Positions 1 to 34,096 of a DNA stretch of 34,096 bases are shown here, piece after piece. A model generated the notes under the pieces. The model searched no databases and was not told the DNA's origin. It saw only the letters and a program-made list of their open reading frames with translations. The stretch is taken from IMG/VR virus record IMGVR_UViG_3300005518_000030, positions 1 through 34,096 of that record. One strand, written 5' to 3'. The DNA comes from a virus. How positions within the stretch are numbered: position 1 is the first letter of the stretch; every line of letters starts with the position of its first letter. Made by a program: the position numbers and the translations under genes.

Positions 1-107
1 GTTGCGATATGTCCGATTTCTAAAAAATCTTGGAAGATCCCGGCCGGATCGATCTGATCATTTCGATTTGATCTGGATTCAATCCTCTGACCTGCATGTT
101 TGTGGCG
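1..107. other. left window end, possible cos/packaging region
   Basis: No gene is seen here. The stretch is clearly more AT-rich than the rest of the window and contains five GATC tetramers between 36 and 73 (at 36, 47, 51, 56 and 70), including GATCC/GGATC arms at 36-50. It lies downstream of the HNH gene and, if the ends are joined, directly upstream of the small-terminase gene. That position fits a cos or terminase-binding region. The overhang itself cannot be read from the sequence. Confidence 0.35.
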
Positions 108-407
108 TCATGGACCAGCGAACCAGTCCACGCTGGTGACCAGCTGCACCACCTCGGCGAGCGGGCGGTTGCCCTTCTCGCTGTTGCACTTGCGGAGGCA
201 CACCGGACAGCCGGCCACGCCATGGATCGGCGCGAGGTTGCCGGGGTCGCGGCGTGCGCCGCCCTTGCTCGCGGGGTGGATGTGGTCGACCGCGTCGGAT
301 GCGCCGTGGCCGCAGACGATGCACACGTCCGACTCGCGCAGGATGCGGGCGCGTGTCTGTCGGTACTCGTAGCTGGTGAGTTCGCTGCGGTCGGTGGCCA
401 CGCTCAC
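108..407 (-). CDS. HNH endonuclease, cos-associated type
   Basis: A 99-residue HNH nuclease. It shows a paired zinc-binding CIVC motif, then DHIHP (the H of the betabeta-alpha-metal core), then NLAPIHG, and a second cysteine pair in CPVCLRKCN followed by the typical SEKG tail. Proteins of this kind (the HK97 gp74 family) assist the large terminase in cos cleavage. The gene is last in the minus-strand order, and across the joined window ends it precedes terS, which supports a packaging role. The start is GTG at 407; a second in-frame GTG at 401 has a better-spaced GGGG ribosome site and may be the true start. A homing function is possible, but the gene is not inserted in another gene. Confidence 0.87.
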   Translation of the reverse strand: MSVATDRSELTSYEYRQTRARILRESDVCIVCGHGASDAVDHIHPASKGGARRDPGNLAPIHGVAGCPVCLRKCNSEKGNRPLAEVVQLVTSVDWFAGP

Positions 408-413
408 CCCCTG

Positions 414-785
414 CTACGGGCAGTTGATGGCGAGGTGCGGCCACGCGTCGGGCCAGGCCTCAGTGCTGCCGCTGTACGCACGGTAGGCGTCGGCGTCTGC
501 GTACCAACGGGCGCGGCACACGTAGCGCTTGGCGTCTGCGCTGTGCATGACCTTGATGTAGTACAGCGCGGGCCCGTGGATGGTGCGCGCGTAGTCGCGT
601 ATGGCGCTGCGTGCCTGGGTGGCTGTAGCGCCGGGGATGATCAGATCCTTGCTGCCGGTGCTCGGCTGCGTGGCCGTGTAGCCAACGGCTGCGTGCGCCG
701 CTGGTCTCTGTGTGGTGTGGCTGGCGCAGCCTGCGAGCGTGAGCAGCGCGGCGGCCGCGAGTGTGATGGTGGCGCGGATGCGCAT
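414..785 (-). CDS. small lipoprotein, unknown function
   Basis: A 123-residue protein with a textbook lipoprotein signal: basic MRIR, a hydrophobic stretch of about 15 residues, and the lipobox LAGC with the lipidated cysteine near residue 20. The mature part is a small globular domain with two further cysteines and aromatic residues (YYIKVMH, CRARWYADADAYRAY). I recognise no family. AGGGGGGACC before the ATG is a good ribosome site. The gene sits behind a strong hairpin (859-906), so it probably has its own promoter in 786-858 and may be expressed in the lysogen. Surface lipoproteins in temperate phages sometimes act in superinfection exclusion (for example Ltp of TP-J34); that role is only inferred here. 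Confidence 0.72.
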   Translation of the reverse strand: MRIRATITLAAAALLTLAGCASHTTQRPAAHAAVGYTATQPSTGSKDLIIPGATATQARSAIRDYARTIHGPALYYIKVMHSADAKRYVCRARWYADADAYRAYSGSTEAWPDAWPHLAINCP

Positions 786-858
786 GGTCCCCCCTGGACG
801 TGCGTTCCTGAACTTCCATCATGCGGCATGTGTAGGCCGTGTGAAGGGTGGTGATGGA

Positions 859-906
859 GCATGACGAAGCCCCGGCCGGGGGGACCGGACCGGGGCTTCG
901 TCATGC
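859..906 (-). terminator. intrinsic terminator-type hairpin
   Basis: A perfect 17-bp stem (859-875 with 890-906, starting GCATGACGAAGCCCCGG) encloses a 14-nt loop that can pair partly. It lies between the HTH gene ending at 971 and the lipoprotein gene, and probably ends the tra-like transcript. Confidence 0.8.
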
Positions 907-970
907 GTCTGTGGTGCCGGGTGAGGGCACAGTTGTTCACCGAGATCGTTACACGCTGTCTGACCTGCGG

Positions 971-1159
971 TCAAGCAGCCTTGCTCTGTTGCCGCTTGGC
1001 GAGCAGTGCGGCGACGTCCGAGACGGCGTACCAAGCCTGCCGGGGCGTGCCACCCGAGCGCTGCAGCTGGCCGCGATGGACGAGCAGGCGAACACCTCCG
1101 AGGGTGATGCCGAGCTGCTGCGCGGTCTGGTGTGCGGTGAGGTGGCCGGGCCGGATCAT
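971..1159 (-). CDS. small helix-turn-helix protein, excisionase-like
   Basis: A 62-residue protein made almost entirely of a MerR/excisionase-type HTH: LTAHQTAQQLGIT is the first helix pair, VRLLVHRGQLQ the recognition region, and RQAWYAVSDVAALLA the wing and last helix. I chose ATG at 1159 because GGAG lies six bases upstream; an ATG at 1171 is in frame but badly spaced. It is the last gene of the transfer-like operon, and the 199-bp gap before it holds the GAAACC repeats. It may bind those repeats, or act as a recombination directionality factor; neither is shown. Serine-integrase directionality factors are very varied, so the second idea is weak. Confidence 0.7.
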   Translation of the reverse strand: MIRPGHLTAHQTAQQLGITLGGVRLLVHRGQLQRSGGTPRQAWYAVSDVAALLAKRQQSKAA

Positions 1160-1220
1160 CTGCGACTCCATGCCCCCATGATGCGGCAGTGATGTCGGCT
1201 GCACAGGGTGTCTGGAGCAC

Positions 1221-1347
1221 GGGTTTCCCCGGGATTCCGGGCCTGTGCGGCGAGGCCCGAAACCCGAAACTGTGCAGCTCAGCCTCGATATCGGGGGCGA
1301 AACCGGTTTCGGGGTGAGGTGAAACCGCAGCCCCGTCCCGAAACCGG
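1221..1347. repeat. GAAACC repeat cluster, clt-like candidate
   Basis: Seven copies of GAAAC(C) lie in about 125 bp: 1222-1227 (reverse), 1259-1264, 1266-1270 (GAAAC only), 1299-1304, 1305-1310 (reverse), 1321-1326 and 1340-1345. Several extend to CCCGAAACC. The copies at 1298-1311 form the perfect palindrome CGAAACCGGTTTCG. The cluster starts 14 bp after the stop of the TraB-like gene. In Streptomyces plasmids the clt locus, a set of short repeats bound by the TraB C-terminal winged helix, lies near traB. A regulator operator or a second replication site is also possible. Confidence 0.6.
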
Positions 1348-1358
1348 CTCGACGGCCT

Positions 1359-3476
1359 CTACTCGGCGTCCTCGACGGTGGGCAGATCGGCGTAGCGCAG
1401 GCCCTTGGCGCCTCCGCAGCACTCCCTGATCGTGAGTTGCCGGGTGGACACCTTGAACGGCTTGAGGGCCGCGCTGAGCGCCGTGGACGACCCTGCGGCG
1501 TCCATGTCCAGCCACGGCTTGTACAGGTCCGGCCGCAGCCGGGCGAGGGCCTCGACAAGGCGGTGCGAGTGCACGGCCTCCACTCCGTCCGGCCATACGG
1601 CCCGCAGGTGGTCGACCACAGTCTCCACATCGAGGTCGACGACCTGTGCGCCGACGGACTGCCCGGTGAGCGTGCCGGCCGCGGTGCGCAGCGCCAGGGC
1701 GCGCTTGGCGATGTCCTCGGCTTCGGTCTGCTTGATGAACGCGGCGCGGACGGTGATGCCTTCGCGACCGCGGGCAAGGATGCCGGTGCCCTGCTCGTCG
1801 ATGCTGATGTCGGTGGCGCGCAGGCCGCGTTCGAAGGCGCTGGTGCCGAGCACGTTGTTGTTCGCCCTCCAGTCCATGACGGCCAGGCAGAGGCGTGTGC
1901 CGACCGAGCTGGACACCGACGTGGGCAGGGACGGGGCGTCGGGGTTCTGGGTGAGCAGGATGAGGATGATGCCGTAGGCGCGGGCCTTCTTGATCAGGCG
2001 GGTGGCCAGGGCCGCGGCCTCGTCCTTGTACTCGGCGTGGGTGAACAGCTCCTGCACCTCGTCGATGACGATGACGCGCGGGCCGAGGTTCTGCTCGGGG
2101 TACTTCTCGGCGAGCGCGCGGGTGACCTTGCGGCCCTCGGGCACCTCGGAGGCGGGCAGGGAGCGCACGAACGCGGCGCGGCGCTGGTACTCGGCGATCC
2201 CGGAGCGCATGCCGCCCAGGGCGGCCTCAAGGTCTTCGTCCTCGTCGCCGGACACGTAGCGGTGGCAGATCGGCTTGACGGAGTCGAGGTCGCCGGATCC
2301 CTTGAGCTCGTAGATCCAGAGTTCGGCGGTGGGGTCGAGGGCGACGCCGAGGACGATGGCGAGCGCGCAGGACGTCTTGCCGGAGCCGGGGATGCCTCCG
2401 ACCAGCAGGTTTGAGTACATGAGGGTGATCTCGACGAGGTTGCCGCGCGGGTCGAAGCCGTAGGGCAGGGGCTCGTACACGTCGGCCTGGCCCTCTTTCA
2501 TGAGGGGCCACAGCTTGCGGCCGGCCTTGGCGGGGTCGCGCTGCGCCACCCACAGGACGAGGCGGCCGGGGTGGGCGGAGCGGTCGCCCTCGGGCCACAC
2601 GGTGCTGATGGGGCGGCGCATGGCGGCGGCGAGCGCGGCCCGCTTCTCCAGTACGGCGGTGGCTTCGATGCCGGGCGGGAGGTCGACCTCGGCGCGCCAT
2701 CCGGGGCCGTCGCGCATGACCTCGGAGGCGAACTCGACGCCGCGGCGCCCCTTCTTGCCCTCGATGCCGATGGCGGCGAGTGCGTCGAACACCTCGGTGG
2801 AGTCGAGGCGGCGCAGCACGTTGGTGGCCACGTAGCGGGTGATGAGGGGCTTGTCGCCCTTCTTGCCGGCCACGCCGACCAGGGCGGTGGCCGTGAGGGC
2901 GGCGGTGAGCGTCCAGCCGGGCACGAGGAACGCGCTGACCAGCGTGGTGATGCCGACGGCGGTGGCCACGGCCAGGGAGGCGATGCGCCGTGGCCGGACG
3001 CGGCGGGAGTGCTCGCGGGAGAGGGCGAGCCACGCTTCGATGTCCGCGGACGCGGCGGCCTTGGCCTCAACGGGCCGGGCCTCGGTGTCGGCGACCCACT
3101 TGCCCCAGCGGACTAGGAGGCGGCCAGCGCCGCGGGGTGCCCGGAGCAGCAGGCGGGTGAGGTACACGGGCGCACGCACGGCGTGGAAGCCGGTGACGTG
3201 GACGTAGTAGGACGCCGTCCAGCGGGCGGCGTCCACGAACTCGGCGGCGTTGCGCAGGAACGTGGGGATGACGGGCGGGGCTTCGGCGAGGTAGGCCTGC
3301 TTCTCGGCGATCCATGTACCTGCGGCTGGGGCTTCGTTGGGCGGGTCGACGGGTCGGGGCTCGGCGTTCTCGACGACTTCGATGATGGTCTCGGTCAGGG
3401 TGTCCTGCGCGTCCTTGAGGAGCGTGGGTGCGTCCGGGGGTGCGTCCTTGTGGAGCTGGACGACGTTGTTCGTCAT
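1359..3476 (-). CDS. FtsK/SpoIIIE-type DNA translocase, TraB-like
   Basis: A 705-residue hexameric motor of the FtsK/HerA class. Walker A is GGIPGSGKTS at about 360-369, Walker B is RVIVIDEVQ at about 467-475, and LLTQNP follows near 507. Two hydrophobic segments at about 163-203 would anchor it in the membrane. The C-terminus (about 615-700, with SSTALSAALKPF and the wing up to LRYADLP) resembles the winged helix of Streptomyces TraB/TraSA, which binds clt repeats and moves double-stranded DNA between hyphae. The length and layout fit that family better than chromosomal FtsK. The upstream Spd-like genes and downstream repeats support a transfer role. A role in prophage segregation is the alternative. 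Ribosome site AGGAAG precedes the ATG. Confidence 0.88.
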   Translation of the reverse strand: MTNNVVQLHKDAPPDAPTLLKDAQDTLTETIIEVVENAEPRPVDPPNEAPAAGTWIAEKQAYLAEAPPVIPTFLRNAAEFVDAARWTASYYVHVTGFHAVRAPVYLTRLLLRAPRGAGRLLVRWGKWVADTEARPVEAKAAASADIEAWLALSREHSRRVRPRRIASLAVATAVGITTLVSAFLVPGWTLTAALTATALVGVAGKKGDKPLITRYVATNVLRRLDSTEVFDALAAIGIEGKKGRRGVEFASEVMRDGPGWRAEVDLPPGIEATAVLEKRAALAAAMRRPISTVWPEGDRSAHPGRLVLWVAQRDPAKAGRKLWPLMKEGQADVYEPLPYGFDPRGNLVEITLMYSNLLVGGIPGSGKTSCALAIVLGVALDPTAELWIYELKGSGDLDSVKPICHRYVSGDEDEDLEAALGGMRSGIAEYQRRAAFVRSLPASEVPEGRKVTRALAEKYPEQNLGPRVIVIDEVQELFTHAEYKDEAAALATRLIKKARAYGIILILLTQNPDAPSLPTSVSSSVGTRLCLAVMDWRANNNVLGTSAFERGLRATDISIDEQGTGILARGREGITVRAAFIKQTEAEDIAKRALALRTAAGTLTGQSVGAQVVDLDVETVVDHLRAVWPDGVEAVHSHRLVEALARLRPDLYKPWLDMDAAGSSTALSAALKPFKVSTRQLTIRECCGGAKGLRYADLPTVEDAE

Positions 3477-3512
3477 GCTGGGGCTTCCTGCCTCTTGCTG
3501 GGGTACGGGAGG

Positions 3513-3555
3513 CCCGGGGACGGCGGCTGCTTGGCGGTAGGACGCCGTCCCCGGG
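3513..3555 (-). terminator. hairpin upstream of the TraB-like gene
   Basis: A 13-bp perfect stem (3513-3525 with 3543-3555, CCCGGGGACGGCG) has a 17-nt loop. It sits in the only real gap of the operon, between the 58-residue gene and the translocase gene. It could act as a partial terminator that limits translocase expression. Confidence 0.6.
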
Positions 3556-3561
3556 GCGTAG

Positions 3562-3738
3562 CTACTTCTTGTTCTTGCGGCGCTCCGCCCGTTTCTCGAT
3601 GCGCCTGACCTTGTTCTGCAGGTCGGTGAGGTCGACCGCGGGGCCGGCCAGGCCGCGCTTCGCCATCCGGGCGTGCAGGGCGACGAGGTGCAGCTGCTCG
3701 CCGCGCGTGAAGTCGCTGAAGCTGAGGTCGTCGGCCAT
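3562..3738 (-). CDS. small basic coiled protein, unknown
   Basis: A 58-residue protein starting MADDLSFSDFTRGEQLHL. The C-terminal half is a charged helix ending RRIEKRAERRKNKK. I do not recognise it. The ATG at 3738 is chosen because AAAGGG lies upstream and longer forms run into the preceding gene; the preceding gene stops 2 bp upstream of this start. It sits directly before the TraB-like gene in the coupled operon, so a minor role in transfer, such as a DNA-binding or Spd-type helper, is possible but not shown. Confidence 0.65.
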   Translation of the reverse strand: MADDLSFSDFTRGEQLHLVALHARMAKRGLAGPAVDLTDLQNKVRRIEKRAERRKNKK

Positions 3739-3740
3739 GG

Positions 3741-4058
3741 TCAGTTGCCCTTTCGGAAGTCGTTGAGCATGGAGCGGAGCACGAGCAGGCACGCGGTCGC
3801 GGCGATCGCTCCGACGGCGACGGCGATGGCAAGCAGGGCTGCGGCCATGGCGAGTGCGGTGACCGCGCCGGCTCCGACGATGCCGAGCACCACATAGCTG
3901 GCGGGGATTCGCCGTGGTGCCCGGGCGGCCGGCTGCGGGACGGGCTGCTGCTGGGTGGCCTGCTGGGTGGCGAGGACAGCGGCGACGATCCGGACGACGT
4001 CCGTGTTCGCGGCGGCGTCTCTGACCGCGGCTTCGGCTTTGTCGAGGGCATCACTCAT
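3741..4058 (-). CDS. small membrane protein, Spd-like candidate
   Basis: A 105-residue protein. The first half is soluble, helical and Gln/Pro-rich (MSDALDKAEAAVRDAAANTD, then a QQATQQQPVPQP linker). The second half has two closely packed membrane helices (ASYVVLGIVGAG to AATACLLVLRS) and a short basic tail. Its ATG overlaps the stop of the preceding gene (ATGA at 4055-4058). Streptomyces plasmids carry several small unrelated membrane Spd proteins next to traB that are needed for spread along the mycelium. The position and topology fit, but sequence kinship is not proven. Confidence 0.68.
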   Translation of the reverse strand: MSDALDKAEAAVRDAAANTDVVRIVAAVLATQQATQQQPVPQPAARAPRRIPASYVVLGIVGAGAVTALAMAAALLAIAVAVGAIAATACLLVLRSMLNDFRKGN

Positions 4059-4234
4059 GCCGCCCACCCCCGGATGCGGCGGGTGATCCGCGGCCAGGCC
4101 CAGATGCCGACGGCGGCCACGATGACGGCGGGCTGCGAGATGACCGCGGCGACCACGCCCAGGACGACTGCGAGCAGCGCCGGGTAGGCGACGAGGAGAC
4201 CGAGGATCGCTCCGAAGATCAGACGCAGCATCAT
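4055..4234 (-). CDS. 59-residue membrane protein, Spd-like candidate
   Basis: A very hydrophobic protein of 59 residues: MMLRLIFGAILGLLVAYPAL, then a second helix ending in VGIWAWPRITRRIRGW with a basic, aromatic tail. It probably forms two membrane helices joined by a short turn. Start and stop overlap both neighbours through ATGA (4231-4234 and 4055-4058), so it is translated together with them. The function is unknown; the company of TraB-like and DUF2637-like proteins suggests a membrane part of a transfer or spread system. Confidence 0.68.
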   Translation of the reverse strand: MMLRLIFGAILGLLVAYPALLAVVLGVVAAVISQPAVIVAAVGIWAWPRITRRIRGWAA

Positions 4235-4905
4235 GTCCGGGCCTCCTGGGGGAGCTTGTCGGGGTGGAAGAGGTTGTGTCCGCGGGGCGTCTTCTCGTGG
4301 ACTTCGAGGCGTCCGTCGGCGACCCAGCTGCGGATGGTGGAGGGGTCGACGCCGTACCGGTCGGCGACGTCCTTGGACGTGAGTAGGACGGGCGGAGGCG
4401 GGGGAGCGTCCTCGGTGTCCTGGCCCGTCCCGGGTTCGAGCTCCCGCGTCTCGTCGGTGTCCTCCTCGTCGTCGCGGTCGAGGGTGTACTCGACGGGCTC
4501 CGGGACGCGGGGCGTCTGCTCGGGGACGGGCGGGACGGTGGCGGGCGGGGTGGCGTCCCGTGGCGTCTGCCTGGCGAGCGCGTGCGTCCGCCACAGGCTG
4601 ATCGGTACGAGCAGTGAGACGACGGTGACGAGGTCGAGGCTCACCTTGATGACGCCTGCCTCCAGCGCGTGGGCGGCGACCTGGGCGGCGCCCATGAGGG
4701 CGAGGGACAGGGCGATGTCGAACGCCCGGAACCAGCGCAGCGCGGCGATCACGTAGCAGTCGAGGGCGAGCGGCAGCATGACCGCGATGGGCGGCTTGGC
4801 GCCGAGGCGGCGGGCGAGTTCGTACTCGGCGGTCGCGGTGAAGGCGATGCCGGCGGCGAGTGAGCCTCTGCGTACCCAGGTGCCGACCTGGTTGAGGTTG
4901 CTCAC
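4231..4905 (-). CDS. DUF2637/SpdB-like membrane protein with C-terminal HTH
   Basis: A 224-residue protein in two parts. Residues 1 to about 120 form a four-helix membrane domain (SLAAGIAFTATAEYELARRL; PIAVMLPLALDCYVIAALRW; IALSLALMGAAQVAAHALE; LVTVVSLLVPISLW), resembling the DUF2637 proteins common beside traB in actinomycete plasmids, AICEs and some phages. A Pro/acidic linker (TPPATVPPVPEQ to DDEEDTDETRELE) leads to a MerR-like HTH (LTSKDVADRYGVDPSTIRSW VADGRLEV). This layout would tether a DNA-binding domain to the membrane. The start is GTG, overlapping the upstream stop (GTGA). Confidence 0.75.
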   Translation of the reverse strand: MSNLNQVGTWVRRGSLAAGIAFTATAEYELARRLGAKPPIAVMLPLALDCYVIAALRWFRAFDIALSLALMGAAQVAAHALEAGVIKVSLDLVTVVSLLVPISLWRTHALARQTPRDATPPATVPPVPEQTPRVPEPVEYTLDRDDEEDTDETRELEPGTGQDTEDAPPPPPVLLTSKDVADRYGVDPSTIRSWVADGRLEVHEKTPRGHNLFHPDKLPQEART

Positions 4906-5267
4906 GCGGTGCCCCCGGCGAGGATCTCGGCGAGCTGACGCCCGAGTGCGCGCAACTGCTCGGCGGCGGCCTCAAGGTCGGCGGCGAGCTGCTCGACCTC
5001 GTCCGGGGTGTGCGTGCCGGTGATGTCCTGGACCTCGATGTACAGGCCGATGGTCCGGTCGACGCCTGAGAACGGGGCCTGGGTGAGGAAGGCCTTGAAC
5101 ATCTCGCGGCCGTCGGGGGCGATTACGTGCTCCGGGCCGTCGTGGGAGATGTCGGCCTTGTACCCGGCACGCTCGTCGGGGTGGCCAGCGCACCAGTCGG
5201 GCTCGGGGATCTCCAGGGGCTTGGTGACGAAGACGTTCACGGTCGCGGTGCGGGGCTCGGTGCTCAC
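4902..5267 (-). CDS. DUF6907-like protein
   Basis: A 121-residue protein with the layout of the DUF6907 family, which is common in Streptomyces and its mobile elements: a basic beta-strand start (TATVNVFVTKPL), PDWCAGHPDE, ISHDGPEH, a beta-rich middle (IGLYIEVQDI), and a helical end (EVEQLAADLEAAAEQLRALG RQLAEIL). The biochemical role of the family is unknown. It starts with GTG, overlapping the upstream stop. A second protein of similar plan lies at 11422-11979. Presence in the transfer-like operon suggests co-regulation rather than a known function. Confidence 0.7.
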   Translation of the reverse strand: MSTEPRTATVNVFVTKPLEIPEPDWCAGHPDERAGYKADISHDGPEHVIAPDGREMFKAFLTQAPFSGVDRTIGLYIEVQDITGTHTPDEVEQLAADLEAAAEQLRALGRQLAEILAGGTA

Positions 5268-5572
5268 CGGCGCTCACCTCGCTCGTCGGCGAGGAATGCG
5301 GCGATGGCGGGGAAGTGGGCGTCGACGGAGCGGCGGACGGCCTCGTTCTCGTCGACGGGCTCGGCGTCGAGGGCGCGGAGCAGCAGGCGCAGGGCCTCGC
5401 GGAGGGAGAGGACGCTGTCGCTGTCGAGCAGCTGCTGGGCGACGCGGATAGCGACCTGGAGGTCGGTGGGCTCGCGCAGCTGGTCGCGGACGCGGTCGGC
5501 GGCTTTCCCGTAGAGGGGTTCGCGGATGCTGGAACTTGCGGGCGCGTCGGGGCGCGCGAAAAGATCGGCCAT
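5264..5572 (-). CDS. first gene of transfer-like operon, unknown
   Basis: A 102-residue, mostly helical, acidic protein (MADLFARPDAPASSSIREPL, then long helices VRDQLREPTDLQVAIRVAQQ and LSLREALRLLLRALDAE). I chose ATG at 5572 because of the strong AAGGAGACGGCT ribosome site; the longer frame to 5632 lacks one. No family is recognised. As the promoter-proximal gene of the operon it lies 79 bp from the GntR-type operator centred near 5659. The downstream gene overlaps it by four bases. Confidence 0.66.
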   Translation of the reverse strand: MADLFARPDAPASSSIREPLYGKAADRVRDQLREPTDLQVAIRVAQQLLDSDSVLSLREALRLLLRALDAEPVDENEAVRRSVDAHFPAIAAFLADERGERR

Positions 5573-5650
5573 AGCCGTCTCCTTGGTTGAGTCAGGGAGT
5601 TCGGTCAGGGCCTCGTTCGGTGTTGGTAGCACCGGCGGGGCCCGTCTTCA

Positions 5651-5667
5651 TTTGTGAGTACAGATTA
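5651..5667. promoter_or_regulatory. GntR operator copy before the transfer-like operon
   Basis: TTTGTGAGTACAGATTA matches the reverse strand of 15714-15729 in 15 of 16 bases (TTGTGAGTACAGATAA there). It lies in the 149-bp gap upstream of the operon starting at 5572. On the minus strand a TAATCT hexamer (5662-5667) overlaps it and could be a -10, although I see no good -35. This links the operon to the GntR regulator at 15814. Confidence 0.72.
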
Positions 5668-5721
5668 GAGCTTGCCACAGTATCTGGCGGTCCGTATAGG
5701 TCTGTTACGGAATCAGCGCGT

Positions 5722-6390
5722 TCAACTCGCCCGCGTCTCGGGCGCGTTGATCGCGTCCCCGCTGGCGCTGTCGGCGTCCGGCTGGAGCGTCCGCAACATC
5801 AGGAAGTCCGTGGACTCGTAGGTGCAGGTACACCAGGGGCAGACGAGTCTCGTCTCGCCCTGGTGGTGCCGCAGGACGGCTCCGCACACCACGCCGGACG
5901 CGTCCACGGCGACGCAGTTGCCGATGCGCTTGCCGCGGTCGGGCAAGGCGCCGACGATGGACAGGGCGGCGCCCTCCAGCTCGCGGATCTCGGCGGCGAG
6001 GTCGCCGGCGGCCGGGTAGGACTCGGCGATCCAAGCGAGCTCCATCCCGAGCCAGCGGGCGGCGCGGCGCACGCGCTCCTCGACGTCGCCGGTGATGGCG
6101 GGCTCGCCCCAGCCGCGCACGCGCTGTACGTCGGAGCGCCAGCCCTCGAGGACGAGGGCGATGCCGCCGTACCGGAGGTCGAGGACGGCCTCGTCGACGG
6201 GCAGGGTGGCGGCCGCGTGGCTGCGGGAGACGAACTCGGTGGTGGCGCGGCCCGCCGGGCTGAGGAACCCGGCGAGTGCGCTGTAGATCTTCGGCATGCG
6301 GTCGAGGCGCTCGGCCAGGGCGAGCGTGTCGCCGGGGCAGAGGTAGCCGTGCTCGAGGTCGCGGTCACACAGGCCGCAGATGGCGGTCAC
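5722..6390 (-). CDS. zinc-finger-like protein, unknown
   Basis: A 222-residue protein with possible zinc-binding cysteines at both ends: CGLCDRDLEHGYLCPG at the start, and CVAVDASGVVCGAV followed by RLVCPWCTCTYES near the end. The middle is helical (ERVRRAARWLGMELAWIAES). Similar two-ended zinc-ribbon proteins are common, uncharacterised parts of actinophage early regions; I can assign no reaction. It starts with GTG overlapping the upstream stop (GTGA) and is the last gene of the replication operon before the regulated gap at 5573-5721. Confidence 0.68.
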   Translation of the reverse strand: MTAICGLCDRDLEHGYLCPGDTLALAERLDRMPKIYSALAGFLSPAGRATTEFVSRSHAAATLPVDEAVLDLRYGGIALVLEGWRSDVQRVRGWGEPAITGDVEERVRRAARWLGMELAWIAESYPAAGDLAAEIRELEGAALSIVGALPDRGKRIGNCVAVDASGVVCGAVLRHHQGETRLVCPWCTCTYESTDFLMLRTLQPDADSASGDAINAPETRAS

Positions 6391-6596
6391 ACTCGGCTCC
6401 GCTGCTGCAGCTGGTACAGGCGGAGGCTGCTCAGGTATCGGTCGCCAGCGGCCCGCTTGAAAGCGGCCCGGGCGGCGCTCCCGGCCTTGCGGTCCCGGCG
6501 GCCGTCGAGGATCCCGTAGAGGATCTGCAGGAGCAGCATGAAGTACATGCCGAACGCGGCACCAAGGGTGAGCAGCTGGGCGTCGTGGTCGTTCAC
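6387..6596 (-). CDS. single-span membrane protein, unknown
   Basis: A 69-residue protein with one N-terminal membrane helix (LGAAFGMYFMLLLQILYGIL) followed by a basic helical tail (DGRRDRKAGSAARAAFKRAA) and YQLQQRSRV. It starts with GTG at 6596, with AAGGA eight bases upstream. It lies between ssb and the zinc-finger-like gene in the same coupled transcript. The function is not recognised. Confidence 0.66.
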   Translation of the reverse strand: MNDHDAQLLTLGAAFGMYFMLLLQILYGILDGRRDRKAGSAARAAFKRAAGDRYLSSLRLYQLQQRSRV

Positions 6597-6615
6597 GGTC
6601 GTGTCCTTTCGGCGA

Positions 6616-7131
6616 TCAGAAAGGGGGCTCTTCGGGGTGCCCGGCCGGGGCCGGAGCGGGCGGGGCGGTTCCCCAGCCGCCGCCCTGCTGCTGGCCGTTG
6701 GCGGGCTTGGCCCCGGCCCACGGGTCCTGCGTGGTGCTCGGCCCCACGGAGGTCTGGCCGCCACCCGCCGGGTTCTTCGTGACCTTGGCGGTGGCGCGGG
6801 CGAGGCTCGGGCCGACCTCGTCGACGTCGAGCTCGTACACCGTCCGCTTGACGCCCTCACGGTCCTCGTAGCTGCGCTGCTTGAGGCGGCCCTGAACGAT
6901 GACGCGCGTGCCGCGGCTGAGGGATTCGGCGACGTTCTCGGCGGCCTGCCGCCACACCGAGCAGGTGAGGAACAGTGAGTCGCCGTCCTTCCATTCGTTG
7001 GCGGTCTTGTCGTAGACGCGCGGAGTGGAGGCGATCCGGAACTTGGCGACGGCGGCCCCGGCCGGGGTGAAGCGGAGTTCGGGGTCGTCGACCAGGTTGC
7101 CGACGACGGTGATCACGGTCTCGCCTGACAT
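6616..7131 (-). CDS. ssb: single-stranded DNA-binding protein
   Basis: A 171-residue SSB. The OB fold spans about residues 5-110: [83 protein letters not shown] Gly/Pro/Gln-rich linker follows, and the protein ends EEPPF, the actinobacterial form of the C-terminal tip that recruits replication and repair partners. AAGGAG lies before the ATG at 7131. The length is typical of bacterial SSB. It should coat single-stranded phage DNA during Prim-Pol-dependent replication. A GC-rich hairpin (7164-7192) just upstream may tune its expression. Confidence 0.95.
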
Positions 7132-7163
7132 GGCGGACTCCTTCTGTGGTGTGCTGGGTGGGT

Positions 7164-7192
7164 GGCCGGGCCCGATTCCTGCGGGCCCGGCC
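7164..7192 (-). terminator. GC-rich hairpin upstream of ssb
   Basis: A perfect 11-bp stem GGCCGGGCCCG (7164-7174 with 7182-7192) has a 7-nt loop. It lies between the 97-residue gene and ssb in an otherwise overlapping gene chain, and could be an internal terminator or an RNA-processing structure. Confidence 0.5.
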
Positions 7193-7205
7193 GGTGTCGT
7201 GCGGG

Positions 7206-7499
7206 TCAGGCGCTGGCGAGGAACTCGGCGCGCTTGACGGGGTCTTGCATCTCGCGGGCGCTGGCCACCCATGCCGAGTGCATGTGGGTGGCGTCGTCCT
7301 TGTGTTCGGCGCACAGGGTGATCCGCAGGGTGCTGTTCTCGGCGGGCCGCTGCTGGTCGATGGTGTTGCGGACGGCGATGACGCCGGGCTTCCCGCAGCT
7401 GTCGTGCCCGTGGCTGCATGTACCGGTGCTGACGCCGATGGTCTGCACGGTGAACGTGGTGTCGCGGTCGTCGCCCAGGGCGACGGTGGTCGTGGTCAC
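7206..7499 (-). CDS. Cys/His-containing small protein, unknown
   Basis: A 97-residue protein with a beta-rich start ([10 protein letters not shown]), a cluster of possible metal ligands ([12 protein letters not shown], then [13 protein letters not shown]), and a helical end. Cysteine and histidine spacing suggests a small zinc fold. It starts with GTG at 7499, overlapping the previous stop. No family is recognised. Confidence 0.66.
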
Positions 7500-7792
7500 T
7501 GGTTCTCCTTGGTGGTGGCGCGGGTGATCTCGCGGGCGCGGATGTTCCAGACGCCGACCTCGTGGTCGTGCTCGCGCAGTTCGGCCGGCGTCCAGACCAT
7601 GTCGAGGTGCAGGAAGGCGGGCTGAATGCTGGTCGTGGCGGTGCCGTCAGTCAGGCGGGCGTCGACGACGGTGGCCCAGCCGATGACCGGGCAGACGAGG
7701 TCCTCGCCGGCCTCGCGTCCGTAGTCGAAGGCGATGACCCAGTCGTTGCCGGCCGGGGCCATGTTGAGGATGCTGCCGGTGGCGATGTTCAT
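7496..7792 (-). CDS. small beta-rich protein, unknown
   Basis: A 98-residue protein: [40 protein letters not shown], then [19 protein letters not shown]. It reads as a compact beta barrel-like domain without catalytic signatures. AAGGAG lies five bases before the ATG, and the ATG overlaps the upstream stop (ATGA). It belongs to the replication operon. No function can be assigned. Confidence 0.66.
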
Positions 7793-8181
7793 GAGTTCTC
7801 CTTGGTGGTTTCTTCCTGGGATTCCAGGAGGTCGGTGTTGACGGCGCCGCCGATGGACACCCACAGGCTGTGGGCTTGGGCGCTGGTGAAGTCGCGGCGG
7901 CGGGCCTGGTCTTGGAGCTCGGCGTAGGTGAGGCCGAGCCGGTCGAGTGAGCGGCGGGCCGCGGCGTGGAACTCGGCCTCGGTCACCTCGACCACGACGT
8001 CGTCGGCGTCGTCGGGCTCACTGGCCGACTGGGTGTCGGCCTGTCGGCGGAGTTTGGCCGCGTGCCGGATGGCGAGGCCGCGTTGGCGGGCGGCGGCGAG
8101 GGCTGCACGCCGCCGCTTGTTCGCCTCGGCGCGGGCGCGGGCGGCGGCGATCTTCTCGGCCACGACGTCGTCGACGTTCAC
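7789..8181 (-). CDS. basic helical protein, unknown
   Basis: A 130-residue protein. The N-terminal half is a long Arg/Ala-rich helix (AEKIAAARARAEANKRRRAA LAAARQRG), likely a coiled coil or nucleic-acid-binding segment. The second half is acidic then helical (DDADDVVVEVTEAEFHAAAR; LGLTYAELQDQARRR). The GTG start at 8181 has no ribosome site of its own. An 11-codon frame (8178-8213) with a strong GGAGG ends on it, so translation may be coupled. The gene lies directly downstream of the iteron array. Confidence 0.65.
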   Translation of the reverse strand: MNVDDVVAEKIAAARARAEANKRRRAALAAARQRGLAIRHAAKLRRQADTQSASEPDDADDVVVEVTEAEFHAAARRSLDRLGLTYAELQDQARRRDFTSAQAHSLWVSIGGAVNTDLLESQEETTKENS

Positions 8182-8213
8182 GGTGCGGGCCGGACGGTGT
8201 TAAGGACGGGCAT
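8178..8213 (-). CDS. putative 11-codon leader peptide
   Basis: A short frame encoding MPVLNTVRPAP. GGAGG lies six bases before its ATG, and its TGA overlaps the GTG of the next gene (GTGA at 8178-8181). The next gene lacks a ribosome site, so this frame may exist to load ribosomes onto it. The small size makes chance possible. Confidence 0.35.
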   Translation of the reverse strand: MPVLNTVRPAP

Positions 8214-8240
8214 GGGGCGCCTCCTGTGGCGGCTGTGGCG

Positions 8241-8457
8241 ACCTCGTCCCGGCGGCTCGCGCTTCCGAGGCCCTTGTCTGTGACCTCGTCCTCGTCCCAC
8301 CTAAAGAAGTGGGACGAGGGACGAGGTGTCACGACCTCGTCCGGGACGAGGTGGGACGAGGTGGGACGAGGTCATTTACGAGGGATAGCGATCATGGTCG
8401 GTAGCCAAAGGCGGACAGAGTGGGTCAATCGACCTCGTCCGGGGGTCGGGACGAGGT
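8241..8457. repeat. GGGACGAGGT iteron array, origin candidate
   Basis: Eleven copies, exact or one base short, of the 10-bp unit GGGACGAGGT in both orientations. Forward copies lie at 8311, 8318, 8343, 8353, 8363 and 8448, with 8343-8372 being three exact tandem units. Reverse copies (ACCTCGTCCC) lie at 8241, 8283, 8290, 8334 and 8432. Inverted pairs form hairpins: an 11-bp stem at 8290-8319 with an A-rich 8-nt loop, and ACCTCGTCCGGGACGAGGT at 8334-8352. A locally less GC-rich patch follows at 8373-8411. The array fills the 243-bp gap next to the helicase-like gene and enters its 3' end. It looks like a replication origin; an operator cluster is the alternative. Confidence 0.68.
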
Positions 8458-9633
8458 CAACCGGCCTCCTTCCTCGACCGGATTGCCCGCTTCTGTACCT
8501 GCGGACGGGATGCTGTGGAGGACGGCGCCGCGCGCGCCTCGCTCGGTGCCGATCCGGCCCTCATCAACGAGGGCGGCAACGGCCTGCCGGATGTCCGCCG
8601 CACGGCCGCTCACGCGGTCCTCGATGCCCTTGCCCGTCAGCGGCTCCCGGGCGCCCGTCAGGGCATCGAGCACCTTCCGCTTGAGGGCGTTGATGCGCCG
8701 CTGCTCCTCGTCGGCCTCGCGGTCCTCCTCGTCGCGCTGGATGGGCGCGTACAGGTGAGCCTCGGCGAACTCGGCGGACTCGGACTTGACGACGAGGTCG
8801 GCGTACCAGTGCATGCCGCTGGAGTGCGACAGTCCGTTCTTACGGATCTGGCCGGGCCGGTCCTTGGCGACGCGGATGGTGGACTTGCCGGTGACACCGA
8901 TGCCGAAGGGGCGCCGGTTCTCCAGCATGTACATCACGCCATTGAGGCCGTTGAGCTTGTGGACGCCGCCGATGCTGTACCGGCCGCGGTTCTCCGCCGA
9001 CTTGACGACGTGGTCGAGGGTGACGACCGCAGCCCCGGAGTTCATGAGCGGGCGAAGCAGCCGGCGGCCGAACTTGGCGACGTCGGTGTTGTCCTTCAGC
9101 TCCAGTCCGAAGAGGCTCATGCCCTCGGTCACGCCGTCGACGATGGCGAGGGTCGGGCTGTGCTCCAGCACCATCGCAAGGTCGATGAGGTCGATGTCGC
9201 TGGGGCTGTTCTCGGGCCGGACGTAGTGGAAGCGCTCCAGCACGTCGTCGGGGCGCGCGCCGAGGCAGAGCAGCCGGCCGACCACGCCGCCCGCATCGTC
9301 CTCGAAGTCGAGGTACAGGACGTGGTTGCCGTCGTTGATCTCCTGCAGGCAGGCGATGAGCGCGAACCACGTCTTGCCCGCCTCGGACTCGCTGGCGACG
9401 CTGTTCATCCGGCCCGGATAGAACAGGCCGACACCGTCGTCCCGGCGCCCCACCGAGGGCTGCGGCGGCCGGTACGAGCCGTCGAGGACCGACCGCAGGT
9501 CTTGGGCCGCCCACGTGCGCGGCGCAGGCTCCTTCTCGGCGGCTGCGCCATCCACGTCTTGCCAGTCGACGGGCGGCTCCTCGCCGTCCGGGCCGAAGTA
9601 GGCGTCCATGGCCTGGTCGAAGTCGGTCGTCAC
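8425..9633 (-). CDS. RecA-fold replicative ATPase, RepA/helicase-like
   Basis: A 402-residue RecA-fold ATPase of the AAA_25/RepA type. The P-loop SESEAGKT is at about 81-88, LYLDFEDD near 106-113, and a Walker B-like LAIVDG near 162-167, followed by VVTLDHVVKS and SIGGVHKLNG, which resemble the later motifs of hexameric RepA helicases. A C-terminal winged helix (about 320-380: LKRKVLDALTGAREPLTGKG, IRQAVAALVDEGRIG) may bind DNA. It starts with GTG at 9633, overlapping the primase stop (GTGA). Its last codons lie inside the iteron array, as in replicons whose initiator gene abuts the origin. It probably acts as helicase loader or helicase with the Prim-Pol. Confidence 0.82.
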   Translation of the reverse strand: MTTDFDQAMDAYFGPDGEEPPVDWQDVDGAAAEKEPAPRTWAAQDLRSVLDGSYRPPQPSVGRRDDGVGLFYPGRMNSVASESEAGKTWFALIACLQEINDGNHVLYLDFEDDAGGVVGRLLCLGARPDDVLERFHYVRPENSPSDIDLIDLAMVLEHSPTLAIVDGVTEGMSLFGLELKDNTDVAKFGRRLLRPLMNSGAAVVTLDHVVKSAENRGRYSIGGVHKLNGLNGVMYMLENRRPFGIGVTGKSTIRVAKDRPGQIRKNGLSHSSGMHWYADLVVKSESAEFAEAHLYAPIQRDEEDREADEEQRRINALKRKVLDALTGAREPLTGKGIEDRVSGRAADIRQAVAALVDEGRIGTERGARGAVLHSIPSAGTEAGNPVEEGGRLTSSRPPDEVD

Positions 9634-10556
9634 GCCACCCACCTCCGGTCGCTGGGACGCGTGGCGGCACTGTCGAACGACGCCCGCGCCTCGGAGTCGG
9701 TGAGGCCTACGGCGGACGCTGCGGACAGCAGACCCATCTCGGCCTCGGCGAGGTCGATGAGGTTCTGCTCGGCCAGCTCGTGCGCACGGCAGGCCGCGAA
9801 GAAGAAGGCGTTGTTGCGGTGGCCCTCGTGTGCGTCCATCACGTGCTGGACCAGGTCAGCCACCGTCCACAGACGGCCGCCGCCGGGCCGCTGCTGGCGC
9901 CGCTCCTGGGTGGGAAAGCGGTGCCGCGGTGTGGCGCGCGGCGGCGGGAGCTGGCGACGCCGCTTACGCGGCAGAAGCGCCTCGGGCCAGTCGACGGTCG
10001 GCGCGATGTACGAACCGTCGCCTACCCACTGGTAGCGGCCGCCGGAGGAGTGCACGGACGGGGCGAGCAGGATGTAGCCGTTGTGCTTGAAGTCGATGCC
10101 GGGCCCGCCCAGGCCGGGCAGGTCGAAGTCGGGGGAGCGGTACAGCTGGTGCAGCCCGCCGCCGCCGGTGAGTTGCATGGTGGTGCCGGGCAGCACGCCG
10201 ACGCGCTCCTCGAGGGCGCGGTACGACTCGTTGCCGCCGTTGCGCGGGTCGATGTCGACGACGGCCCAGCCGTTCAGCTTGCACGGGGCGCCGATGTTCG
10301 CGTCGGGTTCCTCGCGCCACCACTTGCGGACGAGGTCGAGGTCGGTGGTGGCTGCCCAGAAGCCGTGACAGGTGGGGACGCCGCACTGGCAGTTCTCGGG
10401 CCGGTGCTTGACGTAGAGGCTGCTCTGCCGGTCGCAGCGCGGGCAGTTGGCGTAGGGGGTCTTGTTCCGCCGGACGCGGAAGACCTTGATGCCCGCCTCG
10501 GCATAGGCCTCGGCGGCGGCCGGGAGCTTGGCGGGGATACGGAGGCCGACGGTCAC
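9630..10556 (-). CDS. bifunctional DNA primase/polymerase (Prim-Pol)
   Basis: A 308-residue archaeo-eukaryotic-type Prim-Pol. The N-terminal domain has the metal-binding DID at about 101-103 (WAVVDIDPRNGG), GGGLHQLY at about 133-140, and DFKHNGYILLAPS near 155. Cysteines at about 38, 41, 56, 58 and 63 with His64 (CPRC, CQCGVPTCH) look like an inserted zinc knot. After about residue 215 a short helical region follows (DLVQHVMDAHEGHRNNAFFF AACRA), like the alpha-helical C-terminal domains of plasmid primases. Prim-Pols are found in corynephages, actinophages and some AICEs, where they initiate or prime replication. GTG start at 10556; the ribosome site is weak. Confidence 0.92.
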   Translation of the reverse strand: MTVGLRIPAKLPAAAEAYAEAGIKVFRVRRNKTPYANCPRCDRQSSLYVKHRPENCQCGVPTCHGFWAATTDLDLVRKWWREEPDANIGAPCKLNGWAVVDIDPRNGGNESYRALEERVGVLPGTTMQLTGGGGLHQLYRSPDFDLPGLGGPGIDFKHNGYILLAPSVHSSGGRYQWVGDGSYIAPTVDWPEALLPRKRRRQLPPPRATPRHRFPTQERRQQRPGGGRLWTVADLVQHVMDAHEGHRNNAFFFAACRAHELAEQNLIDLAEAEMGLLSAASAVGLTDSEARASFDSAATRPSDRRWVA

Positions 10557-10638
10557 GAACGTGCTCTTCTCTGCGAGCTGGATCAGGTGGTTCGTGGGGC
10601 GGGCGGGCGCCGTTGAGGGAGGCGGCGCGCACCCAGGG

Positions 10639-10896
10639 TCAGGCGGTACTTCGCTTCGACCGGGCGATCTCCTCGGCGGCCGCGGTGATGCGGGTGCACC
10701 AGTTGCGGGCCGCGGTGAGGACCGTGAACGCGCTGGGCTGCTGCTGCAGGTCGTGCCGGATGGAGTCGAGGACCATCTCGTGCAGGGCCCGCTCAGCGGC
10801 GCGCCGCACGTACTGCTCGGCGTCGTCCCCGGTGCGTGCGGCCTTCTCGGGGTCGACGGGACCCACCGGCCACTGGCCGGGGCGTCGCTCGGTCAT
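10639..10896 (-). CDS. small helical protein, unknown
   Basis: An 85-residue helical protein (AEQYVRRAAERALHEMVLDS IRHDLQQQ; TVLTAARNWCTRITAAAEEI). It starts with ATG at 10896, overlapping the previous stop (ATGA). The 82-bp gap after it (10557-10638) shows no gene. It lies directly before the Prim-Pol gene, so a helper role in replication is possible; no family is recognised. Confidence 0.64.
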   Translation of the reverse strand: MTERRPGQWPVGPVDPEKAARTGDDAEQYVRRAAERALHEMVLDSIRHDLQQQPSAFTVLTAARNWCTRITAAAEEIARSKRSTA

Positions 10897-11087
10897 GATG
10901 CTGCCCTCCGGGACTCGGGCTGGTGGAACGCGGCGCGGATGCGGGCGCGCTGGTCGTCGGTGAGCGGCGGCGCCTGGTCGACGATGCGGATGACGCGTTC
11001 CCAGTAGCCGGCGGGTCGGGCCGGGCGGCCGGGGGTGTCCACGAGCTGCACACCCCCGGTCGTCTCGGCTGCGGCGCGCGTCGTCAC
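10893..11087 (-). CDS. 64-residue protein, unknown
   Basis: A short protein with a Pro/Arg-rich start and a compact C-terminal helical part (YWERVIRIVDQAPPLTDDQR ARIRAAFHQ), a pattern often seen in small genes beside actinomycete replication modules. It starts with GTG at 11087, overlapping the upstream TGA (GTGA), and ends on the next ATG. The function is unknown. Confidence 0.65.
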   Translation of the reverse strand: MTTRAAAETTGGVQLVDTPGRPARPAGYWERVIRIVDQAPPLTDDQRARIRAAFHQPESRRAAS

Positions 11088-11425
11088 GTCGTTGCTCCAG
11101 CGGGCAGCGCGCGCAGCTGCTCCTCGGTGGCCCCGGCGAGGGCGGCGAGGATGATGTTCATGCAGCGCTCCGGGTCGTAGGAGACCGAGAGCAGGAGAAC
11201 CATGTCGTCGACGAACTTCTCCACCCGGGGCGATGCCTGGCCGATGGCCCGCATCTGGGCGCGGAAGCCCTCCATCGTGGCGATGTGGGGCGCGGCTACC
11301 AACTGCTTGTCGTGCCATGCCTTGCAGTCGGCGCAGACTCCGTACTGGACGCCGGTCTCGCCGGTCTGTACGGCGACGGCGGGGCCGCCCTCGTACACGC
11401 ACACGGCCAGGTCGTAGGTCGTCAT
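11084..11425 (-). CDS. small protein with CxxC, unknown
   Basis: A 113-residue protein. The first part is beta-rich with a CADC pair (YGVCADCKAWHDKQL), suggesting a small metal-binding or redox motif. The second part is helical (VEKFVDDMVLLLSVSYDPER; ATEEQLRALP). GGAGG lies before the ATG at 11425, which overlaps the upstream stop (ATGA). No family is recognised. Confidence 0.65.
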   Translation of the reverse strand: MTTYDLAVCVYEGGPAVAVQTGETGVQYGVCADCKAWHDKQLVAAPHIATMEGFRAQMRAIGQASPRVEKFVDDMVLLLSVSYDPERCMNIILAALAGATEEQLRALPAGATT

Positions 11426-11979
11426 GCCGTCGCCTCCGGCTTCTCCTGGCGGAGGGCGCCCAGGGCCTGGTCCACCCATCCGTCGATGCGGGCTTCCCGG
11501 GCCATGTGCTCTCTACGGAGGCGGACGAGCTCGGTGTGTACTCGCCTCAGCTGCTCGACCTGTCCGGCCAGGAGGTTGATGACGGTCTGCAGGCCGTCCG
11601 GGTCGAGGGGTGTGATCCAGTGCTCGTCGATGACCTCGATGACGGCGAAGGGGAGCCGACGGGAGATCTCGGCCGAGAAGGGGTTGGCCTCGATGAACGC
11701 GTTGAGGACGCGGTACTCCTCGGGCTCGCCGGAGGTGTCGATCGGCAGCGTGACCGCGGCCCTGTCGCTCTGGTTCCAGCAGAAGACGTCCACCGGGTAC
11801 GACGGGGTCTCTATGTCGGCGACGTGGCTGATCGTGCAGCCGGGCAGGCACACGACGTTGCGGGGCTGGCCGGTCTCCTTGTCGGTGAAGGTCCACGTGC
11901 GCGGGGTGTCAGCGCGGTGGGGGTCGCGCTGTTCGATGGGAGTCGACGGCGCCGTTGCCGTCATGGCACTGTTGCTCAT
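11422..11979 (-). CDS. DUF6907-like protein with C-terminal helix
   Basis: A 185-residue protein. Its core follows the same plan as the protein at 4902-5267: cysteines in NVVCLPGCTISH, then NPFSAEISRRLPFAVIEVID, then a D/T-P turn and a helix QTVINLLAGQVEQLRRVHTE. A long basic coiled helix is added at the C-terminus (LVRLRREHMAREARIDGWVD). I read it as a divergent DUF6907 relative. It is the first larger gene after the Cro-like gene and so is probably early. GGAAC precedes the ATG at 11979. Confidence 0.66.
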   Translation of the reverse strand: MSNSAMTATAPSTPIEQRDPHRADTPRTWTFTDKETGQPRNVVCLPGCTISHVADIETPSYPVDVFCWNQSDRAAVTLPIDTSGEPEEYRVLNAFIEANPFSAEISRRLPFAVIEVIDEHWITPLDPDGLQTVINLLAGQVEQLRRVHTELVRLRREHMAREARIDGWVDQALGALRQEKPEATA

Positions 11980-11996
11980 GAGTAGGTTCCGTTCTC

Positions 11997-12116
11997 TTAC
12001 TTCGCGGTAGGTGCGGATTGCTCGACAGAGGCGGCCGGCTGGTACCCGGCCGCTTCGTCGTTTCCGGCGGACGCTCCGACCTGGTACGTCGGAGCGGCGC
12101 TGGCCTTGGCGGTCAT
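11997..12116 (-). CDS. 39-residue peptide coupled to Cro-like gene
   Basis: A short frame of 39 codons encoding MTAKASAAPTYQVGASAGND and a tail EAAGYQPAASVEQSAPTAK. Its ATG overlaps the stop of the Cro-like gene (ATGA at 12113-12116), exactly the coupling used elsewhere in this genome, and it fills the gap before 11979. Ala/Gln-rich and probably unstructured. Function unknown. Confidence 0.55.
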   Translation of the reverse strand: MTAKASAAPTYQVGASAGNDEAAGYQPAASVEQSAPTAK

Positions 12117-12349
12117 GCGACAGCCTTCGGTAGGAGCGGCTTGAGGTGGCTGGCGAGTTCGTCGAGGTCGACGACTAGAGCCAGCCGGTAGAGAGCTTCG
12201 ATGGAGAGCTGCTTTTCGCCGCGCTCCACCTTGGACAGGTGGCCCGGATCGATCCCGGACATCTGCGCTGCGGCCCGCAGCGACAACCCCTTGGCTTCAC
12301 GTGCAACGCGCAGCGAGGGAGTCAACTGAGGCGGTTGATCCGTCTGCAT
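12113..12349 (-). CDS. XRE-family HTH regulator, Cro-like
   Basis: A 78-residue protein consisting of one XRE/Cro-C1 domain: LRVAREAKGLSLRAAAQMSG, then the recognition helix region IDPGHLSKVERGEKQLSIEA and LYRLALVVDLDELASHL. It is divergent from the larger repressor gene at 12439, the usual lytic/lysogenic switch layout. A minus-strand promoter (TTGACT at 12385-12380, 17 bp, TACAGT at 12362-12357) ends 7 nt before the ATG, so the transcript is probably leaderless. It may start the early operon that runs to 5722. Confidence 0.84.
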   Translation of the reverse strand: MQTDQPPQLTPSLRVAREAKGLSLRAAAQMSGIDPGHLSKVERGEKQLSIEALYRLALVVDLDELASHLKPLLPKAVA

Positions 12350-12420
12350 GTCGTTGACTGTAGGTCACTGCGGTAACAGAGTCAACGCGATGCAGACAAG
12401 ATGTTGCTTGCCGTTGACTC
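12319..12420. promoter_or_regulatory. paired GTTGACTC operators of the genetic switch
   Basis: Four copies of an 8-bp motif form two inverted pairs with the same 34-bp offset: GAGTCAAC at 12319-12326 with GTTGACTG at 12353-12360, and GAGTCAAC at 12379-12386 with GTTGACTC at 12413-12420. The pairs repeat every 60 bp. The copies overlap the -35 of the Cro-like promoter (12379-12386) and the spacer of the repressor promoter (12413-12420). Confidence 0.7.
12357..12385 (-). promoter_or_regulatory. promoter of the Cro-like gene, leaderless
   Basis: On the minus strand TTGACT (12385-12380), a 17-bp spacer and TACAGT (12362-12357) precede the ATG at 12349 by 7 nt, the spacing expected for a transcript that begins at the start codon. 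Confidence 0.65.
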
Positions 12421-12432
12421 CCGGTCTACAGT
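12404..12432 (+). promoter_or_regulatory. promoter of the repressor gene, leaderless
   Basis: TTGCTT (12404-12409), a 17-bp spacer and TACAGT (12427-12432) lie 6 nt before the ATG at 12439. No ribosome site is present, which fits a leaderless mRNA. Confidence 0.6.
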
Positions 12433-12438
12433 TGGCCC

Positions 12439-13254
12439 ATGGACAACGACGACTCGACCCCCAGCGAGCCGATTGACCTGCGCAAACTCTCGTCGCAGGA
12501 GGCGCCAACCGTTAACCAGTTGGTCGCCTACAACATGACCAGGGCACGCCGTGCCAGGGGCTGGACTCAGCAGCAGGTCGCTGACCGGCTGGTGAATTAC
12601 ACGGGCCGGTCTTGGTCGAAAGCATCGATCAGTGCGGCTGAGCGTTCTTGGCAGGGCGGTCGCCCTCGGAAGTTCGACGCCGACGAGCTCTTGGCGTTGT
12701 CCGTCATCTTCGACACGCCAATCGCCTACTTCCTTCTCCCTATGGAGGAAGGAAATACAGCAATCGCCATGGCGCAGCCTGAAGATCGGGGCCATGGCGG
12801 CGCATATATTGCGGGCGTACCGCTACTGCTGAAGCGCATCCTCATGGACCGGATGGCGACGGAGGGCGGATCCGAGTTCTTCGTGCGGGCGCACGCGGCG
12901 GCCTTGAAGTATCTGAAGGTGGACTGGCATGCCCCGCTGTTCCTGGAACCCGACATGCTCCCCCCGGGCACGATCTTCCCGCCCAACTACCGCTTCGGCG
13001 ATCCGCTCGACGAACCAGACGACGAGGCAGTCGAAGCGATGCAGAAGGAAGACAGCGAAAAGAGGGCGAAAGAAGCTGCCGCCCAGCTGACCCCTGATCA
13101 GCTGCGGGCGATCGTCCGCCTCACTGTCGAAAGCACAACGCAAGCCCTGATTGAGCACCTGGGAGAGTCGGGCGAGGATCAAAACGATGATGCCCCTGGA
13201 TGGGGAGAGAAGCGCCCCGGAGCTCAAGGATGGGACGAGGAACCCCCATTTTGA
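12439..13254 (+). CDS. XRE-family regulator, candidate immunity repressor
   Basis: A 271-residue protein. An XRE HTH spans about residues 27-97 (VAYNMTRARRARGWTQQQVA, SKASISAAERSWQGG, ELLALSVIFDTPIAYFLLP). The middle is a separate helical domain of unknown type, followed by a coiled segment (EAMQKEDSEKRAKEAAAQLT) and a long disordered tail that ends WDEEPPF. That ending copies the C-terminal tip of SSB proteins, including the SSB of this phage (EEPPF). Divergence from the Cro-like gene and convergence with the integrase (7 bp between stops) fit a lysogeny repressor. No LexA-type protease domain is visible, so induction would work differently. Confidence 0.8.
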   Translation: MDNDDSTPSEPIDLRKLSSQEAPTVNQLVAYNMTRARRARGWTQQQVADRLVNYTGRSWSKASISAAERSWQGGRPRKFDADELLALSVIFDTPIAYFLLPMEEGNTAIAMAQPEDRGHGGAYIAGVPLLLKRILMDRMATEGGSEFFVRAHAAALKYLKVDWHAPLFLEPDMLPPGTIFPPNYRFGDPLDEPDDEAVEAMQKEDSEKRAKEAAAQLTPDQLRAIVRLTVESTTQALIEHLGESGEDQNDDAPGWGEKRPGAQGWDEEPPF

Positions 13255-13261
13255 GAAACGC

Positions 13262-14761
13262 CTACCGTTTCCACGCGAACACGACCGCGTCGTAGTCGAA
13301 ATACCCCCCGTCGGGCATGCGCCCTTGTCGCGGCGTCAGCAGCGTTACTGTGACGAGCGCCCGCAGCACCGAGCGTTTCCGGTCGAGTTCCAGCGCCTTC
13401 CACGCCTTCCGGACGTCCGGCGCTCCCACCAGGTCGACGAGCGGGTCCCGTGTCGCGGCGCGGGCCAGCTGCTGCGTGATGCCCTCCAGCTGGCCGCGGG
13501 CCGCGTCGGTGCCCTCGGTGAAGGCGGTCAGTTCGATCTGCCCCGCGCCGAACATGCCGCCCAAGTCCTTCATGCGCTGCCGGGCCTTTTCCGCCTCCGC
13601 CTGGAGGCCGGCCACGTCCACGTCGTCCGGGCCGGGCAGGAGAAGGTCGTGCGCGTCGTCGCGTGACAGCCGCTCGACGATGACGTCCTCGACGTACTGG
13701 TCGACGATCTCGGCGCGTCGACCGCCGCCATGCCCGGTCGGGCAGCGGTAGCTCGGATACTGGCGGCCGCCGGATTGCGTAACGGTCATGCCGGTGCCGC
13801 AGTTGTCGCGCCCGCACAGGTAGATCATCGAGCCGACCCATTTCGGCTGAGCACCGCGGTTCAGTACGCGCCCGGGGTCCTTCAGGATCGCCACGACCGC
13901 CCGGTACTTCGCCTCGTCGACGATCGGCTCCCACTTGCCGCGGCCGACCTCCTCGCCGCGATAGACCGCGATCCCGGCATTCCTGGGGCGCATCAGCATG
14001 TCCCGCATGTCCTGGTGAGTGACCGCGTTCCCGCGGGTCGTGGTGATCCCCTTGTCGCGGCACCACTTCACCAGCGACCGGATCGATCCGCCGGACAGGA
14101 TCTCGTCCGTCCACAAGCGGAGCGCTTCAGCCTCTTCGGGGACAGCCTTCAGCATGTCGAGTTCGGGCGCCTCGACTTCGTCGCCGGTCTTCCGGTCGAC
14201 CTTCTTGCGCACCTCGCCGGTAGGCACGCCCCAGCCGAACGGGCGGACTCCGCCTGCCCACTCGCCGGCCATGGCCTTCTGCTGCCGGGCGCGGGCCACC
14301 CTGTGCCCTTTGTGCTCGGACTCCTGGCGGGCGACGGCGCCGAGGATGCGCGCGGTCATCCGCCCGGACGGTGTGGCGAGGTCGATGGTTCCGGCCTGCA
14401 CGGTGTGCGTGGAGATACCGCGCCGGTCGGACAGGTCGATGTACTCCTCCAGTTCGACGATGGAGCGGGTGAGCCGGTCGGTGTGCCAGACGATGACGAC
14501 GGTGGCCTTGCCCTCGTCGAGGTCGGCGAGCATGCGCCGGTAGTCCTTGCGCAGCTTCCCTGAGAAGGCGCTCACGTCGTTGTCGGTGTATACCTCGACG
14601 ACCTGCCAGCCGTTACGTTCCGCGAGGGCTTCGCAGTCCTCGCGCTGCCGGTCGACGCCGAGGCCCGCGCCGGTGCGGTCCTGGCTGATGCGGCAGTAGA
14701 TGACGGCGCGGGTCTTCCCGCCTGCGGCAACGTCAACGGCGGAGCGAAGAGTTGGGCTCAT
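13262..14761 (-). CDS. int: large serine integrase
   Basis: A 499-residue serine recombinase. The catalytic serine is S26 in YCRISQDRTG, with the supporting WHTDRLTRS near 92-100 and the long helix ending in ARQESEHKGHRV. A recombinase domain follows (GVRPFGWGVP; GITTTRGNAVTHQDMRDMLM), then a zinc ribbon (C316, C321, C340, H344) and a coiled-coil segment (about 385-425), the part that controls integration versus excision. It is somewhat shorter than phiC31 Int. It would insert the phage at a host attB through the attP candidate just upstream (14780-14837). It is convergent with the repressor gene, whose stop lies 7 bp away. Confidence 0.95.
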   Translation of the reverse strand: MSPTLRSAVDVAAGGKTRAVIYCRISQDRTGAGLGVDRQREDCEALAERNGWQVVEVYTDNDVSAFSGKLRKDYRRMLADLDEGKATVVIVWHTDRLTRSIVELEEYIDLSDRRGISTHTVQAGTIDLATPSGRMTARILGAVARQESEHKGHRVARARQQKAMAGEWAGGVRPFGWGVPTGEVRKKVDRKTGDEVEAPELDMLKAVPEEAEALRLWTDEILSGGSIRSLVKWCRDKGITTTRGNAVTHQDMRDMLMRPRNAGIAVYRGEEVGRGKWEPIVDEAKYRAVVAILKDPGRVLNRGAQPKWVGSMIYLCGRDNCGTGMTVTQSGGRQYPSYRCPTGHGGGRRAEIVDQYVEDVIVERLSRDDAHDLLLPGPDDVDVAGLQAEAEKARQRMKDLGGMFGAGQIELTAFTEGTDAARGQLEGITQQLARAATRDPLVDLVGAPDVRKAWKALELDRKRSVLRALVTVTLLTPRQGRMPDGGYFDYDAVVFAWKR

Positions 14762-14779
14762 GCTCCCGAGTTTGCACCC

Positions 14780-14837
14780 CTAGTGGTGTCCCTGTCTCAG
14801 TTTCGGCAACCCCAATATGTTGTGATCACACCACTAG
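14780..14837. other. attP candidate
   Basis: A perfect 10-bp inverted repeat (CTAGTGGTGT at 14780-14789 and ACACCACTAG at 14828-14837) is centred near 14808, within an AT-richer, gene-free stretch 20-80 bp upstream of the integrase gene. The size (58 bp) and place suit the attP of a serine integrase. The crossover dinucleotide cannot be fixed from this sequence alone. Confidence 0.55.
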
Positions 14838-14881
14838 CTAACGGCTACAGACCGTTACGTCACCGCAGGTCAAGACATGGA

Positions 14882-14925
14882 GCGGCCCCGGCCGGCGAGG
14901 GGGAGTGTCAGCCGACCGGGGCCGC
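14882..14925 (-). terminator. hairpin ending the 15.6-kb operon
   Basis: A 10-bp perfect stem GCGGCCCCGG (14882-14891 with 14916-14925) continues with four more pairs after one mismatch. It lies 18 bp after the stop at 14943 and separates the three-gene operon from the attP region. Confidence 0.68.
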
Positions 14926-14942
14926 GTTGGGCCCGTCCGCCC

Positions 14943-15128
14943 CTAAGAGCTCACGGGGTTGGAGCGGACGGGAGTCTCTTGGCGGGGCTGTTGCTTGCAG
15001 GTGCCGCCCCTGTGGGCGAACTGGACGAGGTGCGCCCCGGTGGGGCGGTCGTGCACGATCTCGTCGTAGGGGTCGCCGGGCAGGATGCCCAGTTGGCAGC
15101 GGCAGCAGATCTTGGTGCCCTCGTACAT
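14943..15128 (-). CDS. small Cys-rich protein, zinc-ribbon-like
   Basis: A 61-residue protein: ICCRCQLGILPGDPYDEIVH, then GAHLVQFAHRGGTCKQQ. The early cysteines and the later HRGGTC could bind zinc. I chose ATG at 15128, which has AAGGAG well placed and forms TGATG with the previous stop; a GTG at 15131 is poorer. It is the last gene of the operon divergent from the GntR gene. The function is unknown. Confidence 0.66.
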   Translation of the reverse strand: MYEGTKICCRCQLGILPGDPYDEIVHDRPTGAHLVQFAHRGGTCKQQPRQETPVRSNPVSS

Positions 15129-15334
15129 CACGACTCCTTCCGGGAAGTCTCCGGGGCGACGGCGCAGCTCGCGCACGCATAGACCTCGACGTCGAGGACG
15201 ACGGCGCCCTGTCGGCCGCGCGCGATGCCCGCGCTGACGGCGCCGCTCCAGATGTCCTTGCCGCACCAGCAGCACGCCCAGCCGTCGTACTGAGCCTTGC
15301 TCAGCTGGCTGACGGGCGGCGGCTCGGGCTTCAC
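15128..15334 (-). CDS. small zinc-finger-like protein
   Basis: A 68-residue protein with two cysteine pairs, GWACCWCGKDIW and YACASC, separated by a beta-rich stretch (QGAVVLDVEV), which is a typical zinc-ribbon plan. The GTG start at 15334 overlaps the previous stop (GTGA). No partner or reaction is recognised. It is co-transcribed with the genes on either side and so probably under GntR control. Confidence 0.66.
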   Translation of the reverse strand: MKPEPPPVSQLSKAQYDGWACCWCGKDIWSGAVSAGIARGRQGAVVLDVEVYACASCAVAPETSRKES

Positions 15335-15669
15335 CGCTGTATCCCCAGCTGCGCCCACAGTCCGCACTCGTCGGTGGTGATCCCGGTGAGGTGGGCGAGG
15401 CCGTTGATGAGCGTCCAGCCGGGCCCGTGGCTGTAAGTGACGGGGAGCGGGTCGGCGCCCTCGGCTGTGATGCGGATGCGGTTGCCCGCGGTCGAGAGGG
15501 TCATTTCGATGACGGGGGCGCCGGCCTTGAGGACGGCGACGTACAGCTCATGTGCGATGAGCGGGGCGTCGGGGTGCTTGACGCGGCCGGCAGTCCACAG
15601 GCGGACGTGGGCGGCCTCGATGGGCTCGCCCTTGAATGGCTTCCGCCAGGTATGACCCGACTCGGGCAT
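15331..15669 (-). CDS. protein divergent from GntR gene, unknown
   Basis: A 112-residue protein. It begins MPESGHTWRKPFKGEPIEAA and has alternating beta strands and helices (ELYVAVLKAGAPVIEMTLST AGNRIRITAEG; GWTLINGLAHLTGITTDECG). The fold resembles small ATP-binding kinase-like domains of Streptomyces regulators (for example RsbW-like), but the nucleotide-binding motifs are not clear, so I leave it unassigned. GGGGGA is well spaced before the ATG. A TTGACC (15753-15748) with a -10-like region near 15725-15732 overlaps operator copy 15718-15725. Confidence 0.62.
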   Translation of the reverse strand: MPESGHTWRKPFKGEPIEAAHVRLWTAGRVKHPDAPLIAHELYVAVLKAGAPVIEMTLSTAGNRIRITAEGADPLPVTYSHGPGWTLINGLAHLTGITTDECGLWAQLGIQR

Positions 15670-15696
15670 AGCTGTCCCCCGGAGACAGTGGTTATC

Positions 15697-15779
15697 TGAG
15701 TACAGGTACTGCTTATCTGTACTCACAATGTAGCCGGGATTGGCGCTGGTCAAGGGGCAGGGGAGAGTATGTGTACTCA
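15697..15779. promoter_or_regulatory. three GntR operators between divergent genes
   Basis: The octamer TGAGTACA occurs at 15697-15704, and in reverse (TGTACTCA) at 15718-15725 and 15772-15779. Flanks widen it to a near-palindrome of the form ATCTGAGTACAGAT. The first two copies are 21 bp apart, two helical turns. One copy overlaps the promoter of the minus operon, and the last lies just after a TTGGCG/GAGTAT promoter-like pair (15740-15770) for the GntR gene. A fourth operator lies at 5655-5662. Confidence 0.75.
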
Positions 15780-15813
15780 GATTGACGTGATCGCTCCGAT
15801 TGGGGGTGCCGTG

Positions 15814-16572
15814 GTGGCACAGCCGGAATACCTTCGGATCGCCGCCGACCTGCGACGCCGCATCTCCTCCGGCGAGTACGGGCCCGGCGACCAGATCCCG
15901 ACACTCCCCGAGCTGTGCCGCGAGTACGGCGGCGTCTCCGAGACGACGATCCGCAACGCCCTCGCCCTGCTCCGCAACGAGGGCCTCATCGAGAGCCGCG
16001 CCCGCGCCGGCACCCGTGTCCGCCCGCGGCCCGCCATCCACCGGCTTGCAGCCGACCGCTACCGGACGACGCCCGGGGCGAAGTCGACGCCGTACACCAG
16101 GGATCAGGGCATCGGCTGGTCCGAGTACCGGCTCGACAAGCGGTTCGAGCGGGTACAGGCCGACCCCGAACTTGCCGCCCTGTTCGAGTGCGAGATCGGC
16201 GAACGCCTCCTTGCCCGGCACTTCGTGTTCTACGACAACGACCAGCCCACCCAGATGTCCACGTCCTACGTGCGCTGGTCGGACGTGCAGGGCACCCCGG
16301 TCGCCGACCCGATCAACGAGCCGTGGCCGGGCGGCACCAAGGCCCAGCTGGCGACGCTCGGCATCCGCGTCACCGCCATCACGGAGTCGTTCACCGCGGC
16401 GATGCCCACGGAGCTTGAGGCGGCGACGCTCCGCATCGGCGCTGGCGTGCCCGTGCTGCGGTATACGCGCAAGCACATCGCGGACACGGGCCGGATCGTG
16501 GAGGTCGCCCACCCGATCGTGCGCCGCGGCGACACCACTATCGTCGACTTCCGCGTCGAGCTCGACGACTGA
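15814..16572 (+). CDS. GntR/HutC-family regulator with UTRA domain
   Basis: A 252-residue regulator. Residues 1-75 form the GntR winged helix (YLRIAADLRRRISSGEYGPG, IPTLPELCREYG, VSETTIRNALALLRNEGLIE, AGTRVRPRP), and about 90-250 a UTRA ligand domain (LLARHFVFYDNDQP; MSTSYVRWSDV; VPVLRYTRKH; GDTTIVDFRVEL). I prefer the GTG at 15814, seven bases after GGGGG, because the operator at 15772-15779 then lies upstream; an in-frame ATG at 15769 is possible. KorA/TraR/KorSA proteins of Streptomyces plasmids belong to this family and silence tra genes. The matching operators at its own promoter and before the TraB-like operon suggest the same job. Confidence 0.88.
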   Translation: MAQPEYLRIAADLRRRISSGEYGPGDQIPTLPELCREYGGVSETTIRNALALLRNEGLIESRARAGTRVRPRPAIHRLAADRYRTTPGAKSTPYTRDQGIGWSEYRLDKRFERVQADPELAALFECEIGERLLARHFVFYDNDQPTQMSTSYVRWSDVQGTPVADPINEPWPGGTKAQLATLGIRVTAITESFTAAMPTELEAATLRIGAGVPVLRYTRKHIADTGRIVEVAHPIVRRGDTTIVDFRVELDD

Positions 16573-16588
16573 TCCAGGGCATGATGAA

Positions 16589-16627
16589 ACGCCCCCTGCA
16601 TGGTCGTGGTGACCATGCAGGGGGCGT
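16589..16627. terminator. strong bidirectional terminator
   Basis: A perfect 17-bp stem (16589-16605 with 16611-16627, ACGCCCCCTGCATGGTC) has a 5-nt loop. It lies between the convergent GntR gene and the end of the late operon and can end both transcripts. Confidence 0.88.
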
Positions 16628-16637
16628 CGTCGTGGGT

Positions 16638-17288
16638 CTACAGCCGCCGGTACGAGGCGGTCATGGTGAGCGTGGCAACGCCGAGCAGTCCGCTCTGCGG
16701 GTCCGGGGTGGGGCTCGGGTCGCCCGCGCCGTCGCGGCGGCAGACAAGGGCGTCCGGGTCGTAGGACGGGGCCTGCAGGCTGTAGCCGTCAGGGCAGTTG
16801 GGTCCGGCCGGCCCCTGCTCGCCGCGCTCGCCCTGGGGCCCGGGCGGTCCCGTAATAGACTCCCCCGGTTCGCCCTGCGGCCCCTGCGCGCCGGTGGCAC
16901 CGACCGCCCCCGAGGCGCCAGGCGACGGCGTGATCGTCGGCGCAGCCTTGCCTGGATCGCCCTTGTCGCCCTTGGGCCCCGGCGGTCCGGGGATGGGCAC
17001 CGGCACTTCCGCGCGGTCCGGCAAGTTCTTGACCGCCTTGGTCGGATCCGGAGCGGCAGGAGTGCCGCCCTTGGCCGTGATCTGAGCGCGCAGTACGCGC
17101 ACGTCCCCGGCGAGCGTGGACACGGCCTCGCCGCGCAAGTCGGCCTCGGCGGCGAGCTGGTCGGCGCGCGACGCTTCGGCCTGGACTCGGACGTACACGA
17201 GGAGCACGGCGCCCGTGAGGGCCAGCAGGAAGGCCAGGAGGGCGAGGGGCTTCCACCGCCGGGCGAGCACACTCTGGGTGCGCGTCAT
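16638..17288 (-). CDS. membrane-anchored collagen-like protein
   Basis: A 216-residue protein. An N-terminal basic segment and one membrane helix ([20 protein letters not shown]) lead to a coiled coil ([25 protein letters not shown]), then Gly-X-Y collagen-type repeats in two blocks ([28 protein letters not shown] and [17 protein letters not shown]), and a C-terminal part with two cysteines ([14 protein letters not shown]). Collagen-like proteins are frequent in actinophages, mostly as tail proteins; this one has a membrane anchor and sits in the lysis region, which is less usual. It ends at the late terminator. The role is unknown: envelope disruption, or a surface protein displayed late in infection. 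Confidence 0.75.
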
Positions 17289-17551
17289 GGTGTCCCCCCA
17301 AGCTGGGTGACGAGCAGCCGCAGCCGCGCGACTTCCAGTTCAAGAACCTCGACGCGCTGCTCGGCCTTCGCCTGGTCCGCCTCGGCCTTGTCGCGTTCGG
17401 CGACGAGGCGCTGGGTGAGGTTGTCGTAGCCGGTCAATGCCGTGCCCTCCTGCTGGGCGCGCCCTGCGACCTTGGAGCCGTACATGGCTGCCGCCCCCGC
17501 CACGACGGCGCTGCCGATCACGCCAAGGGCCGTGACGAGGGCGCCGTCCAT
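17285..17551 (-). CDS. membrane protein with coiled coil, lysis-region
   Basis: An 88-residue protein with one N-terminal membrane helix ([18 protein letters not shown]) and a long coiled coil ([30 protein letters not shown]). Its stop overlaps the ATG of the collagen-like gene (ATGA). The place after endolysin and holin and the topology suggest a lysis accessory, such as a second holin-like or spanin-like protein. This is inferred from position only; the family is common in Streptomyces phages but, as far as I know, untested. Confidence 0.66.
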
Positions 17552-17582
17552 GTCACCTCCAGGCCGCGCTCATAGGGCAGGG

Positions 17583-17807
17583 TCAGGACCCCGACGGGGT
17601 GCGCGGCGTGTGGTTGGCGTTCCAGCCAGACAGGAACGTGATGGCGGCCGGGACGATCGCAATGACGATCGGCTGCAGCCAGGAGGGGAGCGGCTTCAGC
17701 AGGCTGTCGTCAGCAACGACGCCGTTGAGGACGGCGATGACGAGGGAGACGACGAAGGTTGCCGACGTGGCCGCCTTCACCTTCGCCTCGACGGGCGCAC
17801 TGGCCAT
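17583..17807 (-). CDS. holin
   Basis: A 74-residue protein with two membrane helices (TFVVSLVIAVLNGVV and QPIVIAIVPAAITFLSGW) separated by a short loop with charged residues, and a hydrophilic tail. It lies 25 bp downstream of the endolysin gene with its own GGAG ribosome site. Size, two-helix topology and place fit the actinophage holin type that opens the membrane for lysis. Confidence 0.78.
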   Translation of the reverse strand: MASAPVEAKVKAATSATFVVSLVIAVLNGVVADDSLLKPLPSWLQPIVIAIVPAAITFLSGWNANHTPRTPSGS

Positions 17808-17832
17808 GGGGGTTCTCCGTTCAGTGAAGGGG

Positions 17833-18690
17833 TCAGACGTTGGGGACGTGGAGCTTGTCCCAGCTGGACTTGCCGGGGATGCCGTCGGCATCGCTGCCCG
17901 CGTAGCCGAGGTGGCGCTGCCAGGCCGCGTAGGAGCGCTCGTCGCCCGAGCCCCATACGTCGGCGTTGGCGTCGGACTGGTAGCGGCCGCAGCCCACGGC
18001 GACGAGCCGCTTGTGCATCGCCGCGATGATCGGCGACCTGCGGCCAGCCTTGAAGAAAGAGGCGCCAGGGAACGGCTCGTAGGATGGCTTGGCCGACGTG
18101 GCGGTGGTGCCGACGAACTCCGGCCAGCTACCGGGGTCCTGGTGGTCGTTCTCCGGGACCTGGGAGTGCCCGTACCAGCCGCCTTTTGACTCCCACACGG
18201 TCTCGCTGCGGTGCGGGGTGAAGTCGACAGGGCGCCCCATGGGCCACGCGTTGGCGACTCCCCAGGAGTGCACCCAGGCCTGCAAGTCCGCCCACCCCTT
18301 GCACGGAGTGTCCGTGAGCTTGGCGTACACGCGGTCGCCGACACGGCAGTACGGGAAGAAGAGCGCTTCCACCTGGATGACCACGGAGCCCGCGCGGTTG
18401 GTGCGCGTCCCTCCGGCCTTGTCGACCAGCGACTTTGAGCGCGAGTTGGCGGGCACGAACTGCGTGAAGTGGCCCTCGAACGGGTCCCAAAGGACATGCG
18501 GGGCGACCCCCGAGCCGCCGCCCGCGAAGTACGAGCGGAGCGCGGTGTAGGAGACCAGGTCGACCGGCTTGGCCGCGGTCGCGTTCTTGTCCCACGTGAT
18601 GTGAGCAATGGCCTTGGCGGGGCCGCCGTCCGTCGGGGCGTGGTCCCCGACGTCCAGCCGGGCGGCGCCCGGCATCCAGAGGTCAGGCAT
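17833..18690 (-). CDS. endolysin: amidase with peptidoglycan-binding domain
   Basis: A 285-residue two-domain lysin. The N-terminal domain (about 25-195) has the PGRP/amidase_2 layout: AIAHITWDKN, PHVLWDPFEG, SVVIQVEALF, and the late metal ligand region YGHSQVPENDHQDPG. This should cut the amide bond between N-acetylmuramic acid and L-alanine. The C-terminal domain (about 220-285: SPIIAAMHKRLVAVGCGRYQ; WGSGDERSYAAWQRHLGY; DGIPGKSSWDKL) is a peptidoglycan-binding domain. No signal peptide is present, so export depends on the holin encoded just downstream. Confidence 0.9.
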   Translation of the reverse strand: MPDLWMPGAARLDVGDHAPTDGGPAKAIAHITWDKNATAAKPVDLVSYTALRSYFAGGGSGVAPHVLWDPFEGHFTQFVPANSRSKSLVDKAGGTRTNRAGSVVIQVEALFFPYCRVGDRVYAKLTDTPCKGWADLQAWVHSWGVANAWPMGRPVDFTPHRSETVWESKGGWYGHSQVPENDHQDPGSWPEFVGTTATSAKPSYEPFPGASFFKAGRRSPIIAAMHKRLVAVGCGRYQSDANADVWGSGDERSYAAWQRHLGYAGSDADGIPGKSSWDKLHVPNV

Positions 18691-18711
18691 GGTGCTCCAG
18701 ATATGAAGAAA

Positions 18712-18734
18712 GCCCCGGCCTGACGGCTCGGGGC
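18712..18734 (-). terminator. hairpin between tail-tip and lysis genes
   Basis: GCCCCG-GCC pairs with GGC-T-CGGGGC (9 bp, one bulged T, TGAC loop). It lies between the 81-residue protein gene and the endolysin gene and may be a partial terminator that separates tail and lysis expression. Confidence 0.5.
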
Positions 18735-18751
18735 GTTGAGTGGGGCGGGGG

Positions 18752-18997
18752 TTACGCGGTGGGCGTCATCTGCTCCGAGTAGGAGTACGAGCGCGTCGCC
18801 GACACCAGCCGGAAGGCCCCCGATGCGGTGACCGTGTCGACGAACTTCTGCACGATGGCCGGGACTTCGGGGGCGTCCGGGTTGTCGGTGGTCGCCTCCA
18901 CGGTGAAGGTGACCGGGTAGTCCCCGGCGGTGTCCACGCTGTTGACGATGACCTTCCACTGGCTTGCGGTCGGTCCTTCGGGGATGCCCAGAGGCAT
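18752..18997 (-). CDS. small tail-tip region protein, unknown
   Basis: An 81-residue beta-rich protein (SQWKVIVNSVDTAGDYPVTF TVEATTDNP; VPAIVQKFVDTVTASGAFRL VSATRSYSYSE). No family is recognised with confidence. It follows the tail-fibre-like genes, so a minor structural role is likely. Start ATG at 18997. Confidence 0.63.
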   Translation of the reverse strand: MPLGIPEGPTASQWKVIVNSVDTAGDYPVTFTVEATTDNPDAPEVPAIVQKFVDTVTASGAFRLVSATRSYSYSEQMTPTA

Positions 18998-19011
18998 GGC
19001 AGGTCAGCTCC

Positions 19012-19410
19012 CTATCCGTCGATGATGAACCCAATGTGCAGGCGCAGGTTGCTGCCGGAGGCGATGGTGTCGCTGGCAGTGCGCAGCGTGCAGATGCCAT
19101 CGGTGCCGATGACCCAGCCGCCCTCTGCGGCGCCGTTGTCCCACGTGCCGTTGATCGTTCCGGCGGTAGGGCGCCACCCTGCCGGGACGGTGGCGATCTG
19201 GGTGTCGGTGATATTGCCGGTGGTGGCGGTGATGGCGGCACCCGAGCGGTTCATGTACAGGTCCAGCACGACCATGTTGCCGACGCGGTAGCCAGAGAAC
19301 GAGTTCACGGCGAACCCGGTCGCGGCCGTCAGGCCGGCCGTGGTCGTGGTGGGCGAGTCGTTGTTGAGCCGGTCGGCGGTGATCTGCATCCCGGCAAGCC
19401 ATGCGGTCAT
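19012..19410 (-). CDS. putative minor tail/fibre protein
   Basis: A 132-residue beta-rich protein. The N-terminus MTAWLAGMQITADRLNNDSP is a pattern often seen in short baseplate or fibre proteins of Streptomyces phages, and the rest (YRVGNMVVLDLYMNRSG; GNITDTQIATVPAGWRPTAG; SNLRLHIGFIIDG) resembles C-terminal carbohydrate-facing domains of fibres. It is next to the large lectin-domain tail protein. A receptor-binding role is plausible but unproven. Confidence 0.68.
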   Translation of the reverse strand: MTAWLAGMQITADRLNNDSPTTTTAGLTAATGFAVNSFSGYRVGNMVVLDLYMNRSGAAITATTGNITDTQIATVPAGWRPTAGTINGTWDNGAAEGGWVIGTDGICTLRTASDTIASGSNLRLHIGFIIDG

Positions 19411-19420
19411 CGTCGGCCTC

Positions 19421-22400
19421 CTACATCGCCACGTAGACGGGGTTGGCGAGGCTGATGGCCTGGCCGACGGCGTGGGACTTGACCACGCCGTTGATGCTGC
19501 GCGTGACGGTGAACGTCTGCGGGTTGATGACGTTGAAGTCGTCGTAGGACGCCGTCACCGGCAGCGTGTTCGTGTTCGCGCTGGACAGGATGGAGCGCAC
19601 CCCCACCGATCCGGCGGCCGCGAGGCTGCTGTCCGTGACGGTGGCCTGCCAGGCCACCGGCTCGGTCCCGGACACCGGCCACGCCTTGGCGCGCAGCGTC
19701 GTCCCGATCACCTGAAGACGGATCTTGAAGAAGGTGCCCGCGGCGTGCGTTCCCGGCACGGTCACTGTCGTCAGGTCCGTCTGCGCGCCGGCCACCCGCT
19801 TCTGGATGACCAGGGTGAGCGTCTGGTCGGTGTTGAAGGCCAGACGCCCGTAGTAGAGGTTGTTGCCGTCTGTGTACCGGGCCATGGGTCCCACGTAGTG
19901 CGGGCCGCCGGTCGCCAGGGCGGACGTGGCCACGCTCACCACGACGTCCACGTCCGCCGACGGGGCCGCGATCACGGTGTACCGGCTCACGTTGACCGAG
20001 GTGAGGCTGTGCGTGCCCACGCTGCCGTTCACTGCGTACTCCGAAGCCGCGCCGCCCGAGTTCGTCCAGGAGCCGCCCACGGTCGCCGTACCCCACCCGT
20101 TGGAGACGGTGCGGGTGAATGTGTCCTGGACCGCGCTGGTGCACGCGGTCACCCGCATCACCTCCCCGCCGGTGCGTACGTCGAAGGGGAACTCGGTGGG
20201 GTATGTGCCCGAGTCGATCCAGCGGGCCAGGCCGGTGGTGAAGACGTCCACCCCGGTCTCGGTCGAGTCGAGTGCCTCGGCGAGCTGGCATCCGCCTGTG
20301 TCGGCGCGTCCGTAGGTGGCGGAGCCGACGATGCCCGCGTCCCACGGCTGGCCGGGCACGCAGTTGAACGTGATGGTCCAGGCGTCCGGTCCGGCGGTCT
20401 CGGTGTAGCCAGCCACCAGGACGTCGACGGCGTCCGGGCCGTGGTCGGCGGGCAGGTTCGTGAGCCGGATCTTGTCGCCGACGTCGAGGCGCAGGATGTC
20501 GTCGATGAGGGCGAACACGCGGGTGTTGGCCAGGTTGAGGGTGATGCGGGTGTAGCGCACTCCGGCGTAGGTGCCGAGGTGCACGCGCATCCCGGCGACC
20601 TGCCAGGCCTGGGCGTCCGTGTACAGGCTGTACGTGTACGACCGGTCGTAGCGGCCCACGCCGCCGTTCTCCGGGTCCTGGACGTTCAGGTCGCCGGTCT
20701 CCTGCACCACTCGGGCGGGCACGGAGCCGAACTCGCGCTGCACCGTGACGTCGTTCTCGGTGAGCTTGTCGTCGTCGACCGGCTTGAACGGCGGTGCGAG
20801 CAGCCCGGCGGAGTAGTCGAGGGTGAGCCCTGGGGGCTGGTTCCACAGCGTGGACTGTCCGCGGTGGATGACCTCGGCCCGGTCCCGGGCGTCGAGCAGG
20901 TAGCCGAAGTTGGTGTCGGAGGCCTCGTTCATGAGCTCCAGCAGCTTCTTCGACCCCTGGATGCCCATGGGCCGCTGAAAGGTCGACTCTCCTGCCACGG
21001 TGGCCGTGTAGCCGGATTCTGCGGCCAGGCGCACGATGCGGTCGCCGGCCTTCTCGCTCTGGAAGCCGGTGAGGGCGGCGTACATGTTCGCGGCCGAGGG
21101 TCCGGTGCCGTCCCAGTAGGTGATGAACCCCATCTGCTGGTCTGCCCCGTTGACGCCGCCGCCGGAGACCAGGGACCAGGACGCCGAGATGTCGCGTACC
21201 GCTTTGACGACCAGGCCCGACAGAGTGCCTGATCCGCGTGAGACGCCATCGACGTAGACGGCCCAGGTGGTGTCGGTCGCCCCCGGGTCCACGGTGAGGC
21301 GTAGGTGGTGGGGGTGGCCGTCGTCGAGGATGCCAGCTGAGGAGATGGAGGTGAGCAGGATGGAGCCGGACGTCGTCTCGCCGAGCAGGCCCCGGTAGAC
21401 GCTGATGGAGTTGGCGTTCTGGTCCACCAGCATCTGGAACCGAACGCGCTTGTCGGCGTCCGTGTACGCGCCCAGGTCGTTGATCTCGAAAAGGGGCGCG
21501 GAGACCTGCCCGCCGCCGGACATGAAGAAGTCCACCGACCAGGCCGAGGCCGCCGAGGTACTCACCGGCACCTTGCCCTTGATGATGCCGCTGGTCTCCG
21601 CCTTGAAGTTGACGACCTGTTCGACCCAGTCGGCGAGCCTGCCCGCCTGCCACTCCGGGACGGCGGTGCCCTGGGTGAGCTGGTACACCATGTCGGCTCC
21701 ACCGAGCAGGCTGGCGCCGCCCTGGGCGTTTGTCTGCTTGCCGTCGGTCAACGGCCAGCATTCGATCGGGTCGTGGGCCTTGATGTAGCGCAGCAGCGCG
21801 GAATCGGTGGGCTTGTTGCCCGCATCCATGCGCCGGGTGACGCCGGCCGGGGTGATGCTGACGTAGTTGTCGTTGCCCGACAGGTCCCTGGTGGGCGGCC
21901 AGGCGGGCACCTCACCGGACATGCGGATGAGCTTGTTGGTGAGGGCCGCGGTGCCCGCAACGGTCCACGTCTCGCCGGTGGCGCCGGTGAACGAGGTGCC
22001 GCCGGACGTTCCGGCGGCGGTGGCCATGTTCACCACCGTGGTCCCGGCGATGCCGTTGCGGAGCTGGAGGGCGAACACCTTGCCGTTCAGGGGGTTGTCG
22101 GTGAGGTTCGCGCAGTCCCCGACCTCGATGCCGGCGGTGCCGTCGAACACTGAGGTGGTCGCGGCGCCGATGATCGGGGCGCCGAGCAGGTGCCATTCGG
22201 TGTCGTTGACGGTGCGGCCGGTGTAGAAGCGCAGTTCGTATCCGCCGGCCCCGTTGTTGACGTCGAGGGTGACGCGCAGGGCGAGACGCTGCCCGTTGTA
22301 GGCCTTGAGGCCCTCGGTGGAGAACTGGACGATCCGGGATGCGAGTGTGCCGTCCGGGGACCAGTAGAAACTCGGCTGTCCGCTGGAGCCCATGAGCAGG

Positions 22401-22840
22401 GCCCAGCTGCGGTTCTCCCCGGAGGTGCTGTACCGGGCGGCCACGTGCTGGTGGAGCGTCCAGTCCTCCAGCGCGACCTCGACGCGCAGATCCAGGTCCC
22501 CGGCGATGGTCAGGGCGGCGCTGTCGGGCGTGGTCAGCTTGGCGCCCGCGGCCCCGGGCAGCGCGGCCAACGGTGAGCCGACCGTGTACCCGAGCCGCAT
22601 GGGGGTGTTCCGCCCGATCAGCCCGTACAGCGGCGAGGTGGGGTTACGCGGTCCGTACCGGTTGTCGCGGCTGTCCAGGTCGCACGAGCAGGTCGTGGGT
22701 TCGGCGCTGGACGACGACTCTGACGACAGCCCCCGGGTGATCGTCACGGCGGACGTCGTGACGCGGACGTCGTCCGTGATGGTGCTCCAGGCGCCGCTGT
22801 AGAACAGCTCGGCCCACACGGGCGGGGGCAGGTTCGGCAC
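19421..22840 (-). CDS. large minor tail protein with lectin-like domains
   Basis: An 1139-residue tail protein. The N-terminus (ELFYSGAWSTITDDVRVTTS, CSCDLDSRDNRYGP) is a tail-tip hub-like domain. At least three concanavalin A/LamG-like beta-sandwich regions follow: about 100-290, 350-590 (ECWPLTDG; DDGHPHHLRLTVDPGATDTT WAVYVDG) and about 950-1100 (FFKIRLQVIGTTLRAKAWPV SG). Between them is a beta-rich stretch of about 600-930. It lies directly after the tape measure, where distal tail and minor tail proteins normally occur as separate genes; here one very long protein seems to combine them. It probably binds host surface glycans. GTG start. Confidence 0.84.
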   Translation of the reverse strand: MPNLPPPVWAELFYSGAWSTITDDVRVTTSAVTITRGLSSESSSSAEPTTCSCDLDSRDNRYGPRNPTSPLYGLIGRNTPMRLGYTVGSPLAALPGAAGAKLTTPDSAALTIAGDLDLRVEVALEDWTLHQHVAARYSTSGENRSWALLMGSSGQPSFYWSPDGTLASRIVQFSTEGLKAYNGQRLALRVTLDVNNGAGGYELRFYTGRTVNDTEWHLLGAPIIGAATTSVFDGTAGIEVGDCANLTDNPLNGKVFALQLRNGIAGTTVVNMATAAGTSGGTSFTGATGETWTVAGTAALTNKLIRMSGEVPAWPPTRDLSGNDNYVSITPAGVTRRMDAGNKPTDSALLRYIKAHDPIECWPLTDGKQTNAQGGASLLGGADMVYQLTQGTAVPEWQAGRLADWVEQVVNFKAETSGIIKGKVPVSTSAASAWSVDFFMSGGGQVSAPLFEINDLGAYTDADKRVRFQMLVDQNANSISVYRGLLGETTSGSILLTSISSAGILDDGHPHHLRLTVDPGATDTTWAVYVDGVSRGSGTLSGLVVKAVRDISASWSLVSGGGVNGADQQMGFITYWDGTGPSAANMYAALTGFQSEKAGDRIVRLAAESGYTATVAGESTFQRPMGIQGSKKLLELMNEASDTNFGYLLDARDRAEVIHRGQSTLWNQPPGLTLDYSAGLLAPPFKPVDDDKLTENDVTVQREFGSVPARVVQETGDLNVQDPENGGVGRYDRSYTYSLYTDAQAWQVAGMRVHLGTYAGVRYTRITLNLANTRVFALIDDILRLDVGDKIRLTNLPADHGPDAVDVLVAGYTETAGPDAWTITFNCVPGQPWDAGIVGSATYGRADTGGCQLAEALDSTETGVDVFTTGLARWIDSGTYPTEFPFDVRTGGEVMRVTACTSAVQDTFTRTVSNGWGTATVGGSWTNSGGAASEYAVNGSVGTHSLTSVNVSRYTVIAAPSADVDVVVSVATSALATGGPHYVGPMARYTDGNNLYYGRLAFNTDQTLTLVIQKRVAGAQTDLTTVTVPGTHAAGTFFKIRLQVIGTTLRAKAWPVSGTEPVAWQATVTDSSLAAAGSVGVRSILSSANTNTLPVTASYDDFNVINPQTFTVTRSINGVVKSHAVGQAISLANPVYVAM

Positions 22841-22843
22841 GAC

Positions 22844-24946
22844 TCACCCCCCGGCGAACTTGACGACGTCGCCGCCCGCCATGGTGCGGACGGACTCCTG
22901 GAAGAACTCACGGAAGGCCCGCGGCCCACGGAACTCCATGACCAGGCGCACCTCGGCGGCCTGGCGGCCCATGGCGGACGCGGCCCCCGTGAACGGAGCC
23001 ACGCCGCCTGACTGCGCAGCGGGGCGGTAGGCGGCCGGGTTGATGAGCGTGGACATGGTCTTGTCGAGGACGCCACGGTTGTTCTCGGCGCCCATCGCGA
23101 TGCCCGGCGGGATCCAATGGCCCACCGAATCGGCCATGAGCTTGGACGGCGATCCGATGTCGAGTGCATCCATGATCGGGCCCGGGATGACGTCCCTGGC
23201 CCAGCCGAGCAGGGTGCTCTTCAGCCAGCTCCCCATGGCCTTGATGCCGTTCCACAGGCCACGGACGACGTCCAGGCCCTGGTTGTAGAGCAGATTGTTG
23301 AGGTTGCCGAGGGCGCCCGCGATGCGGCCGGGTAGGCCTATCACCCAGTTGATCAGGGATGTGGCCTTGTTGACGGCAGCGTTCTTCATGGACTGGAAGG
23401 CGCTGGTGGTCAGATTCCACAGCATGCTGCCCAGCCCGGACAGCGCGTTCCAGATCTTCACCGGCAGCATGATCTGCCAGGTGACCAGCTCCGTCAGCTT
23501 CTGGATGGCCCAGTCCTTCGCCACGCCGAACCAGTGCGCGAACTTCCCGGGGAGCGTGCCGAACCAGGAGAAGGCGTCACTCAGCCACGACACGGTGGCG
23601 GAGAACGCGATCTTGATGGCGCCCCACACGGTGGACCAGATGGTCTGGAACCAGGTGGTCTTGGTCGCGATGATCACGATGACGGCGATCAGGGCGATGA
23701 TGGCGAGGACGATCCATGTCATCGGGTTGGCGAGCAGCGCCGCTGTGGATGCCCAGATTTCCGCGTTCCAGATGGTCTGTGCGGCCGAGGCGATGGCCGT
23801 GTACGTGGCGTAGATCTTTTGGGCGACCGAGACGGCGAGGACGGCGGCCGCGATCCCGCCCAGGATCCCGATGAGAGGTTCGAACGCGCCCTTGTTGTCC
23901 ATGGCGAACGAGACGAATACGCCGCCGACCTCGGCGAGCTTGACGGTGGCCTGCCGCTTGAAGGTCTCCAGGGCGGCGGCCGGGCTGTCGCTGACGGTCT
24001 TGGACATCTTGTCCGCGGCGCCGCCGACCTTGCCGAGCGCCTGCACGGCGGTGGACGGGTCCAGCTTGTAGAGCGCCTGCCCCAAGTCCTCGGCCTGGGT
24101 ACCGAACAGCTGGGTGGCGACCTGGGCCTGCTTGACCGGGTCCTTGATGCCGCGCAGCCGGTCGAGGGTCTCGTCGAGAGCCTGGGTCGCGCCCTTGCCG
24201 CCCTTGCCGATCGTCTCGGACATGGTCTTGGCGTTCAGGCCAAGGGACTTGAAGCCCTGGGCAGTGGTCGTGGAGCCATCCACGGCCCGGATGCTGAACT
24301 CCTTGATGGCGTCGGCGACGAGGTCGGCATCCCGGGCGCCGCCCTTGAGGCCCTGCGAGAGCAGGCCCATGGCGGTCTGGCCGTCCAGCCCGAACTTCTT
24401 CCACTGCACGCCGTACTCGTTCACCGTGTCCAGCAGGTCGTCGGCCTTGTTCGCGCCCGTCTGAAAGCCCCGGGTCAGGATGTCGAACGCCTCGTCGGCG
24501 TTCTTCGCCAGGCCGGTCTTGAGCATCTGCCCGACCGCGGCCGTGGTCGGCCCGACCTCTTGGTCGAAGGTGGAGGCCAGGGCCAGGGCCTTGGACGTGA
24601 CGCCCTCCAGACCGCCCTTGACCTTGGAGACGTCCCCGATGTTGTTGTAGACGCCCTTGATGGCCTCGTCGACCTGCTCGGTGGACTCGCCCCAGTTCTG
24701 GGCGTAGACGTCAGCGGAGACCTTGGACACCTTCGCTGCCTCGGCCGGGCCGAGGCCGAGCTGAGCGGCCAGCTTCGCGTTGGCTGCCGACATGTCCATG
24801 GAGGCCGCCACACCGACGCCGAGGGCGCCGGCCACACCGGCCGAGATGCCCGTGGCGACCTCGCTGAACTTCTCCTTGACTTTGCCGAGGGTCTCGGAGA
24901 CTTCCTCGCGCGCGACCAGGTTGAACACGAGTGAGGTATCGCTCAC
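22844..24946 (-). CDS. tape measure protein
   Basis: A 700-residue tape measure protein. The N-terminal half has the phage tail TP901-type core (NLVAREEVSETLGKVKEKFS; GLGPAEAAKVSKVSADVYAQ NWGES; MGLLSQGLKGGARDADLVAD AIKEFS). Hydrophobic segments lie at about 345-435 (IGILGGIAAAVLAVSVAQKI; MTWIVLAIIALIAVIVIIAT), and the C-terminal region contains repeated Trp and amphipathic helices ending in WIPPGIAMGAENN. The length predicts a tail of roughly 100 nm at about 1.5 angstroms per residue. It follows the chaperone genes, as in most siphoviruses. GTG start with AGGAGG upstream. Confidence 0.93.
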   Translation of the reverse strand: MSDTSLVFNLVAREEVSETLGKVKEKFSEVATGISAGVAGALGVGVAASMDMSAANAKLAAQLGLGPAEAAKVSKVSADVYAQNWGESTEQVDEAIKGVYNNIGDVSKVKGGLEGVTSKALALASTFDQEVGPTTAAVGQMLKTGLAKNADEAFDILTRGFQTGANKADDLLDTVNEYGVQWKKFGLDGQTAMGLLSQGLKGGARDADLVADAIKEFSIRAVDGSTTTAQGFKSLGLNAKTMSETIGKGGKGATQALDETLDRLRGIKDPVKQAQVATQLFGTQAEDLGQALYKLDPSTAVQALGKVGGAADKMSKTVSDSPAAALETFKRQATVKLAEVGGVFVSFAMDNKGAFEPLIGILGGIAAAVLAVSVAQKIYATYTAIASAAQTIWNAEIWASTAALLANPMTWIVLAIIALIAVIVIIATKTTWFQTIWSTVWGAIKIAFSATVSWLSDAFSWFGTLPGKFAHWFGVAKDWAIQKLTELVTWQIMLPVKIWNALSGLGSMLWNLTTSAFQSMKNAAVNKATSLINWVIGLPGRIAGALGNLNNLLYNQGLDVVRGLWNGIKAMGSWLKSTLLGWARDVIPGPIMDALDIGSPSKLMADSVGHWIPPGIAMGAENNRGVLDKTMSTLINPAAYRPAAQSGGVAPFTGAASAMGRQAAEVRLVMEFRGPRAFREFFQESVRTMAGGDVVKFAGG

Positions 24947-24976
24947 CGGCCCGCCTCCCTCCTGGGTAGCGGGCGG

Positions 24977-25539
24977 TCAGCGCCCCGACTTCATCTTCTC
25001 GTTGGCCTTCTGCTGCGCCTCGATGTAGGCGTCGATCCAGTCGAGGTACGCGTCTGTCTCCTCGACGGTGAGGGTGTCCCAGTCTCTGCCGACGATGCCG
25101 AGCAGGCGGGCGGCGTCGCCGAGTCGCTTCAGCCTGCGATCGGCAGCTGGGCTTTTCCCTCTTCCTCCGGGTCGTCGTAGGCCTCGGCGATCTCCTCGTC
25201 GAGCTTGGCGCGGACGGTCTCGAGCTGTTCTGGCGGCACCGAGTCGGGCAGTTGCTCCCGCATCAGCAGCAGCTCACCCTTGGAGTGCTCCAGGGTGAGC
25301 TCATCCCAGGCGAAGTCGACGTCGTCGAACTTCAGCGTGGGGTGCTCCCGCTTGAGGTAGACGAACAGCAGCGCCCGCCGGCACCGGCTGTTGCCCTTCA
25401 GTACGTCCTGCGAGAACTCGGTGAAGTTCTTGCCGGTGAGCCGCTCGATGGTCTCCCGCTCGGCGCTCATGAGCTTCTTGGGCAGGTACTTCCAGCGCTG
25501 CGGCTCTTCGCTGCCCTCGGGCTGGTAGACGAGATACAT
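24977..25539 (-). CDS. tail assembly chaperone, frameshifted long form
   Basis: A -1 frameshift on GGGAAAA (25159-25153) would join the first 129 codons of the chaperone to a second frame of 58 codons starting SPAADRRLKRLGDAARLLGI and ending KMKSGR with a stop at 24977. The product has 187 residues. This is the G/GT pair known from lambda and conserved in siphoviruses, where the long form bridges the tape measure and tube protein. The second frame has the typical helical content (WDTLTVEETDAYLDWIDAYI EAQQKANEK) and no good independent start. Confidence 0.8.
25129..25539 (-). CDS. tail assembly chaperone, short form (G-like)
   Basis: A 136-residue protein without frameshifting. Helical and acidic (FSQDVLKGNSRCRRALLFVY LKREHP; DDVDFAWDELTLEHSKGELL), similar to actinophage G-type chaperones with the core YLKREHPTLKFDDV. 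It is made in excess over the long form and coats the tape measure during tail assembly. It lies between the tail tube genes and the tape measure gene, as expected. Confidence 0.86.
   Translation of the reverse strand: MYLVYQPEGSEEPQRWKYLPKKLMSAERETIERLTGKNFTEFSQDVLKGNSRCRRALLFVYLKREHPTLKFDDVDFAWDELTLEHSKGELLLMREQLPDSVPPEQLETVRAKLDEEIAEAYDDPEEEGKAQLPIAG
25153..25159 (-). promoter_or_regulatory. programmed -1 frameshift site
   Basis: Minus-strand heptamer G_GGA_AAA, in the zero frame as GAG GGA AAA GCC, is a canonical X_XXY_YYZ slippery sequence seven codons before the short-form stop. It joins the two chaperone frames. Confidence 0.82.
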
Positions 25540-25551
25540 GGGTGTCCCCCC

Positions 25552-26061
25552 TCAACGAGCCCGGTTCGCGATGCGCCGGGCCATGTCTTCCATTGCCTGT
25601 TCAACGGCCTGCTTGTAGAGGCCTTCACGGCCCCGGAAGGCCCTGTCGAACCACTCCAACTTGCCGCGCTGGTGCACCCAGACGTCCCGGTTGCCGTAGA
25701 CGGGGTGACGCCAGCCAGACGCCCGGTTGGTGCGCTTCGGGGCGTTAGCGAAGCCCCGAATGTTCTTGGTCTTGAAGGCCTTCACGCGGGCCCCGGACCA
25801 GCGGCCGCCGAGCTTCACCTCGGGCCGGATCTTTCGGGCAATCGACGTGCGCAGCGCCGGGCTGGCCCCGTGCAGGGAGACCATGCCCATGATGGAGCCC
25901 TTGGCCTGCTCGGCACCCGGCTTGAGGGCCTCGCGCATGTTCTTCGCCAGCTCCTTGCGGAGCTCCTTGCCGTCCTCCTCGGCGCGGATGGCCCGTACCA
26001 GGGCGGCCAGGCCGTCGTGCGTCTCGACGCCGAGGCTGAACGGCGGGCCGCCGCCGGCCAT
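25552..26061 (-). CDS. putative tail completion/minor tail protein
   Basis: A 169-residue, strongly basic protein with a helical start (GLAALVRAIRAEEDGKELRK ELAKNMREAL) and a middle with SIARKIRPEVKLGG, and WRHPVYGNRDVWVHQRGK, a pattern of HK97 gp10-like tail-completion proteins that bridge connector and tube. The ATG overlaps the stop of the preceding tube-like gene (ATGA). Its place after, rather than before, the tube genes is a little unusual for a gp10-type protein. A virion role is likely, the exact one uncertain. Confidence 0.7.
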   Translation of the reverse strand: MAGGGPPFSLGVETHDGLAALVRAIRAEEDGKELRKELAKNMREALKPGAEQAKGSIMGMVSLHGASPALRTSIARKIRPEVKLGGRWSGARVKAFKTKNIRGFANAPKRTNRASGWRHPVYGNRDVWVHQRGKLEWFDRAFRGREGLYKQAVEQAMEDMARRIANRAR

Positions 26062-26471
26062 CAGGACGTCGCTCGGGTCACGGCCCCCGATGTCGGGAAG
26101 CCCATGCTGACGGTGGCCTCGTCGCCGACCGACCCGGTGATCGGGTTCCATCCCTTGATGAGGATGCTGCCCGTGTACTTCGGGTTGGTCGTCGAAGCGG
26201 CGCCCTGGTCGGCGCGCACCTCGAACGGCACGACCGTGCCCAGCAGCGGCCACATGATGGCGTCCAGCTGGGAGGCGGCGAAGTCCTGGAGGAACTCGCA
26301 GCCCAGCTCGCCGGACTTCAGGCCGCCGATGACTTCCTTCCAGCCGAGGCTGGCGTAGTTGGTGACGTCCTTCTCCTCGACCTCGACGGTGAGCTCCGCC
26401 TTCTTCGTGAAGGTGTTCAGGACGTTGGAGTTGATGGACAGGTACTCGGCAAGCAGAACCATCTTCGGCAC
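26061..26471 (-). CDS. tail-tube-like protein, shorter paralogue
   Basis: A 136-residue protein similar to the one at 26544-27284. Shared block: VEEKDVTNYASLGWKEVIGG LKSGELGCEF here against VDVKDATNYGSQGYKEVVGG there, and DAIMWPLLG against DAIWSQLGG. It ends with a strand-rich part (YTGSILIKGWNPITGSVGDE). The fold fits phage tail tube proteins (lambda V-like). Two related genes in a row suggest a duplication, with the short one either a second tube or tail-tip ring protein. Confidence 0.74.
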   Translation of the reverse strand: MPKMVLLAEYLSINSNVLNTFTKKAELTVEVEEKDVTNYASLGWKEVIGGLKSGELGCEFLQDFAASQLDAIMWPLLGTVVPFEVRADQGAASTTNPKYTGSILIKGWNPITGSVGDEATVSMGFPTSGAVTRATS

Positions 26472-26543
26472 GGCCGGCCTCCCTTTCAGACATGACGAGA
26501 TGCCCGGACCCAGGAGGCGGGCCGGGCCGGGGGGTTGGGGTGA

Positions 26544-27284
26544 TCAGTCGATGCCGAGGGCGGCGGCGAACAGGAACGACGGCGTGGTGCCGCTGATCGT
26601 CCACGCCACGCGCCACCACGTATCGGTGATGGCCGTGCCCGCGGTGCGCAGGATTTGCCCGCCCACCGCGGTCGCCGCGGTGAACGTCAGGCGGGTGGTG
26701 GGGCTGGCGAACGTGTTGTCGACGGACGACTCGACACGCGCGGTGATGGTCGGCGTGGCCGTACCGGCGACGGACAGCACGTGCAGGGACGCGTACAGCC
26801 GCGCGTTCGCGGCAACAGCGCCGAGGTTGAGGCCGGTGCCGGTACCGGTGGCGGTGCGTGCGATGCCGGGCGGGTGGGCGAACTGGCCGCGCACCAGCGG
26901 CCACGCGCTCTTCGCCGCACCGGACCAGGGCGCGATCTCGCCGACCTCACCGAACAGCTTGTACTCGGACCGCAGCGCCGACATGAGGTAGGCCAGGTCG
27001 CCCACGTTGGCCGCGTTGTTGGCGCTCACGGACCAGGGGCCGACGCCGCCGAGCTGCGACCAGATGGCGTCGTCAACCTTGGTGGGGTCGAGGGCCTCCC
27101 ACTGCCCCTCACCAGACAGTTCCGCTGAGGCGATGCCGCCGACGACTTCCTTGTAGCCCTGCGAGCCGTAGTTGGTGGCGTCCTTGACGTCCACCTCGGA
27201 CGACAGCTCGATCTTGTTGGAGTTGCTGGTGAGGTCAACGCCGACCGCGAAGCACCGCACGTTGGTCAGGACGGACTTACTCAT
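26544..27284 (-). CDS. major tail (tube) protein
   Basis: A 246-residue protein. The N-terminal part (about 1-125: NVRCFAVGVDLTSNSNKIEL, VKDATNYGSQGYKEVVGG, YLMSALRSEYKLFGEVGEIA PW) is a tube-protein fold, and the C-terminal part (about 135-246: HVLSVAGTATPTITARVESS; TDTWWRVAWTISG) reads as an Ig-like or jelly-roll decoration domain. The longer of two paralogues and placed before the chaperone genes, it is the best major tail protein candidate. ATG at 27284; its start overlaps the preceding stop region. Confidence 0.82.
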   Translation of the reverse strand: MSKSVLTNVRCFAVGVDLTSNSNKIELSSEVDVKDATNYGSQGYKEVVGGIASAELSGEGQWEALDPTKVDDAIWSQLGGVGPWSVSANNAANVGDLAYLMSALRSEYKLFGEVGEIAPWSGAAKSAWPLVRGQFAHPPGIARTATGTGTGLNLGAVAANARLYASLHVLSVAGTATPTITARVESSVDNTFASPTTRLTFTAATAVGGQILRTAGTAITDTWWRVAWTISGTTPSFLFAAALGID

Positions 27285-27477
27285 CGGCCGGCGCCTTCCT
27301 GCTCTTGCGGCCGCGCGGCCGGGTCTCTTCGGTGACTTCCTCGGCGACGCCGGACGCCACCAAGTGGGCGGCAACCGTGGTCGGCAGGTCGTCAATCTCG
27401 GTGCCCTCGGCAGGCCAGGGCCGGTCGTGGAGCACGGCGCCCTCGGGCATGCCCTGGATGATGCGGATGCGCATCAT
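27277..27477 (-). CDS. small head-tail region protein
   Basis: A 66-residue protein: MMRIRIIQGMPEGAVLHDRP, WPAEGTEIDDLPTTVAAHLV ASGVAEEV, and a basic tail (RPRGRKSRKAPADE). Similar short proteins of the form 'V(V)RI...G...DLP...A..LVA.G.A' occur between connector and tube genes in actinophages. The start overlaps the previous stop (ATGA). Function unknown. Confidence 0.68.
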   Translation of the reverse strand: MMRIRIIQGMPEGAVLHDRPWPAEGTEIDDLPTTVAAHLVASGVAEEVTEETRPRGRKSRKAPADE

Positions 27478-27926
27478 GTCCTCCCATCTCCGATGACCTT
27501 GACGGCGAGCTCGGCGCCCACGTAGCTGGACCCCTGGTGCTCGTACCAGCGGTAGCCGGTTACGCGCTGCAGGTGGATGTCGTCTGCCAGGCCGCCCAGG
27601 GCCAGCTGTCCGGGGGCGCCCCGCATCGTCTGGAACGCCGCCTTGAGTGAGGCCGCGCCCGCGCCGGACAGCATCCCGTCTAGGATGCGCTGAGCGGAGC
27701 GGTCGTCCGCGCGGCCCGCCAGCACACGGCAGGTGATGAGCAGCTCGTCGGTGCCGCGGCCCATGGTCTGGTCGTAGTTGACGTCGACCTCGCCGACGAA
27801 GAAGCACGGGGCCACCACGGAGTCGGGCACGTAGCCAGTGCACGTCAGCTTCCCAACCCCGGTCGGCAGGGTGACGCCCGTGCGGACGGCGTCCGCGATC
27901 GCATCCTTGATGGGTGAGATCTGCAC
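27474..27926 (-). CDS. head-tail connector/tail terminator-like protein
   Basis: A 150-residue protein. It has an N-terminal helix (ISPIKDAIADAVRTG), a strand-rich core (LTCTGYVPDSVVAPCFFVGE VDVNYDQTMGRGTDELLITC RVL), a mid helix (DDRSAQRILDGMLSG) and a last strand pair (YVGAELAVKVIGDG), a pattern matching phage tail terminator/completion (lambda U-like, minor capsid) proteins. It lies between the gp6-like connector and the tube gene. GTG start. The exact slot in the neck is uncertain. Confidence 0.74.
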   Translation of the reverse strand: MQISPIKDAIADAVRTGVTLPTGVGKLTCTGYVPDSVVAPCFFVGEVDVNYDQTMGRGTDELLITCRVLAGRADDRSAQRILDGMLSGAGAASLKAAFQTMRGAPGQLALGGLADDIHLQRVTGYRWYEHQGSSYVGAELAVKVIGDGRT

Positions 27927-27935
27927 CGTCGCCCC

Positions 27936-28541
27936 CTATCCGAAGCCGGGCAGGACGAACGGCTCGATGAGCGCCCACACGTCCGGGTCCCGGCGGGACA
28001 GGTTGCGCACACCCCACTCGGCCGAGCCGATGATGCCCTCCGGGGAGTCCTTGCGCTTGTACAGGCGGGATGCCTGGATGAGGCAGGCCTGCGCGATGTC
28101 GTCCGGGACAGCCGGCCACCCGAACTTCGCAGTGACCCGGATGCGAGTGAAGGCTGTGCCCCAGATTGTGAGCGGCCGCAGCAGCCCGGTGATGGGGTAG
28201 CCGTCGGCGAGGGCGTTGTCGGGGGTCGTCTCGTAGGTGCCGGTGATGTCCGTGAACACTCCACCGCCGGTCGATGCCGACTCGACCGTCATGCCGGTGG
28301 TGTCGCCGATGTCGTCGACCTTGAGCACGTCACCGTCTTCTTCACGGACGATCTGCTGGTGCAGCCGGTAGGTGCGCGCCGTGACCGTGGTGTCCAGCCA
28401 GAAGCGCCGCCCGGTGGCCCGGTCGATGCCGCGGGATGCCGAGTTGAGAGCCTTGGTCAGCAGGGCGTCCCGGGTGGTGTCGTCCGCCTCGATGCCCAGC
28501 TGCGCCTTGAGGTCGTCGAGGGTGGCGTACTCGGTGGCCAT
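27936..28541 (-). CDS. head-tail connector protein, gp6-like
   Basis: A 201-residue protein beginning MATEYATLDDLKAQLGIEAD DTTRDALLTKALNSASRGID, the classic start of HK97 gp6/gp15-family adaptors (short helix hairpin with the A-x-x-x-I-D motif). A C-terminal helical segment (VPDDIAQACLIQASRLYKRK DSPEG) closes the fold. It should form the ring under the portal. It is followed closely by the terminator-type gene. Confidence 0.85.
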   Translation of the reverse strand: MATEYATLDDLKAQLGIEADDTTRDALLTKALNSASRGIDRATGRRFWLDTTVTARTYRLHQQIVREEDGDVLKVDDIGDTTGMTVESASTGGGVFTDITGTYETTPDNALADGYPITGLLRPLTIWGTAFTRIRVTAKFGWPAVPDDIAQACLIQASRLYKRKDSPEGIIGSAEWGVRNLSRRDPDVWALIEPFVLPGFG

Positions 28542-28542
28542 G

Positions 28543-28761
28543 TCAGGTGGTCTCCGAGCCCTTTGCCCGGCGACCCTTGGGCGGCGTCGAACGGGATGAC
28601 GCCCGGCTCGGCTTGTCATCTGTCGGCGGCTCGGCGCCGCGCAGCTTGAGCTGTTCGTCGACCTCGGCGACGCGGTTGGTGAGGCCGCGCTGCACCAGGC
28701 CCTCGCGCTCGCGCAGCAGCGCGGCGACCATCGAGTCCTCGGTCTGGGGTGCGTCGGGCAT
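28543..28761 (-). CDS. small helical protein, head region
   Basis: A 72-residue protein with a coiled helix (MVAALLREREGLVQRGLTNR VAEVDEQLKLRG) and a Ser/Arg/Lys-rich disordered tail (PSRASSRSTPPKGRRAKGSE). Such small proteins lie between capsid and connector genes in many Streptomyces phages; the function is unknown. It stops 1 bp before the connector start and follows a strong hairpin. Confidence 0.68.
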   Translation of the reverse strand: MPDAPQTEDSMVAALLREREGLVQRGLTNRVAEVDEQLKLRGAEPPTDDKPSRASSRSTPPKGRRAKGSETT

Positions 28762-28789
28762 TGCTTCGCTCCCGGGGGTGGTGGGTGGA

Positions 28790-28827
28790 CCGCGAGGGCC
28801 CGCCGGAATCGTGGCGGGCCCTCGCGG
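28790..28827 (-). terminator. strong hairpin after the capsid gene
   Basis: A perfect 15-bp stem (28790-28804 with 28813-28827, CCGCGAGGGCCCGCC) has an 8-nt loop, 6 bp after the major capsid stop. It probably terminates part of the transcripts, giving more capsid than connector protein. Confidence 0.8.
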
Positions 28828-28832
28828 GTGGA

Positions 28833-30224
28833 TCAGACGCCGGTGAAGGTCGGCGTCACGAGACCCGTGCCGCCGATCTTGCGGGCCTGCGTGTAGCGGG
28901 CGTGGGTGTACGCGAAGTAGCCGTACACGACCATCAGGACACCGAGGTTGGCCAGCTTCGGCTGCTCCGCCCGGATGTACATCGGGGCGTTCGGGTCCTC
29001 CCACAGGTGGCACTCGTTGCGGTCCACGAGGTAGACCTCATCCTCGTTGGTGCCCGCCCCGTAGTTCGTCGCGATGTTGTTGTCGACGACGACCGGAGTG
29101 CCGTTGGGCAGCGTGCCGCGCACGCCGCTGCCGTAGGTCGTGCCGAGGTTGACGCCGGACATCTGCGCGGCGATGCCCGGCTGGCTGATGAGCGGCCAGG
29201 TGGACGACAGGGCGTTCTGCATCCAGTACCAGCGGCGCGAGTGCATGACCGCGATGTTCTCGCCGGACGCCTGGTCCAGCAGCGCGGCCTCGACGCCCGA
29301 CAGGCCTTCCAGGATCTTCGGGTAGAACTCCGTCGCGGTCGGTGTGGCGTCGGTGTACGCGACGGCGGTGGCCACGTTGGTCAGGCCGTTGGTGGCCTGG
29401 TTGAGCAGCGTGGAGTCCAGCGTCGTCGCGTAGCGGCGGAACAGGTCGTCGAGGACGACCGGCTCGACGCCAGCGCCGCGCTCGATGGCCTGCCGCGACA
29501 GCGTCTGCTGGCCCGCGTTGGTCTGCACGTTGATGGTCATCAGCGTGTCGTCGATGTCCGTCTCGGACACCGCGCTGTTCTCCGACGCCTGCAGGGCAAC
29601 GCTGGTCGCCGTGGTGATGCGGGACAGGTTGACCGTCATGCCCTGGGCAGGCAGGTCATGCCCGCGGATGGCGTCCGCGAACGGGCGACGGGCGGCCGCG
29701 GCCGGGGCGTACAGGTCCGTCAGGTACTGCGGCACCACCAGACCGGAGAACGCGCCCGTACCGGCCGCGCGCTGCAGCTGGTCGCCGCGTTCGACGCGCT
29801 CTTCCTGCATGTGCCGGCCGAGCCGGTCGCGGGCCTCGTAGTCGCCAAGGAACGCCGCGGCGACGTCCCGCTCGAAGCTGGAGCCACGCCGGTCCTGGTC
29901 GGGCCGGTACGTGCGCTCCTCGGCGCCCACGCGGGCGACCTGGTCGTAGGCCGGCGCCCGGTTCGCCGCGGGCGTGGTGCGCGCCTGCAGCTGCGCGAGC
30001 TCGGCCTCGCGGGCCTCCTCAGCCTCCAGCTCAGCAAGAGCCTCCTGGCGGCGGGTGACCTCGGCGTCCGCAGCGTCGCGGCGGGCGACCTGCGCGGTGA
30101 CAGCCTCCTCGGTCAGGTTCTCGTCGGAGCGGAGCGCGACCAGCGCGTCCTGCTCCTGCTGGCGAGTGGTGATCGCCGTTCCCAGCGCGGTACGCGCCTG
30201 GGCGATCAGTTCGGCGAGCGTCAC
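28833..30224 (-). CDS. major capsid protein with N-terminal scaffold domain
   Basis: A 463-residue HK97-fold capsid protein. Residues 1 to about 150 form a charged coiled coil (ARRDAADAEVTRRQEALAEL EAEEAREAELAQLQ), the delta scaffold domain usually removed by the protease. The capsid core follows (TGAFSGLVVPQYLTDLYAPA; MTVNLSRITTATSVALQASE NSAVSETD; RRWYWMQNAL; GTLPNGTPVVVDNNI), with the last part VLMVVYGYFAYTHARYTQA. The gene comes after portal and protease in the standard order. GTG or ATG region at 30224 with AAGGAGG upstream. Confidence 0.94.
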   Translation of the reverse strand: MTLAELIAQARTALGTAITTRQQEQDALVALRSDENLTEEAVTAQVARRDAADAEVTRRQEALAELEAEEAREAELAQLQARTTPAANRAPAYDQVARVGAEERTYRPDQDRRGSSFERDVAAAFLGDYEARDRLGRHMQEERVERGDQLQRAAGTGAFSGLVVPQYLTDLYAPAAAARRPFADAIRGHDLPAQGMTVNLSRITTATSVALQASENSAVSETDIDDTLMTINVQTNAGQQTLSRQAIERGAGVEPVVLDDLFRRYATTLDSTLLNQATNGLTNVATAVAYTDATPTATEFYPKILEGLSGVEAALLDQASGENIAVMHSRRWYWMQNALSSTWPLISQPGIAAQMSGVNLGTTYGSGVRGTLPNGTPVVVDNNIATNYGAGTNEDEVYLVDRNECHLWEDPNAPMYIRAEQPKLANLGVLMVVYGYFAYTHARYTQARKIGGTGLVTPTFTGV

Positions 30225-30277
30225 GGCTCGTCCTCCTTGGTCGATGGATTCCAGACGCCCCGGTCCAGGTCAGACGG

Positions 30278-30349
30278 CCACCCGAGGCATGGCGCCGGGT
30301 GGGCTCGTGCGCGCAGAGCGCAGGGCAAAGCTCCCGCCGGACGGCGGGA
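30278..30349 (-). other. untranslated gap with two hairpins before capsid gene
   Basis: The 135-bp gap between protease and capsid genes has no gene. It contains CCACCCG/CGGGTGG (30278-30284 with 30296-30302) and TCCCGCCG/CGGCGGGA (30332-30339 with 30342-30349). The second follows the protease stop and may be a terminator or mRNA-processing site; the gap may also contain a capsid promoter. Confidence 0.4.
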
Positions 30350-30359
30350 AGATCAGGGG

Positions 30360-31028
30360 TCAGCGGGCGAGCGCGATCTCCAGGAGCGCGCGGGCCCGGC
30401 TCGACGGCGCGGCCGCGGGCTGTCGCAGGCTCGCCCCCGTGTACGGGTTGGCGCCGTAACCGACGATCGCGACGTCGCCGCGGTGGATGTCGTACCGGTT
30501 GATGCGGTACTCGGTGTAGTCGGGGCTCCACTGGCCCGACTCGATGCGGAACGCGAACGACATCTCGTCGACCAGGCCCGAGCGCAGCTTCGGCGCGATG
30601 TACGCCACGTCGTAGTCGTTCGGGTCGAGGGCGGGCGCACGCACTTCCAGGCCGCTGGAGCTTTCGGTCAGCAGCAGCGTGCCGGTGGTGGTGCGGGCCA
30701 GGCGCCGCAGCTGATCGTGTCCGAGGACGAGCGGCACGTCGAGGTCGGCGCGGGCCAGCGAGTCGGCGCCCGCACCCTCGCTGACGATCTCCGTGTACGG
30801 GCCGAACATGTCCCACATCTCGTAGGCCTGCTCGTACACAGTCGCCTGGCCAACGAACTCCAGGGTCCCGCCGTCACCGGCCTCGCGCACCTCGACGCCG
30901 GACAGGGCAGCGCGCACCGTGGCGCGGGATCCGGCCTGCTCGGCGCAACGGCGCTGCGAGGGCCGGTCCACGCGCTGCCGGACGTTGTGGGCTCGTTCCG
31001 CCGCGGCCGCGGCGAGCGTGATGGTCAT
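30360..31028 (-). CDS. prohead protease, HK97 family
   Basis: A 222-residue serine protease of the HK97/herpes assemblin type. The catalytic His is H104 in VLGHDQLRRL and the Ser is S158 in DEMSFAFRI, with the strand EFVGQATVYEQAYEMW earlier and IHRGDVAIVGYGANP after. It should cut the delta domain of the capsid protein during maturation. The ATG at 31028 overlaps the portal stop (ATGA). An N-terminal basic extension of about 50 residues is present. Confidence 0.92.
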   Translation of the reverse strand: MTITLAAAAAERAHNVRQRVDRPSQRRCAEQAGSRATVRAALSGVEVREAGDGGTLEFVGQATVYEQAYEMWDMFGPYTEIVSEGAGADSLARADLDVPLVLGHDQLRRLARTTTGTLLLTESSSGLEVRAPALDPNDYDVAYIAPKLRSGLVDEMSFAFRIESGQWSPDYTEYRINRYDIHRGDVAIVGYGANPYTGASLRQPAAAPSSRARALLEIALAR

Positions 31029-32245
31029 GACGGTGCTCCCGGTACGGCGGTCGTGGGTTGCGCGGGGACGGAGCGCGAGCCGAAGAGGCGGTCGAACTCG
31101 GCGAGCTGGTCCTCGGTGAAGGGCGGCCGTTCCTCGAGCGCGCGCGCCTCGGACGGGGCGAGCGTCCTCGAATCGATCTGCGTCTTCAGGGTCTGAGCGC
31201 GAGCCGCCGGGTCCATCCGCAGGAGCGCGTCGGTGTTGAGCTTCACGTAGCGCGGGTTGGACACCAGCTTCCGGCTGAACGCGTCTTCGCGACGGCCCAC
31301 GGCCGGCCCCAGGTTCATGATGAGGAACTGAAGGTTGCGCTGGCTGATGTTGGCGTAGGTGACGCTGCTGCCTGATACCGCGGCGTCGATCAGGTCGCTG
31401 GGCACGCCGAAGAACCGGGCGATGTCGCTCATGCCGAACTGGCGGGCCTCGATGAACTGCGCCTGCTGGGCTACGGCTTGGATCGGGTTGTACTCCCAGT
31501 CGGCGCCGTGCACGAACACGTCGCCGTTGGAGACGGCCGCGCGGAACGCCTCCTTGGCCTCCCGTGCGCTCTTCTTGTCGATCGTCTTGGAGGTGTTCTT
31601 CAGCGTGCCCGACGGGATGATGCCGGCCCCGAACCAGTCCCGGGCGAACTGCTGCGCGTTCAGGGACTCCTCGATCGTCCACGCCGCATACGCCACCGGC
31701 GACAGGCCGAGCGGGAACCCGGCCACGGTGTACTGCTTCTCATGCCACACGTCCCACGGGTCGTACTCGGTGCCGCAGATCTTGAACTTCTTGATCTGCG
31801 AGCCGTTGGCCCGGACAGTGACGTCGCCGAGGTTCACCAGGTCGACGCGCCCGGGCAGGCCGCGCCCGTCCGGGCCGATCACGCCCGTGCGTTCCGTGAT
31901 CAGACCGAAGCAGTTCCCGCCCCGGTCAAGGTCGAACTCGGTGGAGTACATCCACTCCTTGATGCCGACCTCCTGCCCGCCCGGGTTGACCAGGACGGGA
32001 GGTTTGGGCACCTCCACCTGCAGGCCCTGCACCTTGCGGTACACATCGATCGGCATCATCGACACCAGGTCCGCGCGCAGCCGCAGGCATGCCCACACCG
32101 CGGAGTGCCGCAGCGCCGTGTCGTTGGTGACGTGCACGCTCCTGCCGCCGAGACGGTCCTCACGGGCCAGGTTCAGCAGATCCTCGGCGGTGACGATGTT
32201 CGCGTCGCGGGTGAAGACGCGTCGCACCTTCGACCAGGCGCCCAT
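31025..32245 (-). CDS. portal protein, HK97 family
   Basis: A 406-residue portal. The start (MGAWSKVRRVFTRD) is followed by the conserved SAVWACLRLRADLVSMMPID and then the clip/stem region with ARDWFGAGIIPSGTL, a helix with RQFGMSDIARFFGVPSDLID, and the QRNLQFLIMNLGPAVGRRED segment typical of the family. It forms the dodecameric ring for DNA entry and exit. It lies 10 bp after the terminase gene. The length is slightly short for the family but complete. Confidence 0.94.
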   Translation of the reverse strand: MGAWSKVRRVFTRDANIVTAEDLLNLAREDRLGGRSVHVTNDTALRHSAVWACLRLRADLVSMMPIDVYRKVQGLQVEVPKPPVLVNPGGQEVGIKEWMYSTEFDLDRGGNCFGLITERTGVIGPDGRGLPGRVDLVNLGDVTVRANGSQIKKFKICGTEYDPWDVWHEKQYTVAGFPLGLSPVAYAAWTIEESLNAQQFARDWFGAGIIPSGTLKNTSKTIDKKSAREAKEAFRAAVSNGDVFVHGADWEYNPIQAVAQQAQFIEARQFGMSDIARFFGVPSDLIDAAVSGSSVTYANISQRNLQFLIMNLGPAVGRREDAFSRKLVSNPRYVKLNTDALLRMDPAARAQTLKTQIDSRTLAPSEARALEERPPFTEDQLAEFDRLFGSRSVPAQPTTAVPGAPS

Positions 32246-32255
32246 ACGTGCCTCC

Positions 32256-33815
32256 CTACGCGAACGAGTCGCTGATGTCGTAGTCCTCGATCACGTGCGG
32301 GCCCCGGATGAGCAGCGCCCAGCGGGCGAACGTGACCGCGCACAGCGGGCTGATCTCGGTCAGCGAACTGGTGCGGTCAAGCGTCCAGGCGTCACCGTTG
32401 CGGCGCGTCCTGGCGCCGTTCACCGCGGCCGTGAGCGGCACCTGGTCGAGGTGGACGACCGTGCCCTGGTTCATGGCGTCGGCCATCTGCCCGCACGCCT
32501 CCGTGATGTCCCCCGAGCGCATCACGGCCAAGTCGCCGCGCTCCGGATGCTCCTTGTCCTTGGGCACGTCGATGCCCGCGGCGATCAGGTCGTCGATGAG
32601 CGAGCCGGCCGGGGCGCCTGCCGAGGCGACTGCCACGGCAACCGGCTTCCACAGCTTGTGCAGCCGGGCCATGGCGGGCACCACCCAGTCCGTACCAGCA
32701 CGCCGCGCGACGACTTCCAGGTGCACCTTGCCGTCCGGCCGGCGACAGGCCGCGGCGATGGACGCGTGCTTGCGGTCCTGCGACACGTCGATCGCCAGGG
32801 CGACGTCGGTGTTTGCCTTGCTGCCAGCGTCGACCAGGCCGGGCCACTTGCCCTTGGGCACGTTCGGGTCGACGGGCGGCGTCGGCTTGCGGGTGCGGTT
32901 CAGGTAGGCCCGGTCGAACTCGGCCGGGTCCATCTTCTCCAGCTCGGCGGCAATGATCGCCTCGGTCACCGTGTGTCCCAGCGCGGGCAGCGTCGCCCGC
33001 CACGTAGCCGGGTCATCGCGCGGCATGTCCTCCGGGGCGAACCATTCGAAATACGCAGCCCGCGGCCGGACGGCCGCCGCGTCCTCGGCGAGCGCCTTGA
33101 ACAGCGCCTCGATCAGGGCGCGCCCCATCTCCCGCTTCTTGTTCAGCCAGCTGCTCTTCGTCGTACCGCCGGCGGACGCCCACCACAGCTGAGCCATGGC
33201 CCGGGTCAGCATGGCCGGACTGAACGCCTGCTCCAGGCGGTCGTCCTCGTGCGCGAACGCCTCGTCGATGAAACCCAGGTCGAGGGGCGGGCCGTGACCG
33301 GCCTTCTCCGTGTTCGCCGTGATGCCCATGCGGGACCGGGTCTTGCCCCACAGGATCGCCTCGTTGCCGTTCGACTTCCGGATGCGTGCCATCCGGGCCA
33401 GGTCGGAGCCGGAGATCTTCTCCCAGAACTCGTCTTCCCAGCGCTGCCGGGCCATGCCTCGGGTCTGGGCGGCGTACACGATGTTCTGCCGCTGCCAGGC
33501 TAGCGCCCGGTGCACCTGGGCGCCGAGGCACAGCTCCGTCTTGCCCTGCTGCCGGGACACCGACAGGCCGACCTCGCGGTGCGCGAACAGCCCGGTCTCG
33601 GGGTCGATCTCCAGGGCGACGTCGGACACGTACTTCTGCCACGGCATCGGCGGGGCGCCGAGCTTGGCCATGACCTTCCACAGCTTCGGCCCGAGCGACG
33701 GCCGGTCCGGATGCCGGGGCGTACCCCAGCGCGGCGGGCAGGTCAGCCCGTAGCGCTCGTACAGATCCTCGGCGAACTCAGTCGGGGGAGCCCAGGTCTC
33801 CGAGGTCGTCGTCAT
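32256..33815 (-). CDS. terminase large subunit
   Basis: A 519-residue packaging motor and nuclease. The ATPase Walker A is SRQQGKTE at about 87-94 and Walker B is LDLGFIDEAF with D184/E185. The nuclease half carries an acidic strand VALAIDVSQDRKHASIAAAC with D344 and a late acidic motif (NGARTRRNGDAWTLDR region). It should cut and pump the genome into proheads with the HNH protein as helper. Its first 38 bp overlap the end of the small-terminase candidate in another frame. Confidence 0.95.
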   Translation of the reverse strand: MTTTSETWAPPTEFAEDLYERYGLTCPPRWGTPRHPDRPSLGPKLWKVMAKLGAPPMPWQKYVSDVALEIDPETGLFAHREVGLSVSRQQGKTELCLGAQVHRALAWQRQNIVYAAQTRGMARQRWEDEFWEKISGSDLARMARIRKSNGNEAILWGKTRSRMGITANTEKAGHGPPLDLGFIDEAFAHEDDRLEQAFSPAMLTRAMAQLWWASAGGTTKSSWLNKKREMGRALIEALFKALAEDAAAVRPRAAYFEWFAPEDMPRDDPATWRATLPALGHTVTEAIIAAELEKMDPAEFDRAYLNRTRKPTPPVDPNVPKGKWPGLVDAGSKANTDVALAIDVSQDRKHASIAAACRRPDGKVHLEVVARRAGTDWVVPAMARLHKLWKPVAVAVASAGAPAGSLIDDLIAAGIDVPKDKEHPERGDLAVMRSGDITEACGQMADAMNQGTVVHLDQVPLTAAVNGARTRRNGDAWTLDRTSSLTEISPLCAVTFARWALLIRGPHVIEDYDISDSFA

Positions 33816-34053
33816 CGTCAGCGGCCCGCCCCTCCAGCAACTGGGCGAGCGTCTGCCGGAGCTCGCGGGTCAACTGGGGGAGTAGGCGGTCCTCCTGGGT
33901 GACCGGCTCCCCGCAGGTCTCGCACTGGGCGGTGGCTGCAGCGTCGATGCGGCGGGCCAGCGTGTACGCCAGCTCGGACAGGGACGGCTCGACGCCGACC
34001 AGGTCGCCGAGCTGCTCGACGTCGCTGCGCACGGCGTCCTCGACCGAGCCCAT
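33778..34053 (-). CDS. terminase small subunit candidate
   Basis: A 91-residue protein. I chose the ATG at 34053 because AAGGGGG lies five bases upstream; an ATG at 34074 is in frame. It is helical with CETCGEPVTQED in the middle, a DNA-binding-like helix (RELRQTLAQLLEGRA) and an acidic end (ADDDDDLGDLGS). The evidence for terS is mainly its place, immediately before and overlapping terL, and after HNH across the joined ends. The length is short for terS, and the CxxC is unusual, so another packaging-associated protein is possible. Confidence 0.66.
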   Translation of the reverse strand: MGSVEDAVRSDVEQLGDLVGVEPSLSELAYTLARRIDAAATAQCETCGEPVTQEDRLLPQLTRELRQTLAQLLEGRAADDDDDLGDLGSPD

Positions 34054-34096
34054 GGCGCCCCCTTCCAAGATCATCCGGAGGTCATCGGCCCGGGGG

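Follow-up and report, generated by a model that had tools for sequence, protein, structure and literature searches.

A working system for conjugation-type DNA transfer appears to be carried by a tailed phage. The window analysed here, the whole stretch of 34,096 nucleotides of IMG/VR record IMGVR_UViG_3300005518_000030, is a complete cos-type siphovirus genome, and it contains an operon of seven minus-strand genes (5572-1359), the last of which encodes a 705-residue membrane-anchored motor of the FtsK fold. With a probability that we put at about 0.68, this operon is a functional TraB/clt module for the transfer of double-stranded DNA, of the kind found in AICEs and Streptomyces plasmids, which would move the DNA of a packaged temperate phage through hyphae. 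The kinship of the motor with TraB, a repeat cluster directly behind its gene and the matched change of the two carry this reading.

Gene Organization of the Operon and the Surrounding Phage

The operon was delimited from open reading frame calls, and four of its gene junctions have 4-bp overlaps (Table 1). The late region is complete, encoding small and large terminase, portal, protease, capsid, tail terminator, major tail protein and tape measure, as well as a minor tail protein, a 1139-residue tail-associated protein and an endolysin. An SSB is also encoded in the window, beside the serine integrase and the Prim-Pol. The ends are cos-like, the contig having been cut at the likely cos site. 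The original prediction had placed a conjugation-type operon, with a DUF6907-like gene, next to a siphovirus late region, a serine integrase, SSB and Prim-Pol, and the Pfam and PHROGs matches bear out this arrangement. The window contains the integrase, Prim-Pol/Rep and Tra modules by which an AICE is recognized, but the same definition requires that an AICE is not a phage, and the complete late region and cos-like ends mark the window as one. Its replication pair is of the type used by many AICEs, and Prim-Pol is close to TraB in many AICE-type loci. The 66-residue HTH-like protein is common to phages with and without TraB.

Table 1. Features of the window, their positions and the evidence for them.
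Feature	Position	Strand	Evidence
HNH endonuclease adjoining cos end	108..407	-	Pfam HNH E 2.5e-4
HTH-like protein, 66 aa, between repeat cluster and HNH gene	971..1171	-	HTH_17 E 0.03 only
Candidate clt (cis-acting transfer locus), GGTTTCG/GTTTCGG repeats	1251..1348	-	Repeat counts, alignment
traB-like membrane-anchored dsDNA translocase, 705 aa, FtsK-type motor and C-terminal winged-helix domain	1359..3476	-	Pfam, fold, tree, dN/dS
Small basic protein, 58 aa	3562..3738	-	ORF; homologues adjoin traB in many loci
Membrane protein, 105 aa; position alone makes it a candidate spread (Spd) protein	3741..4058	-	Hydropathy; traB-adjoining homologues
Membrane protein, 59 aa; likewise a candidate Spd from its position alone	4055..4234	-	Hydropathy; homologues
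224-aa protein, four-helix membrane part and MerR/BldC-like HTH, divergent DUF2637/SpdB-like	4231..4905	-	HTH_17 E 5e-7
DUF6907 protein, 121 aa	4902..5267	-	Pfam PF21848 E 5e-25
First gene of coupled group, 102 aa	5264..5572	-	ORF; relatives carry homologues
Replication pair, AAA ATPase and Prim-Pol	8425..10556	-	Pfam Prim-Pol E 6e-30
Serine integrase	13262..14761	-	Pfam Resolvase E 6e-34, Recombinase E 4e-11
Siphovirus late region	16638..34074	-	PHROGs matches; homologues

Relationship of the Motor to TraB

The 705-residue protein contains a Walker A (GGIPGSGKT) and a Walker B (VIVIDE) motif and matches Pfam FtsK_SpoIIIE over the cut-off (E 3e-7); FtsK was also the match in a sequence comparison with the PDB (9e-7). 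Its predicted motor fold matches FtsK (PDB 2iut, Z 31.6, 3.5 Å over 361 residues) and 6t8b. N-terminal to the motor there is a hydrophobic segment (residues 165-188), with predicted helices at 146-184 and 188-203, while the predicted C-terminal domain has a beta-hairpin wing (679-694). The Walker motifs, membrane anchor and C-terminal winged helix described in the earlier reading were all recovered, fold and wing as structure predictions.

In the tree, the motor belongs to a clade of 57 proteins (support 1.0), nearly all from phages or prophages, and this clade is the sister of AICE-type TraB (n = 91, 0.994). The TraB proteins of pSVH1 and pZL1, with phage L178, are close to it; the TraB grouping excludes chromosomal FtsK and EccC. 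A blastp search with the motor gave 2e-35 for pSVH1 TraB against 5e-5 for FtsK of S. scabiei, and a TraB-family profile scored pSVH1 at 393 bits and chromosomal FtsK at 42 bits. A profile search had been proposed at the outset as a check; the tree and the profile scores group the motor with plasmid and AICE TraB, away from chromosomal FtsK. The NCBIfam model plasmid_TraB (NF041214) gave the protein 22 of 800 bits, far under the curated cut-off; since this model is a narrow equivalog, the miss rules out that equivalog and not the wider TraB family. The tree and the repeat cluster behind the gene support a TraB-type motor, as originally predicted, rather than a packaging or chromosomal FtsK.

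A Repeat Cluster Directly Behind traB

Immediately past the traB stop lies a conserved non-coding cluster of partly inverted and partly direct repeats. All four copies of GGTTTCG in the 34 kb window are inside it (1258-1345), and it is conserved across an alignment of 42 loci. This cluster was absent from the earlier reading of the window and is new here. Among 242 loci, 69 of the 71 clusters found directly follow a traB stop; GGTTTCG occurs 337 times in 75 clade loci, 252 of them within 140 bp past the traB stop (2.6 expected), and CTAG 1615 times in 98 AICE-type loci, 498 of them within 160 bp (13 expected), some contigs being entered twice in these clade-wide counts. They are stronger evidence than a 7-mer test, which is weak per locus, with p<0.05 in 118/181 loci and some contigs counted twice under two locus ids. 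Every viral contig with the 27-bp cluster core (35/35) also carries the motor's type of traB, and the exact cluster is missing in 7 of the 76 clade loci, most with a diverged wing. pSVH1 served as a positive control, and its known repeat GACCCGGA starts just past its traB stop. The inverted repeat of the cluster has three pairs with compensating changes, mostly between two variants.

In position, the cluster corresponds to the transfer loading site of pSVH1 and pWTY27, and it looks like a candidate clt, the putative site of TraB loading. An intrinsic terminator was rejected, as no match was found at the cluster. A dispersed motif similar to KOPS was also rejected, because the repeat occurs at a single 88-bp site only, unlike the dispersed orientation motifs of chromosomal FtsK.

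Across the wider family, sequence comparison indicates that the repeat and the wing in the TraB C-terminal domain change in step. With classes drawn after the data were seen, repeat class agrees with the wing residues in 73/74 family members and in all six independent pairs (p 0.03). Positions 684-687 and 690, inside the wing, correlate best with repeat class; the recognition helix alpha-3, assumed at first to carry the specificity, was rejected since correlation peaks in the wing. TraB would probably bind the repeats of the cluster.

Small Genes and Putative Spd Partners

The original prediction had called the 224-residue protein DUF2637/SpdB-like and had expected Spd partners in the operon. 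Pfam DUF2637 did not match this protein even at E 1. The tie to that family is indirect: a profile built from the protein reaches a DUF2637 protein encoded by the Pseudonocardia phage-plasmid pPaSha2 (L047) at E 1e-9. SpdB2 homology was not found via Pfam, neither the protein nor SpdB2 of pSVH1 matching a common Pfam family, and the structure model has four long helices with a low pTM of 0.34. For the two tiny membrane proteins (59 and 105 residues), no relatives were detected among Spd proteins; the longer one has no family match above cut-off. Known Spd proteins are highly diverse among themselves (PMC4170104). The Spd label can be given to the small membrane proteins only tentatively. The DUF6907 gene and the gene of the 224-residue protein persist in sister phages without TraB.

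Comparison with Known Systems

TraB of pSVH1 (NC_007431) is FtsK-type like the motor, with 31% identity over 370 residues, and pSVH1 likewise has a repeat cluster directly behind traB and spdB2 with small ORFs upstream. The repeat, however, is a different one (GACCCGGA), and pSVH1 is a plasmid of 12.6 kb that has a rep of its own and carries no phage genes. The clt of pWTY27 comprises the end of traA and 159 bp with 7-bp repeats (PMC3583192). As in the window, it adjoins the tra 3' end and has 7-bp direct and inverted repeats, which were footprinted in pWTY27 (PMC3583192), but the repeat is TGACACC and pWTY27 is a theta plasmid without phage genes. Among AICEs, a circular element of 18.5 kb from Streptomyces sp. 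NBC_00562 has a TraB with 41% identity to the motor over 616 residues and shares Prim-Pol, integrase and repeats behind traB with the window; it also has DUF2637, to which the 224-residue protein of the window is tied indirectly. Unlike the window, it has no annotated capsid, tail or terminase genes, and its repeats are of the CTATCGATAG/CTAG type.

Two Pseudonocardia replicons, pPaSha2 (41.9 kb) and a P. broussonetiae plasmid (27.4 kb), resemble the window in phage structural genes and the motor's TraB family, and they carry DUF2637, with its indirect tie to the 224-residue protein. In contrast to the window, they are circular plasmid records with TraB proteins 36-40% identical, and the P. 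broussonetiae plasmid has CCTGACC repeats behind traB. Whether such an element had already been described was left open by the original prediction, and the plasmid-phage pZL12 (phage ZL12; NC_013420) is a precedent. It has been described as a Streptomyces phage that is capable of conjugal transfer (PMC3583192, PMC4487206), for which a major tra gene is necessary (work cited in PMC3583192). Like the window, it has an FtsK-like gene, but it is a 90 kb ParAB-partitioned plasmid. Its gp071 was missed by the TraB profile (E<1) and reached only E 0.02 in blastp, and no comparable repeats were seen behind the gene; a place in the motor's family was rejected, kinship not being detectable by profile or blastp. 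Streptomyces phage Gilgamesh, the sole match among 50,697 phage records, also has an FtsK-like translocase, which has only 27% identity to the motor over half the protein and is placed outside the TraB group, on weakly supported branches.

Proposed Mechanism and Alternative Explanations

In the proposed mechanism, TraB would be anchored in the membrane and form an FtsK-like motor. Its C-terminal winged-helix domain would read the repeats, which would serve as clt and load the motor, and the motor would then drive the circular phage DNA, once excised, through cross-walls or into adjacent hyphae, perhaps assisted by the small membrane proteins. We infer the movement of phage DNA, its direction and the stage of phage life from these elements.

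A motor loaded at clt would suffice equally for vertical stability only, with TraB pumping excised or freshly injected phage DNA from one compartment of a mycelium to another or into spores and so preserving lysogeny, while other individuals would not receive it. A single loading site fits a small circular replicon, and the spd genes of pIJ101 and SLP2 influence segregational stability (PMC4170104). We consider this unlikely, because the TraB relatives of known function, those of pSVH1 and pWTY27, transfer DNA between strains, and integration by a serine integrase leaves a phage with little need of segregation help.

It is also quite improbable that the operon is a captured AICE or its remnant, now without function in the prophage. 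TraB has been interchanged between phage and AICE, and the Prim-Pol replication pair is likewise of AICE kind, but traB is under strong purifying selection (dN/dS 0.17-0.22), frames are open in nearly all relatives, the cluster repeat keeps pace with the TraB protein, and the window has one integrase only. A role in virion production, with TraB as packaging or injection motor and the repeats as its pac-like site, is suggested by the HNH, small terminase and large terminase genes that adjoin traB in most relatives. This role is very improbable: among 33 phages whose large terminase is related and whose upstream sequence is long enough, 20 lack TraB, and TraB is shared with AICE-type loci, in which the searches made found no capsid genes. 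The TraB-less sisters examined have no repeat cluster, yet they keep both terminases and a conserved cos sequence, so the cluster was rejected as a packaging site.

Implications for Phage and AICE Biology

It is usual to treat phages and conjugative elements as distinct vehicles. In the present case a single element seems to combine the two, and TraB switched between phage and non-phage carriers at least six times. The window belongs to a family of Streptomyces-type tailed phages with this TraB pump, and the loading-site-like cluster behind the pump gene suggests that these phages may spread through mycelium as bare DNA in addition to virions. The chances appear about even for a broader proposal, in which widespread cos-packaged Streptomyces-type phages have two routes of spread, the TraB and clt cassette is traded with AICEs as a unit, and the code of wing and repeat predicts the clt, so far undescribed, of many AICEs. 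The predicted clt supplies a candidate loading site for many AICEs, none having been described for the archetype pSAM2 (PMC9513070). It occurs once per genome, which makes the transfer claim easily testable. If passage through the mycelium without lysis is possible for a prophage, it would escape estimates of phage spread and host range that rely solely on plaques.

Operon and Phage Genome

The original prediction had placed a conjugation-type transfer operon inside a tailed-phage genome, and this is confirmed. Seven genes run on the minus strand. The product of the last, 705 aa long, combines Walker A and B motifs with a membrane segment and, at the C-terminus, a winged-helix-like domain; the remaining genome is that of a complete temperate siphovirus with a serine integrase, Prim-Pol and SSB. 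The window, a 34,096-bp IMG/VR virus record without a host assembly behind it, is probably a linear packaged phage genome, more than a prophage relic, because its ends (1 and 34096), like the end of L002 (a contig of a different sample, 99% identical), fall in a highly conserved cos-like sequence. The end base beside the HNH gene is identical in the window and L002. The junction from this base to the small terminase, CAACCCCGCGCCCAGCTTTTATTTTTCTCCCCCCGGG, is highly conserved in 17 other loci, and several further terminase contigs, including L147, L150 and L168, start inside it, as expected from a terminase-cut cos site.

Table. Coordinates of features in the window and in relatives compared with it (L numbers are loci or contigs)
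Feature	Location	Strand	Remarks
Seven-gene operon	window 5572 to 1359	minus	4-bp overlap at four junctions
traB	window 1359-3476	minus	
Candidate clt	window 1251-1348		
GGTTTCG copies	window 1258-1345		all four copies in the window
Tail-associated protein, 1139 aa	window 19421-22840		C-terminal part matches a PHROG named phosphodiesterase
185-aa protein	window 11422-11979		DUF6907-like by eye; possible second copy
169-aa polytopic membrane protein (phrog_16379)	L184:8082-8588; L205:6539-7048		at the traB position; also in L135, L180 and L203
GCTGTAGCTACAGC-type repeats	L144:7890-8330		behind the operon in a TraB-less phage
Genome loci with window-type TraB	L055:16442-20785; L057:17644-21420; L072:15608-19576		late phage genes on the opposite strand, unlike the window

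Kinship and Carriers of the Motor

The 705-aa protein is an FtsK-type motor by sequence and by fold, neither of which decides its family. In a tree of 168 motors, with weak support at several deep branches, it belongs to a 57-member clade (support 1.0) that is almost entirely of phage or prophage origin; the sister group of 91 sequences comes mostly from AICE-type loci (support 0.994). The TraB proteins of pSVH1 and pZL1 lie near, while chromosomal FtsK and EccC of S. scabiei lie outside. On this sequence-based placement the motor is of the TraB type, as had been proposed. The TraB tree calls for six or more switches between phage and non-phage carriers. Streptomyces scabiei 87.22 and Actinomadura species are among the named carriers in the clade. 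In several genome loci where no phage genes were apparent at first, the other strand encodes tape-measure or tail proteins. Window-type TraB is absent from 50,697 public phage records, where the sole match was in Gilgamesh (27% over half the protein). The closest terminase in this collection reaches 33% identity, and the whole phage group therefore has no close relative there.

Candidate clt Behind traB

Nearly all close relatives carry, directly 3' of the traB stop, some 100 bp of non-coding DNA dense in short repeats, as the window does; for the window, the probability of four GGTTTCG copies so close by chance is near 1e-7. When clusters of at least four GTTTCG were counted in 242 loci, 69 of 71 lay directly 3' of the traB stop; the other two are the window's own copy within another locus and one in the locus L056, about 550 bp behind traB. 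No such cluster occurs in 56 TraB-less terminase loci or in the AICE-type clade. When 2.9 million viral contigs were scanned for the 27-bp core, it turned up at a single site in each of 35, all of which carry window-type traB.

The TraB of pSVH1 is reported to read 8-bp repeats, which begin just behind traB, the equivalent place to that in the window. The footprinted clt of pWTY27 likewise adjoins the 3' end of a tra gene, covering the traA end and a further 159 bp, and contains both 7-bp and inverted repeats (PMC3583192). From these layouts, the repeat stretch of the window matches known clt loci in position, length and architecture, and we regard it as a new candidate clt, the predicted loading site of TraB.

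Covariation of Repeats and TraB Wing

AICE-type relatives have differing repeats at the equivalent place (CTAGACCTAG, CTAGCGCTAG, CTATCGATAG and others), and CTAG was observed 498 times within 160 bp behind traB in 98 AICE-type loci, against 13 expected. Two repeat classes track two residue patterns, QVWG..GKGANR versus Q[VI]GRR..GK, in 73 of 74 members, both kinds of class having been defined after looking at the data. Agreement holds in six of six phylogenetically independent pairs, taken from the tree of the motor only (p 0.03, the minimum for six pairs). The most informative TraB positions, 684-687 and 690, lie in a beta-hairpin wing in the model. The phage clade retains the wing TRQLTIRECCGGAKG and GTTTCG repeats even in the relative L042, with the remainder of TraB down to 52% identity; in Actinomadura members the motor is closer (64%), the wing is changed and the repeats are degenerate. 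A testable specificity rule, linking TraB wing to repeat class, is predicted.

Phages With and Without TraB

Of the phages whose large terminase is related, 33 offer 6 kb or more of upstream sequence; 13 of these carry TraB, from several distinct TraB lineages, and in the other 20 no TraB lies within reach. In three TraB-less phages (L184, L203 and L205) all neighbours are present, the 169-aa membrane protein occupies the traB position, and the repeats were not seen. TraB is therefore optional for the virion and brings its own repeats. The prophage L154 shares 76% identity with the window in the 224-aa protein but only about 25% in TraB, which is followed by CCAGTGA repeats; since the neighbour is kept while TraB and repeats differ, the two appear to be exchanged as a single cassette. 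Distant TraB proteins (about 25% identity) are found in the prophages L154, L201 and L165, with CCAGTGA-type repeats behind TraB in L154 and L201. Four loci of the same terminase family (L136, L166, L167 and L206) have another TraB type (27-34% identity), then AGGGAGG/GCCTCCC repeats. The repeats in L144 are perhaps a clt remaining after traB loss.

The prediction had also read the neighbouring proteins as Spd, a weakly supported assignment based on position and topology. Pfam DUF2637 gave no match to the 224-aa protein, while a profile built on that protein reaches one DUF2637 protein, encoded by a Pseudonocardia phage-plasmid. Some phages without TraB carry the DUF6907 and 224-aa genes as well, and the products may therefore have a different role, such as HTH-based regulation.

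Proposed Mechanism and Meaning

After excision or injection, circular phage DNA would carry one clt, at which membrane-anchored TraB would load via its C-terminal domain; from there it would pump double-stranded DNA through a cross-wall or into a hypha in contact with the first. The spread would end with the serine integrase inserting the DNA again. Such loading and pumping are proposed for this phage by analogy with pSVH1 TraB, for which both are reported (cited in PMC3583192 and PMC4170104). A dual existence, viral and as transferable DNA, is already known from the plasmid-phage pZL12 (PMC3583192 and PMC4487206), from which the window phage is set apart by its size, maintenance and Tra protein; what is new is the predicted loading site and the testable specificity rule.

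Follow-up and report, generated by a model that had tools for sequence, protein, structure and literature searches.

What a dense array of short repeats does inside the replication operon of a virus, and which protein reads it, is the question raised by the window analyzed here, the whole 34,096-bp stretch of one virus record (IMGVR_UViG_3300005518_000030). As the record carries terminase, portal, capsid, tail, and serine integrase genes, the window is taken to derive from a temperate actinophage or a prophage of Streptomyces type. We propose that the array is very likely a replication origin, with a RecA-fold helicase/initiator whose C-terminal winged helix would bind the iterons and a dyad with a TA apex; DNA copying very probably starts there.

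A repeat array at the 3' end of an ATPase gene

On the minus strand, the gene order is Prim-Pol, RepA-like ATPase, the array, small genes, and SSB. The features considered are the following:

9630-10556, minus strand: Prim-Pol (AEP primase-polymerase; PF09250, E 6e-30)
8425-9642, minus strand: RecA/KaiC-fold ATPase of 405 aa, the RepA-like candidate helicase/initiator (PHROG 695, polymerase/primase, E 1e-18)
8500-8736, minus strand: codons of the C-terminal winged helix of the ATPase (residues 303-381 with its margins, the domain itself spanning about 305-377, from a structure model)
8432-8441 (minus) and 8448-8457 (plus): extra inverted iteron pair, inside the 3' end of the ATPase open reading frame
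8343-8372, plus strand: three tandem GGGACGAGGT iterons repeating every 10 bp (in close relatives, every 10 or 11 bp)
8334-8343, minus strand: iteron abutting the tandem triple in opposite orientation, one mismatch
8283-8327: near-perfect dyad around a TA core, formed by a pair of overlapping iterons on the minus strand (8283-8298) and a second such pair on the plus strand (8311-8327), which face each other
8302-8307: dyad apex with TA, reading CTTTAGG on the minus strand
8241-8250, minus strand: distal iteron, exact
6616-7419, minus strand: single-strand DNA-binding protein (SSB) of the same operon (PF00436, E 4e-30)
1359-3476, minus strand: FtsK/SpoIIIE/TraB-like translocase gene

Eleven copies of GGGACGAGGT lie within 8241-8457, six of them exact (8241 on the minus strand; 8318, 8343, 8353, 8363, and 8448 on the plus strand) and five with one mismatch (8283, 8289, 8334, and 8432 on the minus strand; 8311 on the plus strand). 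With up to one mismatch allowed, the whole 34,096-bp window holds 20 copies against 4.7 expected, and the highest of 100 shuffles had 10. A single 250-bp stretch contains 11 copies of the 8-mer CCTCGTCC, and the rest of the 34 kb only seven. The region 8241-8457 is the sole dense cluster of GGGACGAGGT, and a scan of the 34,096 bp found no comparable repeat cluster elsewhere. An earlier note, made from the letters of this stretch, had described an array of eleven units here, with an exact 10-bp tandem triple and inverted pairs, reaching into the 3' end of the ATPase gene. These statements were borne out: the triple and the pairs are present as described, and the pair at 8432-8457 falls inside the ATPase open reading frame while the other copies occupy the gap at 8182-8424.

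The facing iteron pairs of the dyad are separated by CTAAAG, and a hairpin can be drawn within it at 8291-8318. Both in an alignment of 19 loci and in a cross-family alignment, the dyad is the best-conserved portion of the array; the inverted pair at 8432-8457 is restricted to part of the Streptomyces clade. The repeats of the window are G+C-rich, and besides the TA core no obvious A+T-rich unwinding element was seen in the array, which counts against an origin. We propose that the tandem triple is a same-face binding array and that the TA apex is the opening point.

The FtsK/SpoIIIE/TraB-like gene coexists with terminase, portal, and capsid genes in this record, possibly a trait in common with conjugative AICEs.

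The layout is conserved while the repeat word changes between lineages

Relatives with ATPases 77-93% identical to that of the window, several of them named Streptomyces, carry the array at the same place, 3' of the ATPase gene wherever this could be read, and its layout hardly varies: a tandem triple with a 10- or 11-bp period is followed by one unit in reverse orientation and then by GTGANACCTCGTCCCTCGTCCCAC-TTCTTTA-GGTGGGACGAGGACGAGGTCAC. Past the array, the sequence diverges among these close relatives. A search with the dyad pattern in 2.9 million viral contigs gave 15 matches, all already known via their ATPase, and no dyad lacking the ATPase was found in that set.

For a wider view, 64 usable loci were collected from viral contigs, one genome per bacterial and archaeal species, phages, and plasmids, with hosts including Streptomyces, Micromonospora, Nocardioides, Mycobacterium, Kribbella, Pseudonocardia, and others. 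For each locus, 8-mers were counted de novo between positions -60 and +340 relative to the stop codon of the ATPase gene and compared with 100 shuffles. In 55 of the 64 loci, which are phages, prophages, and plasmids of Actinomycetota, the repeated word exceeds all shuffles; at the window locus, CCTCGTCC reaches 11 copies against a shuffle maximum of 3. The word itself is lineage-specific (CCTCGTCC, CGTTCCCC, CGTGTCCC, CCTCGCCC, CGTGCCCC, ACCCTGCC, and others; CGTTCCCC in L075, CTCGCCCC in L080). Across lineages the layout is constant: the tandem copies have a spacing of about 10-11 bp, two copies stand 7-8 bp from each other, and copies in opposite orientation face each other across an apex that contains TA. 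The dyad stems are usually built from each locus's own word, and TA is present in the dyad apex of 38 out of 45 loci versus 12.9% of background windows. Four loci (Dagobah, L094, L086, and pKRAD02) have all or most of their iterons within the coding sequence, at the 3' end of the ATPase gene.

The count failed in nine loci. The arrays of L086 and L094 lie deeper inside the gene, L067 has a shorter word that was read by eye, L054 is apparently interrupted, L096 and L098 have short open reading frames, L088 and L089 are borderline, and L097 has no array. L088 and L089 come from Janibacter terrae, where they are about 44 kb apart on one contig with equal ATPase match scores, open reading frame end, and repeat word, and are perhaps tandem prophages.

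The plan may not be confined to Actinomycetota. In Verrucomicrobia phage P8625, a fused primase-helicase gene is followed immediately downstream by seven copies of TATCGGCA (L040, 3979-4090), which suggests that the plan reaches further; among other fused primase-helicases, a downstream array is weak in Rasputia, and none was found in Dulem virus 38 or KimJongPhill. As for MinS1 (MZ923504.1; L036 and L100), deposited as a 'Microcystis phage', it carries an Lsr2 gene together with an ATPase/iteron module otherwise seen in Actinomycetota, and its stated host looks doubtful. An annotated gene of this phage (L100, 297-491) spans the iteron array and is probably not real.

The repeat word varies with the predicted winged helix of the ATPase

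The ATPase core matches RecA/RAD51/KaiC by sequence and by structure (Z about 20 to KaiC), and its match to AAA_25 falls just below the cut-off. The structure model has a pLDDT of 87 overall and above 90 in the winged helix. Modeled in isolation, the C-terminal domain also folds as a winged helix, and its nearest solved folds are winged helices (Z 9-11). Both the RecA fold and the winged helix are predictions from the structure model, the winged helix being a confident one. In the model, helix 337-343 contains G337 and E341; A348 and R352 lie at the beginning of the predicted recognition helix (348-360). Two ATPases of the family (L036, 5416-7107; L047, 13-1656) combine a DnaB-type N-terminal domain (PF00772) with the RecA core and the winged helix, and form a bridge between DnaB-like helicases and the RepA-like initiator.

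A comparison of the repeat in relatives with the winged helix had been suggested as a check, and the two agree. In partial Mantel tests, the repeat word is correlated with ATPase helices 336-358 when the core is controlled for (r=0.465, p=0.0005), but shows no correlation with the core when the helices are controlled for (r=0.002, p=0.47). These tests are register-free and remove common ancestry only in part. Of 240 ATPase columns, the four most associated with the word (E341, A348, G337, and A357) are all in the winged helix, in a test for which the register of the word was set by hand after viewing the data. Within CCTCGTCCC, CG at positions 4-5 pairs with E341 in 46 of 51 loci and with R352 likewise in 46 of 51, and T at position 6 pairs with A/S348 in 45 of 51. 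A tree restricted to the core columns of the ATPase requires a minimum of 19 changes of the word. The independent pairs lean in the expected direction (3.9 to 0.2, 3.0 to 0, and 4.1 to 0), being too few for a significant sign test. Two cases illustrate the pattern: the ATPase core of MinS1 is only 39% identical to that of the window, yet word and helix signature are common to both, whereas L018, with a core 61% identical, differs in both word and helix.

From these sequence comparisons, the repeat appears to be matched to the DNA-binding domain of the ATPase, and array and winged helix look like one swappable lock-and-key replication module.

A proposed origin read by the ATPase and the alternatives to it

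Sequence analysis establishes that the array exists, that its layout is conserved, that it is linked to the ATPase gene, and that word and winged helix co-vary. From there, we infer that the ATPase binds the array, melts it, and is loaded as a helicase, that priming follows, and that the site is an origin, the last because of the replication-gene context, a small plasmid and a small contig, and experimentally studied systems with the same plan. The 7.9-kb Streptomyces plasmid p-XQ-29-C has the ATPase with its own array and no other recognizable initiator or Rep; it is annotated as linear, and some of its proteins lack family matches, leaving room for another initiator. The contig, L061, comprises 7,210 bp of Actinomadura rubrisoli with the ATPase, an array, and a DUF5753/HTH regulator. 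Its reported coverage is 2944, and a circularity check found no overlap of its ends; it may be a multicopy plasmid.

In the mechanism that we propose, with the ATPase as an origin-binding helicase, RepA-like ATPase monomers would bind the GGGACGAGGT iterons via the C-terminal winged helix. Two sets of protomers would be gathered on the two sides of the TA-core dyad, through the helical phasing of the tandem triple and through the facing pairs that flank the dyad. Hexamers driven by ATP would then melt the TA apex and become loaded as helicases, and the exposed strands would be primed by Prim-Pol, or by a host primase where Prim-Pol is absent, with the phage SSB taking part.

The best-placed competitor is a transcription operator, where the ATPase or a phage repressor on the repeats would control the genes downstream and no origin would be present. 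The array does lie in an operon gap upstream of 7789-8181, with the operon genes running away from it, and winged helices are common in repressors. However, it accompanies the ATPase gene and no particular downstream gene, since what follows it diverges even among close relatives, and four loci have their iterons wholly or mostly inside the coding 3' end. No sigma-70 promoters or terminators were detected at the array, nor any promoter-like site (Streptomyces promoters vary), and this sole dense cluster does not adjoin the HTH/integrase control region at 12.4-14.8 kb. An operator would also leave the linkage to the ATPase and the co-variation with its winged helix unexplained, and we regard it as unlikely.

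Less probable still is a conjugal transfer site read by the FtsK/TraB-like protein of 1359-3476. TraB proteins bind the clt locus (PMC3218068), and an FtsK/SpoIIIE-type gene is present in the window and in p-XQ-29-C. Yet FtsK occurs in only 7 of the 21 related records and in neither of the complete phages Dagobah and MinS1, so the repeats do not accompany it, and the word tracks the winged helix of the ATPase instead. On this presence/absence pattern, the clt reading was rejected.

The earlier note had assigned the presumed origin to the adjacent RepA-like protein or to the Prim-Pol, and its two halves fared differently. The RepA-like half is strongly supported by conservation, co-variation with the winged helix, constant linkage, and occurrence on a small plasmid. 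A Prim-Pol-bound origin draws on the fact that Prim-Pol adjoins the ATPase in most Streptomyces relatives, but no Pfam Prim-Pol was found in the array-bearing MinS1, L043-L047, and p-XQ-29-C, and in Dagobah its gene is about 15 kb from the ATPase and the array; as the word moreover co-varies with the winged helix, Prim-Pol was rejected as the reader of the repeats, and such an origin is highly improbable. Being often absent or distant, neither Prim-Pol nor FtsK is a constant partner, and no separate, RepC-like gene was found to accompany the array constantly. The Prim-Pol of the window is probably the primer synthase of the module rather than the constant partner of the repeats.

Just as improbable is that the array works at the RNA level, as a structured RNA or a terminator in the operon transcript. 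Folding of the minus-strand RNA is indeed more stable than that of shuffles (z -7.3), but inverted copies of one word account for this, an Rfam search of the array gave no match, and no U-tract terminator was found. Such an element would explain neither the copies in direct tandem nor why the word co-varies with the DNA-binding domain of a protein.

As to the origin read by the ATPase, one expectation of the earlier note, an inflection of the GC skew near 8.3 kb, did not hold, the detrended maximum being near 12.2 kb; this test has little power in the window because most genes run one way. In Dagobah, the skew minimum is 1.8 kb from the array and uninformative, as it lies near a switch of gene strand.

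Comparison with known replication systems

The closest plan is that of SaPI Rep and SCCmec Cch2, helicases with a C-terminal DNA-binding domain and short iterons 3' of their own gene (PMC7581432). The window shares with them the C-terminal domain (here predicted), short iterons directly 3', and a primase-type partner. It differs in the core, which is AAA+/D5 or MCM-like there and of RecA/KaiC fold here, so that homology to SaPI Rep or Cch2 was not found; in the conserved TA-core dyad of the family; and in its hosts, mainly Actinomycetota. The plasmid pRN1 has Prim-Pol, helicase, and C-terminal winged helix in ORF904 and an essential stem-loop directly 3' of orf904 (PMC4234260), comparable with the hairpin-forming array 3' of the ATPase gene. 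In pRN1, there are no iterons, the helicase is of SF3 type, and the functions are fused in one protein, whereas in the window Prim-Pol and winged helix are encoded by separate genes and the core has a RecA fold. In the alpha protein of phage P4, a winged helix binds short origin repeats, followed by unwinding and priming (PMC4234260), the same sequence of steps as presumed here, although the primase of P4 is TOPRIM-type and in the same protein.

With RSF1010 (RepA/RepB'/RepC and oriV), the window has in common a separate helicase and primase, iterons, and hairpins near the origin (PMC4234260). There, however, the iterons are read by a separate RepC, a task that in the window seems to fall to the helicase. 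RSF1010 RepA and the ATPase share the RecA fold, RepA not being among the structural matches listed. In PLE, the DNA-binding domain of the initiator RepA and the iterons likewise co-vary and are exchanged as a module, but that initiator is a RepA_N-type non-helicase with three iterons of about 30 bp (PMC8263062). Finally, the replication region of the AICE SLP1 is Prim-Pol/SCO4618, the latter also named RepPP (PMC3218068), and this region may be related to the module of the window.

Implications

The plan of an initiator helicase with iterons 3' of its gene is already known, and what differs from the known examples is the RecA/KaiC-fold core, along with the iterons seemingly being read by the helicase itself rather than by a RepC-like protein. 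As the same plan is built on an unrelated helicase core, convergence is suggested. No earlier description of the array was found in the open-access literature. We think it more likely than not that these loci represent a large undescribed replicon family, with a replicative helicase of RecA fold that itself binds the origin as initiator, a readable code between the winged-helix residues E341, A/S348, and R352 and bases of the iterons, and a TA-core dyad at which two opposed hexamers are loaded. The family would span phages, prophages, and plasmids of Actinomycetota, and perhaps also phages of Verrucomicrobiota. Predicted origin coordinates, together with a predicted initiator, become available for many different phages, prophages, and small plasmids of actinobacteria; no earlier ones were found for them. 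With at least 19 natural changes of specificity and named residues, the evolution of replicon specificity and incompatibility would become directly testable, and the module may be a source of replicons for Streptomyces and related hosts.
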